DNA of 64,000 nt from Heterobilharzia americana (lineage: Eukaryota; Platyhelminthes; Trematoda; Strigeidida; Schistosomatidae). Numbering within the stretch: the stretch's first letter is position 1; every line of letters starts with the position of its first letter. Below, one piece after another: positions 1-64,000 of this stretch. The notes below the pieces were generated by a model. It made no database searches. It saw only the letters and a list, made by a program, of their open reading frames with translations, and was not told the origin of the DNA. The stretch is from contig OX104128.1 in the NCBI GenBank assembly GCA_944470555.2, forward strand, positions 58,721,257-58,785,256, in the 5' to 3' direction. Position numbers and translations under genes: made by a program.

Positions 1-653
1 AGACGGAAAGCTGTTGCTGTTGGACAGTGTAAATCGCTACACTATGATGGAGGTCTGAGGATGAAGTCGTACAGCAGTAAGGTGTCCCCTAGGATGATCA
101 TGAGTAGCATGCTGATACTGCCTTCCCTACCCGGTGGGGGGGGGGGATTGAAGAGGTTGGCTCCAAAAATAGCACACTCCTCCCTGCCTCACGGTCTTAC
201 AGTGTCGGCGGTATAGGCGTTCTCTATCCGGCATCAGAACAGTGAAATCTCACCCCAAAAATCCTCAAGCAGAGATGTCCTATGAACTCTGGGGTCACCA
301 AATCTTTTTCCCTTTCGGGTACCTTAAAAAGATGTTGACTCTGATTAGTAATCGACATGTTTGTTGAATTCTGTCAGTTGTTAGAATTCTTTTGTAAATG
401 CTTCCTGGTTCATATTATAATCACTCAAAACTACAAATTTTGTGCCATTATCAGGTACTTCAGGTGAATATTGTCTTGCTCACTGTGTCTGTGTGTCTAT
501 ATGAGACCGGAAAGGATCAATCATTCATGTACACTTTCAGTTGAGTTGGGATCTTCTACTAACTCAATCTTCTTTTCCTATCTTCGTTATAATGTCATTA
601 CGGAAACCATGATTCTAACATGCTGCCAAAATTCTCTCTGTCTCTCTCTCTGA

Positions 654-691
<38 letters not shown>

Positions 692-940
692 CGCTCCTAA
701 TCCCACGCAATAGCCTCCGTGGTCTTGTTGAGTTTTGCTGTTAAATGAGATGTTAAGAATTTTAAAATTTTTAAGCATAAAGCAAATTGAATTACATATG
801 ACTTTCTAGTGAACATCTCTAGACTGTTGGATAGTAAAGTGCAAAAAATGACCAGCGGATAAAAAAAAGGTTTAGTATAACCCTTGTACGTGTATGGATG
901 ACACCTACCAAAATTAAACAATGAGGCAGTGAATGATACT
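1..940. other. Unassigned sequence, probably intronic
   Basis: No coding or repeat family was recognised here. The only visible structure is a pyrimidine-rich TC/TG low-complexity tract at about 640-695 and a run of ten Gs near 137-146. It lies upstream of the first exon of the Numb-like gene, so it may be intron of that gene. Confidence 0.4.
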
Positions 941-1600
941 GCATGGTTTCCTGAATCTGTTGAACAGTAATTTGAGTATGTTTGGTATGCATTTCCTACT
1001 TGTCAAATGTAAGCCGATGATACTTCAGGATTAGTCTGCTGCAAGTACTCTCAATTTAATGACATGGAGTAAAGTGGTGGAATGTGTCGACGACTTCATT
1101 TATTTCAGGAGGTTTATCAACTCGAATAGTCTGTTTGCTGACAGAATCTGAGGTCGGATAGAGAAGGTCCATTTGGTATTTGTCAACTGGTCGGCGATTA
1201 CACATTAAAGGATGATTGTACTGTGCAGCAATCCATTCTATTATGTTATACGACTCTGTGAGACGGCCGTTGAAAGTAGAAGATATGAAGCAGTTACAGG
1301 TGTTCAATCACGGATGTCTTGGTTTGATGAAATCACTGTATAGGCTATATTGAAGTCAGAGGAAGGGTACTAGGCGATGATTTTGAAACGTGTTACGCAT
1401 ACCCAAGTCACCACCTACCTTGATGTGCGATACTAGAGGAAGTTGAATTCGTTAGCAGACATGAGATCACTCGACAAAGTTGTTGACTGTTAATCTGAGC
1501 CTTATGAAGAGGTGTAGACTGACTGACTGCGGCTGTTGAAAGGATAGTGCTCTCAGTGGTTGAGAACTAACTCTTGGTGATATGGATAGATAATTGGTTC
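940..1600 (+). pseudogene. CR1-like non-LTR retrotransposon fragment (RT C-terminal part)
   Basis: Translated pieces in shifting frames match the region after the reverse transcriptase palm seen better at 11.4-12.6 kb: a MFGMHF-like segment, a KVVECVDDF segment equivalent to the VEH/DQFTYLGS motif, then the ending 'gttgagaactaactcttggtgatatgg' shared with other copies (compare about 4960 and 12360). It has many stops and indels. There is no target-site duplication that I can define, so both ends are approximate. Confidence 0.65.
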
Positions 1601-2049
1601 CAGTAACATAAATGTATTCAGTTCTTGGCGTCTTTTTAAAGCTTGAATATTTTCTTCACTTAGCGTTATGATGTTAACTTTTTTTTTTGGTAAACAAAAT
1701 TGTCACTTCTAGCCAAAGTATACTTATTGATATTATAGTACTACTACTGCCTTTTAAATGTTCAATACATAATTCATTTGTTTCGTTTTATAAAACATTT
1801 ACATGTTCTGTTATCATTTACATGTATCATAGTAGTCATAGAGTAGTATTCAACTGTGTTTTAAACTAATAATAATAATAATAATAGTAATAGTAATATT
1901 GATAAATTTATACCATTATGATGAGGTTTTCATTTGTAAAACCGGAAGTTAAACAGATAGAATTGATTCAAAAAAAATTTTTGTCCTATTTACATTCTTA
2001 CAAATAATTTGATTATTGAATACGCTTAAATGGTTTTGTAATCTGATAG

Positions 2050-2308
2050 ATCCTGGTTCAAGCGTCTGTTGTTTCAACAATAAACTCTACGCCAACTTCA
2101 CCCTTTCTTGGTGGACCACCAATAGCTGCACCAACTGTATCTTCTGTATATAATCCTTCTGCATGGATGGTTACCTATCCAAAATCACAACAACAGTTGA
2201 ATAGATCTATAATTCAACACAATACACCTAGATTCAGTTCACATACCAGTGCAGAAGTTATTTCTCAGTCAAGTTTAAGTAATCCTACAATTGGTGTATT
2301 AAAATCAG
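2050..2308 (+). CDS. Internal exon of a Numb-like endocytic adaptor gene
   Basis: An open frame of about 86 codons, free of repeat similarity, ends at a consensus donor (exon ...TCAG / gtgagt at 2309). It encodes a Ser/Thr/Pro/Gln-rich, low-complexity stretch including SPFLGGPPIAAPTVSS and NPSAW. The last base leaves phase 1, which matches the acceptor at 15635 and rebuilds a Gly codon. The 5' end is uncertain: an in-frame TAG at 2047-2049 limits it, and acceptors ending at 2049 or 2062 are possible. Low-complexity composition fits the disordered tail of an adaptor protein. The exon itself shows no catalytic or binding domain; assignment rests on the exon it joins. Confidence 0.55.
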
Positions 2309-2364
2309 GTGAGTGAAAGAATTTTCTGTTTATTGGAAAACAAAAGGGTTTTTTGTGTGACATG

Positions 2365-2890
2365 AGAAGGCTTAAGGTGTCTGACCGTTGTTACCTTCTA
2401 AGCGTAGACCGTGTATTGTGAGTTAGGTGTAGATTTTTAGGGAGGAACGATAAGCTAGTCAGTGATGAGACCGTGAACCGTCATCGACCGAGATGGGTGA
2501 GACATATGTTATGCATGCCTAGGCAACGTCTGCTTCGTCGTGCTATGTTGGCCGAAGTAAGTCTAGGCTGGAAAAACACTCAGGATGACTAAAATAGAAC
2601 ATGGAATCAGAGCATGAGCCATGTAAAAAGATGCAGACCAGCCATTCGGGGTCCATGTGGCAATATAAACCAGTGGCTCAGAGTCGACCTCAGTGTTGCA
2701 GATGTATCCACATTTTATCTTCAGGCTAATTGCTCTACTGAATTCAGCATTTTCTCATTCCTCCTTCATCTCTTTGACTACTGTTTACTGCTTTTCATCT
2801 CTCATCTTACTCCTTTGTTACTTGTGTTGCGCTAATATGAGGTGTAGTGGACTGTAATGCCTGGTCCTATGTTAATAATATTGATGATGA
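2365..2890 (+). pseudogene. CR1-like retrotransposon 3' fragment
   Basis: Begins within the conserved 'tctgaccgttgttaccttc' region (VFDHRCL-type) and runs through the RVLGR, DEVVNRHRLRW and LRRAML segments to the 3' untranslated end. The end 'atgcctggtcctatgttaat' matches the end of the copy near 12600. Frames are broken. It is a 5'-truncated, dead copy. Confidence 0.65.
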
Positions 2891-3590
2891 CTTGTTGACA
2901 GGTTAGGTGTGCAAATAGAGCAGTTATGTATTATGAGTTACTTCAAAACTAGACGAACATATTATCTCATATAACTTCCAAAATTAAACCAACAATCAAC
3001 ACAAATCATATTGTTATAGGTTATTGTTGAATTAGATTAGCGGAAGATTATCGTCTACTTCAACTGTAATCATTCATCATTCTCAGCGTGCAGATGACTC
3101 GATATTCATTTGTCATCTCAAAAGGTTCTTAGACAGAAACATAGTTACCAGTGTCCAACACATATCATATTTCTTGGCACATGAAGGTGATATTTCACTA
3201 TATTTGTGTAGCAAGTATCAGGAAAGCTAATTATACTACTCAAAATAATCTACTTAGACTTACACATTTGTGAAAATTATCCTCTAAGGTGATGACAGTT
3301 ACTACTTATTCACTAGAAATGTCCACTTCAGCGGTTTTTATTTGACTAATGGATGTAACTCCAATTACGTTGAATTTCTCAGAGATTGACTTGTTACCGG
3401 GAAAAGTATCTGCCTAACTTGGAATACTCAGACAACACTTCGGTTAAGCATGAATGCTGATAAGTTGATTAAGAGTTTTGTAAAGGTTTCGAGTAAGAAT
3501 TAGAGTACATTTGGTGTGTGTTTAACACTTGTCTGATGTAGGACAATGCTTCAGAAGTGATCTACAAAGACTAGTAGGTAAGCATGAGGG

Positions 3591-3591
<1 letters not shown>

Positions 3592-3635
<44 letters not shown>
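3592..3635 (+). repeat. (TG)n microsatellite
   Basis: About 22 uninterrupted TG units. Confidence 0.95.
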
Positions 3636-3639
<4 letters not shown>

Positions 3640-3721
3640 GGTAGAGTTTATTAACTATGTCATCTATTCGGAAAGTTGGGTCAACTTTGACGAAGTGAAA
3701 TGAAGTTGGATTAGATGAGAA

Positions 3722-3725
<4 letters not shown>

Positions 3726-3761
<36 letters not shown>
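3726..3761 (+). repeat. (GA)n microsatellite
   Basis: About 18 uninterrupted GA units, 90 bp after the TG array. Confidence 0.95.
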
Positions 3762-4060
3762 CTTAACAAAACAGTGAAAATTGCCCAAAATGGTATGTCC
3801 ACACAAATATTATTGATTTTTACCCGTATCAGCCGTGATGTTCTGTTATTGATTCGTAATACCTAAAGATTTGTCTGTCTGTTGTTCTTACCTTACATGT
3901 CCGTATATTATGGAAAATGATATTGAATCTGATTGGGAAGATAGTTGAGCATAGTTAGTTATGAGAATCAATGTACAATTTGAAAGTTTTTTTTTTCACG
4001 AAGTATTGAATTGCGATTCATTAACTTGGAAAGTCGAATCCCACCCAGTAATACTAGTAG

Positions 4061-4345
4061 TAGTGTAGTGGGGGTTGCTGATCACAATGGATATAAGTAG
4101 TATATGTTCAGAGAGCGGCAGAAATCATAGACGATTACCAGCGATAGGTAAACATTCTGCTCAGAGAAACGCAAGAGACAATGTGGGTGTATTAAGAGCG
4201 AATAAAGGTAGAAGCAGAAGAGGAAATGAAGCACACTGTGAAAATGACTTAGTGCAGGGTGTACAATATTTGATGACTACTGTACAAGATGTCAATAATA
4301 AAAATTCCTTCCTTCGTCTCCGTCTTGTTTTTTCCTACAGTAGGA
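4061..4345 (+). repeat. Unclassified dispersed repeat, copy 1
   Basis: Similar, base for base with indels, to the reverse complement of 34930-35232. Both copies start near 'gtagtgggg..ttgct.at.acaa' and share 'ggatataagtagtata'. Each translates a related peptide (MLIT.DISSI...GRNH). I do not recognise the family. It abuts a CR1-like fragment here and a PLE fragment at 35 kb, so it may be its own element. Confidence 0.5.
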
Positions 4346-5185
4346 CTTTCTATATGTCTAGAGTGTAGTGGTTGAGTGTGTCGACCAGTTCACTTACCTG
4401 GGAAGTAGGATCGGCCGTGCTCTGGTGTGTTGGTCAGTGGTCGACGAAATCTCTGCACGCATACAAAAGGTTCGGTTGACTTTTGCTAACTCACACCACC
4501 TGTGGCGGCGCCATGATATCCGATTGTCTGTTAAAGGTTGCGTGTACTGCACAACAGTCCGGTCTGTTTTACTGTATGGCTGTGAAACATGGCCATCGGA
4601 GGTGGAAGACATGAGAAGTCTTCAAGTATTTGACCACCGTTGTCTTCGTAGTATATGCCGTATTCTGTGATGTCACCACGTTAGTAACGCAGATGTCAGG
4701 TGTAGAGTTTTAGGGAGAAGAGGTAAGTCAGTTGACGAGATTATGAACCATCATAGACTGAAATAGTTGGCTGTGACATGTGCCACCGTCTGCCTCATCA
4801 CACAATGCTGGTCGAAGTAGACTCAGTCTGGAAAAAGGCTCGAGGCGGTCAGGCTTAAGCATGGCATCAATGTCTGAAGTGTTTGACTGTTGGTTTAAGC
4901 CATGTGAGGCGATGCAGACTAGGTGGTTGGGGTCGGCGGGACAAGAGGAACCAGTGGTTGGAGACTGACTCTAGGTGATATGGCTCAATACCGATGTCAC
5001 TGGCGCAGATGTCGAACCTCACCATTTTCTCATTCTTCCTTTCTCCCTTTTAGTACTGTATATTTCTTTTGATTGGATTTTCTTCTCTTCATCTTCCATT
5101 TCACTGCCTTTTTTTTTACTTAATGTACTGATATGAGCTATGGTAACTCGAACCTTTACTTAATGCCTAGCCTTAGGTTGATTTC
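4346..5185 (+). pseudogene. CR1-like non-LTR retrotransposon 3' part
   Basis: A 100-residue open stretch (4368-4670) holds the family signature in order: VDQFTYLGS, SARIQKVRLTFANSHHLWRR, RSVLLYGCETWP and LQVFDHRCLRSICR. It continues, with stops, through RVLGRRGKSVDE and LTLGDMAQ to a 3' UTR ending near 5185. Only the region downstream of the RT palm remains, so it cannot be active. Plus strand, inside the host gene intron. Confidence 0.8.
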
Positions 5186-5199
5186 GATGAATATATAGA

Positions 5200-5685
5200 T
5201 GATTAACAATGTGTCCGGACAAATTTTAGCTTAAATCACTACAATTTAGTTAACTAGTTTTCGATAGATAATTAAATTGTTATTGATTTACAACTTACAC
5301 GATATATCTGATAGATTGATTGACCTTTTTCAGAGCAATATAGATTGATTGCCAAATATACACAGAATAGTGATCATGAATATATTTTGCATTTTATTAA
5401 TCAATCCATAAATTGAAAATTCTTTTTATTCAACCTCTTAGTAGTTACTAATTCACTCAATAATGATAATTTATAAAAATACAAAATTACTTCTATATAT
5501 TAATGTCTGTTAGTATCATATTTGTGAGAATACAGGTGGATGAACAAGAAAGAATAACAATGAATAAAATCCTTTTTTTATTTTTTATTTTATTATGATT
5601 GGTTGAGATATTTACAAGTTGGGATTTATTAGTAATCAATAAAAATGCTAGAAATAACCTTCTTTCAGTTTTCAAGTTGTTATTC
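5200..5685. other. AT-rich sequence, nothing recognised
   Basis: Very AT-rich with T-runs. No coding potential or family similarity was seen. Confidence 0.4.
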
Positions 5686-5885
5686 ATCATAGACTGACAT
5701 CAGTTAGAGGAACAAAGGAAACCTGAGAGCACTGGATAACTGTTTCGTCCCTCTAGTATGGGACTCCTCAGCAGTGCACACCCATGACCCTACACCAGCA
5801 GGGATCGAACCCGTGACCTTCAGTGCGTTACCATTGAGCTAGCCACTGGGTCAGAATCCAATGCTCCATATTTCCAACTTCTGTT
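5685..5885 (-). mobile_element. Family 3 tRNA-like/hammerhead repeat
   Basis: Read on the minus strand, a tRNA-like head (B-box GGTTCGATCCC) is followed by a hammerhead ribozyme, then a tail with the conserved 'ctgatgtcagtctatgatgaataacaacttg' type ending. It is one of about a dozen copies of the same family in the window. The head is partly deleted between A-box and B-box. Ends are approximate. Confidence 0.7.
5729..5777 (-). ncRNA. Hammerhead ribozyme, family 3, core intact
   Basis: On the minus strand: stem I 5' strand GCACTG, core CTGAGGA, stem II GTCCC/GGGAC (5 bp) with an 8-nt loop, core GAA, a short stem III, cleavage triplet ATC, and stem I 3' strand CAGTGC, six perfect pairs. Known rule: the core is CUGANGA...GAA with an NUH cleavage site, and all are present. 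One mismatch (C/A) lies in the short stem III. Confidence 0.8.
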
Positions 5886-6084
5886 AGCCCTTTCAGTTTG
5901 TTTGTTTTTTTTATTAGAAAAAAAAAGGGTCAAATAAAGTTAAAATGACAAGTAAATATCATTACTAGCAACTAATGTTGTATACTTTAAGGGGATATAT
6001 TAACTGAAGACTACTATTGTTTCTGGGTAATTGTTAGTAGTATTGTTAAAATACATATAAATTTTGCAATTCATACAACATTTA

Positions 6085-6216
6085 AGTTCATTTAACAAAT
6101 TTGAATTAAAGCAAGAAGAAGAAAAAAGCATCTTTATAGAATAAAACATGAACTCATTTCATTTCACGGACTTTCATCAGCTGAAAACAGTCTACAGTTC
6201 AAATGAAATATATCGG

Positions 6217-6279
<63 letters not shown>

Positions 6280-6281
6280 CA

Positions 6282-6338
<57 letters not shown>

Positions 6339-6356
6339 TTAATAATAATAATAATA
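6085..6356 (+). repeat. Repeat fragment followed by a (CTA)n/(AAT)n array
   Basis: Bases 6130-6215 resemble 7560-7650 and the reverse complement of 10010-10100 ('atgaactcatttcatttcacgg...tttcatcagctg'). At 6217 this runs into about 40 CTA units with two CTACCA interruptions, then AAT units. The array starts where the other copies continue with non-repetitive sequence holding a few AAT/TAG units, so expansion from within the element is plausible. Confidence 0.75.
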
Positions 6357-6364
6357 ACGTAATA

Positions 6365-7275
6365 TGACAGATGAAATGAGCCTAGAATATTTGGATTTCA
6401 TCAATGATGATTTATGTCATATGTCTCACAAACTTGAAGATCTACAAGCGAAAATTAACAAGTTGGCAGAAGAGGTTAGATAGGGCAGGGAAGCGAAGAT
6501 CACACTTCCTTCAGGTGAACTATAGAGAAGACAGAGGCGATCAAGGTACCCAACTAACAACAACAAAAAGCACCAAACACTATCAATGGGAGAAATCTAA
6601 AGCAAGTTGCCACTTTCATCTACCTACCCATCTAGGCAGCATCGTCCCAATTACAGGTGGTGGCTGCGGCACAAATGAGAATATTAAAGCCAAGATTGGA
6701 AAGATAGCAAGACAGGCCTTTCTTCGTCAATCTGTGGAGATCTACTACACTGCACTCATCATAAGAAAGAAGATCCGGATTTCCAACACTAATTTCAGTC
6801 AAGTTAGTCAGTGATTCTATGTGATGGTTACGAAAAACATTTCCAACAGACTGCAGATATCATACATCAACAGCTGCCATCTACACTCACTCCAGACTGA
6901 TACTCAAGATGGAGGTCAGATGGTCAGAATAATAAGAATAAGCAACAAGGAACTCACTGTAGCTGGCAACGAACCAATGAAGCAAGAATCTATCGCCCAA
7001 CAAATATGCAGAAGAAGAAGAAGGTGGTGGTGGGTTAAATTGGACGTGCGCTGAGAAGATGGTTTGGGGACATCACGCGTCAGGCCAAGTGAGACCGTCG
7101 AGCGTAACTCAAATGGGAAACGACAAGGTAGGCATCCGAGGGTGACACGGCGGAGATTGTGTGAGGAAGAAATGAAAGCTTCTTGGCAGTCATCCAGCCA
7201 GGTTGAGAAGACTGGAGAGAAGAGAGTGCAAATAGTGATGTGTTCCACTTGGGAACCCAGAGGACAAATGATAGT
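6365..7275 (+). pseudogene. RTE-like (SR2-like) retrotransposon, RT C-terminal half
   Basis: Broken frames give, in order: a degenerate FADDL region (DFINDDLCHMSHKLEDLQAK), a VNVEKTEVM-type segment, HLGSIVP.TGG...KIGKIARQAFL, IRISNTN, then ELTVAGNEP and the WNPNGKRQGRHPRVTRRRLCEEE C-terminal motif. It ends with the 'tgttcca.ttgggaacccagaggacaaa' 3' terminus common to all RTE copies in this window. Frameshifts and stops make it dead. The pentanucleotide-like stretch GGGCAGGGAAGC at 6483 marks where other copies have expanded repeats. Confidence 0.8.
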
Positions 7276-7279
7276 CAAG

Positions 7280-7800
7280 GAAATAATGACATAGCATGCT
7301 TTACATATGTAGGAATAAATGGAGATTGGAAATCTAGGAAGTACAGAAATAATAATCACAAATCTTACTCAAGATCAATGGGAATTTATATCTGATAAGA
7401 TGGAAAATTCTAAAGCTGTGGAAAAGGGTGGGGAGCGGCAGGCAGCAAACAAGCCGGAGTGTCCAAGAAGGGGTTGTTGAAGAGCCGGTAAATTACATAA
7501 CCTACATATGGAAGCATATTAAGCTGAGTGATTAGTAGTCACTAGGTAATTAATGAAGAGATAAACAATGCAAGAATAAAGACATTTACAGAATAGAATG
7601 AGCTAATTTCTTATTTCACTCCAGATAGCCTACAATTCAAGTCAAGTATTGGTAGTAATAATGAGATAAAATACTTTAAATACGTAGAGATAAATAAAAA
7701 ATTGAAATCCAGGATTAATAATAAAGTAGTAAGTCAGTTAAGGAAACATAGGATTAATCATCACATATCTCTAATATCTTACTAAATAAGACGGAAATGA
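7280..7800 (+). repeat. PLE-associated flanking repeat (two partial copies)
   Basis: Bases 7290-7430 and 7545-7800 share sequence with each other in part and with the reverse complement of 9830-10115 (for example 'aggattaataataa', 'catctgataagatggaaaatt'). In the minus-strand copy the repeat follows the PLE endonuclease end; here it precedes the PLE RT. Repeats on both sides fit the terminal repeats known for Penelope-like elements. That reading is inference. Confidence 0.5.
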
Positions 7801-7974
7801 AAAGACCCTATGTCTTGGATTGTCATGTCCCATTCAAACGGGTTAATCGAAATGATAGAGAAATGCACTTTGAAAGCCTATGCTAACCACTTCACAATTT
7901 AAAGCGTATAGATTTGAATAAAAGGAGATAGTGGATATTGCCAATCAGTTTTGCATATTTCTCTAATATCAACA

Positions 7975-9560
7975 GTCAAAGATCCTGACTAAGGAGCTTA
8001 TGTTGGCGCTAAAAAAAAAGTGCTGTACAAGAATGATGAAGTTGTTATAACTGCAGCCGATAAGGGGCTTTGTGTCGGTCATGGAATAAAAATCACTACT
8101 TGCATAAAATGCTGATGATTTTGGGGGATACACGTCCACATTTAAACTTGATAGATCTCAAAAGGATGCAACAATTTCAATTGAAAACAAAGAAGTAAGC
8201 GAGCACCTCAGGAAACTTAAAGAAACAATCAATTGATGGAGCACAACTGTCATTCATGTGCGGCCTTCTAAAAAAAAAATCCATAAGTTCAGTGTTCCTT
8301 TGAGATCCATTTTGTCTATGATAAATTCACCTTGTGATAAACTGGCTTGTTGATTAGCAAAGAGACTGGAACCCATCAGAAAATGGTTCGCCAATCACAA
8401 CTAAAGAACTGGATAGATTAGATAAACTCATGATATCATTTGATGCTTCCTCATTGTTTACGATCATACCTGTGGATGAAACGATAGACCTAATCTATTA
8501 TCAGTCTGATCTACTGCCATTGCCCAAAACAGAACTCGAACAATTACTGCTGTGTAAAAAAGGTGTTAAGTTCCAGTTTCATCAACTACAATGGCAAACT
8601 AATGGAGTGGCTATGGGTTCACCACTACGACCTATCCTTGCTGATATATTCATGACTTATCTCGAGTGAACAAGTCTGGACTCTGCGATCAAGTAGACGA
8701 TATAATGCTACGCGGGTATGTCAATGATACTTTCATTGTTTCTGATAATATGAATTATGCGTCAAAGCTGTTCAACACCTTCAACCAAGTTCATCCAAAT
8801 ATGAATTTTACAAATGAATATGGAAAATGAGGACAGATTCGGTTTTTTAGATCTAAGTATAAAATGGAGATGTAATGGTACAGTTGAGAAAACTATCCCC
8901 AAGAAAGACACATGAACTGGTCAGTACCCTCACTACAATACTTTCTTTTCTGTTAGCCGGCCATAAAGGTGGTTTGGTCAGGATGTTACTCACTAGACTA
9001 AGAACGCTGTGCTCAAAAAGATAAACAAGAAGAAGAATTCGGTGTAATTGAGAATGAATATTCGAAGAAATTCATTATGAGTCATGGAAAAGAGTTTATT
9101 GAGAGATCAAAACATCCAACCGTTGAGAGGAAGCCTGTTTTCCCTCATCTAGCATTCAAAGGTGATGAGACATCTGAAATAATAGACAGAAGAATAAAAG
9201 CTGCATTGAGAACGAGCTCCTCTGCTCCAAAACCGGTCTCAGTCTACAATACAGTGTACTCAATAACACAGTCAAAAGTAGACCAATACCCATCTTACGT
9301 CAATTCCAACTGCGTATATGAATCAATTCACCTGTGCTTGTGAAAGCAAGTACATAGAACGGACTGAAAGAAGGTTGTCTACTCGATTTTATGAGTATAT
9401 TCCAAGAAAAAACACAATCACTATGGACCTGATAGGAACAGGACATCAAGTAGATGTTTCTTAATCCCCTTTGGGGATAATCGACGGACGAAGAACGCCA
9501 TGTTAATTGAGGTTTGAGTAGGTTGTCATTATCAAACATTTTCAAGCTGACCTATGTGCC
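7975..9560 (+). pseudogene. Penelope-like element A: RT plus GIY-YIG endonuclease remnant
   Basis: Fragmented frames give a near-complete PLE order. A TAADKG motif lies at about 8050, PSKKKIHKFSVPLRSI at 8265-8310, and the RT palm segment MISFDASSLFTIIPV to GVAMGSPLRPILADIF at 8430-8660. At 8717-8728 the catalytic box reads YVND instead of YVDD. A FLDLSIKWR segment and KPVFPHLAFKGDE linker follow, then NSNCVY...CACESKYIERTERRLSTRFYEY, where the usual YIG is YIE, and GTGHQVD at 9440. PLEs use this RT with a GIY-YIG nuclease for target-primed insertion. Loss of a catalytic Asp, a damaged YIG and many frameshifts show it is dead. Confidence 0.85.
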
Positions 9561-9829
9561 AAGAAGGAGACTGTAATTATCCTTTCTTTACTTTGGTAAC
9601 TGTATATAATCTTTTCTTTTGACTACATCATCTCTTCATTAATTACTTACTGACTGTTAATCACTTGATGATTTTCTAATTTTTCATATAATTACTCAGC
9701 CTACTACTTCTTAAAGTCCCTTCTTTTACACTGATTTTCATTTTGAAATGATGGAGAATACTTGTAGCTCAAAGAATGCAATGCAACCAAAATTCTCGTT
9801 TGTTTACCTCCTGCTAACTCCACAGCTCC

Positions 9830-10115
9830 ATAATTTTCTATTTTATCAGATATAAATGGTCATTGATTTTGACTAAGATATGTGATTATTAATCCTATGT
9901 CTCCTTGACTGACTTACAACCTTATTATTAATCCTAGATTTCAAGTCTTCATTTATTTCTACGTGTTTAAAGTATGTTATATTATTACTACTACTAATAA
10001 CTCATTTCAGTTGTAGGCAGTTTGTAGTTGATGAAAAGGCCGTGAAATAAGAAATGAACTCATTATATTCTGTGAATATCTTTATTCTTGCACTGTTCAA
10101 CTTTGTCAAGGGAAT
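9830..10115 (-). repeat. PLE-associated flanking repeat, minus-strand copy
   Basis: The reverse complement matches 7545-7800 over most of its length, including 'aggattaataataa' and the 'tgcaagaataaaga' start. It lies directly after the endonuclease end of PLE copy A'. Confidence 0.6.
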
Positions 10116-10119
10116 TAAA

Positions 10120-10625
10120 TGTATGAAATTAGTGAAAAGATGATGCAATCAAAAGAAAAAGGAAGACTATATGCATTCATATGCAGAAAATTATCTACAG
10201 TTATAATCAGGATAAAGAAAGGTTAACTACAGTCACTTTCTGAGTACCATAGGTCAGGTTGAAAATGTTTGATAATGACAACCTACTCAAACCTTAATAA
10301 ACATGGCATTCTTCGTCTGTCGATTATCCCCAAAGGGGATTAAGAAACATCTACTTGATGTCCTGTTCCTATCAGGTCCATAGTGATTGTGTTTTTCTTG
10401 GAATATACTCATAAAATCGAGTAGACAACCTTCTTTCAGTCCGTTCTATGTACTTGCTTTCACAAGCACAGGTGAATTGATTCATATACGCAGTTGGAAT
10501 TGACGTAAGATGGGTATTGGTCTACTTTTGACTGTGTTATTGAGTACACTGTATTGTAGACTGAGACCGGTTTTGGAGCAGAGGAGCTCGTTCTCAATGC
10601 AGCTTTTATTCTTCTGTCTACTGTT
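10120..10625 (-). pseudogene. Penelope-like element A', endonuclease end, inverted copy
   Basis: The reverse complement repeats 9184-9690 with only a few mismatches in the coding part (same YIE-type GIY-YIG remnant, same GTGHQVDVS stop). Similarity fades in the AT-rich tail. It forms an inverted pair with element A, separated by about 560 bp. Near identity suggests either a recent duplication or gene conversion, since A itself is heavily decayed. Confidence 0.85.
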
Positions 10626-10639
10626 TCAATTGTTTCAAC

Positions 10640-11150
10640 TTTTGGGTCTTAGGTTTGATTCCTAGAGGGATGTGTTCATTGCTAAAGAGCTCGTTACTAG
10701 TACGAAACAGTTGTCTTGTGCTGTTAGTTTTTCAATGCTTTCCGAACTAATGCTAGTCTATGATGAATACCAATCTGGGAAGAATCATTCTTGTCTATTG
10801 TAACAAAATATCACTCAGCCTAGTGCTTTTGGATAATACAGTGTAGTCCTGAACATGCGTTTCATCCGATTCGGAACTCATCAACTACATATACCTGATT
10901 GATCCTGTTCCCATTAGCTTAGTGGACAACGCTCTAGGATTCGAAACGATAGGTGCTGTGTGTCACTCAGTGGAATGTACCTACATGCACCTGATGTGTT
11001 CCTAATATGGTGAAACCCCGCATCCTAGGTCCCAATGCCGGCCCAGAATGAGGTCGTAGGTTGTAACGAGAGACTTCCGCGTAGGTGTATGTTTGCCTAC
11101 GGAAGCTGATCAATTCGGTCGAATCAACGACGCAAAATTACAGGCTATAG
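10640..11150 (+). mobile_element. Degenerate tRNA-like/hammerhead repeat fragments
   Basis: 10645-10780 matches family 3 from the B-box ('ggtttgattcctag') through a damaged ribozyme ('tactagtacgaaacagttgtc') to the tail ('agtctatgatgaatacc'). 10915-11150 contains weak family 1-like pieces ('gcttagtggacaacgct', 'gatcaattcggtcgaatcaacgacg'). No intact ribozyme. Confidence 0.5.
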
Positions 11151-11394
11151 CATCACTGAACTTATTTGAATGACAGTCAATTTACTAATCTATTGTAAAA
11201 CAGCTTCATTAATTTTTTTATAAAGTATTACCATCATGTTACAACTTTTAATTGAGTAGGTATCAAGTCACTGTGATGAAACAATGTTCCACCGAATACA
11301 TATCAAAGTATATATTACCTAGTGATGCTTCAAACTTGAGAATAAAAGTCAATAGTGAAACGAGACGGTTACCTTTTATGAGGAAGAAGATGGT

Positions 11395-12640
11395 AGGGCT
11401 GTGGCTGATTAACTAAGGGAGTTGACTTGGCCTATGGGTTCGAACACCTTTCCGCCTACCATCCTGTTAGAGCCTATGGTAAGCATATCGGGTGAGTTGT
11501 GTACGTCGAGTAATGTCCGTCAAGGATGCCCATTCTCTGCATTCTTATTCGATTATATCATCGATGTTCTTATGGAGGTCTCCCTCTCATCAAGTGACCA
11601 TATTGGGATTGATCTAATCACAGGAGAACTCTCAGTAGACTTAGAATACTCAGATGACATAGTCCTGTTATGTGAAGACGCTGACAAGATCCAGAGTCTT
11701 CTAAACACCTTGAGTGGAAATTCAAGAATGTTTGGCATATGTTTCTCTCTCTCTCTCTCTCTCCACCTACATTCAAATTGTTGCTCCACAACTGGTCTTC
11801 AACGGTACTCCGAATAACAACAGAGATTGAATTGGTTCAGTGTGTTGAACACTTCACTGATTACCTGAGAAGTCGGATCAATCCTGCTCTGGTCCGTTGG
11901 TCAACGGTCGACCAAACCTCTGCACGCATACAAAGGTTTCGCTTGGTTGTTGCCAACTTATGCCACAGGTGGCACCACTGTGATATCCAATTGTCTACTG
12001 TGGGTTGAGTGTACTGTGTTGCAGTCCACTCTGTTCTACTGTGTGGTTGTAAAGTATGTCCATTAGAGGTAGGAGACATGAGAAGGCTTCAGGTGTTTGA
12101 CCACCATAGCATACACCTTGTTTCGTAGTGTCACCAGGTGAGTAATATAGAAGATAGACGTAGAGTTTTAGGTAGGAGAGGTAAGACTGAGGTGGCTGGT
12201 TAGAGTATGTGTTATGTATGCTTGGTCACCGTCTGTCTCGTCATACAATGTTGGCCGAAGTAGGTTCAGGCTAGTGAAAAGTGTTCGGGGTGGTCATCAA
12301 TGTACGAAGTTATCGACAGTTGGTTAGAGCCATGTAAGGTGGTGCAGACAAGGCAGTTGGGGTCCACGGGAGATGATATGGTGATATGGAACAGATGCAT
12401 ACACACATTATCTTCATCTTAACCTCAATACTTGATCGCATCATCATCTTACTCTTCCCTTCCTCTCTTCTATCACTCTCTACTCCTACTTCTTTCGACT
12501 GAGTTTTCTTACCATCTTCACCCTCCATTTTATTGTCTTGTTACTTGATGTGGTGATATGAGATGAGATGTGACAACTTCGACCATTAAGCGGAAATGCC
12601 TGGTCCTATATTAATCCTAATGATAATGAGTATTATCATG
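11395..12640 (+). pseudogene. CR1-like retrotransposon, RT palm to 3' end
   Basis: The best-preserved CR1-like copy. An open stretch at 11422-11817 has the RT palm: VRQGCPFSAFLF, then DLEYSDDIVLLCEDADKIQSLL, where the normal YADD box reads YSDD. A TC microsatellite at about 11743-11762 replaces the MRFSPSK-type segment. Downstream frames give VEHFTDYLRS, SARIQRFRLVVANL, and 3' UTR ending 'atgcctggtcctatattaat'. The upstream endonuclease and finger domains are absent (5' truncation typical of non-LTR elements). Confidence 0.85.
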
Positions 12641-12809
12641 AATGGACAGTGTGATCTCATCTGTCGCTACTTACCAGTTAAACATGCTATAACTTGTACA
12701 GGTTGTAATTCTCCGATGATGGTGGTAGTCGATGTCCTACCATACTAGAAGGGTTTGTTGCATAGTGATTAGATAAAAAGCAGTTACTTTTCCCCTTAAC
12801 ATCTCCTTA

Positions 12810-13665
12810 AACATAATAATATGGACCTAAATGTCATCGACATCAGTGATTAGTTCACGAGTTCAAGCTGAAGATGTCAGCGTATGTCAGTGTGATATGA
12901 GAAAGACGCATTACGATAACCACCCTGAGAATGTCATTCAAGAGGTTAAAAGCTATGTGCAGAACAATTCAAGAGGAAAATCAAATGAGGAATCTTGAAT
13001 GAGTACAACACTTCTACTGTTCCACTAACGTACAACTGAACAGTCACAATCGATTTTAAGAAACCGCTGAATCACAACCTTCTACAAGACAACCAACACT
13101 CACTCTCAGGAATGCTTCAGTTCACTTAAAATATAAAATTCCTCTCTACCTCCCTCCACACAGAATTGTATCTACAGATTAGGCTATATTGATTGTGATG
13201 TTGATTATTATTGGGGAATCATTGTGAGACATCCTCATTCATATTAAACAACATGCAACCCTGCACAAAACAACCTCCAAATAATCTTGTACAACTGGAG
13301 AATTTACAAATCAAATCAGCAATTGTGGATTTGTGCTGTCTATCATAGTCACAGAATTGATATTGAAAATATGAAGGTTATTCATACTACAAGGAAAAGA
13401 TGAATCGTAATGGACTATAAGCAGAGAAAGGAAGATCTAACTATTCAACTAACTTGGATAGTATATCCGGAAGGCGCACACACACACACATAACACCAGT
13501 TCTCCATCTCACACCTACCTACCCTTGAAGTCATGGACTAATCATCACTGATAACGATAACATTATTATTATTATCATCATTATTATGGTCATCATATAT
13601 GAAGGATGTGATGTGATTGATTTGTCACCAAATACTATTTCAACAGTCGATAACTTGTACAGGTT
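12810..13665 (+). repeat. Unclassified 0.85-kb dispersed repeat, copy 1
   Basis: Bases 12820-13370 match 49210-49760 with roughly one change every 15-20 bases by eye. Weaker similarity continues to 13665 and 50085 ('tgtgattgatttgtcacca' against 'cgattgatttatcacca'). No open frame, terminal inverted repeat, Pol III box or ribozyme was seen. Copy 2 lies immediately before the 4464-bp tandem duplication. Confidence 0.75.
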
Positions 13666-14224
13666 TCATCGTCTGAAGGAAGTGGCTTGCATGAGGTCAT
13701 GAAACACTGGCAATTAGTCTACTGCATTGATATTTTATAAATACATTTCCTTTATAATCCACTTATGGAGTCCTCAACCTATTCAACTCTATCAGGTCGA
13801 ATTTTGACCCTGAAGTCTATGAAATACTTTTTTGTCATGGATGTTCTTCATTTTTTCAACATAGCTCTAAATAGGTCTAGTAATAATCTCTTTCAGTTGA
13901 TTTTCACCCATTAAAAAACTTTCTAGTTTTCAAATCCTTTACTTTGTTGCACCAATTTATCACATGGTAATCTTCATTTTCACTTTTCTTGGAAAGCTCA
14001 GGGGAAACTCAAGGTCATTGATGTTTATTTCAGAAATCGTTTACTTTGCATGCAGTCCTACACATAGACTAATCTGTTAATAAGAATTTAGTAGTTCATG
14101 TGTTATATGTCATTATGTTCAATTTCTTTGTGGAAGAATACTGCAAGTCAGATAATTAAAAATGTGGATATTTTTGTAATTCCTCGTTATGCGTCCTGGA
14201 TTCCCGTGTTAGCAATCTAGTTAA

Positions 14225-14515
14225 CTTCAATGTGCTGAAATATTCTGTTGTGCAGTACATCGCGATGGCAAGTCATCTTACCTTGGTGGCCAAATCGATC
14301 GAAACTAGACAAGGTGAAGAGTTAGTTACCATTCAGTGACCAGCTATTGTACTTAGTCCAATTCTGCAGGAGATGAACCGCGGCATAAATAGCTCAGCGG
14401 TGATGTGTTTGACTGCAATACTAGATGACGCTGGTTAGGATCTCACCCTTGAATACGTCAGCTCCTTCGAGGCTGCTGACGAATGCGGCGGATACGAAGC
14501 CTAGGCGAAGCAGGG
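14225..14515 (+). mobile_element. Family 2 tRNA-like/hammerhead repeat, head preceded by a tail
   Basis: 14265-14360 matches the family 2 tail (gcgatg...cttgg.gg.ca, actagacaaggtga). It is followed directly by a second unit's head ('gaaccgcggc...aatagctcagcggtga') and a ribozyme at about 14472-14510. The ribozyme keeps CTGACGA but has GAAG for GAAA and GGC for GTC, so it should not cleave. The tail-to-head join means a partial dimer. Confidence 0.6.
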
Positions 14516-15110
14516 TTAAGCATTTGCCTACTTGGATCATGTGTGGCACCAACTGGCCTAGATATCCAACTGTCTATCAAAAGACGAGTGTACTGCTCAA
14601 TAGTCCATTTGGTCCTGCTATACAACTGTAACATGGCTGTTGGAAGTGGAAGGTAATGAAGCGGTCATATGGTCACTTATGGCTTCGCAGTGTAGCTCGC
14701 GTTTGGTGGAATCACACCACCGTATGAGTAATGCAGACGAAGGGTACTAGGCAAGGCAGTTGAATCGATCGATGAGGTTATGAACCTTCATCAGTTGAGG
14801 TGTCTCACATATGTGTTTTAGATGCCGACCCATTGCCTACTTCGACGTGCCATCCTGGGGAAGCTATCTTGTGTTGGAAGAGGGTTGAGGATGGCCACAC
14901 CAAAACTTGACACCAGTCGATGAAGTCTCCTATTGTTGGTCTGAACCGTGTGCGAAGATATAAACTGCCTGGTTAGAGTTGCAAGATGATAGGAATCGAT
15001 GATATGGCTGGAAATCGGTCACACTCGCGTAAATTCTCCCCCTCCCCTCACACAATTTTATCTACTTTGATGTCACTCTCATTCTATCGATCTGTGACAA
15101 GTTGAACCAC
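14515..15110 (+). pseudogene. CR1-like retrotransposon 3' fragment
   Basis: Starts at the 'caactggcctagatatccaactgtctatcaaaag' segment and runs through degenerate LLYNCNMAV, RRVLGKAVESIDEV and LRRAILGK-like pieces to a 3' end near 15110. It is joined directly to the family 2 ribozyme repeat before it. Dead. Confidence 0.65.
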
Positions 15111-15635
15111 TATCTAGTGATTATGTTTTACTTGTAAGACAAAATTCCCATCGAGACAAAACATGAACGATGCGAGAAATGTTCAATAAACACGTGGAAT
15201 TTAAAACGTAATGATGAAAAGGGGAGAGGTCTTCGTTGAGGATGTTATTTTTATTTGGGATGATCGATCTGTTTCGGTGTATTAGTTTGTGAAAAGGATA
15301 ACTTGATATTATCTTAAGTTTCCTGAGCACTGTCATCGCTTCGTAGTCTACTGGATAACGTTGTGACATTTGAAGTGATGAGTTTCATCGGAGAGAAAGC
15401 ATCACTCCTCTAGGAGATAATTAAATTTAATTGACGAGTCTGAAATAGGATGGATTTTACTGTTTATCACCATCGTACAAGTAACATTATCCATAACCTT
15501 GAAAAATTATTTTACATTTTCTCTGTTTTGTTGTTTTTCACAGTCATTCTATTTATATTGATTCGTTAATGTTTAACATTTCACTTTTGTTTCTTTTTTC
15601 CTCTTTTTTGACACTAGTTTCTCCTGTTTCTTCAG

Positions 15636-15676
15636 GTTCTACCAATCCATGGTCAGTGGGCACAACCGATGCAATC

Positions 15677-15707
<31 letters not shown>

Positions 15708-15967
15708 GTAGTAGTAGTAGTGGTGGTGGTAATAATCATACAACTTGGCAAACATCTCCATCTCTACCGTCTGCTTTACTGCCTCCAGAACCTGATTGTT
15801 TATCTGATCCATTCGATTTAGGTTGGGTGGATAGAGCTACAGCTGGTACTGTACTGGCTACTAATAATACATCAATAGACAGAAGTATTGGCAATCCTTT
15901 TGTAATTACCAATGGAAGCGGTTCATTGAATCAAGATACACCTGTATTGCATAATCAGACTACATGA
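15636..15967 (+). CDS. Terminal coding exon, Numb-like endocytic adaptor
   Basis: The acceptor TTCTTCAG/G at 15635 follows a long pyrimidine tract; the frame runs to TGA at 15965-15967. Of about 110 residues, the start is GSTNPWS, then Asn, Ser and Gly homopolymer runs coded by a trinucleotide array (15678-15732), then SALLPPEPDCLSDPFDLGW and, 30 residues later, GNPFV. Known biology: DPF binds the AP-2 alpha ear and NPF binds EH domains; Numb proteins end with a DPF..W segment followed by NPF and regulate endocytosis and Notch signalling. The order and spacing fit Numb, but epsin-type adaptors also use DPF/NPF and the PTB domain lies outside the window. Confidence 0.65.
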
Positions 15968-16828
15968 TATAACATTCTGTTGTTGGTATGTATATATAGT
16001 TGAAAAGATAGAGCATCTTGATACAGATTCTTATTACTTCATTCTTCATCGATTTTTTTCTATCAACTCTACTCTTTGTCTTTGTAACCCTATGGATATT
16101 GTCTTTATTGATTTCAATGTTGACAATGATTGTGTAGTTATTTGTCAGTATTCATCCATTGGGTTAATAGGATTCCTTTCATATTCATTGTAATGGGTAA
16201 CCATAGTGTTTATGGGTTCATCTGTAAAGGATGATGATTATTTAAAATGGACAATGAAGTAACTGACTAGTGTGTGTAGTGTCAACATACTTATTATTAT
16301 CTTGTGATTTCAAGTTGTTTTTTTTCTTCTTATTGTCTTTGTGTAAAATTGTTGTCTGACAGTTGATGAGATACAGAGTGAGACAGAGAGAAACGTCAAT
16401 GCCTATCCAAAATAACGGTATGTGTATGTTAAACACTCCTCCATTCTCGATGATGGTACAATTGGTGTTCATTACACCAACTCTCTTCTTCCTGTATGTG
16501 TGTGTGTTTGTTTTTATTGTTATTGTTAATTATTTATAGGATAAATAAGGAGTACATTACAACTTTTGGCATCTGCACACTATCCCCCCCCTGCCATATT
16601 TATTGATCAGTTATTTTTCTGTTCATATGCATACTGTAATAATTTGTGTTGACCTTGATGAGTGTAAGCATGCTCATTGACCTCCTCCCTTGCCTACCCA
16701 CCAAATGTGCATATACCCCGCCTTGTCTTTGTTCCTCTTCTTTCAGATTCCTTCTTTTATGACTTTTAATGAATGTGTGGTGGGGGGGGGGGGGCGTGTA
16801 CTCACGGTGTTCGTTGTGATGACCCCTA

Positions 16829-16869
<41 letters not shown>

Positions 16870-17640
16870 GCTATTATCACCATTGGTAATGTATAATTTG
16901 GCATTTCATCGCTTATGCTTTTATTTGTCTCCCATCTATTATTGTTTATGCTTTGTGTTGATTTCCTCCAACCTCTTAGTAGTAGAAGTAGTTTTACATA
17001 GGTGATCATATCTGTACAACATAAATGCTTCGATTTCGTAGCGCTTTCTTTTTGTTGGTGTTAATATTGACTGTTTATTTATTAACTAAAACGTTTTAAC
17101 ACTCTTACTGCTTTAAGTGTTTGCAATATTCTTGTTAAGCGTAATTTTCTCATCCTCTCATATGTGATCTCTCTGAACTAGTCAGAATGGATATGTAGGG
17201 CTTAAATCTGGTTACACTTCTTTTCCAGTTGGCCATCTATATGCTGATAGTATTAGTAATAATAATGACAATAATAATGCCAACTTTTCATCAGTGACCT
17301 TGACCTATTTATTTATTTATTCTTGTTTGTAAAATTGCGCCAGAAATATCATCTTTTGTTGTTGTTAACTTTACGCCTTCATAAAATCCCTTATTCCACC
17401 TGCTTTCTATGTTTTTAAACATTTGAGCGTATTTTACACCTGACAACATTCTTCGGTGTTTATTTTTTCTTTTCTGTGTGTGTGTGTGTGCTGGTCACCT
17501 TGACCAGATAACAAATTGACTTCATTTGTCTTATTAGTTTGTTTTTCATATTGTTTTTTTTCTTGGGAGCGGGGGGGGGGATTAGGGCTTGGTTGCGACA
17601 GCCAGGTCTGTGTTTGTCTAACTCGAAATATTTTATAGTG
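15968..17640 (+). other. Probable 3' UTR and downstream flank of the Numb-like gene
   Basis: This stretch is nearly free of transposon similarity, unlike its surroundings, which fits a long 3' UTR. It has low-complexity tracts: a G-run at about 16781-16795, (ATT)n at 16828-16873, a TG array at 17475-17490, and a G-run at 17569-17580. I could not fix a polyadenylation site. Confidence 0.35.
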
Positions 17641-17659
17641 GTATTACTACGAAGTTGAA

Positions 17660-17890
17660 ACGTCAGGCAATATCGAGGCCTATTAGTTGCCGATTAATTT
17701 CGGTCCAACCAATGATGAGAGTAATACCAAACAACAACATTAAAACCCATGCCCTGTCATGACTCGAACGCTTAGTGGATAACTCTGTGGCGTTTGAAGT
17801 CCTGAGTTCGAGTCTTAGTGCATCCAGCTAATGAGATAGGACCTGCGTCAAGCTGGATCTCACTGCTGGCCACTAACCATCATTATTAAT
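17660..17890 (+). mobile_element. Family 1 (Sm-alpha-like) repeat, ribozyme deleted
   Basis: Shares the order 'gcaatatcgaggc', 'gattaatttcggtccaacc', a B-box (GAGTTCGAGTC), 'atccagct' and 'tggatctcactgctggccactaaccatc' with other family 1 copies. The ribozyme region reads CTAATGAG and lacks GAAA, so catalysis is lost. Confidence 0.6.
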
Positions 17891-18214
17891 AATTTTAATT
17901 AGACTTTAGAGAAAGATTGACAATAAAAACCAAGTTATTTTCATTCTGTCATACTTTATGGCGGTGTATACCCGTGTGCTTAAATGTGTGTGTAGTTGTT
18001 CTTTTTTGTGAGTGTGTGTGTGTGCGCGCACGATGATTTTCGACTTCATCTTGTTCAATATTGATTTGGCAAGGATGCATATACGTTGATGATTGGCAGT
18101 CTTGTTATTGATTCACTAGTCGACACGACATTCTTGTCATATTATTGTGTTGAATCATAAACGGATCGATTTTAGATAAGGTGAAAATATCCTTTTTTGG
18201 ATAAATATAATATT

Positions 18215-18370
18215 TGTGTTACTTACCTAAACCTGGGAGCGTTGGAGAGCTGTTTGGTTCCTCAGTATGTCACTCCTCCCCAATACTCAGCTACAACCTC
18301 GCTGGGGGTCGAACTCAGGACCTTCACGTCTTCCGATAAACGCATTAACCATTCAACCATACAGTTCGTG
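18215..18370 (-). mobile_element. Family 3 repeat fragment, minus strand
   Basis: The reverse complement has the B-box (AGTTCGACCCC), a damaged ribozyme and the tail 'cccaggttt'. It is paired with a plus-strand copy at 18480. Confidence 0.5.
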
Positions 18371-18479
18371 ATAAATACTATCCTGAACTAAATAAAATCC
18401 ACATAAACCTGAAACTAAATAACTGCATAGTACTCACTAGTATAACATGCTTATTGTGATGGACATCTCAAAGTTTTAA

Positions 18480-18785
18480 TGAGAAGTCGTGACCTGTATG
18501 GTCAATCAGTCGGAAGTGAAGATCTTGGTGGATAGTTGCGCTATGTCGCGAATCGATAGATGTAAAAGACTGTGAACCATCCGACTGTGATTCAATGGCT
18601 GAGTGGTTAGCGTGTTCTCCAAGAGATCCTGTGTTCTTGACTCCGATCCTCCATGGGATAGTGAGTATAGACTGATGAAGACTCCCATATTAGGACGAAA
18701 TAGCTGTTCGGTGCTCACAGGTTTCCAATGGTTTTTTAACTGATGTCAGTCCTTGACGGGTAGTACCTTGAACAAAATTAAATCC
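18480..18785 (+). mobile_element. Family 3 repeat, plus strand
   Basis: Begins with the family 5' end ('aatgagaagtcgtgacc'), has a tRNA-like head ('ttcaatggctgagtggttagcg'), a ribozyme-like stretch at 18672-18720 with CTGATGA and GAAAT but a shifted stem II, and the tail 'ctgatgtcagtcc'. Probably inactive. Confidence 0.6.
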
Positions 18786-18789
18786 CCAT

Positions 18790-20390
18790 AAACTCTAAAA
18801 TGAAATTTTTCTATCAATATTTGAGTATCTTAACATTTAAGAAGTACAATATCGGAGAATAAAAAAATAATGACAAGATACGGAGTTTTTCAAATTCAAA
18901 AGTTGGCTTGGTTACAGAGAATAATCTAGAAAGCAGATAATTTGAATCAAAGTTATACTATTGTACATGTGGTATGAATTGACAATTATGTCATACTGAT
19001 TGTTTCCTGTAATCAACCAGTAGTAGTTTATTCCACAAACTGAAAGTAAAATAATTCACTTTATTTTCGGTTCTTATATCTGGCTGGATGTTTGGCTGTA
19101 ATTCTCTATCCATCTGCTTGCACTCAGTGAACAGTCGCTTCAGTCAGCGCTCCTCTTAAAGAAAGACTTCGGAATACTATAGAAAATAAGTTGCAACTAG
19201 GGTAATATATAAAAATGGTCATGCAATTCAGATACACGGTATCGGTTGTATGCAAGTTGGATAGACGTAATCGACGGGAAGTCGTACTACCGCCAACTTC
19301 GACGGAAATGATGTCATCAAAGGGTGAAATTCAAATACGCATCACTCGTTGCTATCCAGTTGGAGACGTTACCAATGAACTGTTTTGGGCTATCCCCGTG
19401 ATACTATTCAGTGTAAGGTAGTGAGAAGGATATTCGAAATTGGAAATGCTTGATCGAAAGTACTAGGACCAATCAAGCATATCTTATTTAACGAGAACCC
19501 GAACCTTGTGATAATTTTTTGGTCACTCGTTAATTGCACTACAAGTGTTCAAGACGGGAATAGTAGCATTTTTGTGGTGATAGCACACGTATAGCCAGTT
19601 GATAATTATGTGAATCTATCCTTTACACCTTTTGTGTATTTGACCTCAGCTATGACAATACCTATCCTAGTTATCTTCCTCAGGATTGTTTTATACTCAA
19701 AAGGTGTTTTTGAACTGAAATCCACTCGACAACTAGGTACATATTCAAACAGTGGGCAATTAATATACTTCACCTATTGTTTGACAGCGGAAACCTCGGT
19801 AGGCGGGACGGGACTCGAACCCATGACACTGCTCGGAAGTCAATTATCTCTCTTACCACTCAGTAGTAGCTGTGATTAAGCCTACTGAGAATACACAACT
19901 GACACGTGAGGCACACAAACACCATTTGTTTTTGAAAGTACAGAGAAAAGTATGCATATATAATGCCAAGAAAGGTGTGTGGGCAGTTTAGTCAAGTTAT
20001 AGGAAATAAAAATGATTGATTACCAGGTCAAAGGCTTATATCATTGACTGTTTAGTTGTTAGTTTATTCACATTATACATAGCTAATAATCAAATATTCA
20101 CTTCGATGGCCAATCTTAACAGTAACGTATTCTCTAAATCTTGAATCTTTTAGTTATCATGGTGTAAAGATAACCCTTAAAGTAGGCCTGATGTTGTATA
20201 GGCTAGGATAAAAATCGTAATACGTAGTGGATGTTTTACATTGGTTCATAAGAGACTAGAAGTATTAGAACATTCAAGGAGGACTATGTCTACATCCAGC
20301 TTACTCTATGGTTGCAATGAAAGTCTGTTGTTATATGAATCAGTTTAGGTTTTCGTGACAGTTTAATTGATCGATATTTGACTGGAGGAT
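18790..20390. other. Mostly unassigned; one tRNA-like stretch
   Basis: Nothing coding was seen. At 19798-19880 the minus strand has a tRNA-like order with a B-box (GGTTCGAGTCCC read through 'gggactcgaaccc') and a weak A-box, likely another SINE head rather than a true tRNA gene because no cloverleaf could be drawn. Confidence 0.4.
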
Positions 20391-20394
20391 TTCT

Positions 20395-20585
20395 ATCTTA
20401 GTTTCATGAAGCGCTGCCTGACCTAGACACCGTCGTTTTTGCACTCATCAATATCGAAGGAACTGACGTCCCTTAGGACTGAGTTTCGAATCCGCCTCAA
20501 CCAGTATCGTAGTTCGATACGTTACGACTGATCCAATCGATCCGCGGTTGACTTTCTACAGGATTGGATTAGACACAGTAACTCA
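20395..20585 (-). mobile_element. Family 2 repeat, degenerate, minus strand
   Basis: The reverse complement gives the 'cctgtagaa' head start, a B-box-like element, and a ribozyme with CTCATCAAT-type core damage and 'cgacggtgtctaggtcaggc' in place of GAAACCTAGGTC. Recognised by the CCTAGGTCAGGC similarity. Confidence 0.5.
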
Positions 20586-20699
20586 TGTTTTATCAATTCT
20601 TAACGTCTTTCATATATATCCTATCTTGTCTCATACAACAAGTTCTGAAAGTAAAGATGAGTATTGCCTAGATGGCTAATATTCTAGATTGTTTATCCA

Positions 20700-20930
20700 T
20701 TTTGAAGTTGGTATTCACCATGTACTAGCACGAATTAGAGGAGCATTGGGAACTTGAGAGTACTGGACAGCTGTTTCGTCCCACTTATATGAGACTCCTC
20801 TGCAGTACACCTGGGATCAAACCGAGGATCTTTAGGTTCCGTAGCCGGGACGTTATTATTGGACCAATGGGTCAGAACCCGATGGCCCATATTTCCAACT
20901 TCTGTCAGTTCACCCAATATCACCGTTAAG
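20700..20930 (-). mobile_element. Family 3 repeat, minus strand
   Basis: Clear tail (GATGAATACC-type), ribozyme at 20761-20807 and tRNA-like head. The ribozyme has CAGAGGAG in place of CTGAGGAG (U4 lost), but keeps GAAAC, CAGCTGTC and both stems. It faces the plus-strand copy at 20955. Confidence 0.7.
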
Positions 20931-20954
20931 TATTTTTCCTTACAGCCACCAGGT

Positions 20955-21200
20955 TTTCCCCACCGGTCACGAAGTTGTAAGTATGGACCATTGGATTCCG
21001 ACCCAGTGGTCAAATGGTGTAACATGCTTGTCCACGGGACCTGAAGGTCACGGGTTCGATCCCTGTCTGGGCGGGGTCATGGCTGCGCACTCCTGAGAAT
21101 TCCCATACTAATGAGATGAAACAACTGTTGTCCAGTACTCCTAGGTTCCCAATGTTTCTCCAGCTGATATCAGTCCATGATGAATACCATCAAATTGTAT
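20955..21200 (+). mobile_element. Family 3 repeat, plus strand
   Basis: Head with A-box-like 'cagtggtcaaatgg' and B-box GGGTTCGATCCC, a ribozyme-like segment with CTGAGAAT and TGAAAC (core lost), and the tail 'ctgatatcagtccatgatgaatacc'. Head-to-head with the preceding minus copy. Confidence 0.7.
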
Positions 21201-21459
21201 TTTTGTAATTGCAAAACGATCCAGTCGGAACGCTTTTTCATTGTTCACCTGAGTGATTTAAGAAAAGCTATCCTGGTATAGACTCGTATCCATAGCAATA
21301 ACAGTTATGAATAGGCTTATGTACTGTTGCGTATATCCAACATAAAATTTTGTAATTGTAAACCAAGTTTGCTTACAACTCTCCTCAGTAATATACCATC
21401 ATATTTGTCATACTGTAAGTTCATTGAAATATATTTGCTGAAATATAAAAAGTTATTGG

Positions 21460-22010
21460 AAACTTTTGGCGAATCTGAGTGTGTTTGGCATATCAAATGT
21501 AAGGTGATGCTGGAGGATTGGTCTACTCCAACCACTCCTATTTTAAGGATAGAGAGTGTGATGGTTGGGTTTATTGACCACTTCACTTACTTGGAGAGTT
21601 CCACTAGCTCGGAATGATCTGCGTCATCCCCTGTGCTGATTAATGAGATATCCGATCATCTGTGAAACGACGAGTATACTGTAATACGTCTGAGATATGG
21701 CCGTTGAAAGTATAAGAGATTTTTGAACACGTATATTTGAAGTCTTGTTTTCGCATCATGTAATTACTGTGTGAGTAATTTTGAAGTCAGGCGAAATGTA
21801 TTAGGCATGGGTGGTTTGTCAGTTGATGAGATTGTGAACTTTCATCGACTGAGATGGCTTGGACATGTACTGCACATACCAATCCACTATCTACTTCGAC
21901 ATGTCATGCTAGAGGGAAGTTTGATTAAATTGGAATGGGGTTTATGGTAGTCAGTAGCAGCCGATGAAGTCTCTATCTGTCTGTGAGAGGTAAATAAGAT
22001 ATATGATCAT
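21460..22010 (+). pseudogene. CR1-like retrotransposon fragment
   Basis: Contains CKVMLEDW, FIDHFTYLES, and a degenerate 3' half with 'gttgatgagattgtgaactttcatcgactgagatggcttgg' (DEIVNFHRLRWLG). Indels and stops throughout. Confidence 0.7.
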
Positions 22011-22384
22011 TGTGTTGTTTTATTATCCTGAATTCTCCGTATTTCATACACTGAGATAAGGGATTTGTTAAGGTTGTTTTTATGCTTCATTGTTTATAGT
22101 CAGGTGGATTTTTCTCTTCAACAATTTATGTTTCCTTTGAAAGTATAATGACATGTGGAAGTTTACCTCTATCAAATCGTTCAGCATCTAAGGCTGCTTA
22201 TGGCTACATACTATGATACTTTGGAGAAGCACTCTCTAATCCTTAAACCTCACATCCTTGGTAGTTAGTCATTTATTTTAAGGGCGTATTCAGTGATTGA
22301 CTTAAATGTAAGCGATTGACAAAATAACATAGGAGTTTTGTTAATACACTTAGGTTTAATTTATTTTATGATTATTATTTTTCC

Positions 22385-25262
22385 CTTGGGTTCCTAGTGG
22401 AACACAGGGCTTCAGTAGCACGTCTCCAGTGCACTCTTCAGACCTGGCACTACGACTGTCCCGAAGCTTTCATTTCTTGCTCATATAATCTCCTCCATGT
22501 CACTCTAGCTTCTAACGCCCAACTCGTCACTTCTCATTCAGATTCCACTCGATGACCTAGCTTGGCTCCTGATGCCCCCAGTCGGCCTCCTCAGTGTATG
22601 CAGAATCCAGTTCATCTTCATTTTCTTCTGCATATTTGTTGAGCGATAAGTTCTTGGTTGGTTCGTTGCCAGAGTTTCTTGTTGCTTATTCTTATTATTC
22701 TGGTAATCCATCTGATCTTCAGTATCGAGCCAGAGTAGGCAGTTGTTGATGAATGTCTGTAGTTTGTTTGAAGTGCTTTTCTCGGCGTGTCGAGTTTCTG
22801 AACCATATAGCAGCACTGACTTGACTGAATTTGTGTTGAAAATCCGGATGTTGTTCTTTGTGCTGAGTGGAGTGCAGTAGATCTCCACAGTGATTTCAGG
22901 CTAATGAAGGCTTCTCTTTCTGTCTTTCCGATCCTGGTTTTGACATCTTCATCTGTGCCGCCTGTAGGTGAAACGGTGCTGCCTAGGCAGATGAAAGAGA
23001 CTACTTTCTTTAGATTTCTCCCGTTAATGGTGATTGGTGCCTCTTGCTGTTGATGCTGTTGTTGGTTGGGTATCTTCATCACCTCTGTCTTCTCTACGTT
23101 CACTTGAAGGGAGTCTCGTCTTCGCTGCTTCTTCTTCCAACTTGTTAGTTTTCGCCTGTAGATCTTCGAGTTTGTGAGATAAGACATTAGACCAAAAACA
23201 TCGGCGACGAAATCAAAATCTTCTAGGCTCTTTTGAACGGTCCCGCGTATGCCCCTCTTCTTCCGCCTCACTGTTTGCTGCATGATCCTGTCCAACCCAC
23301 CATAATCAGGAAGATGATCGGTGATAGTAGGCGACAGCATTGTCTTACTCCTGTCTTCACTTTACAGGCGTCACTGAGTTGCTTTCCATTGTGGATCACT
23401 TGGCATGTGGCGTCGTCATATAGTTGTTGAATGAGGTTGATAAAGGTTTGTGACACTGAAACCGTGGTGTTGGGGCAGTTTCCAACTTACTTCTCTGTCG
23501 ACGCTGTCGAAGGCCCCTTCAAAATCGATGAAGTTGAGCTAGAGTTGAGTTGACTGCCATTCATGCTCTATTCTATTCTATGATGTGATGCGCAGCGTAG
23601 CGTTGCAATTTGGTCCGCACATGATTTGTTCTTCCTGAATCCAGTCAGCCAGCCAGCCTGTTCCGGTTGTAATTTTGAGTCCAGAGAACCTTTTAATCTC
23701 TCCAGGATGATGCGACATAATATACTGCTTGTGGTATACAGGAGTGGAGCATGATTCCACACCAGTTCTTGCAAAGACTTAGGTTTCGCTCCTTTGAGAG
23801 TTTGACGAAGTAGTTCTTCTTCCGGTAGGTAGGTACCTTCCCTTCCCTCCTTCCAAACCTTCTGCATTAGTGGTGTTAGCATGTCCAATGTTGTGTCTGC
23901 GTCTGTTTCCAGTGCTTTTGTAGGAATTCCATCTGGTCCTGCTGCTTTCCTGAATTTCAGCAACTTTATGGCGTTGAGGACATCACTTTTGCTTTTGTCA
24001 GAGGTCTCGTGTTCACTGGTAGTTCTGAGGCTGGTCTGCTGGTGGTATTTCTGGACGAGTTGCAGGTGGTAGTGGTGGTGGTGGTCGATTCAAGAGTTTT
24101 TTTGAAGTGGCCAGCCTACCGTTTCCTTTGTTTCTCCTCTTTGGCGGTAATTAAGTTCCCTTCACTATCTTTCATTGGTTTCATGTGTGTTGATCTCTTC
24201 CCTTCCAGGTAGTAATCTGGTTATTTGATATGATGTTATCAGGTCTCTCTCTCTCTCACCTGCAGCCTGTTCTGCTTCACCTGCCAATGTGTCGTGGAAG
24301 TGTCTTTTGTCTTTGTGCGCACTCCTCTTCACTTCTTTATGTGTGTATGAGTGTGTGTGTGTGTTCAGTTTCTGTTTTCGTTGTTCATCCCTGCCTGCAC
24401 TGCACTGCACTGCACCATTTCTCCTTTGCTTCACCATCTTCCTCTCCCTCTTCTATCAGTTTGCATTTGTCCGCCGAGATCCATTCTTCTTCCTGCTTCT
24501 TCTTCCTTCTTGATACGGTTATGCAGGTTTCCTTCCCTTGTCTCTTTCAAAGAGTTCCAGTGTTCTTCCACACAGGTTTCTTCAGTGGTGTTGCTTAATG
24601 TCTCCCATTTTATCCTGATGGCTGAGGTGAAGATGTCATTTGAAGTTTTGTCCTTCTAATCACCAAACCGGTGAATGCACAGAAGTCTGCAAACAGTTCT
24701 CCATTCTCATTTGTTTCACCGAGCGCTTCTCGACCCATGGTTAGTTCTCTTCCTGTGTTGTCCGCTCGGAGTTTGGCATTCATGTCGCCCATTAGAATTT
24801 GTTTGTCGCCAACTGAGGACTTGTCGAGTGCTGATTGCAGCTGTCTGTAGAATTCCTCCTTCTTCTCATCATCTGCATTATTTGTAGGTGTGTAGCGTAG
24901 CATTGTATGACTGTGACTTTCCTTCCTTTTGAGTTGAACCTTGCTGTCATTATCCTGATGCTGAAGGAGATTGGTTGCCACTGCATGAGAGAGAGCCTTC
25001 AATGCTGTTGGGGACATCATGATGGCCACTCGAAAACTCAGTGTGCTCATGATTGTCGTGTGGGTGACAATATCGGAGTAGATTATTGACTCTCCAGTTG
25101 ACAGTTTGGAGAGTCCACTTCTATTCCATTCCATCTGCTTTCTCAGATTGCTAACACTTTAATGTCATACCTCCTCATCTCTTAGGCAATCTGGGCAGCG
25201 TTGTTAGGTTCGTACATGGTGCGGACATTCCATGTCTTCACGTTTACTTTTGCCCTCATCGA
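22385..25262 (-). pseudogene. Near full-length RTE-like (SR2-like) retrotransposon
   Basis: Reading the minus strand: KVNVKTWNVRTMYE endonuclease start near 25240; APE-type endonuclease to about 24610 with ILMGDMNAKLRADNTG and GETNENGELFADFCAF; RT fingers (RKAAGPDGIPTKALE, 23963 on) with QAG and SCADQIATLR; FINLIQQLYDD and VKTGVRQ (about 23440-23340); a damaged FADD box (FVADVFGL) near 23200; VNVEKTEVMKIP; LGSTVS.TGG; VLLYGSET; LWQRTNQE. The 3' end at about 22385 has the family terminus. Non-LTR elements of this clade encode one endonuclease-RT protein for target-primed reverse transcription. Several frameshifts and the altered active site show it is dead. It is the most complete copy here. 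Confidence 0.88.
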
Positions 25263-25264
25263 GA

Positions 25265-25640
25265 GTAGACACATCAGCTGACTGGCTTCACGAAGGCTAC
25301 TAGTGACTATTAGTGGAATCCAGGACACAGGTTTTCTTCTGTTTGCAACTCAGCATTTGAATGTAAACCCGAACCCCAGTGAATAAATTTGTTTCCTCGA
25401 CGGGAAACTTCGAGTATCAATTAACAACAATTGATTCTTGTTGCTCAAGTGGTGGCTTTCGTACCATAATGGCATTTGAAGCGATGGCTACTGGGTTTGA
25501 GTCCCGGTGAGAACAAAATCAAGTACAAGCGTACAGACATATCCAGCAGAAGAGTCTCAAGTAGGATGAAATGCTTGTCCTGAATTCCACCGTTGACCAC
25601 CAAGTAGACTATAGTAACTCAACCACTTGTTGATTATGTC
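25265..25640 (+). mobile_element. Family 1 (Sm-alpha-like) repeats, degenerate
   Basis: 25290-25330 holds a minus-strand ribozyme edge ('agtggaatccaggac'). 25440-25600 is a plus-strand copy with B-box (GGTTTGAGTCCC) and a ribozyme at 25540-25588. The latter keeps stem II, TGAAAT and a GTC site but has CAGAAGAG for CTGACGAG, so it is probably inactive. Confidence 0.6.
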
Positions 25641-25739
25641 CTCTTCATTCTAGTCATGAGAATTCAGTGTGAAGTAGTTGTCTTGATTCCACTAGTTGAT
25701 GACAAGTAGTTCAAATCATTCCCCACCATCTTTTTCTGT

Positions 25740-27770
25740 GATGAGGCTAAAAGTCACTCCCAGGTGTTATAGGCGTTCAATGTGAAAAACCCTATTTTCT
25801 GTGTTCTGTATGCATGTCAATTTTAAAGTGAAAACTGCCAGACTAACCTCCTTTTTTCTGTAATTTGAAGCCTCGATTAAATTACTTTGATATATGATCA
25901 TTATTCTTCTGTATTTAGTTTCCATAATAAGCAGTCGAAATGAAGCCAATTTCTTTACACATGAATAAACGGTATGAAACATGATTCAATGCCAGACAAC
26001 ATTTTAAAAACTGATACAAATAGATGAAATATGCATATAGAACACAAAAAATAAGCGCATTTTCACATAGAGCGCAAATAATCACCTATCACCATAACAC
26101 CTGCGAATGTACTTTTATACTCACTCCATAATGTGTAACTTTCATTTTTGTTTTAAAAAAAATGTTTCATCTGCCTTAAATGTTTTAAATGTTCAATTTT
26201 TAATGTCAATGCATTGCAAATTCACACATATCTTCATGTATGACCTAACTGAGTATATACATATATAGACGGGCATTAGATTTCAAGTTTCTTATTTGAT
26301 AATGATCATGTGACTGGGTAAAATAATCAATATGAATTCAATTATTTTATTGTGTAGAGCATTACAACTTCATTTACAACCTAATTCAGTGTTGTAATGA
26401 GTTATTCTCTGCCCCTATATACTTTTAATGGCATACGAACATGAGACCTGACATTTTCAAAAACTCCAATTAAAACACATTTAGAAGACAACAATTCGAT
26501 ATGTAGCATTATTAAAATACATAATAATACGCCTATCTGGTGGAAAAACGTTAATTAATCAAAAGATTACGAATCCTGAATTATCAAGTGGAGGTGATAG
26601 TTATTCAAGAAAATTACGACTGTAGTCGAAGCATAAAATAATTACAATGAAGCAAATTTAGCTAACTTTGAACAGAGTGTTGCATAGTTTAATAACTTTG
26701 TCTAGCTGTAATTGGCTGGGTAACTTTGAAGGTCAACCTAGGAAATGATGAAACAACCAATCATATCTCTCTACTCTGTCGATTCAGTCTTAACAGTGAC
26801 CTTGTACGTGGTCTCAAATATACTTGTCACACCTTGCACACTCAATCCAGCCATACGATGAGTCACATAATTCAGCCTAACCCAACCAACCTCTTACAAC
26901 GCAACACGTAATCTTTTGTTTATAGTCCGTAGATAAACAGGCGGTCTGATTCATCGGTATATAAAACGAAATTACCTGACCGCAACGAACAATAATTTAT
27001 TAAGCTATAAGTCATATAGAAATGGATGATGGGCTAGTCGAAAGCTCTTGTATGTAAAAGCTGAACTCGTAAAGACAACTCAGTCAGGAAGGAATGAGGT
27101 GAATAACTTTAAAAACGCATTATTAATATCAAGTTGACCCTCAGTATCAAGCAGATATGAAGCTATGGAACCAAATATTGTTGTATATCGTTTGGTCAGC
27201 CAAGGTGGAATGTGTTCAGAAATTGGACAGCAGACTTGTCTAATCAGATACCCAATGTGGATGACGCATAGAAGGAGTTGGTTTGGTAAATATACACGAT
27301 GGAGGCAAAACCACTAGTCAGTTTGTCCTGGCTTCGCAAACTTAGCATTGGCTGGTTGTAGAATATACAGTATAACTGTACTGCACTGAATACTACCTTC
27401 TAAGCAATTTCTCATACTGTGTCATGTTTTCCATGATACTGTCACCGTGAGACTACAGCTGTACGAACAGTAATTCCTTAGAAGCTGTTGATTCTCTGAT
27501 TCTTGTGTTGTACGAATTCATGTGCTTAGCTGCGAATTTTGCTGGTTATCCACAAAACTTCGGGTTGAAAGATAGTGTTTCTGCTAAACACACCATATCA
27601 AGAATTTGCAGGAAATCTCGTCCTTGGAGTCGATTATCCGGGTCTTGTTGACAAACAAAAACAATGCATATTCTAAATTTAAGATCTTCTGTCGATCAAC
27701 TGCAAACATCTTGTAGTGGTGATTTTATATTTTCAAGTTGGAAATTAGATGAACATGTCCACCCGACTAT
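25740..27770. other. AT-rich sequence, nothing recognised
   Basis: No open frame with family resemblance, no Pol III boxes, no ribozyme core. This is the longest apparently repeat-poor stretch in the right-hand two thirds of the window. Confidence 0.4.
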
Positions 27771-27774
27771 TTTT

Positions 27775-28050
27775 ATTCTATAGAACATTGAAATCTGGGA
27801 GCACTGGACAGCTGTTTCGTCGTAGCATGGAGCTCTTCAGCAGTGCGCATTCTTGACCCCACTAGAGATCGAACCCAGAACCTTTCGGTTGGGCTGCCAA
27901 CACCTTGCCATTGAACCACTGAGTAGGAGTCTGGCAGTCGATATAGCACAACCTCCATCCAGAGCCGTCATTGAGTAACCGTTCTTATGTTTTACTTGGT
28001 TTTCCCCACCTATCACGACTTCTCATAGGAACTTCGGGAATCTCCAGTTG
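27775..28050 (-). mobile_element. Family 3 repeat with hammerhead, minus strand
   Basis: The ribozyme at 27801-27846 reads GCACTG-CTGAAGAG...CGAAACAGCTGTC-CAGTGC on the minus strand: core and stem I intact, stem II weakened. A tRNA-like head follows (about 27860-27930), then 'cacgacttctcat', the family 5' end. Head-to-head with the plus copy at 28060. Confidence 0.7.
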
Positions 28051-28059
28051 AAACTATTT

Positions 28060-28345
28060 GCAAATGAGCTGAAGTTTCAATCGGAAGTCGTGACGGATGG
28101 GGTCAACCAAATCAAATATGAGAACAGTTACTCGATGAAAAGAAACTGTAAACCACTGAACTTCGACCCAGACACTGAATGATTAAGGCCTTCTTCATGA
28201 AACCGGGTTCGATCGCCGGCGGGGTGGGGTCATGGGTGCACTCTGCTGAGGAGTCCAATGCTGGGACAAAACAGTTGTCGATTGCTCTCAGGTTTCGACC
28301 GTTTCTCTAACAACTAATATCGGTCTATGATGAATACCAGTTTGA
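28060..28345 (+). mobile_element. Family 3 repeat, plus strand
   Basis: Starts 'gaagtcgtgacggatggggtcaacc', has head remnants with B-box GGGTTCGATC, and a ribozyme at 28238-28285 with CTGAGGAG intact but ACAAAAC replacing CGAAAC (G12 lost). The tail 'ctatgatgaatacc' is present. Confidence 0.7.
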
Positions 28346-28784
28346 AAATAAGGGTATTCATTATCCAGTGCCTTAATACCTTAGAAAATGTATCATACAA
28401 ACACCTAACTACCAGTGGTAAACACAAGAATAAGGTAACATTTCCCTTCCAGGATTGTAAAATTTAGAAAGTAAGGCGATAATATTCAGTAATTAACTAA
28501 TTAATTCAGAGAATAGTCGTTTACCAGTAATTTAACCTGTATTTAGAAACACAAAAGTAATAATGCAAGTATACACTACAGATTTTGAATAGTTTATAAA
28601 AATTAGAGTCGTTGGTGCAATTACCCCAACATTAAGATTTTAATCTATAACGAATATCTGATGCATAATTTCAGCAAATCAAGGAGTACCACTTTGATGC
28701 TACATATATGTGTATGATGACACTGCGTACATAAAACATTACTAACCCCTCTGATAAATAATCATTGTGGTCTTCAAGGATGAG

Positions 28785-29125
28785 AAGCCGTGACCGGTGG
28801 GGGCAACGCCTGATGGTCATGAGGTCAGTTACTCAACGATGACATTGAATGGCGGTTACGCTATATCATGAGCTAACAGGAGTTGGAAATAAAGAGCATT
28901 GGGTTCTGACCAAGTGGCTCAATGGTAGCGTGTCGTCCACGGAACCTGAAGGTTGCGAGTTTGATCACTGGCGGGGTCGTGGGCGCGCGCTGCTCAGTAG
29001 TCACATACTAGGACGAAGCAGCTGTCCAATTCTCCTAGGTTTCATTTGTTCCTCCAACTGCTGTCAGTCTACGATGAATAACAACTTAAAATATTTCCAA
29101 ATCCCCACAACTCCCTCAAAATTCA
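28785..29125 (+). mobile_element. Family 3 repeat, near full length
   Basis: Complete order: 'gagaagccgtgaccggt' start, 'cagttactcaacgatga', A-box 'tggctcaatggtag', B-box-like 'gtttgatcactgg', ribozyme region at 28988-29034 (CTCAGTAG and CGAAGC, core lost), tail with 'gatgaataacaactt' and 'tccaaatccccacaactccctcaaaattca'. The last phrase also ends the copy at 38970, which places the 3' end. Confidence 0.75.
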
Positions 29126-29224
29126 ATTGGGAAAAAAGCGTCGGTTAATGTATGCTAGTAATCTAGGACACTTTATTATATTCATATAAATTAGCAGAAA
29201 CTCCTGCTTTATCTAACTTTCAAT

Positions 29225-29365
29225 GCAGCGTATGTATCTTGAACGTTCAGGGGACTAGTGTCCCACTTGTGATTCAAACTCGTGCCCACTCGGGGTTGTA
29301 GTCAGAGATATTACCACTGAGCTATTCAGGTCATGATTGACCTCCTGTACAACTGGACTAGGTGG
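29225..29365 (-). mobile_element. Family 2 repeat fragment, minus strand
   Basis: The reverse complement shows the head 'aggaggtcaatcatgacctgaatagctcagtggtaa' and a B-box-like stretch. The ribozyme is truncated. Confidence 0.55.
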
Positions 29366-29589
29366 AGTATTTAGTCACCAGAAAGCATGTAATCTCATTT
29401 TTTTTCATTCCTGAGTGCTAATCAAATGTTAGTAGATTTCGAATTATATCATATATGAGTTTCATCGACTAAATTTTGATATCTTACAAAGCCCCAACTT
29501 GAAAATCTATAGTTCTACAGTTTCAACTAACACACTGATTTCTTCGTTTAACTTCTTTGAAGTTCAACTGAACATTTCGTCCTTTCAAA

Positions 29590-29860
29590 TCGACGTAGTC
29601 ACTGCAAGAGTATGTACAACGTCTATTATAGTCACTTCAGTTTAGAGGAATTCATAAATTGTATTGATTGGTCACGTGAGTACAACCGACCAATCAATAC
29701 ATATAACTCAGTCCTACAGGAGTTGAATCGCGGCCCGAGTAGCTCAGTGGTAGAGTTTCTGACTACAACATAGGTTTGAATCTAACGTTGAACATCAGTT
29801 CCATGGAGGTCGCAGATACTCCTTGCTAATGAGTGGTGACATTCTCCGTACCAACTTTTA
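29590..29860 (+). mobile_element. Family 2 repeat with tail-to-head join
   Basis: 'attgattggtcacgtgagtacaacc' (terminal segment of family 2 in inverted sense, then 'ccaatcaata' in direct sense) precedes 'tcctacaggag', the head with A-box 'tagctcagtggtag' and a damaged ribozyme (CTAATGAG, no GAAA) at about 29822. Confidence 0.55.
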
Positions 29861-29984
29861 ATCCGATAACAAACTGCTAACTTGTATACTAACGAGTTCA
29901 TGTAGAATACCGGAGAAAACATGACACCAGTGCGACAAAATAGTTTATCTAGTAGTGTAACTACTTACAAACTATCAGTAGTAC

Positions 29985-30350
29985 TAATGATGGATCGTGG
30001 CTAGCAGTGGAATCCAGGATATGCATTTCGTCCTATTTGGGACTCGTCAGCTGGATGTTGTTCTCGCCGGGATTCGAACTCGGGAGCGATCGCTTAAAAC
30101 GCCAGGGGGTTTCCACTACACCACCGAGCCACGATAGCCACTTCTTGTGCGATGGGTATAGTTTTTAGTATAATTGTTTTTATATGATATCGTCTTTGAT
30201 CTGACCGAATTGATCTGTCTCTATTGGCATATGGGCTCCTGTGCGGATGCCTCGATATTGCCTGCGTTCTAATTGTATTAATGATGGATCGATCACTTCG
30301 GTCCAAGCAACGACGGTATCATATAAAAACAATTATACTATCAATAGTAC
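29985..30350 (-). mobile_element. Family 1 (Sm-alpha-like) element with hammerhead
   Basis: The best family 1 copy. On the minus strand from about 30290: 'gcaggcaatatcgaggcatccg', 'agagacagatcaattcggtcagatc', 'cacaagaagtggctatcg', a tRNA-like head ('gtggctcggtggtgtagtgg' to B-box GAGTTCGAATCCC), 'atccag', the ribozyme, 'ctggattccactgctagccac'. Bases 30292-30345 repeat part of the element in the opposite sense, creating a long hairpin with 30165-30212. Sm-alpha repeats are known in schistosomes as short retroposons transcribed by Pol III whose transcripts self-cleave. Confidence 0.85.
30012..30056 (-). ncRNA. Hammerhead ribozyme, family 1 (Sm-alpha type), core intact
   Basis: On the minus strand: stem I ATCCAG/CTGGAT (6 perfect pairs), core CTGACGA, stem II GTCC/GGAC with loop CAAATA, core GAA, a short stem III with a 2-nt loop, cleavage triplet ATC. 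This matches the published Schistosoma hammerhead in stem II and core. The ATC triplet in place of GTC should still cleave under the NUH rule, probably more slowly. Confidence 0.88.
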
Positions 30351-30581
30351 TACTAACAGTGGGTATTTATTTTCCACTTAATCTTCAAATGAAGAAGTAA
30401 TATTGAAGAAGAATTCTACTGTCTTGGAAGGGAGGTGGATGACTGTGACAATTATCAAGTGTTGAAGAAAGAAATTGTCAACAATCAGTTAAAATTAGAG
30501 ATACACAAGTTATACACACGGCTTATTTCATCAATCAACCTTAATTTATTCACCTTTTGGAGACCAGTCGAAGAGTGGGAC

Positions 30582-30583
<2 letters not shown>

Positions 30584-30653
<70 letters not shown>
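30584..30653 (+). repeat. (AC)n microsatellite
   Basis: About 35 uninterrupted AC units. Confidence 0.97.
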
Positions 30654-30654
<1 letters not shown>

Positions 30655-30894
30655 AGACGTCCCGGCTACATAATCCCTATATCTATACTTTAGTAATAAG
30701 GACGATGATTGTCTGTTGATGAAAGATAATGAAAGGACTGATACTGGATGATGATTGAAGGTGAAGTGAAAAGTTGATTCATGGAAGGATTCGAACCAGT
30801 GACCTCCAGGTTACTGACCCAGTGCTTTACTCAGTATCAGTACAAGTCTGTCAACCATAGCTATCTCAGATGGTCAAAGTGATCATAAAAGAAT

Positions 30895-31375
30895 TGATAC
30901 ACACTAACATCTATCAATGTGCACCGCAATGTTGAGCCTGGTGACCACATTGTTATTTATAATCTTTAGGATTCGATCTGCACTCAGATCTAGTCAAGGT
31001 GAAATTGATTGTTCTCCCGTGACTAATCATGTAAGCCAGTCGAAGAGGAGGTGAATCGCAGCGCGAATAGCTCAGTGGTAAGGTGGCGGACTACACGAAT
31101 GAGTGACGCTGGTTCCAACCTTCGGTGAGATATCACCTCCGTCTACGTTTCAGATACACCTTGCTCACGAGTACCAGCAAGCAGAAAACCTAGGTCGACA
31201 CCTTCCTGTTCATTGTCTTCAATTAACTAACATCTACCAATGTGCACCACGATGTTGAACTTCCTAGCTTAGTGGTCACATTGCAAATATGATCGATGAA
31301 ATTTAGTGTGCACTGAGAACTAGACAACATCAAAGTTAGTAGCTATCTCCTGATCGATTAGTGTACATTAAGGAA
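30895..31375 (+). mobile_element. Family 2 element, tail plus complete second unit (partial dimer)
   Basis: 30900-31020 is a family 2 tail ('ctaacatctatcaatgtgcaccgc', 'tctagtcaaggtgaaattgattgtt.tcccgtgac'). It runs directly into a second unit: head with A-box 'tagctcagtggtaa', ribozyme at 31188-31235, then the same tail again to about 31375. The ribozyme reads CTCACGAG (G5 lost), so it is inactive. 30775-30880 also has a tRNA-like minus-strand stretch. Confidence 0.75.
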
Positions 31376-31379
31376 TTTC

Positions 31380-31735
31380 AAATAAAATTTATCATTATTA
31401 TTATTATTATTATTAAAAGCGAAGTTATGTACCGTTTATATAATGAGATTATTATTTCGTTAAATGTGAGCAATTGTAAAGTGGAACAGAAAGGATTACG
31501 TAACTGTTTGATAAGTTTATGATATAGATATGTATGGTCTAGTTAGATTGTATAGATGAGATAGGAATCAGTTGTGAAATCGGTTGTAAAAGAGGATAAA
31601 AAAATACATCAATTAAATTTTTGGAAGGATTTATACTAAATGACAAAATAAATCAATGAAGCATTCAAGAGAACTTGTCTCCTTTAAGCCTGACTTATTT
31701 GGAATATGTTCATGAAATCCAGTCTTTACCCTTTT
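31380..31735. other. AT-rich, nothing recognised
   Basis: Short (TTA)n at 31394-31415, otherwise unassigned. Confidence 0.4.
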
Positions 31736-31910
31736 ACACTGTTTAAGCGATCCGGTTTGGTATGCCATTCATGGGTTCGCTGCCCAAGCATTTACTGGGC
31801 TTCGTACTGGGTTGTATGTACGCTGACTTATCGGTGTCAATCCTAGGTTACAGTATTAAACCAATAGTTCTATGCTTTCGGGAAACTAATGTATGGGATT
31901 ATTGGAGTTT

Positions 31911-32065
31911 AACTTTGAGCGGTGGATCACTTGGCTTGTGTGTCGATGAAGAGTGTAGCCAACAGTGTGAATTAATGTGAATTGCATACTGCTTTGAACA
32001 TAGATATCTTGAACGGATATTGCTGCTACGGGATATCCTTTGGCAACGTCTAGCACACTTAGTTG
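31911..32065 (+). rRNA. 5.8S rRNA pseudogene
   Basis: Contains nearly invariant 5.8S strings: GAGCGGTGGATCAC at the start, GTGTCGATGAAGA, GTGAATTGCATACTGC and TTTGAACAT, but with changes at positions that are normally invariant (for example TTGAACGGA for TTGAACGCA). It cannot pair normally with 28S. Confidence 0.88.
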
Positions 32066-32372
32066 TGGATTGAGTGTGTACCTGCCGGCGTGCTTACCTG
32101 TATATCAACGTCGGCTGCTGGTCTAAGGCTCCATCCTAATTTGTCCGGCAACAGCCTAGTCCAGTGTAGAAGAGCAGATTAAGTTGCTGTGGTTGGCTGT
32201 GCTCGAGTCTTGGCTTAGTGAGATATATATAAATAATGAACACGTTTGGGTGAACATGGCCTATCGCATTTATACAGATATGTATGCATATTGAAAAACA
32301 CAGCTTACTCTTGGTTCTACTAACTGGTCTATGGTTTCTACCAAAGGTGTGTAACACACAACTATTTCTTAC

Positions 32373-32635
32373 CCTGACCTCGGATCAGACGTGAGTACCC
32401 ACTGAACTTAAGCATATCACTAAACGAAGGGAAAAAAACTAACAAGGATTCCCTTGGTAACGGCAAGTGATTAGGGAGTAGCCCATCACCGAAACCCGTG
32501 GTTGTTTGACCCGTAGGCAATGTGGTGTTTAGGTTGGTTCTTGGCACAACTCCTCTCCCCCTAAATCCAGCAATGAGTACAGCTTACCATTCTGGCCCAT
32601 AGAGAGCGAAAGGCCCGTGAGAGTAGAGACCAAAT
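32373..32635 (+). rRNA. 28S rRNA 5' end, pseudogene fragment
   Basis: Starts CTGACCTCGGATCAGACGTG and continues with ACTGAACTTAAGCATATCA, ACTAACAAGGATTCCC, AATGAGTACAGC and AAAGGCCCGTGAG, in the correct order for the 28S 5' end. Scattered substitutions (for example ACGAAGGG for GCGGAGGA). Truncated at the junction with the PLE. Confidence 0.88.
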
Positions 32636-32639
32636 CTTC

Positions 32640-34600
32640 CACTCTGGTTTTCCAATATACGTACTCTGACGTGTACACGTGAATCGGTAAATATCCTAAT
32701 TTGTCTGATGGAAAAGTGATTTTTAGTGGGGTTCTTATTCTTCTATCAACTATATTCGTGAGTTCTTCTCCCTTGAAGATCAGACAGAGAAAAAAGGGTT
32801 TCTTCTTCGGGGTTACCAAGTAAATTTGTTTAATCTGTTCTCATGGTGACTTCACCTATAAGTCTGTTACGGTAACTGACCATTTTCTTTCAGACATCTC
32901 TCTACGAACTGAACTTCTTCAGTCAATCTGTCAGATAGACAAAGTTACTTAGCTTTACAAAGTGGCATCTTAACTAGAAGTTGGTTATAACACAATGTTG
33001 TACTGTGTTCAATATCAGTAAATAGAACAAATGTGTGTAGTTTAACTAATAACTGCAGCCTATCTAGTTTTTTGACCCTAGAATATTTGGATGTCGACGA
33101 TGATGATTTATGTCTAATGACCTGTCTCACAAACTCGAAGATCTACAGGCGAAAACTAACAAGTTGACAGAAAAAGCAGCGAAGACGGGACTTCAAGTGA
33201 ACGTAGAGAAGACAGAGGTGATGAACATACCCAACCAGCAATAATAAACAACAATCAGCAATAACGAAAAAAACCTAAGGGAAGTGGTCTCTTTCACCTG
33301 CCTAGGCAGCATGGTTTCAACTACAGATGGCGACATAGATGAGAACGACAAAGCCAGGATCGGAAAGATAGCAAAACAGGCCTTCCTTCATTAATCTGTG
33401 GAGGTCTACTCCACTCCACTCCACTACACTCCACTACACTACACTACACTACACTACACTCCACTACATTACACTACACTACACTACACTACACTACACT
33501 CAGTATCAAGCATGAACAACATACACGTTCTCAGCACTAATGTCAGTCACGTTACTCAGTGCTCTTTTGTGATGGTTGAGAGACTTGGCGTGTTACGGAA
33601 AGCATTTCCAACAAACTGAAGACATGCATCACATGAACACCTGCCACATACACTCACTCGAGACTGATACTGATAGTGAAGATGGAGATCATATCATATC
33701 ATATCGGATCAGATGAGATCAGATCAGATCGGATGATGAGAATAATAAGAATAAGCAACGAGGAACTCAGTCCGACTGGCAACGAACCAAAGAAGCCATA
33801 TCCTATCACCCAACAAATATGCATAAAAAGAGAGTGGAGATGGCTTGGACTGGACATACACTGAGAAGATGGTTTGGGGATATCACGCGCCAGGTCCACG
33901 AGTGGAACCCAAAGGGGACACGACGAGTTGGACGTATGAGGGTGACGTGAGGGAAATTGTGTGAGTAAGAAATGAAAGCTTCTGGACAGTCGTGGAGCCA
34001 GATTGGAAAGACTGTAGAGAAGAGAGTGAAATGGAGACGTGCTACTGAAACCCTCTGTTCCACCAGGAACCCAAGGGACAAACAGTAATAATGTAGTTCT
34101 GTACAAACTAGCTGTAAATGTATCTTCAAGAATTGGTCTCAAAGGAATTCCGATTACCACTCTATCTGTTTGGTAGTATACTTTGTTGTTGAATATTCTT
34201 AGTGCGCAAAAAACAGTGACCTCCTGAGTTCTAGCTTAAGGCATAAACTCTTCATATGAATGCTGATAAACAATATCTGTTGTTTCTTCCAGCGGTGTAT
34301 TGGTAAGCAAACAATGCTCATATATCTCAAGATATCATCAGTGTATCTTTGATATTGATTTCGTCTATCTTTTGAGCAGATTCAGATGTATTTTTTCAGG
34401 CTATAGTTTACTACTTCCTGCCGAGTGAAGTCTAACTTATTCGCATAATGTATAGAGAGGAGATGGATATTATTTAAGTAAGGTGATGGATTTGTAAACA
34501 ATCTGGTCACAAATTTATCATTACGACAAAGAAGATAGTATACGTAAATCTTGACTCCAAAGGTGACTTCATTGCTTCACTCTTAGAAAGAAGAATTTCA
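32640..34600 (-). pseudogene. Penelope-like element B, split by an RTE insertion
   Basis: Minus strand from about 34600: broken frames with DFTRQEVVNYSLKKY, then an RT palm start equivalent to SFDISSLFT.TPLEET (about 34350-34300) and TDRVVIGIPLRPILEDTF (34160-34110). Here an RTE copy on the opposite strand intervenes (33065-34105). The PLE resumes at about 33060 with HSTTLCYNQLL, then RLTEEVQFVERCLKENG (32930-32880) and KKKPFFLCLIFKGEELTNIVDRRI (32815 down). It is the same lineage as element A, to judge by the KGD/KGE linker and DRRI motif. It ends against the rDNA pseudogene; the GIY-YIG part is missing. Confidence 0.75.
33065..34105 (+). pseudogene. RTE-like retrotransposon, 5'-truncated, inside PLE B
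   Basis: Starts at the FADD-region equivalent ('gatttatgtctaatg'), then HKLEDLQAKTNKL, VNVEKTEVMNIPN, CLGSMVSTT.GD, RIGKIAKQAFL. It ends with the WRWLGLDIH, WNPKGTRR region and 3' terminus 'ctgttccaccaggaacccaagggacaaac' followed by AATAATG. It has two internal short-unit arrays (about 33405-33500 and 33688-33737). Frameshifted. Position and orientation are those of a truncated insertion into the minus-strand PLE. Confidence 0.82.
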
Positions 34601-34609
34601 AACTCCCTC

Positions 34610-34930
34610 TAGTCGTCCACTGTTTCTTGATAGCCCGAAAGATAACCTTTCGTATCTGACCAATTCTATCGGCTTGAGGATCCGATGGAATCGACTGAAC
34701 TAAATAATCTAATCTATCGAATTCCGTGTAATGACTGCGAGGCCAAGTACATAGGTCAAACTAAACGGTCGGGGTCAGTCAGAATAGCCGGACATAAGAA
34801 TTTAACTAATTATGGAATCACAGACCCGAATAACACCAGCAATCTAGAAAAAACGGCTATTGCATTGCATACATGCATTAACACTCAACAATATAGAATA
34901 TGTGGGACAAAACGGAAGAAACGGAAGACA
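34610..34930 (+). pseudogene. Penelope-like element C, GIY-YIG endonuclease fragment
   Basis: A 95-residue open frame from 34685 begins ESTELNNLIYRIPCNDCEAKYIGQTKRSGSVRIAGH. This is the PLE-type GIY-YIG start (IYRIPC..C..KYIGQTKR), with catalytic-region residues intact in this short piece. NLEKTAIALH follows. The same lineage is on the minus strand at 40.4-41.6 kb. Similarity to it breaks near 34925 and appears to resume at 36222. Confidence 0.82.
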
Positions 34931-35232
34931 ACTCCGCGAGGGAATGAGAAGTATGAACAATTGGAATGGTAGTGGTTGCATATGGTACTCATTGCACTAA
35001 CGCAGCCATTTGCAAATGTCTTGGTTTCTACTCCATTCCTGTCTTGATTTACTTTTGACCGGCTCTTCATACACTTTATCAGCAGCATCCCCTGTAATAC
35101 GCCTGTGTTATCCCCTGTGTTGCTCTTGGCAGAAACCCTGCCCATTGCCGGTAATTCCCTATGATTCCTGCCACCCTCTCGATATATACTACTTATATCC
35201 GTTGTTATAAGCAAAGCCCACTACAAAACTAC
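34930..35232 (-). repeat. Unclassified dispersed repeat, copy 2
   Basis: Reverse-complement relative of 4061-4345. It encodes the related MLITTDISSIY peptide on the minus strand and lies where PLE C is interrupted. Confidence 0.5.
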
Positions 35233-35439
35233 TGTCTTGGTTGTATTACGCCTCTGAGCTGGGTTGTTTAAACGTGAAGCTTTCATCATCTTCCTAGACG
35301 ACATCATCAGCACTAACTTCAGTGTGAATTGAGCTGTGAATATCTCTGCATAAGGGATTTGGTAGCTTGGCCTGATGAACTGGTTCCCTTTGATTGTTGT
35401 GTCATTGACTGAATAGTTTTTTCTATTGGCTGTCCCTCT

Positions 35440-36220
35440 GCTTCACCTCTGACCTCTACATCCTTTATCATTATTCTCATTCGTTGATACATTGCGTCTA
35501 TTTCTATACATCTGTTGATTGCTGACTGATTGACCTGAATGCCAAGCTTTTAGGAATTCTCTGATATTCTTTGTGTTTCCTCTCTCCGTCCAAAATTTCT
35601 TCATTGTCCAATTTGAATTCATGTCCACAATTATCCACGTGCATTGAAATGAGTGATGAAATGTCATGGCGTTTAATAGCCAATTGGTGCTCATGTAGAC
35701 GAAGGCGAAGAGGGTGACCACTTCGTCCAATGTAGTGTTGACTACAGTTATTGTAGTTGATTTCGTAAATGATATTCAGTTTGTCTTCTCTGCTTGTCGC
35801 ATCCTTCGGTCTGCATAATAGTGTTTGGAGGGAATTTGTTGGTTCATGAGCCAGCCACACCAATTCCAAGTGGTTTCAGTAATCTTGTCATCATTTCTCA
35901 TATATTCTTTATGTATGGTGGAATGATGCGTTCACCGATTTCTGTCGATGACTTTGTAGTTGATGATGTATGGTGTGGGCATGTTGTGATAAAGTTTCGT
36001 GGGTAGCCGTTCTTCTTTACCATGGACATCAAGTAACTTTCTTCATTTCTCCTTCAAGTTGTTGTACTGCAGTGTGTTCTCCTTCCTTTGAATACAGTCT
36101 GCACGCAACTGATTTTGTGAGTTGTTGGATTGTTGCTATTGTAGTTGAGGATTTGTTCAGTGTGTGTTGGCTTCCTGTAAACTTGGATTTCCAGCTTTCC
36201 AGCATTTGTTGTACTGACTA
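35440..36220 (-). pseudogene. Penelope-like element D, RT end to GIY-YIG endonuclease
   Basis: Minus strand: LEIQVYRKPTHTEQILNYNSNNPTTHK (36180-36100; written here as two motifs, VYRKPTHTEQ and NYNSNNP), then a frame change, RLLKPLGMELVWLAHEPTN, LLCRPKDATSREDKLN and IIYEINYNNCSQHYIGRSG (GIY-YIG core), RLHEHQLAIKR, CGHEFKLDNEEIL, and FLKAWHSG at the end. The lineage differs from A, C and E. The endonuclease frame at 35504-35869 is open for 121 residues, so this copy is younger or less damaged than most. Confidence 0.85.
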
Positions 36221-36221
36221 G

Positions 36222-36530
36222 AACAATACAATTAGATGGGGAGAGAGGGAGAGAGAAATTGACTACTGAATCTTTATTTATCCAATTAACACCCAATATA
36301 TATAATAAAAATGACTCAACAACTGGAAATATGGAACATTTTACTCCCAATAGAAAGAAAGAACATGAGATGAGAGAACTATAAAAATCAGATTTTGAAA
36401 GTAGTGTGATTACATTGATGTGATTATGAGCAGTGATGATCTATGCTCGAAACATCGTCATCAAGTAAATAATACTAGATCACTCACTGTGTTATACATC
36501 AAATAAACAAATCTAATATGGAATTATATT
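36222..36530 (+). pseudogene. Penelope-like element C, C-terminal tail and 3' UTR
   Basis: Matches the minus-strand copy at 39700-40400 but without the 366-bp insertion found there, so it shows the empty site. It contains the frame EIWNILLPIE ending in a stop, then 'gtgtgattacattgatgtgattatgag' and 'gtaaataatact'. With 34610-34930 it probably forms one PLE interrupted by D and the repeat between them. Confidence 0.65.
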
Positions 36531-36859
36531 CTATCACAGTTCCCATATTTTACACCTATTTTAATGTGTGTTTATCAATTCATCTGCTCCTGTAGAGGTA
36601 CATATGCAGGTAGTTCGGTGAGCATTCTACTCAAACAGGTTAAAGAAAATTATCTCACCTGGCTGCACTCAGTGTTATTTATATAGTGAAAAAAAAATTT
36701 TACTTAAAAATCATGCATTCCTAACTTGTCTGTATACAAAAAGAAAATTTGTATAACCTTGGACTTAGCAAATTGCTAACCATACATTGATCTCTGTCGC
36801 TCTCTATTCATTCACAAGTTTGTTGTATTTTATCATCTATTTTAATAAAATAAATTTAC

Positions 36860-38060
36860 TCGTCATGGCATTTTATATGAAGGGTGAAAATAGTTGGGTA
36901 AGATAAATAAATGAAGATAATGGAAAATTTGAGAAATATAGAAATAAAAAAGGGGAATAAAACATTTTCCCACCTCCGTTGACACTAAGCCAGAAGGCTT
37001 AAGGTAAGGTTGAATTGTATTTGAATGTATAAAAAGGGTTTGAGACTTTCGTAAAGCCAAGTCTTCAATGAATTTAAGTATACGTGCCTGACATCTCCTA
37101 TATAATGGTGTAGAAGCTGTTTTTTGGAGGTCACTCCTGTCACCTTTTTCTAAGATATGTTCATCTATAAGGGATGTGCTCCACCATCATTGATCTCATT
37201 GTTCAGTTACTCCTCCCAATGTATATGTTACCGCAGACACATTTAAATTGGCACACAGTGGGATGTGACGTAATCATGTGTGTAGTGGTGAGGTTTATTT
37301 TGAAGTATACGTTTCGTTTCCTCATTAATATTGAGCTTGGCTACATAATATGCCTTTCCAATGACTAAAATAAGTCTACGTCTTGAGAACACACCTGTTT
37401 GGATCCCCCTCCCCCTTATATGGTAGTGTGAAGTAAACATCCTTCTTCCAAACAGTACACTCACTACTTCGCATCGTTCAGACGTCTTTATAACTGTTGA
37501 TCAACTTCAATGCATGTTTATTTCTCACTACTGTTTCTGTTATGATTTTGATCACCTATTCCAATGTATGTGTTGTGTAGATACACTGGATCCCATTGAT
37601 TAGGCATATTAGAAAACCTTGTTTGTACTGTATTGTATAGAAGCTATGAAATATTAAGTAGTGCTCAGTGTATGTAGGTCTTGTAAACACTGATCGTTTT
37701 ATCAACCCATCTTCTCTTCTAGTTAGGAATGTGTCAAGAATACGGAGCTGATTATCATTTTCTACTTGACACGATAAACAGATGTGACTTTGTATAATGT
37801 TAAGTTGATGTGGAAGACTTTTCGTATCCTCATATGTGTTGTACCCACCTGAAGTATGATCAACTTATATGGTGTACAAGTGGACTCTGTCGGTATAATC
37901 CTTGGGTAAGCGTTCTTTGTGCAACATATAGATATCTGAAGAAAAAGCCTACGTGGAGCAGATATCGATCTAATAAATGGTAGAGGGGTATTGATGATCG
38001 ACAAAATGGGTTTAAGTGGTATGTCCGTCCATACCTGAAAAGTAGACGTAATCCTTGAGA
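36860..38060 (-). pseudogene. Penelope-like element E, RT 3' part and GIY-YIG
   Basis: Minus strand, frames shifting: LRILDTFLTRREDGLIKRSV and TRPTYTEHYLIFHSF (about 37740-37630), an FINSYKDV-type segment, WKKDVYFTLPYKGEGD (37460-37400), KAYYVAKLNINEETKRIL, then CQFKCVCGNIYIGRS (about 37255-37210), which is the GIY-YIG start, and a C-terminal LALRKSQTLF. Heavily frameshifted. The KGEGD linker differs from the other PLEs here, so this is a separate lineage. Confidence 0.75.
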
Positions 38061-38104
38061 TTTCAGTTTTTTTATTTATCTGGCCACTGATAAGTTTCCT
38101 TGTC

Positions 38105-38170
38105 TAGGCCGACTTGGGATATCAGGCGCCAAGCACTTGAGTGGAACCCAGATGGGAAGCGAAACAAAAC
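38105..38170 (+). pseudogene. Very short RTE-like 3' fragment
   Basis: 'gatatcaggcgccaagcacttgagtggaacccagatgggaagcg' translates to DIRRQALEWNPDGKR, the conserved C-terminal RTE motif. Nothing else of the element is present. Confidence 0.6.
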
Positions 38171-38639
38171 AAGATTTTTGTAAACATTTCATTGTATATA
38201 CCACAGCTTCTTCAGAAGAATATGTCCTTTTTTGAATTCTCAGACTTATTAAAATTCATTTCTATACATTTAAATTATTGAGATGTTTACCGCTTATCTT
38301 TTATAATGAATGAATTTCTCGGTATAAAGAAAAGAATTAAATTTTCAAAAACTCCAAATTAGATTAAAGAATGAACAAACTGAGGTAAATCCACTTAGCA
38401 AACGTTTACACGTTTATGCAATAGACATTAAGTCGCACCTGTTATATGAGGCTTCTCTGGTTGCATGAACCTTACTAGATGGGTATAGGCTCGCACCTAT
38501 GGATTCATTGGTGGAAATCAAACACATAAACCAATCACCTACGGCTTCATAATCAAACTGTAGAGATATTTATATCTTTTCATAGATTTAATGAAATATA
38601 TATCATCTCTTCTGAAAATATTATTGAATTTTGAGCGAG

Positions 38640-38828
38640 TTGTTGGGATTCGGAAATATTTTAAGTTGTTATTCATCGTAGGCTGACATCAGTTGGAGGA
38701 AGAAAGGAAAACTGGGAGCATTGGACAGTTGTTTCGTCCTAGTATGGGACTCCTCAGCAGTGCACACCCACGACCACGCCAGAGACCGAACCTGCGACCT
38801 TCAGGTTCCGTGGCCAGCACGCTACCAT
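38640..38828 (-). mobile_element. Family 3 repeat with intact hammerhead, minus strand
   Basis: Tail, ribozyme and tRNA-like B-box in minus orientation. It stops at 38828, exactly where a plus-strand copy begins within the ribozyme 5' stem. Confidence 0.75.
38718..38764 (-). ncRNA. Hammerhead ribozyme, family 3, core intact
   Basis: Minus strand: stem I GCACTG/CAATGC (one mismatch), core CTGAGGA, stem II GTCC/GGAC (4 bp) with loop CATACTA, core GAA, stem III ACA/TGT with a 2-nt loop, cleavage site GTC. All invariant positions are present. It is the cleanest family 3 ribozyme together with the one at 5729. Confidence 0.85.
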
Positions 38829-38970
38829 CGCACTGCTGAGGTGTCTCATACTAGGACGTAACAGCTGTCTAATGCTCCCAAGTTTCATTTGTTCCTCCAA
38901 CTGATGTCACTCTACGATGAATAACAACTTGAAATATTTCCAAATCCCCACAACTCCCTCAAAATTCAGT
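38829..38970 (+). mobile_element. Family 3 repeat, 3' half, plus strand
   Basis: Starts GCACTG, ribozyme CTGAGGTG and CGTAAC (A9 and A13 lost), tail ends 'cctcaaaattcagt'. Back to back with the minus copy. Confidence 0.75.
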
Positions 38971-39009
38971 TCAACTGATACTCATTGGTGACTAGCTTCG
39001 AGAGGTGAT

Positions 39010-39345
39010 TCCCGAAGTCCCAATGAGAAGTCGTGACCGGTCGGGCAAAGCCTGATGGTCGTGAGGACAGTTACTCAACGATGAGATTGGGTGGCGTTTG
39101 CGCTATATCATGAGCTAATAGAAGTTGGAGATATAAACCATTGGATTCTAACCCAGTGGCTCAATGGTAGTGTGCTGGCCACGGGACCTGAAGGTCGCGG
39201 GTTCGGTCCCTGGTGGGGCCGTGGGTGCGCACTGCTGAGCCGCACACTAATGGGACGAAACAGGTATCCAGTGCTCTCAGGTTGTCTTTGTCCCTCCAAC
39301 TGATGTCACTCCTGATGAATAACAACTTGAAATAAAATATTATTG
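39010..39345 (+). mobile_element. Family 3 repeat, full length, plus strand
   Basis: Complete unit: 'aatgagaagtcgtgaccggt' start, A-box 'tggctcaatggtag', 'cacgggacctgaaggtcgcg', B-box GGGTTCGGTCCC, ribozyme at 39226-39273 (CTGAGCCGC, so G8/A9 lost; CGAAAC and TATCC kept), tail 'gatgaataacaacttgaaata'. Its tRNA-like head is the best preserved in the family. Confidence 0.8.
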
Positions 39346-39975
39346 CTTACATTATCAAAAATCAATCCGTACAACGGTTTCTATGATTCGTTTTACTGTC
39401 GGTTATAAAGTCCAAAGTGATCTTCGAATATGTGAATAACAAACTGTAACACATCTTTCATGTAATGACATCTTGTTTCAGATATTTTCTCCTCTCATAT
39501 AGTTATTCATTCATTAGACTGAAATGAAAGTTGACATCCAGCATAAAATAATTTAATATAAAGTTAAATAAGGCGATCAACTACTTATTAGTAGTAGTGT
39601 AACCTATAAGGTAAACGTTAATGAAGAATTGCCACTCGCTATTGTACTGTCGTTGGTAGTCAATTTGTTTTAACTTAAGTGTAAAACTTGGGCACTGTAG
39701 AAAAATACAAATCCATATATCAGATTTGTTTACCACACACATAGTGTGATAGAGTATTATTTACTGGATGACAATGTTTCCAGCATAAATTATCACTACT
39801 CATAATCATATCAATGGAATCACACTACCTTAGACATGTGATTTTTTACATAGTTATGTCACCTGATATGAGTTGTTTTTATTGGTAGTAAGATATTCCA
39901 TATCTCTGGTATAGGTGTTGCCTCATTTCTATCACATGTGTTGAGTTGGGTGTTGGCTGATTCGACGAACAAAGA

Positions 39976-39986
39976 TTCAGTAATCA
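39976..39986 (+). repeat. Target-site duplication, left copy
   Basis: TTCAGTAATCA, identical to 40353-40363. The uninterrupted relative near 36270 has one copy of the similar 'actactgaatc' sequence on the opposite strand. Confidence 0.85.
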
Positions 39987-40352
39987 TGTATTGATTGGTC
40001 AGGGGAGTGAAACCAATTTCATGTTGTCTAGTCCTGAGTACAGACCGAATTCTATCCATCATATTTGCAACATGACAACCAAGTTAGGAAGTTCAGCATC
40101 GCGGTGCACATTAGTAGATGTTAGTTGGTTGGAGGCAATCGGCAGGAAGCCCTGGACCTAGGTTTCGTGCTTTTTGGCACTCGTCAGCAAGGCGTATTTG
40201 CGACCTCGACGGAACTGATGTCCCGCCTGAGATTTGAACCCGCGTCACCCAGTGTTGTAGTCAGCGACTTTACCACTAAGCTATTCGGGCCGCGACTGAC
40301 CTCCTGTAGGACTGGCTAACATCTATTGATTGGTCACGGGAGTGCAACCAAC
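39987..40352 (-). mobile_element. 366-bp family 2 hammerhead element inserted in PLE C'
   Basis: Bounded by an 11-bp direct repeat (TTCAGTAATCA on the plus strand), with the empty site seen at 36222-36530. On the minus strand: terminal segment 'gaccaatcaata', 'tcctacagga', tRNA-like head (A-box 'tagcttagtggtaa', B-box GGTTCAAATC), a complete hammerhead, then a tail ending again with 'ctgaccaatcaata'. About 30 bp at the two ends are alike ('ttggtt.cactccc.tgaccaatcaata'), so the insert is one unit of about 335 bp plus a terminal redundancy. This is what insertion of a copied circular or tandem RNA would leave. It has no protein and must use another element's machinery. Confidence 0.88.
40149..40193 (-). 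ncRNA. Hammerhead ribozyme, family 2, complete
   Basis: Minus strand: stem I GCCTTG/CAGGGC (6 pairs, one G-U), core CTGACGA, stem II GTGC/GCAC (4 bp) with loop CAAAAA, core GAA, stem III ACC/GGT with a 2-nt loop, cleavage triplet GTC. No core position deviates. It is the most perfect ribozyme in the window and should self-cleave if transcribed. Confidence 0.9.
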
Positions 40353-40363
40353 TTCAGTAATCA
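40353..40363 (+). repeat. Target-site duplication, right copy
   Basis: TTCAGTAATCA, identical to 39976-39986. Confidence 0.85.
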
Positions 40364-41904
40364 ATCTCTCTCTCTCTCTCCATCTAATTATATTGGACTT
40401 AGGTACAGTGAATTTATCCCACTCTATTGTATTATTGTGTGTTAATGCATACATGCATGCATTGCAATAGCTGAGCTTTTTCTAGATTAATGATCCTATT
40501 AGGGTCTGTCATTCTACATTTCGCTCAATTCCTATGTTCCCCTATTATAACTGACCCCGATAGGCTAGTTTGACCTATGTACCTGACCTAACAGTCATTG
40601 GTACATTAGATTATTTCGCCTAATTGGATCCATCAGATGCTGAAGCCAGTCTACAAAGCTTATCTCTGAGTGAATTCGTACGTTTAAATATCACCTTAAT
40701 TCCAGCTTTGTTGAGGATCCTACGTAAAGTTTTTGATGTACCTCCCTTATAGAGTAACATAATGGAGACTGTGAATTCCTTTCTACTCGTGCTGTCGTTA
40801 TTATTCGTACTCATGTTACTGTTATCATTTGGTGTGTTGTGTGTTTATGCGAATTTCTAAATAAACTGCGGATGATAGTTAGTAACTATTAGCTTTTCTC
40901 TTAAACGCTTTATTTGTTTGTTTAGATCCTTGCACCAACTAGTCGGTTTTCCAGCTGTATCGCTCAGACACTTGACTAAGCCTGTCTTCATTGACTGATA
41001 TTGGATGAGATGACTTGAAGTCTAGATACATGTCGCAATGTGTTGGTTTTGTTTAGACGGTAGTATTCAACCCACCATCTGTCCTTCGTTTTATCCTGCA
41101 ACTCTCCTTGTTCATTTTCTACCTGGTAAGTGAATCAAGTTTCCCCTGTTACTGAGTTTATATATATGAGGAAATTGTCGAAATGTTTCGATTTCAACAC
41201 GATGAATGTGTCATCCACATATCGCCACCATATCTTAGGTTCATGATTATACGCTTATTAGGCCATGATTTTGCAACTATCCACAAATATGTCTGCTACG
41301 ATTCAAGATATTGGTGATCCAATTGCTACTCCTTCTGTTTGTTTATATATTTTGTCCTGAAACTTGAAGACTGTGGAGGTGAGACACAACTGTACGCCTA
41401 ATATGATCTCATCAGGGGATGTCTTAGTTCTATGAGTAGGTTCTGAGTTAATATTTAGTTAACTTCTGACTGCCTCCTGTGGCATATTGATTGGTATTTT
41501 AGTGTAACGACTTGTTACATCGAGGCTAACCATTTTTTCCATCCTCTCCTATATGCATTTAGACTCCTTTAGAGACAGTTTTAGTCCGAGTATTAGATCG
41601 GGTATAAACTTCCTAATTTTATTCATGACCATATCTAAAAGTTTTTTTTTTTGAAATAGAATAATGATTGGTGAGTATATCCTTAAAAATCTGGCCAAAT
41701 TCGACTCATACTGAATATCTTATGCAACAAAAATTACACTATTGAAATTATACTACTGTATATTGAGAAATTAGACAAAAGGGGATTACATTACTGAAAT
41801 AGTTGAAAAGTAATCACGATTCATAGCAGTTCCAGAATGTTCAGATCAACATGGAATAATTGATCATCACCGATATGGTAACGAATGGAACTGGTTCAAA
41901 TTAC

Positions 41905-41910
<6 letters not shown>

Positions 41911-41966
<56 letters not shown>
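41911..41966 (+). repeat. (AT)n microsatellite
   Basis: About 27 AT units followed by AT-rich sequence to 42035. Confidence 0.95.
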
Positions 41967-41969
<3 letters not shown>

Positions 41970-42239
41970 TATATATATTTATATTAATTATATTTTTTTA
42001 ATATTTTTAATATTTTATATTTATATTAATTATAAATATATAATTTTGATAAATTGGTCTATTAGAGATAGAACACCATGTTTCTAATTTGAAATTAAGA
42101 TATTCACAGAACAATATGAACAGGGCGTAAAAATACTGATAACACATGAAAATGAGGATAATTACCCTGAGTACTCCATAGGAAGTTATTGGGGTCATCA
42201 TCATTTTTGGCAGTTATTTTTCAATTATTTATCTGTTTA

Positions 42240-42385
42240 TTTTGAGGTAGTATTCATCACTGACTAACATTAGTTGAGGAACAATTGAAAACCTGGGATC
42301 ACTGGACAGCTGTTAAGTCTTAGTATGAGCCTCCTCAGCAGTACACATCCAACTAATGTCAGTCCATCATGAATACTGCCTGAAA
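42240..42385 (-). mobile_element. Family 3 repeat with internal deletion
   Basis: Tail and ribozyme (CTGAGGAG kept, GAAA changed to TTAA) in minus sense, directly followed by a plus-strand tail 'ctaatgtcagtccatcatgaatac'. The tRNA-like head is missing. A collapsed head-to-head pair is likely. Confidence 0.6.
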
Positions 42386-42429
42386 ATTAAAGTTTTATTA
42401 TTGACTATTTTTCATGAATAACCCCAGAT

Positions 42430-43230
42430 AAAGATAGGGTGGTTCGTGTTCACTATGTATTCAAGTATAGCGCTCCTTTGTAACCACGCAGGACAGTACT
42501 CTTGAACCCTTTTGGATAGTAATCGTATTAAACAACCTATATACCTGTCTCCACAAGATCATGTGAATTGATATATGCACATAGAAGGGGTCAGATGTGA
42601 AAGTTTCTTCTTTGAGCTGTTGGGTCGCAAGAGAATACTAGTCTCAGCGCTGTTGCAAAGAATGTTCTCCTTGAGGCGTTTTGATATCCTCCTTTTTAGA
42701 GTGTCAGTGGCAGAATCACCTTTGAAGTTTAGATTCATATAAAGTATCTGTTTTGCCACAGTGATTAGGTTCTCTTTGCAAGGTTCAGGCTTGATGTTTT
42801 TGTCTATGAATCGTGATGGGAATCCTTTTCCAACTAGGATGTTCTTACGAATAGAGATTTTGTCTTCTAACACATAGGGACTGTAGATTCGTCTAATAAG
42901 AGTGACAAGAGATATAATCTAGTTTCGCTTACCACTCATAGGGACCCAACTATTAAAGTTCATCAGATGACCATTCCATATTGGTTTTCTGTGAATTGAT
43001 CTACTCAATGTTCCATCAGCTTTGGAAATGAAATCGCTGAAATATACTTTTTTTCCCTTTCATATCCTGTTGGGTATATATCACAAATTCATCATCTATT
43101 TAATGGTATACTGACTTATGTCAACCAATTAGAGACAGACTTTAGTTCATCTGAACAATTGTTGCCCTCTGTGTAAGTTGAATTTATCCCATCTACAAAA
43201 ACAATGATGAAGTCACCTTTAAACAAGAAA
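42430..43230 (-). pseudogene. Penelope-like element F, RT end to GIY-YIG
   Basis: Minus strand: ADGTLSRSIHRKPIWNGH and NFNSWVPMSGKRN (about 43030-42930), then a 104-residue open frame (42873-42559) with SIRKNILVGKGFPSRFIDKNIK, TVAKQILYMNLNFKGDSATDTLKRRI and SMCIYQFT. In the next frame SCGDRYIGCLIRLLSKRVQEYCPAWL follows, the GIY-YIG region, and NTNHPIF near 42450. The RKP, NFKGD and CGDRYIG motifs mark a PLE distinct in sequence from C and D and closer to A/B. Frameshifted. Confidence 0.82.
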
Positions 43231-43234
43231 AACG

Positions 43235-44165
43235 GTTTCCCAGTGTTTAGATTATTCTGACCTGATTAAACAAAACCTGGTTCTAGAACTGTTATCTAAC
43301 TGATTATACTGTTCAATATTAAATAATCCTGTTTTAATCGAATGACTTTAATGGCTGAGTATTTTCAAATTTATGCCTTGTGTCTTGGAGACAAATGTGA
43401 TTGGTCAAATTATGACCTTAGAAAGGTCAGTCGATGCATGTATGTCCAATGAGTTGCTTTCTTGTCCAGTTTCGTGTCAATATTTTGTATTTTTCTAGGG
43501 GATATTTGTGTTTCTTGGGGACATGAGACATGTTTTTAATGTGTTACATATGTAGCTGACTGTACTTGTGTTGAATGTGATGTCTACCTACACTTCATGT
43601 TTATGTCTTGGTTTTTAATGCCTTTCATACAGTAATTATATTGTTGTTATTTCACTTTCATGCTTATCTATTGTTTTCTAGCAAGTTTTCTTTGCTGAAA
43701 GATGTTTTCTCCAATTTTATTTAAAATATTTTTTATGAAGTAGCTTACAAGAGATTTATTTGTCTTAATTGCTGCTTCTTACCGAGTTGTCGTTGTTTCC
43801 AACAGGCTAGTATTGCAAATAGCGTTCTGTATTCATTATGTTACCTTTTATATTTACAATTACATTTGAAAGGAAAATAAATTTTTCTGAACTGATGTTT
43901 CGCCATTCAATGCTGCCAACAGCTTTATCGAAGTTATAGTAAACTGGAATTTACAACATTCAAGCTTATAGATAAGAACTTGACAAGTGTTCTTCTACAT
44001 GAATGATTCTTTTGTTGTCACAATTGTAGTAATAAAGATGATATTTACATGTAATATGTTGTGTATGAAGAGTAAGTGAATTATAGATTGAGATATATAT
44101 GTACTCATGTGCTGCTGATAATTCCTGTCGTATGTATGATGATGATGTCAGTGTATGTGGAGATG
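43235..44165. other. AT-rich, nothing recognised
   Basis: Possible upstream PLE F remnants to about 43290 (a KGDFIIVF-like frame); the rest shows no similarity. Confidence 0.35.
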
Positions 44166-44169
44166 GATT

Positions 44170-44490
44170 GAGATCAGATCAAACTATGTTGTACTCCGTC
44201 ATTCCTATTTCGATAACTATAATTCCCAGTTAATGGGAGGAGATGTTCTTTATAATTTCTAAAGTCTTTCTCAGTAATAATTTCAATATTGTCACAATTG
44301 ATCTTATGACCTGAAATTATAGCATGTAGAGCTATGGCTGATATATTTTCAAGCTTTTTCTACTCCACTGGGTTTTTTTAATCTTTTCTTAATCTTGATT
44401 TCACAAGATATTTGTCCTATGTATATTGCATCACAGTTTGGGTATTTTATTTTATAAATACAATTAGATTGTGAATCTACAGGGATCTCG
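44170..44490 (-). pseudogene. Penelope-like element G, GIY-YIG endonuclease end
   Basis: Minus strand from 44480: SQSNCIYKIKYPNCDAIYIGQISCEIKIKKRLK (motifs CIYKIKYPNCDAIYIGQ), a frameshift, ISAIALHAIISGHKINCDNIEIIT, then YKEHLLPLTGNYSYRNRNDGVQHSL. CIYKIK..C...YIGQ is the PLE endonuclease start; RNRNDG resembles the NRDEG-type C-terminus. One internal frameshift. It abuts an RTE fragment starting at about 44500. Confidence 0.78.
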
Positions 44491-44499
44491 TCTTTATCA

Positions 44500-45000
44500 A
44501 CCTCATTCAACAGCAGCTATATGCTACATGATGCTACATGCCAAGTGATTTTAACAATGAGAAGCTCAGTGATACTTCTGAAGTGAAGACAGGAGTAAGA
44601 CGAGGCTGCCGCCTACTGTCACCGATCATCTTCCTGATTGTGGTAAATTGGATCATGCAGCGAACCGTGAGGAGCGAGAAGATGGACATACGCTGGCTGC
44701 ACAGGTGAGAAGATCATAGAAGATTTGGATTTTGCTGATCATGATTTACGTCTAACGTCTTATCTTACAAACTCGAAGATCTACAGGCGAAAACTAACAA
44801 GTTGACAGAAGGGGCAGCGAAGATGGGACTTGAATTGAATGTAGAGAAGACATAGGTGATAAAGATAGCCAACCAACAATAGCATCAACAACAAGCACTA
44901 AACACCATGAACTGGAGAAACCTAAGGGAAGTAGTCTCTTTCATCTACCTAGGTAGCATCATTTCAACTACAGGCGGCATCACAGACGAGGGTGTGAATA
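44500..45000 (+). pseudogene. RTE-like fragment, RT palm region
   Basis: LINLIQQQL-type start, SEVKTGVRRGCRLLSPIIFLIVVNWIMQRTV, then a degenerate FADD region, HKLEDLQAKTNKL, GLELNVEKT, FIYLGSIISTTGG, and an abrupt end near 45000 ('ggtgtgaat'). It lacks the 3' terminus, so this piece was cut by a later rearrangement, unlike the 3'-complete copies. Confidence 0.8.
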
Positions 45001-45279
45001 TTTCTCCTTAAGTTATTGCGTAATTAAATTCAGTCAACAGATACTGCAGCCATTTAGATTCCTATCTCTTACCAAACTAGTCACCTCATCTAATTGATAT
45101 CTCAACAAGAAAGCCTTTTGCTACTGATAATTGTAATTCATTCTTTGTTATTTCACTCTAGTTAATTCCTCCGTCTTCGTTGACATATGAGTTCATTCAG
45201 TAAGTGTTTTAGTATTGCTTCAATTTTCAATATCTTTTGGCTAGATGTATTTGGATCAAGGAGAATGATAATGCATTTC

Positions 45280-45450
45280 AAAGCATTCTGCTACCTTGAT
45301 CGGTTGTCTAAGTGGATAAAACTTCCGTGTCTGAAACGATAGGTAATGAGTTTCTGTCTAGTAGGTTTTTATATCCAACTGACGAGTACCGAATAGGATG
45401 AAATATACATCCTTAATTCCACAACTAATCACTACTAAAATATAGATATG
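45280..45450 (+). mobile_element. Family 1 repeat fragment with hammerhead core
   Basis: A tRNA-like remnant ('ttgtctaagtggataaaac') leads to a ribozyme at 45373-45418: CTGACGA and GAAA intact, stem II changed (TACC...TAGG), cleavage triplet ATC, but stem I reduced to a few pairs (ATCCAA with CTTAAT). Cleavage is unlikely without a stable stem I. Confidence 0.65.
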
Positions 45451-45793
45451 ATACAGGTTAACAAAAGATTTCTTGCTTCATCATAACATTCACTATTTCT
45501 AGTGTATTGTATGTTTCAAAGTCTACAGTTATTGAACATGTTGAATAAACTGACAATTTGATTTTCAAGGTTATGAATCCTCAACTAAATGATCAGGCTT
45601 GTTTATATTTCAATGTCAGAGAATACAATTATAACAAGACATATATTAAGATAATTTTAGTTGCTTATTTGAATAAAGTATCATATCGTGTATTTTGAGC
45701 GAATAAATGTTAATGTATTCCCTCTTTTTTTAATGTTTAAGAGTGAAACCGTTCATTACCTCAATGAATCGTTGAATTATTAAGAGTTTTGTT

Positions 45794-45795
<2 letters not shown>

Positions 45796-45849
<54 letters not shown>
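45796..45849 (+). repeat. (AT)n microsatellite
   Basis: About 27 uninterrupted AT units. Confidence 0.95.
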
Positions 45850-45851
<2 letters not shown>

Positions 45852-45904
45852 CTAGTAGCATAATCCATAGTACGTGATAGGTCCTAATTGAGGACTCATC
45901 AGTT

Positions 45905-47185
45905 ATTATTATTATTATTATCCGTCCCTTGGGTTCCCGTGGGACATACAGCTTCAGTAGCACGCATCCATTCCACTCTCTTCTCTCCAATCCTTTGAAC
46001 CTCACTCCGCCACTGCCCAGAAGTTTTCATTTCTTCATCACATGATCTCCTCCATGTCAATCTCACCTCGGACTCCCAACTCGTCGCTTCCCATCTGGGT
46101 TACACTCGAGCAACTGGTCTGGCGCATGATGTCCCCAGTCCGCCTTATCAGTGTATGCCCAATCCATCTTCACTTTCATCCTATACGTATTTGTTGAGTG
46201 ATAGGTTCTTGGTTGGTTCGTTGCCAGCCAGCCAGCCAGAGTTCCTTCTTGCTTATTCTTATTATTCTCACCATCTGACCTTCAGTATCCAGCTAGCGTA
46301 GGCACCACTTGTTCATCAATGTCTGCAGTTTGTTGGAAGTGCTTTCCATAACGCACCAAGTCTCTCAACCATCACATTGAAGCACTGACTTGACTGGCAT
46401 TAGTGTTGAAAATCCGGATGTTGTTCACACTTTATGCTGAGTGCAGTGCACAAGATCTGCACACTGGTTAGTGAAGGTTAATGAAGGAATGCCTGTCTTG
46501 CTGTGTTTCGGATGCTGGTTGCTTCGACGTCCTCGTCGTCCTCCTCGTTTCTGTCTGTGCCTGTGCCTGTGGCTGTGCCACCTGTAGTTGAAACCATGCT
46601 GCCTAATTAGGTGTAGGTGAAAGAGACTACTTCATTCAAGTTTCTCCCATTGATGGTGATTGAATCTTGTTGCTGGTGGTGGTGGTGTTGATTGGGTATC
46701 TTTATCACTTGTATCTTCTGTACGTCCACTTGAAGTCCCATCTTCGGTGCCCTGCCTTCTCTGTCAACTTGTTAGTTTCTACCTATAGATCTTCAAGTTT
46801 GTGTGACATTAGACACAAGTCATCGGCGAAATCCAAATCTTCTTCTGGGATCTTTTACCCTGTCTTACTCCTCACTGTTTGTTGCATGATCCAGTCCAAC
46901 CCACCATAATCAGGAAGACCATCGTTGATAATAGGTGGCAACTGTGTCTTACTCCTGTCTTCACTTCAATAGCATCACTGATCTTCCCATTGTGAATCGC
47001 TTGGCATATGGCGTCTTCATATAGTTGTTGAATGAAGTTGATAAAGGTTTTTTGGCATTCCATAGTGTTGGAGCAGTTTCCAAATTACTTGTCAGTCGAC
47101 GCTGACATAGGCCTTTTCATAGTTGTTGGAGTTGAGGTAGAACTCATCAATTAGGTCCGTTTCAATTTCGATGAGTGATGTGACT
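45905..47185 (-). pseudogene. RTE-like retrotransposon, 5'-truncated
   Basis: Minus strand: VIWKLLQHYGMPKTFI-like start near 47100, FINFIQQLYEDAICQAIHNGKISDA, VKTGVRHSCHLL, a damaged FADD region near 46820, HKLEDL, GLQVDVQKIQVIKIPNQ, LNEVVSFTYT.LGS, and the WNPDGKR..LGV..EIDMEE C-terminal region. It ends with the canonical 3' terminus at 45925 and a (AAT)n tail at 45906-45920. Frameshifted. Short repeats of TGTGCC/TGTGGC at 46555-46580. Confidence 0.82.
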
Positions 47186-47189
47186 ATGA

Positions 47190-47795
47190 AATAAACTTAG
47201 GACAAACTATCACCTCTTCAAATGCCAGATAACTAACCACAAGAATAGTGTACCACGGTAACGCCATCTTATCGGATTGATCAAAACACCGGATGGTCAT
47301 TTCTCTGGTATGGAGCTGAAGTTATCAGCTATTTATCTTGATAAATTGAACTCATATAGCTGACTTAGACGAATCAGTATGCTTTAACTTACTAACACAT
47401 ATGCTGTCACTAAGTCTGAGGACTGTTGAAACTATAATTTCTTCATGACTTTCCAATATCGGCTATTGATGTGAGACTTATGAACAAGAGTACACCATCA
47501 GGTTGGCATCATTTAGGTGTTATGAAACAATGGTACACTTGCCATCGTCTTTAGAATGTTTGTACTTGCACTGGAGTCAAGTGTAGTCAATGGGAGTCAG
47601 CGTAATAAAAGCTTACGACTACTTTTATCTACTGAAACTTGATACCTGTCAAAAATCCCAACATCCCTTAGATTCGAGGCTTTGTAGATTGGTAAATTCC
47701 CAGTACAATTCAGGCAAATCCATTGCTAATTTTATCACTTTAAGTGATTTGCTTGATATGAATAAAAATTTACTACATTTCAAGAATATATAACT
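47190..47795. other. Unassigned
   Basis: No family similarity or convincing coding sequence. Confidence 0.35.
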
Positions 47796-47799
47796 GAAA

Positions 47800-48115
47800 G
47801 ACAGATAATATCGTGGCATTCTCGCATGAACCCATATATGAATAGAGACCGATCAAGTCGTCCCACTAAACGATGGGATAATACAATCAATAACATTAAA
47901 ACTACACCCATTGCACAAGAAGTAGGCAGTATGATTCGGTTATCTAGTAGATAATGCTCTGTCGTTTGAAGTAACCAGTCCCAGGTTCGAATCCCAGTAG
48001 GGACAACATAGTTCACTCAAAGGTAGGTACATCAAGACTGACAAATCTTAAATAGAACAAAACGGTCATCAAACTGGATTCCATTTCTAGCCACTAACCA
48101 CTGTAAATAAATAAT
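47800..48115 (+). mobile_element. Family 1 (Sm-alpha-like) element, ribozyme decayed
   Basis: Full order of the family: 'gataatatcgtggcattc', 'tagagaccgatcaagtcg', 'acacccattgcacaagaagt', a head with B-box AGGTTCGAATCCC, then 'actgacaaatcttaaatagaacaaaacgg' in place of CTGACGAG...CGAAAT, and 'ctggattcc...ctagccactaaccac'. G8 and G12 are lost. Confidence 0.75.
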
Positions 48116-48119
48116 GTAA

Positions 48120-49190
48120 TTGGTTTAAGTGTTGTTATCCTACTCACAGCTTGTAAGTCCGAGTTACATGCATTCCAAGAAGTGGTAGTGTTTCCAGTGT
48201 TATAGTATTCTTTTTGAAAGATTTTTACTTCCTGCAAGAAGAATGAGAAAAGACACTTGTATCTAATTCATTTGCTTACTTTTTCATTTCTTATTATAAA
48301 TATACTGTAGATTAGTTGGGAAAGGAAAAATCAAGGAAACATATTCTTTGGCAAGTGATAGAGGCAGGAAGGGAGGCAGCGAGATACGAAGGAATGAAAG
48401 TGGAAATTAATTTGAAGATATAGACAAAAGATTAAAGTCTTCTCTATTGTAGAACAACTCACTTTATATAAGATAAACAAACAAATTAAATCAGAAATAT
48501 GTACAAAAATAGAGATAGATAATAAGCTAAAGTTTTCTTGCTTATTTTTTTCCTATTATTGACATCTTTGTTAATATGATTAGCTCAGATTTCATAATTC
48601 ACTTGTCGTTAAGCTTTAATTTTCTTTCATCTTTCACCTTTAGTAAATCCATCTAAAGTTACTCAATCATCTTTTCAATTTATTTTTCGTGTTATATGCA
48701 TATCATAATGGATATTCATCTCTCATTTCACATTTTTCTATTTTCAACCTTTTTTTTCTCCATTATTGTCAAAAGTAGATTATGCTATGTTTTATTTCAT
48801 AATTTTTAACTGAGTTTATTCAACATTCAAGGCATCGACTTCTCAGTTGAGTTATGGTTCATCAACTTAGAGAGTAGATTTCTGACTGATTAGTCATGGA
48901 TTTGGACACCGTTCCACTCACTGGAGTTCTGAACAGTTAAATCAATTTTTTAACCTTTACGCAGTAGGTTTGGCTTACTATCTACTACACGAATGTGTAC
49001 AGTGTAGATTTTATTTCTGACCCGATTATTCATTTGATATTTTATGTCTAATAAATAAGGAAACAGAATCCATTCATCCTCCAGTTCTTCTAAACAAATA
49101 TGATTTGACAGAATGGATTATAAAGGAAACCTGTACACGTTGACGTATGTTTAAATAGTGAATGGTGACAAATCAGATCAGATCACATTC
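48120..49190. other. AT-rich, nothing recognised
   Basis: No open frames with family resemblance and no Pol III or ribozyme motifs. Confidence 0.4.
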
Positions 49191-49194
49191 TCCA

Positions 49195-50085
49195 TATATC
49201 ATAATAACAGTATGGGCTTAAGTGTCATCGATGTCAGTGATTAGTTCATGAGTTCAAGGTGAAGATGTCAGAGTATGTCAGCGTGATATGAGAAAGACGC
49301 ATTATGATAACCACCCTGAGAATATCATTCAAGAGGTTAAAAGCTATGTGCAGAACAATTCAAAAGGAAAATCAAATGAGGAATCTTGAATGAGTACAAC
49401 ACCTCTACTGTTCCACCAACGTACAACTGAACAGTCACAATCGATTCTAAGAAACCACTGAATAACAACCTTCTACAAGACAACCAACACTCACTCTCAG
49501 CAATGCTTCAGTTCACTTAAAATATAAAATTCCTCTCTACCTCCCTCCACACAGAATTGTATCTACAGATTAGGCTGTGTTGATTGTGATGTTGATTATT
49601 ATTGGGGAATCATCCTGAGACATCCTCATTCATATTAAACAACATGCAACTCTACACAAAACAACCTCCAAATAATGTTGTACAACTGGAGAATTTACAA
49701 ATCAAATCAACAATTGTGGATTTGTGCTGTCTATCATAGTCACAGAATTGATATCAAAACTACCAGGAAAGATGGATAGGTGAGGCATTTCAACTTATGT
49801 TGAATCCTGATACAAACAACACAGAAAGGAAGGATAAACTGTCCCATAAACTTCCACAGTATCTCCAAAGTGAGATAAGCACAACTAGTCATAAATAAAT
49901 AACATGGACAAACATTAACCCACTGAATGCTTCATCCATAGTATCTTCCAATTCACACTCATATCTTCAACACAAAATCATCGACTAATCACTCATAAAG
50001 GTAACACTTGTGCCAACCATATTATCATCCATAAAAAAAGGGATTCGATTGATTTATCACCATTTACTAATTGAACACTTACTAG
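49195..50085 (+). repeat. Unclassified 0.85-kb dispersed repeat, copy 2
   Basis: Close relative of 12810-13665, same orientation. Between about 49765 and 49945 it diverges from copy 1. It passes into RTE sequence at about 50085. Confidence 0.75.
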
Positions 50086-50640
50086 CGAAAGACAGGAGTA
50101 AGACAAGACAAGGTTGCCACCTAATATCACTGATCATCTTCCTGATTGTCAGCCACTCGACTGAACTTGACTCCATCATACAACAAATTGTGAGAAGATG
50201 GACATACCCTGTTTGAACGATGAAGAAACACTAGGAGATTTGGACTGCACCACCGATGATGATTTATGTTTAATGTCCTGTCTCACAAACTCGAAGATCT
50301 ACAGACGAAAACTAACAAGTTGGCAGGAGAGATAGGGCAGGAGAGGACAGGACAGGACAGGACAGGGCAGACCAGGGCAGACCAGGGAATGGCAGCGAAG
50401 ATCGGACTTCCTTCAGGTGAACATAGAGAAGACAGAGGTGATGAACATACACAAGCAACAAAAACAAGCAGGAATCAACATCAGTGGGAGAAATCTGTAG
50501 CAAGTTGTCACTTTCATCTACCTACTGAGGAAGCATCGCATCGTCTCAACTACAGGCATCAGCGGTGGTGGCACAGATGAGGACGTCATAGTCAGGATTG
50601 GAAACACAACAAGAAAGGCCTTCCTTCAGTAATGTGTGGA
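50085..50640 (+). pseudogene. RTE-like fragment at the start of the tandem array
   Basis: 'gacaggagtaagacaagacaaggttgccacc' corresponds to VKTGVRQGC; LIIFLIVSHSTELDSIIQQIVRR follows; then a degenerate FADD region (DCTTDDDLCLMSHKLEDLQTK) and a GGACA/GGGCAGACCA short-unit array at 50335-50393. After that come VNIEKTEVMNIHKQQK and RIGNTTRKAFL, ending in unrelated sequence near 50640. The downstream WNP region is missing here but present in the last copy of the array. Confidence 0.8.
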
Positions 50641-51344
50641 GACTGGTGTGTAGATGTATTCTACTCCACTCGCTTATATTCTTGAGGTTAGTGTGTCAAT
50701 CGCTTCTCTTATCTCATCCATTAATCAGTCTGTTTGCTAGTAAATTGGCGTACATCAACAAAATCACTAGTTCATGAATCTGAAGTCCAAATATTTTACA
50801 CCAAATGTTGCATTACTCTGGTAACCTTCATCGTAATGAACTATAGATGCATTTCCCGGTACTCTTTTGTTTAAAAAGGGTAATATATTGACCATGAAAT
50901 CTAAGTGAGCAGCTAATATGATTACGGTGAACGAACAGTGACATATCACAGATTTAAATGCCGAGTGGGTGAAACCGTTAGTGATTTGAGTTAAGGTAAG
51001 TCGTTTTCTGTATCTGAGTGTCTTAACTCATTTGTTGGACTATCGGACAATTAACTCATATTCCCCTCGTTGGAATCCTGCCTTGCAATAGGTTTCCATC
51101 ATTTCATCTTAAATAAGCAACTCTTATAAGTAACACCTATTACGTCAGGCAGTCTAGTTGATGGTGTAATCATCTGACTTTTTGTAAAGATCCAAATTAT
51201 AGTGTTGATTACCTCAGCTTCACATTAACCCTTAAATAAGAAGTTTGAAAGAGACTTAATTGGAGTATGAGTGATAGTTTCCAATCATTTTCAATAAAGT
51301 TATTAAACAATCATAAGATATATTTAAAAACTTCACGCTACATT

Positions 51345-51625
51345 ACTGCTCAGTGCTCCTTAGTGATAAGATTCAAGATGGATACCTGGAAGTTCTAATG
51401 ACAGAAGCCGTGACCTCTTGAGTCAGTATCGGCCGATAGTGAAGCAGTTTTCAAGTGAAGAGCTTGTTGGATAGTTACACTATATTTTGAACTGGCAGAA
51501 GTTGAAAGATGTGGACTATTGAACTGTTGTTGCTGAATGATTGATGCGTTTGCAATCAGACCTGAGCTTATCATAGGTGAATACTTCTGAAGAGTCGCAT
51601 CCTGGGACAAAATAACAACAATAAC
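51345..51625 (+). mobile_element. Family 3 repeat, degenerate (in unit 1; copy in unit 2 at 55809-56089)
   Basis: Has 'tgacagaagccgtgacctcttgagtcag', a head remnant, and a ribozyme remnant 'cttctgaagagtcgcatcctgggacaaaataa' (CTGAAGAG kept, G12 changed). No tail. Confidence 0.55.
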
Positions 51626-52884
51626 ATATTCAAGTGTACGTCATTCATGACTACAAAAAGAGAACATCGTTACTTGAAAATGCCATCAGGTAATAATCGT
51701 GGATTTAGAACCCCCGTGATAATGATGATGATGGATCATTTAATATCAATTGAATTAGGTCATAGTTTAGTACTAGCAACAAATTTCTGCTGTAAAATTA
51801 TTACACATTGACAAGGTGTATTTAAGGGTTAATCCAAAGAAGTATTCAGTTAGGAAGAGAATAGATCGAGGGAAAGAGGGGCTATTAGATCTCTCCTTTA
51901 CTCCGTCATTTGGTGACTTCATGATGGTCTATCTGAAGTTGATTAATGTACACTTGGTTAATGATCAATTCAGAGTTTATTCCAAAAAATCTCTGGATAA
52001 CATTTTTTAATCAATGATGATAAAACAATAGAGTTCCATGTATCTCTAGAAATCTTTAATTCATCATCATGTTGTAGACTTCAAGTCCAGTTGGAATGTG
52101 TTAACTTTGTTTTTAGATTTTCAGCTGTTCTTAAAAACACGAAAATAAATGCTCCACTTTAAGTGTCACCACATGGAAAATAGACTTGGTATTCTACACT
52201 ATTCAACAGTTCTGTGGAAGTACCTTTTAATAAGTCTAAAGTTCAAGGTTAATTAATACCTTTCCAAAGCTAGTCGAAGAATAATCTTTACTGCATTTCT
52301 GCAGTTTACTTTCTTGATGTACTTTCTAACTCATCAGAATGTCAAAGACAAGCTCTTGTTGTTAACAGCATTTAGTTGCTCTTGTAGAAGTAAGTACATG
52401 ACAGTAACAAACACTTTTCATCATGATTAATCTGAAGAAATTATATCAGTTGACAAATCTATTCTGGAGAATATTTTGCCCTACTTTAACGTAGTGCCCA
52501 CAGAAAGTTCGTTTGATATTATATATAAGGTGACAGTAGGTCATTAAAATTATTTCCACTGAACACTGTTTTTTATCCCCAGAACTTTAGACTTGAAACG
52601 TCCTACACTTATATGTACATATTGAGGAATTATGCATCAACAATGTAAAGAGCTCGATTATCATTGTATTATACACTTGAGGAAGTCAATTCAGAAAAGT
52701 TTTAAGAATTCAGTTCAGAATAATACATTATCGAAATGCCTATGCAACCACCCTCTAATTGCAGTTTGGATGATGTAAAGAATGAATTTTATGAGAGACT
52801 GTCAACTTTTTTTACAGAAAGAAAAACTTTCAAATGTAGTCACAATAGCAGGTTCTGTTAATGCTTAGGTAGGGAAACTGAGTC

Positions 52885-53010
52885 AATCGGAAAGGCATCT
52901 TGAAGGTATTTGCGGAATCCTATGCCAACGAATCGACATTGGTGATCGTAGTTAGTAGTACTATACTATTCAGGCTATGACTGACCCCACGTAGCATCAG
53001 ATTATGTACA
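52885..53010 (-). mobile_element. Family 2 head remnant (in unit 1; copy in unit 2 at 57349-57474)
   Basis: The reverse complement shows 'gtcagtcatagcctgaatagtatag', like the family 2 head, with no recognisable ribozyme. Confidence 0.4.
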
Positions 53011-53409
53011 AGAAAACAAGGTCAGACAAGACTTCATGACGACTGTTGTAAAAATCCAGTGTTCTGTACTGTCACTTCAATTGCCTTAGTGACAACATCG
53101 CATACTTAGTCGGTAGACTTCACTCAGTGCTGAGCGTTTAGGCGTATCCAGCAATGTCGAGATTTTAGTCATTATGGCAAAAGCTATAAAGGATTCTTCA
53201 ATTGTATGCATTCCTTCTTTGAAATCATATCAAAATGGCGATAATGCTGCCGTTTTACTGAGACGCCATGTTTTGTAAACAAAGAATATTCTTTTCGATA
53301 ACTTCTCCAGGTCCAGCAGTTATGTGTACATACTGAGGAATTATGGATCAACAATATTGGGATTTTGCAAGTATATTGAAAGAACACAGAGGAATGTATC
53401 CATCCAGTT

Positions 53410-53550
53410 CACTTAGTCTATCCTGAAGAATATGTGTCTGAAAGAAGATAACATTCTAACTAGCGCAATCACCAAACATCTCATAGACACAGGACATCAG
53501 GTTGAAACTTTGAGTGCTGTTCCCACACACGACTTTTTTGAATTCATTTC
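53410..53550 (+). pseudogene. PLE endonuclease fragment (in unit 1; copy in unit 2 at 57874-58014)
   Basis: One frame reads LTSAITKHLIDTGHQVETLSAV, the PLE motif (I.KHL..TGH.V) also seen as GTGHQVD in element A at 9440. Upstream frames are unclear. Confidence 0.65.
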
Positions 53551-53554
53551 AGGT

Positions 53555-53880
53555 TGCAATTCATAATAGACTTGCATCAATTTAAGGAACATTGGAAATC
53601 CGGAAGCAGTGGACAGCTGTTTCATCCCACTAGTATGGGAGTCCTCAGTAGTGCCCACTTATGGCACCGCCAACCCACCCCACCAGGGATCGACCTAGGA
53701 CCTGCAGGTTCCGTGACCAGCACGTAACCTGAAGGTTCATGGTTCAACCCTTGGCGGGGTCGTGTGTGTGCACTGCTAAGGGGTCCCGTACTAGCGGGAC
53801 GAAACAGTTTTCCAGTGCTCCCAGCTTTTCCAATGTTCCTTGAACTGTTGTCAGTCCATACTGAATTCCAACCTGAAGTT
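53555..53880. mobile_element. Family 3 inverted pair with hammerheads (in unit 1; copy in unit 2 at 58019-58344)
   Basis: A minus-strand half (53560-53725) joins a plus-strand half (53725-53880) at the tRNA-like head. The minus ribozyme (53606-53654) keeps CTGAGGA, GAAAC and GTC with a 4-bp stem II but has mismatches at the stem II base and in stem I. The plus ribozyme (53777-53815) reads CTAAGGG with TTC, so it is inactive. Confidence 0.7.
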
Positions 53881-54479
53881 TCTTATGTCTTAATAACTAT
53901 TACGCCAGATATTAGTAATTTGTTCAATGTTCAATGTTTACACGAAACTATTGACTTCAGTGTCATGATAGTGATGGTTTTTATGATATCAAGTAATTGT
54001 ATTTTAACAGTAAATAGATGAGTTCAAAATCTGTGACACTAAATTGAATAAGTTGGTATTGTTTTTATCGGAGTCAGTTTCCATGGTGAAGAGGACTATG
54101 AAGAAAACTGTCGTGTAGCATTAGAGACGACTATGGTCTAAAATTGTCACCTGTGCTCTTTTCTATTGGTTAAATGCATTGGCTACCAATTCCATGGGAA
54201 ATGTAGTTGACATTTTGATTAAAGCACCAAAAAACAACTATAGCTTATTCGATTTGCACTATGCTTAAAGACAAGATACATGAACAAAGAGTTTTGCTTA
54301 TTATGATCCAGAATAAATTGATGCGACTCAACGAGAGTCAATATTCACTAAACACAGAATCAAAGCCTTTGAATATCCCTGTCTAGTGTGTCTATAGTTT
54401 TCTTAGTGTAGTGAAACATTAGAAAAATTTGGAAATCACTTGAAACTGGAATGTTTAATACATCGTTAACTGAGGACGT

Positions 54480-55104
54480 ATTCAACAGATATATGATGAT
54501 GTTACATGAAAAGTGATCCACAATGGAAAGCTCACTCATGGATTCGCAGCTAAGATAGTTTGATAGGCAAGACGAGGTTACAATTTAATATCACTGATCA
54601 TCTTCCTGATTGTCAGCCACTCGACTGAACTTGACTCCATCATACAACAAATTGTGAGAAGATGGACATACCCTGTTTGAACGATGAAGAAACACTAGGA
54701 GATTTGGACTGCACCACCGATGATGATTTATGTTTAATGTCCTGTCTCACAAACTCGAAGATCTACAGACGAAAACTAACAAGTTGGCAGGAGAGATAGG
54801 GCAGGAGAGGACAGGACAGGACAGGACAGGGCAGACCAGGGCAGACCAGGGAATGGCAGCGAAGATCGGACTTCCTTCAGGTGAACATAGAGAAGACAGA
54901 GGTGATGAACATACACAAGCAACAAAAACAAGCAGGAATCAACATCAGTGGGAGAAATCTGTAGCAAGTTGTCACTTTCATCTACCTACTGAGGAAGCAT
55001 CGCATCGTCTCAACTACAGGCATCAGCGGTGGTGGCACAGATGAGGACGTCATAGTCAGGATTGGAAACACAACAAGAAAGGCCTTCCTTCAGTAATGTG
55101 TGGA
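54480..55104 (+). pseudogene. RTE-like sequence spanning the unit 1/unit 2 junction
   Basis: 54485-54585 is the RTE segment upstream of the VKTGV region ('gatgttacatgaaaagtgatccacaatgg', compare 44530), continuing in register into the unit 2 start. So the junction at 54586 joins two RTE pieces at matching positions, as expected for unequal recombination between RTE copies. The rest repeats 50122-50640. Confidence 0.8.
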
Positions 55105-58100
55105 GACTGGTGTGTAGATGTATTCTACTCCACTCGCTTATATTCTTGAGGTTAGTGTGTCAATCGCTTCTCTTATCTCATCCATTAATCAGTCTGTTTG
55201 CTAGTAAATTGGCGTACATCAACAAAATCACTAGTTCATGAATCTGAAGTCCAAATATTTTACACCAAATGTTGCATTACTCTGGTAACCTTCATCGTAA
55301 TGAACTATAGATGCATTTCCCGGTACTCTTTTGTTTAAAAAGGGTAATATATTGACCATGAAATCTAAGTGAGCAGCTAATATGATTACGGTGAACGAAC
55401 AGTGACATATCACAGATTTAAATGCCGAGTGGGTGAAACCGTTAGTGATTTGAGTTAAGGTAAGTCGTTTTCTGTATCTGAGTGTCTTAACTCATTTGTT
55501 GGACTATCGGACAATTAACTCATATTCCCCTCGTTGGAATCCTGCCTTGCAATAGGTTTCCATCATTTCATCTTAAATAAGCAACTCTTATAAGTAACAC
55601 CTATTACGTCAGGCAGTCTAGTTGATGGTGTAATCATCTGACTTTTTGTAAAGATCCAAATTATAGTGTTGATTACCTCAGCTTCACATTAACCCTTAAA
55701 TAAGAAGTTTGAAAGAGACTTAATTGGAGTATGAGTGATAGTTTCCAATCATTTTCAATAAAGTTATTAAACAATCATAAGATATATTTAAAAACTTCAC
55801 GCTACATTACTGCTCAGTGCTCCTTAGTGATAAGATTCAAGATGGATACCTGGAAGTTCTAATGACAGAAGCCGTGACCTCTTGAGTCAGTATCGGCCGA
55901 TAGTGAAGCAGTTTTCAAGTGAAGAGCTTGTTGGATAGTTACACTATATTTTGAACTGGCAGAAGTTGAAAGATGTGGACTATTGAACTGTTGTTGCTGA
56001 ATGATTGATGCGTTTGCAATCAGACCTGAGCTTATCATAGGTGAATACTTCTGAAGAGTCGCATCCTGGGACAAAATAACAACAATAACATATTCAAGTG
56101 TACGTCATTCATGACTACAAAAAGAGAACATCGTTACTTGAAAATGCCATCAGGTAATAATCGTGGATTTAGAACCCCCGTGATAATGATGATGATGGAT
56201 CATTTAATATCAATTGAATTAGGTCATAGTTTAGTACTAGCAACAAATTTCTGCTGTAAAATTATTACACATTGACAAGGTGTATTTAAGGGTTAATCCA
56301 AAGAAGTATTCAGTTAGGAAGAGAATAGATCGAGGGAAAGAGGGGCTATTAGATCTCTCCTTTACTCCGTCATTTGGTGACTTCATGATGGTCTATCTGA
56401 AGTTGATTAATGTACACTTGGTTAATGATCAATTCAGAGTTTATTCCAAAAAATCTCTGGATAACATTTTTTAATCAATGATGATAAAACAATAGAGTTC
56501 CATGTATCTCTAGAAATCTTTAATTCATCATCATGTTGTAGACTTCAAGTCCAGTTGGAATGTGTTAACTTTGTTTTTAGATTTTCAGCTGTTCTTAAAA
56601 ACACGAAAATAAATGCTCCACTTTAAGTGTCACCACATGGAAAATAGACTTGGTATTCTACACTATTCAACAGTTCTGTGGAAGTACCTTTTAATAAGTC
56701 TAAAGTTCAAGGTTAATTAATACCTTTCCAAAGCTAGTCGAAGAATAATCTTTACTGCATTTCTGCAGTTTACTTTCTTGATGTACTTTCTAACTCATCA
56801 GAATGTCAAAGACAAGCTCTTGTTGTTAACAGCATTTAGTTGCTCTTGTAGAAGTAAGTACATGACAGTAACAAACACTTTTCATCATGATTAATCTGAA
56901 GAAATTATATCAGTTGACAAATCTATTCTGGAGAATATTTTGCCCTACTTTAACGTAGTGCCCACAGAAAGTTCGTTTGATATTATATATAAGGTGACAG
57001 TAGGTCATTAAAATTATTTCCACTGAACACTGTTTTTTATCCCCAGAACTTTAGACTTGAAACGTCCTACACTTATATGTACATATTGAGGAATTATGCA
57101 TCAACAATGTAAAGAGCTCGATTATCATTGTATTATACACTTGAGGAAGTCAATTCAGAAAAGTTTTAAGAATTCAGTTCAGAATAATACATTATCGAAA
57201 TGCCTATGCAACCACCCTCTAATTGCAGTTTGGATGATGTAAAGAATGAATTTTATGAGAGACTGTCAACTTTTTTTACAGAAAGAAAAACTTTCAAATG
57301 TAGTCACAATAGCAGGTTCTGTTAATGCTTAGGTAGGGAAACTGAGTCAATCGGAAAGGCATCTTGAAGGTATTTGCGGAATCCTATGCCAACGAATCGA
57401 CATTGGTGATCGTAGTTAGTAGTACTATACTATTCAGGCTATGACTGACCCCACGTAGCATCAGATTATGTACAAGAAAACAAGGTCAGACAAGACTTCA
57501 TGACGACTGTTGTAAAAATCCAGTGTTCTGTACTGTCACTTCAATTGCCTTAGTGACAACATCGCATACTTAGTCGGTAGACTTCACTCAGTGCTGAGCG
57601 TTTAGGCGTATCCAGCAATGTCGAGATTTTAGTCATTATGGCAAAAGCTATAAAGGATTCTTCAATTGTATGCATTCCTTCTTTGAAATCATATCAAAAT
57701 GGCGATAATGCTGCCGTTTTACTGAGACGCCATGTTTTGTAAACAAAGAATATTCTTTTCGATAACTTCTCCAGGTCCAGCAGTTATGTGTACATACTGA
57801 GGAATTATGGATCAACAATATTGGGATTTTGCAAGTATATTGAAAGAACACAGAGGAATGTATCCATCCAGTTCACTTAGTCTATCCTGAAGAATATGTG
57901 TCTGAAAGAAGATAACATTCTAACTAGCGCAATCACCAAACATCTCATAGACACAGGACATCAGGTTGAAACTTTGAGTGCTGTTCCCACACACGACTTT
58001 TTTGAATTCATTTCAGGTTGCAATTCATAATAGACTTGCATCAATTTAAGGAACATTGGAAATCCGGAAGCAGTGGACAGCTGTTTCATCCCACTAGTAT

Positions 58101-59049
58101 GGGAGTCCTCAGTAGTGCCCACTTATGGCACCGCCAACCCACCCCACCAGGGATCGACCTAGGACCTGCAGGTTCCGTGACCAGCACGTAACCTGAAGGT
58201 TCATGGTTCAACCCTTGGCGGGGTCGTGTGTGTGCACTGCTAAGGGGTCCCGTACTAGCGGGACGAAACAGTTTTCCAGTGCTCCCAGCTTTTCCAATGT
58301 TCCTTGAACTGTTGTCAGTCCATACTGAATTCCAACCTGAAGTTTCTTATGTCTTAATAACTATTACGCCAGATATTAGTAATTTGTTCAATGTTCAATG
58401 TTTACACGAAACTATTGACTTCAGTGTCATGATAGTGATGGTTTTTATGATATCAAGTAATTGTATTTTAACAGTAAATAGATGAGTTCAAAATCTGTGA
58501 CACTAAATTGAATAAGTTGGTATTGTTTTTATCGGAGTCAGTTTCCATGGTGAAGAGGACTATGAAGAAAACTGTCGTGTAGCATTAGAGACGACTATGG
58601 TCTAAAATTGTCACCTGTGCTCTTTTCTATTGGTTAAATGCATTGGCTACCAATTCCATGGGAAATGTAGTTGACATTTTGATTAAAGCACCAAAAAACA
58701 ACTATAGCTTATTCGATTTGCACTATGCTTAAAGACAAGATACATGAACAAAGAGTTTTGCTTATTATGATCCAGAATAAATTGATGCGACTCAACGAGA
58801 GTCAATATTCACTAAACACAGAATCAAAGCCTTTGAATATCCCTGTCTAGTGTGTCTATAGTTTTCTTAGTGTAGTGAAACATTAGAAAAATTTGGAAAT
58901 CACTTGAAACTGGAATGTTTAATACATCGTTAACTGAGGACGTATTCAACAGATATATGATGATGTTACATGAAAAGTGATCCACAATGGAAAGCTCACT
59001 CATGGATTCGCAGCTAAGATAGTTTGATAGGCAAGACGAGGTTACAATT
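54586..59049 (+). repeat. Tandem duplication, unit 2 (4464 bp)
   Basis: Identical copy of 50122-54585 with the same internal features. See unit 1 and the paired coordinates given there. Confidence 0.92.
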
Positions 59050-60305
59050 TAATATCACTGATCATCTTCCTGATTGTCAGCCACTCGACTGAACTTGACT
59101 CCATCATACAACAAATTGTGAGAAGATGGACATACCCTGTTTGAACGATGAAGAAACACTAGGAGATTTGGACTGCACCACCGATGATGATTTATGTTTA
59201 ATGTCCTGTCTCACAAACTCGAAGATCTACAGACGAAAACTAACAAGTTGGCAGGAGAGATAGGGCAGGAGAGGACAGGACAGGACAGGACAGGGCAGAC
59301 CAGGGCAGACCAGGGAATGGCAGCGAAGATCGGACTTCCTTCAGGTGAACATAGAGAAGACAGAGGTGATGAACATACACAAGCAACAAAAACAAGCAGG
59401 AATCAACATCAGTGGGAGAAATCTGTAGCAAGTTGTCACTTTCATCTACCTACTGAGGAAGCATCGCATCGTCTCAACTACAGGCATCAGCGGTGGTGGC
59501 ACAGATGAGGACGTCATAGTCAGGATTGGAAACACAACAAGAAAGGCCTTCCTTCAGTAATCTGTGCAGACTTGTGTGTAGTTCTATTACACTCCACTCC
59601 ATTCCATAACACTACACTACACTACACTCAGTATTAAGCGTGAACAACATACACATTCTCAACACTAATGTCAGTCAAGTTACTCAGTGCTCCTTTGTGA
59701 TGGTTTAGAGACTTGGAGTGTTACGGAAAGCATTTCCAACAAACTGAAGACATGCATCACATGAACACATGCCACATACACTCACTCGAGACTGATACTG
59801 ATAGTGAAGATGGAGATCATATCATATCATATCGGATCAGATCAGATGAGATCAGATCAGATCGGATGGTGAGAATAATAAGAATAAGCAACGAGGAACT
59901 CAGTCTGACTGGCAACGAACCAACGAAGCCATATCCTATCACCCAACAAATATGCATAAGAAGAGAGTGGAGATGGATCGAGTTGGATTGGATGGGACGT
60001 GCAGTAAGAAGACGGCTTGAGGATATCACGCGTCAGACCAGGCTAGGCTACACCAGGCCAGATCAGGTGAGGCATGACCAGACGAGGCCGTCGAGTGGAA
60101 TTCAAATGGGAAACGAAGAGATAGGCATCTGATGTGAGGGTGATATGGAGGATATTGTGTGAGGAAGAAATGGAATTTTGTGGGTAGTTGTGGAGCTAGG
60201 TTGAGAAGACTATAGAGAAGAGAGTGGAACGGTGATGTGCCAGTGAAACTGTTTGTTCCACTAGGAAGGAACCGAATGGACAAATAATAATAATTATCAT
60301 AAGGA
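58944..60305 (+). pseudogene. RTE-like fragment, 3'-complete, ending the tandem array
   Basis: Up to 59561 it is identical to the two earlier copies, then it differs: an array of ACTAC units at 59600-59630, INNIHILNTNVSQVTQCSF, and an array of ATCAT/GATCA/ATCGG units at 59815-59868. Then come RISNEELSLTGNEPTKPYPITQQICIRREWRW, the DITRQ...WNSNGKRR region and the 3' terminus 'ttgttccactaggaaggaaccgaatggacaaat' with AATAATAAT. It is the intact right end of the RTE that served as recombination partner. Confidence 0.82.
59050..59561 (+). repeat. Tandem duplication, partial unit 3 (512 bp)
   Basis: Identical to 50122-50633 and 54586-55097, breaking at 59562 (C for G) and beyond. Confidence 0.9.
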
Positions 60306-60309
60306 TAAC

Positions 60310-61330
60310 TGAGCACCGATATTACCAAGAGTTTACGAACCATTTTTTGAACCTTCAGTCATGTGATGTCTCATCATTACTGGTAGGCTTTACCATTCTA
60401 TGTGTTAGAAGGTGTATATACATTGAATCTTTACATATTTTGTATGCAAACATTTTTTATGTTCTGAATATCACATTCTGTCTTTAGGTCAGACAGTAGT
60501 CACCACTCATTTTAACTATGAGTCTGTTCAACCTGATAGTTTCTTTTAAAATACAGACACATACCCGTTTTACACATTCAAGACGGGTTAGACTGACGGC
60601 TAATAATTACACGTGGATCTTAAAAAACACACAATAACTCACAATATAGATGAGCATATGGGTCGATGTACACAGGGTTGTACAGTTATACACTTATCTT
60701 TCGATTTATTATGACTTGTTGCCCCAAATTATCTCGTCCCGAATAGTATCGTCAAGACAGGGAAAAAACTTTAAAAAATCTCTCTAACTCATTCTTATTG
60801 TCCTCTGCCTACCTTTATAGTATAGAACAATTACTCTGAAGTATGGGAGACAATAAGATTGGCAGAGTTATTTCAGCCTATATTTTAGTGCAAAAGATTA
60901 ATGAATAATTTCAGGGTATCTACCTGTATGTAAAACAACTTGACCTACTTCTCTTGAACAAAATCATCTTCTACATCTCGACTAGACAGGATAATATAAT
61001 GGTCATAAAGAAACTATATATTATTAAAGAATATTCCTACTTCACATGAGTATTCTTATGCGTATATACATCATACAGAAGGACACAGACAATATACAAG
61101 CTACTCATACCATATATAAGAAGTTTTCAATGGGAAGTCCTAATTTCTCATAGGGATGCTTAAATCAACTAGCTCTTAGTAACCTCAATTATATCTTGGC
61201 ATAATGTATCGAGGAAAATGGAAACAGAATGTATCGTTTATCGTAGTGATGTGTAACACTACAATTCATTTTATTGGATTAAACTCACCATAATGAAATC
61301 AATAAATGAATCAATACAAAACTACAACTT
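60310..61330. other. AT-rich, nothing recognised
   Basis: No coding sequence or repeat family identified. Confidence 0.4.
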
Positions 61331-61334
61331 GAAT

Positions 61335-61625
61335 CACTATTCAGTGCTCATTAGTGACTTGTTTCGAAGGAAGTTCTAATGATACTGAGGACAGATTCGC
61401 AACGACGGGATAGAATGAAGATTTGACCGCATCGAGTGACTTAATAGTGACGTGCTCACCATGAAACCTGAAGGCACTTGGTTCGATACGTGGTAGTATC
61501 ATAAGTGCACACTGCTGAAGAGTCTCATACTAGGACGAAAAATCTATCCACTGCTACTGCATGATTTCAAATCACCTTCCAACTGATGTCAGACTGTGAT
61601 TACCATCACCTGGAAATAGTTTTAT
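61335..61625 (+). mobile_element. Family 3 repeat with core-intact hammerhead
   Basis: Starts 'cagtgctcattagtgacttg', tRNA-like head with B-box TGGTTCGATAC, ribozyme at 61507-61555 (CTGAAGA, GAAA and ATC intact; stem II GTCT/GGAC with one G-U; stem I with one mismatch; stem III weak), tail 'caactgatgtcagactgtgat'. Possibly active at low efficiency. Confidence 0.7.
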
Positions 61626-61639
61626 CAAGTTGTCGAAGT

Positions 61640-61765
61640 TTACGTTTAACAGATCTTGCCTGACCTAGGTTTCGTGTTTTCTAGCATTCATCAGTAGCGT
61701 CTTCAGCTGTAATGCGGTATGCATATTTTCGATAGCTATAGACCTAAATACTAAATTGATTACAT
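61640..61765 (-). mobile_element. Family 2 fragment with core-intact hammerhead
   Basis: Minus-strand ribozyme at 61657-61699: CTGATGA, GAAAC, stem III ACC/GGT and GTC intact, but stem II (ATGCTAGAAAACAC) pairs poorly. The head beyond it is degenerate. Confidence 0.6.
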
Positions 61766-61857
61766 CCCAACTGGTTTTTTGCAAGGGTCGGTTGGAGGAA
61801 ATAATCAGCCTAGTTGATTGCACAATGATCGCATTATAAATAAATGGTTCGATATCT

Positions 61858-61880
61858 TAGTAGTAGTAGTAATAGTAGTG

Positions 61881-61940
<60 letters not shown>
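61858..61940 (+). repeat. (TAG)n microsatellite
   Basis: About 27 TAG units with a few single-base interruptions. Confidence 0.93.
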
Positions 61941-61942
<2 letters not shown>

Positions 61943-62039
61943 TGTTGTAAAGCTACATGCTAATTTGTATTGATGAACTAAAAGAGAAAACCTTTGACAT
62001 TTATTCCAACTCTCTTCAACAAACTCCTGTATATAATTA

Positions 62040-62345
62040 AAACACAGGCAATATCTAAGCATCCGGGCAGGAGCCCATATATCAATAGAGACAGATCAAT
62101 TCGGTCTTATCAATGACGGGATAATACAAGCAACAACATTCAAACAATACCCACTGCACAAGAAGTGGCTGTCGTGGCTCGCTGGCGTAATGGGAAATGC
62201 CCTTGTGTTTGGAGGGATCGGTGCTGGGTTCAAGTCCCAGTGGGAACAACACCACTCACTAGAAGGCAGGTATATCCAGCTGACAAGTCCCAAGTAGGAC
62301 GGATTGCGCATCCTGGATTCTTCTGCTAGGCACTATCCATCTTTA
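62040..62345 (+). mobile_element. Family 1 (Sm-alpha-like) element, full length
   Basis: Complete order from 'acaggcaatatctaagcatccgggcaggagcccatat' to 'ctaggcactatccatc', with 'gtggctcgctggcg' and B-box GGTTCAAGTCCC. Ribozyme at 62273-62317 keeps both stems but reads CTGACAAG and CGGATT (G8 and A13 changed), so catalysis should be lost. Confidence 0.8.
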
Positions 62346-62460
62346 CTATAATTAGAGCACAGGTTATATAGAGGCATTCACACAGGAGCCCATATGCTAA
62401 TAGAGACCGATAAATTCGGTCCAGTCACCGACGGGATAATACAAGCAACTATATTAAATA
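62346..62460 (+). mobile_element. Family 1 element, 5' part of a second unit
   Basis: 'gagcacaggttatatagaggcattcacacaggagcccatatgctaatagagaccgataaattcggtcc' follows the first unit directly: a tail-to-head tandem truncated after about 115 bp. Confidence 0.7.
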
Positions 62461-62974
62461 TATTAGAACTGTCTACATACTGACATATTTCTTGAAATTT
62501 TGCGCCTTAAACTTCAGTTATGACGTATTCTGTCAACCTAATATACACTTTTTGTTTAAGGTGACATAAAGTTGCCAAGTCAATGATGTTTTCAACTTAC
62601 ATAAAAAGTCTACCTCGTATCGAAAGTGATGAGCATTACAAGTGGAGTAACAAAGATGCTAGTGATAACTGCATTATGACTTAGTTATTACATGCATATT
62701 TGTGCCCTGATTCACGTGCCGACTGTCATGATATAACGGATAATGATTCTGAAATTTAAACAGTGGATCTTAATGACCTCTATTTCATTATCCCAATAAG
62801 TTGGCTGAATGAACTCTTCAATACAATAAGTAGGATGTTGTATAACTTTAAACATTCCTTCTCTTTTCATTCTATTGAAATTAGGGTGTGAAACTCCAAT
62901 TATTATACGCATGATTTGAATGATCAATTCCGTATTCTAAACCTAAAGTCTGTCAATCATGCCAATTGTAAATT

Positions 62975-63085
62975 AACATAGTGGTTTTTGCAAGGTATTT
63001 TCGGTTTCATCCCATTCAGGACTCATTAGCCTGGTGTATCTGCCCACTCGACCCCCGTAAATTGATTCATAGCTAGAACCTATCA
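62975..63085 (-). mobile_element. Degenerate hammerhead repeat, minus strand
   Basis: The reverse complement reads CTAATGAGTCCTGAATGGGATGAAACC: stem II and GAAA kept, core G5 changed. The family is unclear (between 1 and 3). Confidence 0.5.
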
Positions 63086-63184
63086 CTTCAATGACTAGGG
63101 TTAGAGTACTGAGTCACAATATTCACTGCTTGTAAAACGGACACAGTTTGAATACTGAAGCTTTTAATTTCCTATTGTTGGTTA

Positions 63185-63335
63185 GTTTGAACTGATGAGT
63201 CCAAAGTGGGACAAAATGTGTCCCTTAATATCGAAATTAAATCAACAACTATGTTGAGGTATCCAGATAGGAGCCCACATGTCAACAGAAGTTGATTAAC
63301 TCGGTCCAAACTAATTTACAACGGGAAATATCAAC
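63185..63335 (+). mobile_element. Family 1 tail-to-head join
   Basis: Ribozyme remnant at 63190-63226 (CTGATGAG kept, CAAAAT for CGAAAT), followed by the 5' part of another unit ('gaggtatccagataggagcccacatgtcaa', 'taactcggtcc'). Confidence 0.6.
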
Positions 63336-63639
63336 CAATATAGATGTCCATCTGGAAAATTAATAAACATAAAGAATTAGTAAATGTTATCATGATAGAT
63401 CTGTCACTTAAGATTTCAGAGTAACTAATAAGGTAAACGCTAGTCTAGTCCATACTGTAGAACGTAACATGATCTCAACAGTTGTACTCAGGTAGCGTTT
63501 TCACAAAAGCATCTAGTTGATTCCATACATGATATACTCAGACTACAGAGAAGGAATGTACTGAACGCATTTATTACTCTATTTTTGCAGTATACCATCG
63601 AAATGAAATGGAGATGTGCAATCGTTTCAGTCTGCCAAC

Positions 63640-63870
63640 AGACTTTGTGCCATTCCATCCAGTATAGCGATGGGAGAATACAAGTATCATTACAACAACT
63701 GATACCAATTGCACATGAGGTGGCCCATGTGTCCCGTTGACCTAGCGGATAACGCTTTTGAGTTTTAAGGGATGGGTACTGAGTTCGAGTCTAAGTAGAG
63801 AGAACATGAATCATTGGTGTGTAGCTGCATCCAAAGCGCATCCTGGTTTACTCTGGCAGTCGCCAAGATG
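63640..63870 (+). mobile_element. Family 1 element, ribozyme deleted
   Basis: 'gcgatgggagaatacaagtatcattacaacaact', 'caattgcacatgaggtggcccatgtg', head 'gacctagcggataacgc', B-box GAGTTCGAGTC, then 'gctgcatcc' joined to 'gcgcatcctgg', lacking the catalytic middle. Confidence 0.65.
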
Positions 63871-64000
63871 GCTTCGTTTTTCGTTTCAATGTTTTATTTC
63901 AAACATGAAAAGAATAACGTAGTTTCCAGTGACTTTTAGTATCAAACATCAGATTGACTGACCAATGAATGGTGATATTAAGTACTAATGTACATAGTGG

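Follow-up and report, generated by a model that had tools for sequence, protein, structure and literature searches.

A tRNA-headed hammerhead retroelement with redundant ends in Heterobilharzia americana, and a candidate Penelope-like mover

How does a 366-bp piece of DNA that carries a self-cleaving ribozyme come to lie between two copies of an 11-bp word inside another element, and which enzyme would have put it there? We address this question using one insertion, which we call copy A, in a 64-kb stretch of the Heterobilharzia americana genome (the window; 64,000 nucleotides), with the features under study listed in Table 1. The preliminary description of this DNA had claimed an insertion with an 11-bp target-site duplication (TSD), redundant ends of about 30 bp and no protein of its own, and our analysis confirmed all three: TTCAGTAATCA is present exactly on both sides of the 366-bp insert, the two ends have 28 bp in common of which 26 are identical (E 3e-8), giving a period of 335 bp, and no open reading frame of at least 110 amino acids overlaps 39987-40352, an insert of just 366 bp. 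Identical 11-mers at a spacing of 377 occur at a single position within the 64-kb window, and a composition-based estimate for a chance pair is 2e-4 (441 placements). The flanks of copy A, joined without the insert, align to the reverse complement of a sequence at 36 kb, where the target word is present once. The empty site proposed at this position is therefore retained in part, as the left flank (39670-39986) is 72% identical to the 36-kb sequence by blastn, and a site so diverged is a paralogue and not an allele.

Table 1. Positions in the window of copy A, its target site and host, and related hammerhead elements
Feature	Position	Strand	Remarks
Copy A, hammerhead retroelement, 366 bp	39987-40352	-	335-bp unit + 31-bp redundant tail
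Target-site duplication, left copy, TTCAGTAATCA	39976-39986	.	exact, 11 bp
Target-site duplication, right copy, TTCAGTAATCA	40353-40363	.	exact, 11 bp
Empty target word, single occurrence (TTCAGTAGTCA) in the host paralogue	36260-36270	.	
End repeat, 5' copy, predicted stem-loop	40329-40352 (e1-24)	-	fold -9.1 kcal/mol
Redundant tail, 3', ending ...CAATCAATACA	39987-40017 (e336-366)	-	terminal position common to copies A, B and C
tRNA-like head, Pol III A box to B box	40231-40283	-	pattern match
Type I hammerhead, complete core	40149-40193	-	Rfam RF00163, 42.7 bits (gathering 34)
Stem III palindrome ACCUAGGU	40156-40163	-	equals its own reverse complement, loopless
Decayed GIY-YIG-like endonuclease remnant of host element	40413-40665	-	YIGQT motif, stops
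Copy B, ~1.4 units, tandem register	30899-31370	+	5' end near unit 224-228
Copy C, inverted tail head-to-head with direct arm	29660-29907	+	
Sm-alpha-like element, inverted tail at 5' side	29987-30336	-	15/16 flanking direct repeat, 29971-29986 and 30337-30352
Sm-alpha-like element	62030-62449	+	one 315-bp period + ~105 bp
Family-3 elements head-to-head, both arms at same long 3' terminus	38625-38968	.	

Copy A reads on the minus strand, which corrects the sense orientation given earlier, and we number it e1-e366 in this direction. The stem-loop predicted for the 5' end repeat has a z of -2.06 on 35 nt and -3.27 on 30 nt, and its counterpart at the 3' end folds at -7.1 kcal/mol (z -1.44); this 3' end carries neither poly(A) nor a simple-repeat tail. 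The Pol III-type head that had been claimed was recovered, with an A box at 40283-40273 (e70-80) and a B box at 40240-40231 (e113-122) on the minus strand, and these boxes are the only match in the window, against 0 expected from shuffles, to a pattern drawn up after the sequence of copy A had been inspected. A tRNA gene at the head of copy A was considered and rejected, as ARAGORN calls none. Between the 5' end of copy A and the A box lie 69 nt, and no TTTT is present on the sense strand of copy A. The hammerhead likewise proved to be free of core defects, as described, with a complete CTGACGA...GAAA core and a GGTC cut site, and with cleavage predicted between 40155 and 40154, i.e., after e198. 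Stem III had been read differently and is a loopless palindrome; the predicted cofold of two hammerheads, in which stem III has 8 bp, is at -39.2 kcal/mol, and a single hammerhead is at -15.9 kcal/mol. A hammerhead scan of viral contigs gave 0 matches.

The region to the right of copy A (40413-40665, minus strand) aligns to 34640-34911 on the plus strand, which reads IYRIPCNDCEAKYIGQTKRSGSVRIAGHKN and which we take for the putative start of a GIY-YIG domain. The host copy at 40 kb has a similar minus-strand reading, but with stops, and copy A is located 3' of this decayed GIY-YIG-like reading in the same orientation as its host. The 36-kb host copy is split by a fragment in the opposite orientation (~34912-36209, minus strand) with YRKPTHT and HYIGRS motifs; these motifs and YIGQT are presumably marks of Penelope-like elements (PLEs). 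The nearest named relatives of the GIY-YIG-like frame are Heterobilharzia proteins (79%). Nearest protein matches from the window also include Trichobilharzia regenti (52%) and Schistosoma margrebowiei, and a further exon had no match. A GIY-YIG model matched the Heterobilharzia relative P0001 at 15.5 bits, below the cut-off of 22.6 (E 0.021), and GIY-YIG models gave no match to the window's own endonuclease frames. These motifs and the weak match of this relative make a decayed PLE, represented by its 3' part, the most likely host of copy A, in line with the Penelope-like host named in the preliminary description. The fragment at 34912-36209 would be a second Penelope-like fragment that lies within the first one's 3' region, near the site homologous to that of copy A, and this fragment and copy A entered the same host 3' region ~40-60 bp apart (n = 2). 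Two other protein remnants were seen in the window: a minus-strand frame at 42559-42918, ending LTPSMCIYQFT, which by eye resembles a further Penelope-like endonuclease in its linker and initial part and has no Pfam match, and a reverse transcriptase remnant at 22538-25158, LINE-like by eye, with no Pfam reverse transcriptase match in the frames tested.

Our search of the window with nhmmer and alignments identified six clear copies (A-F) of the family to which copy A belongs (family 2), with weaker matches outside these six at 19244-19385 (E 1.1e-6) and 61661-61697 (E 0.003). Only copy A, i.e., 1 of the 6, contains a complete hammerhead core. Copy B, the longest family-2 array in the window, crosses a unit junction and covers one whole unit beyond it. 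Its junction contains one end repeat and not two, which led us to reject a linear element of 366 bp with terminal repeats. In copy C, the inverted tail occupies 29660-29689 (E 0.0067) and the direct arm begins at 29688, matching to 29835 and weakly to ~29907; the outer end of the inverted tail is ...AATCAATACA, where copy A ends too, and the piece of copy C that matches the end-repeat stem-loop has a z of -0.03. The 3' unit position is identical in copies A, B and C, as defined by the TSD in A, by the junction with a non-matching flank in C and by alignment alone in B, so that these end statistics describe three of the six copies in one 64-kb window; the ends of the degraded copies D, E and F were not readable from alignments. 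The 5' ends differ, those of copy B and of two Sm-alpha-like copies lying ~26-35 nt past the ribozyme cut and that of copy A elsewhere. A recognisable TSD was found for copy A, and none for B or C. The preliminary description had held that copies with non-redundant ends and no TSDs would speak against it, and the outcome is mixed: the family-2 5' ends do vary and no further TSD was recognised, whereas B and C keep the 3' position of A, and B exceeds one unit. Near copy B we also observed a dispersed rDNA fragment, with 5.8S rRNA at 31911-32063 (Rfam, 89.5 bits) followed to ~33000 by what we take to be ITS2 and then the start of 28S. Copy F, at 14191-14640, is degraded and follows a ribozyme-like 3' piece (GCGTCCTGGATTCC), and is perhaps a hybrid with Sm-alpha.

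The anatomy of copy A places limits on the RNA from which it could have been copied. With the A box offset by 69 nt and no TTTT present, a solitary copy transcribed from its internal promoter could not have given rise to copy A, and an origin of the end redundancy from such a transcript was rejected, since the expected Pol III start is downstream of the 5' end of copy A. In addition, copy A spans the hammerhead cut site, and were a cleaved linear monomer to be copied from the tail, head and ribozyme would be missing, which points to a circle or an uncut multimer as the probable template. The circular or multimeric template claimed earlier is thus consistent with the anatomy, and either form fits. 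A substantial possibility, if the less probable one, is that the template was the uncut tandem transcript of a satellite array and that the hammerhead played no part in the insertion of copy A. Both copy B and the Sm-alpha-like copy at 62 kb exceed one unit and begin just 3' of the cut, Sm-alpha is described as forming long arrays in S. mansoni (W36.2, PMC8490949), and hammerhead mutants of a PLE are reported to insert in vitro all the same (PMC11167929). A single trip round a circle, on the other hand, would leave a unit with an exact tail, as in copy A, and would also leave ends such as those of the Sm-alpha-like copy at 47787-48109, whose aligned start and end fall at almost one and the same position of the unit.

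Two further hammerhead families are present in the window, Sm-alpha-like and family 3, both with the same head-plus-ribozyme layout. In the schistosome elements Sm-alpha and Sj-alpha, a tRNA-like head is likewise followed by a hammerhead. The Sm-alpha-like copies are located at 29967-30296, 47787-48109 and 62025-62448, with weaker ones in addition, and show weak homology to family 2 (E 3e-5 and 5e-4), and family 3 is present in many copies. Following overlap removal, 45 hits across the three families remained, and list neighbours less than 200 bp apart were compared. All 10 of the same-family neighbours on opposite strands in the 64-kb window are head-to-head (at 18.3, 20.7, 25.3, 27.8, 29.7, 30.0, 38.7, 42.3, 53.6 and 63.0 kb), and none is tail-to-tail (two-sided binomial p 0.002, which is post hoc because the pattern was noticed ahead of counting), with family 2 supplying one of the ten, copy C. 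Neighbours of different families gave 1 head-to-head and 3 tail-to-tail pairs. One weak arm each is present in 3 of the 10 pairs (25.3 kb, E 5e-5; 29.7 kb, E 0.0067; 42.3 kb, E 6e-4). A pair at 58 kb was dropped ahead of the count, being a duplicate of the 53.6-kb pair within a 4464-bp tandem duplication; this duplication, at 50254-59181, consists of two adjoining units that are 100% identical, with further matches from 59182, and reflects either a very recent event or an assembly effect.

In most of these pairs the arms differ in length and have the 3' zone in common. In family 3, the 3' zone is reached by 11 of the 12 arms in six pairs according to local alignment and by 10 according to HMM ends, i.e., by both arms in 5/6 or 4/6 pairs, respectively; the arms that fall short are the left arm at 18.2 kb, which ends at 263, and, by HMM, the left arm at 27.8 kb, which stops at 272. 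Family-3 3' ends are mostly near 312-318 or 343-346, ~30 nt apart, with strays at 322 (53.6-) and 332 (27.9-), and inner ends range from 1 to 274. Three insertions (18.6, 28.9 and 38.7 kb) show the long 3' end clearly, and in arm 28.2+ the alignment continues to 343, beyond the HMM end at 313. The family-3 reference is itself somewhat self-complementary, with a local score of 70; most arms score higher than this, and the short arm 42.36+, at 40, does not. Agreement between outer ends is weaker in the three Sm-alpha pairs, and inspection of the family-3 pairs by eye gave no convincing TSDs.

Which enzyme, then, would have moved copy A? We consider it probable that copy A is a non-autonomous, tRNA-headed, SINE-like element of the Sm-alpha-like retrozyme class whose circular or multimeric RNA was copied in trans, most likely by a Penelope-like enzyme with reverse transcriptase and GIY-YIG domains. 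Under this model, the hammerhead, probably as a dimer, would cleave multi-unit transcripts, which Pol III probably makes, into units of 335 nt, and ligated circles or uncut multimers would be reverse transcribed by the protein supplied in trans. The enzyme would start at a fixed site just 3' of the stem-loop inside the unit, copying beyond a full unit would leave the unit with a short tail, and often a second cDNA, started from the opposite strand, would be joined to the first head-to-head. PLE-type priming is favoured by three features, a 3' end that is fixed and carries no poly(A), a tail that may or may not be present, and head-to-head pairing within families, and on their basis the PLE or RTE machinery proposed earlier can be narrowed to the former. 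These features are reminiscent of the Anolis PLE protein, which is reported to start inside its RNA in an AC-rich stem loop, with two adjacent start sites bounding a 30-40-nt tail, and to extend both target strands, insertion persisting when the hammerhead is mutated (PMC11167929). They are also reminiscent of rotifer Penelopes, in which the tail is described as 31 bp long, the pLTRs as lying head-to-head and the TSDs, where there are any, as 8-10 bp, with the head-to-head copies ascribed to self-priming on an antisense template and not to priming of both strands (PMC3846280). Counting against the Penelope-like reading are a modest AC bias over the last 34 nt in family 2 (0.62 vs 0.53) and Sm-alpha (0.62 vs 0.55), with 0.74 vs 0.49 in family 3, uneven hairpin scores, with no stable hairpin in the family-3 tail (-1.3 kcal/mol), and the small number of mappable family-2 copies. 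Weighing on the same side are the differing 5' ends of copies A, B and C, a TSD recognised in copy A alone, window endonuclease frames that match no GIY-YIG model, the less concordant Sm-alpha pairs, the self-priming account of the rotifer copies and the insertion of Anolis hammerhead mutants. The window also offered no recognisable PLE 5' region with which start sites could be compared.

The same class of element might instead have been moved by a LINE/RTE-type enzyme, with the inverted arms as products of LINE twin priming, which we regard as rather unlikely. The window does contain a reverse transcriptase remnant at 11413-11817 (RVT_1, E 5.8e-5, below the curated cut-off), and an 11-bp TSD would suit LINEs too. 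In LINE twin priming, which accounts for 5' inversions, the inverted arm starts at internal positions, and arms that both start at the same 3' zone, as in most family-3 pairs, are left unexplained; the 3' end of copy A, without poly(A) or a simple-repeat tail, also argues against such an enzyme. Non-LTR elements such as LINEs are nevertheless named beside PLEs as possible helpers of animal retrozymes (PMC7229834). Still less probable, in our view, is that the head-to-head pairs arose by inverted duplication at the DNA level or by independent neighbouring insertions. The many tandem and nested repeats of the window would be in keeping with this, but independent insertions should give tail-to-tail pairs equally often, and most pairs have arms of unequal length with a common 3' zone. 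Extending the Penelope-like reading beyond copy A is a step we take tentatively, with the balance lying just short of even: three or more families of hammerhead SINEs in this fluke, differing in body, would owe their movement to Penelope-like proteins, with both target strands primed from a fixed internal site on circular or multimeric RNA.

If this extension is true, animal retrozymes, Sm-alpha among them, would be satellites of PLEs. The mover of animal retrozymes is presented as an open question in PMC7229834 and PMC7761336, and the copies in the window bear on it: PLEs are named as a strong candidate helper in the former, and the latter, a review, states that retrozymes seem to be without promoters and that no repeat motif reveals the mover. 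A tell for the mover may lie in the 3' ends, which are fixed, in the tail, which is optional, and in the head-to-head pairs, all of them countable in any schistosome assembly; for retrozymes, we came across no report of tails or head-to-head pairs in the open-access literature searched.

A schistosome element with these exact ends and a defined empty site had been put forward as possibly undescribed; its kind is already published: given the retrozymes and the SINE-like hammerhead elements of schistosomes, Sm-alpha and Sj-alpha (PMC2770079, PMC8490949), copy A is an animal non-LTR retrozyme built like Sm-alpha. Animal non-LTR retrozymes are described as having type I hammerheads, units of ~170-400 nt and, when present, TSDs of more than 4 bp (PMC7229834), and copy A is like them in its type I hammerhead (complete in 1/6 copies), 335-bp unit, tandem register, lack of an ORF and 11-bp TSD. 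It differs from animal retrozymes as reviewed in its Pol III boxes, thereby uniting a Pol III head with retrozyme anatomy, and in ends that point to a PLE, with a circular RNA as one candidate template here. The A and B boxes have the order and spacing of a tRNA-derived SINE, whereas neither end is that of such a SINE, the 5' end lying 69 nt ahead of the A box and the 3' end having no poly(A) or simple-repeat tail. With Sm-alpha and Sj-alpha, copy A shares the tRNA-like head followed by a hammerhead, dispersed copies and a comparable unit, that of S. mansoni W36.2/Sm-alpha being 332-335 bp (PMC8490949); close identity to Sm-alpha was not found in a comparison with the Sm-alpha-like copies of the window, and these copies have another ribozyme and body sequence and, at 62 kb, a period of 315 bp. 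Plant LTR retrozymes are similar in being non-autonomous, in carrying a hammerhead and in the circular-RNA model, and differ in their type III hammerheads, LTRs and 4-bp TSDs (described in PMC7229834 and PMC7761336). Unlike PLEs, copy A has no ORF, its 366 bp being without one for reverse transcriptase and GIY-YIG, and has a Pol III head and a 335-bp unit. Like PLEs, its family has a hammerhead (as in the Anolis element), a TSD of similar length in copy A, a fixed internal 3' end with an optional tail of 30-40 bp, seen in copies A, B and C and in the two 3' ends of family 3, and head-to-head inverted copies, as in all 10 pairs of the window.
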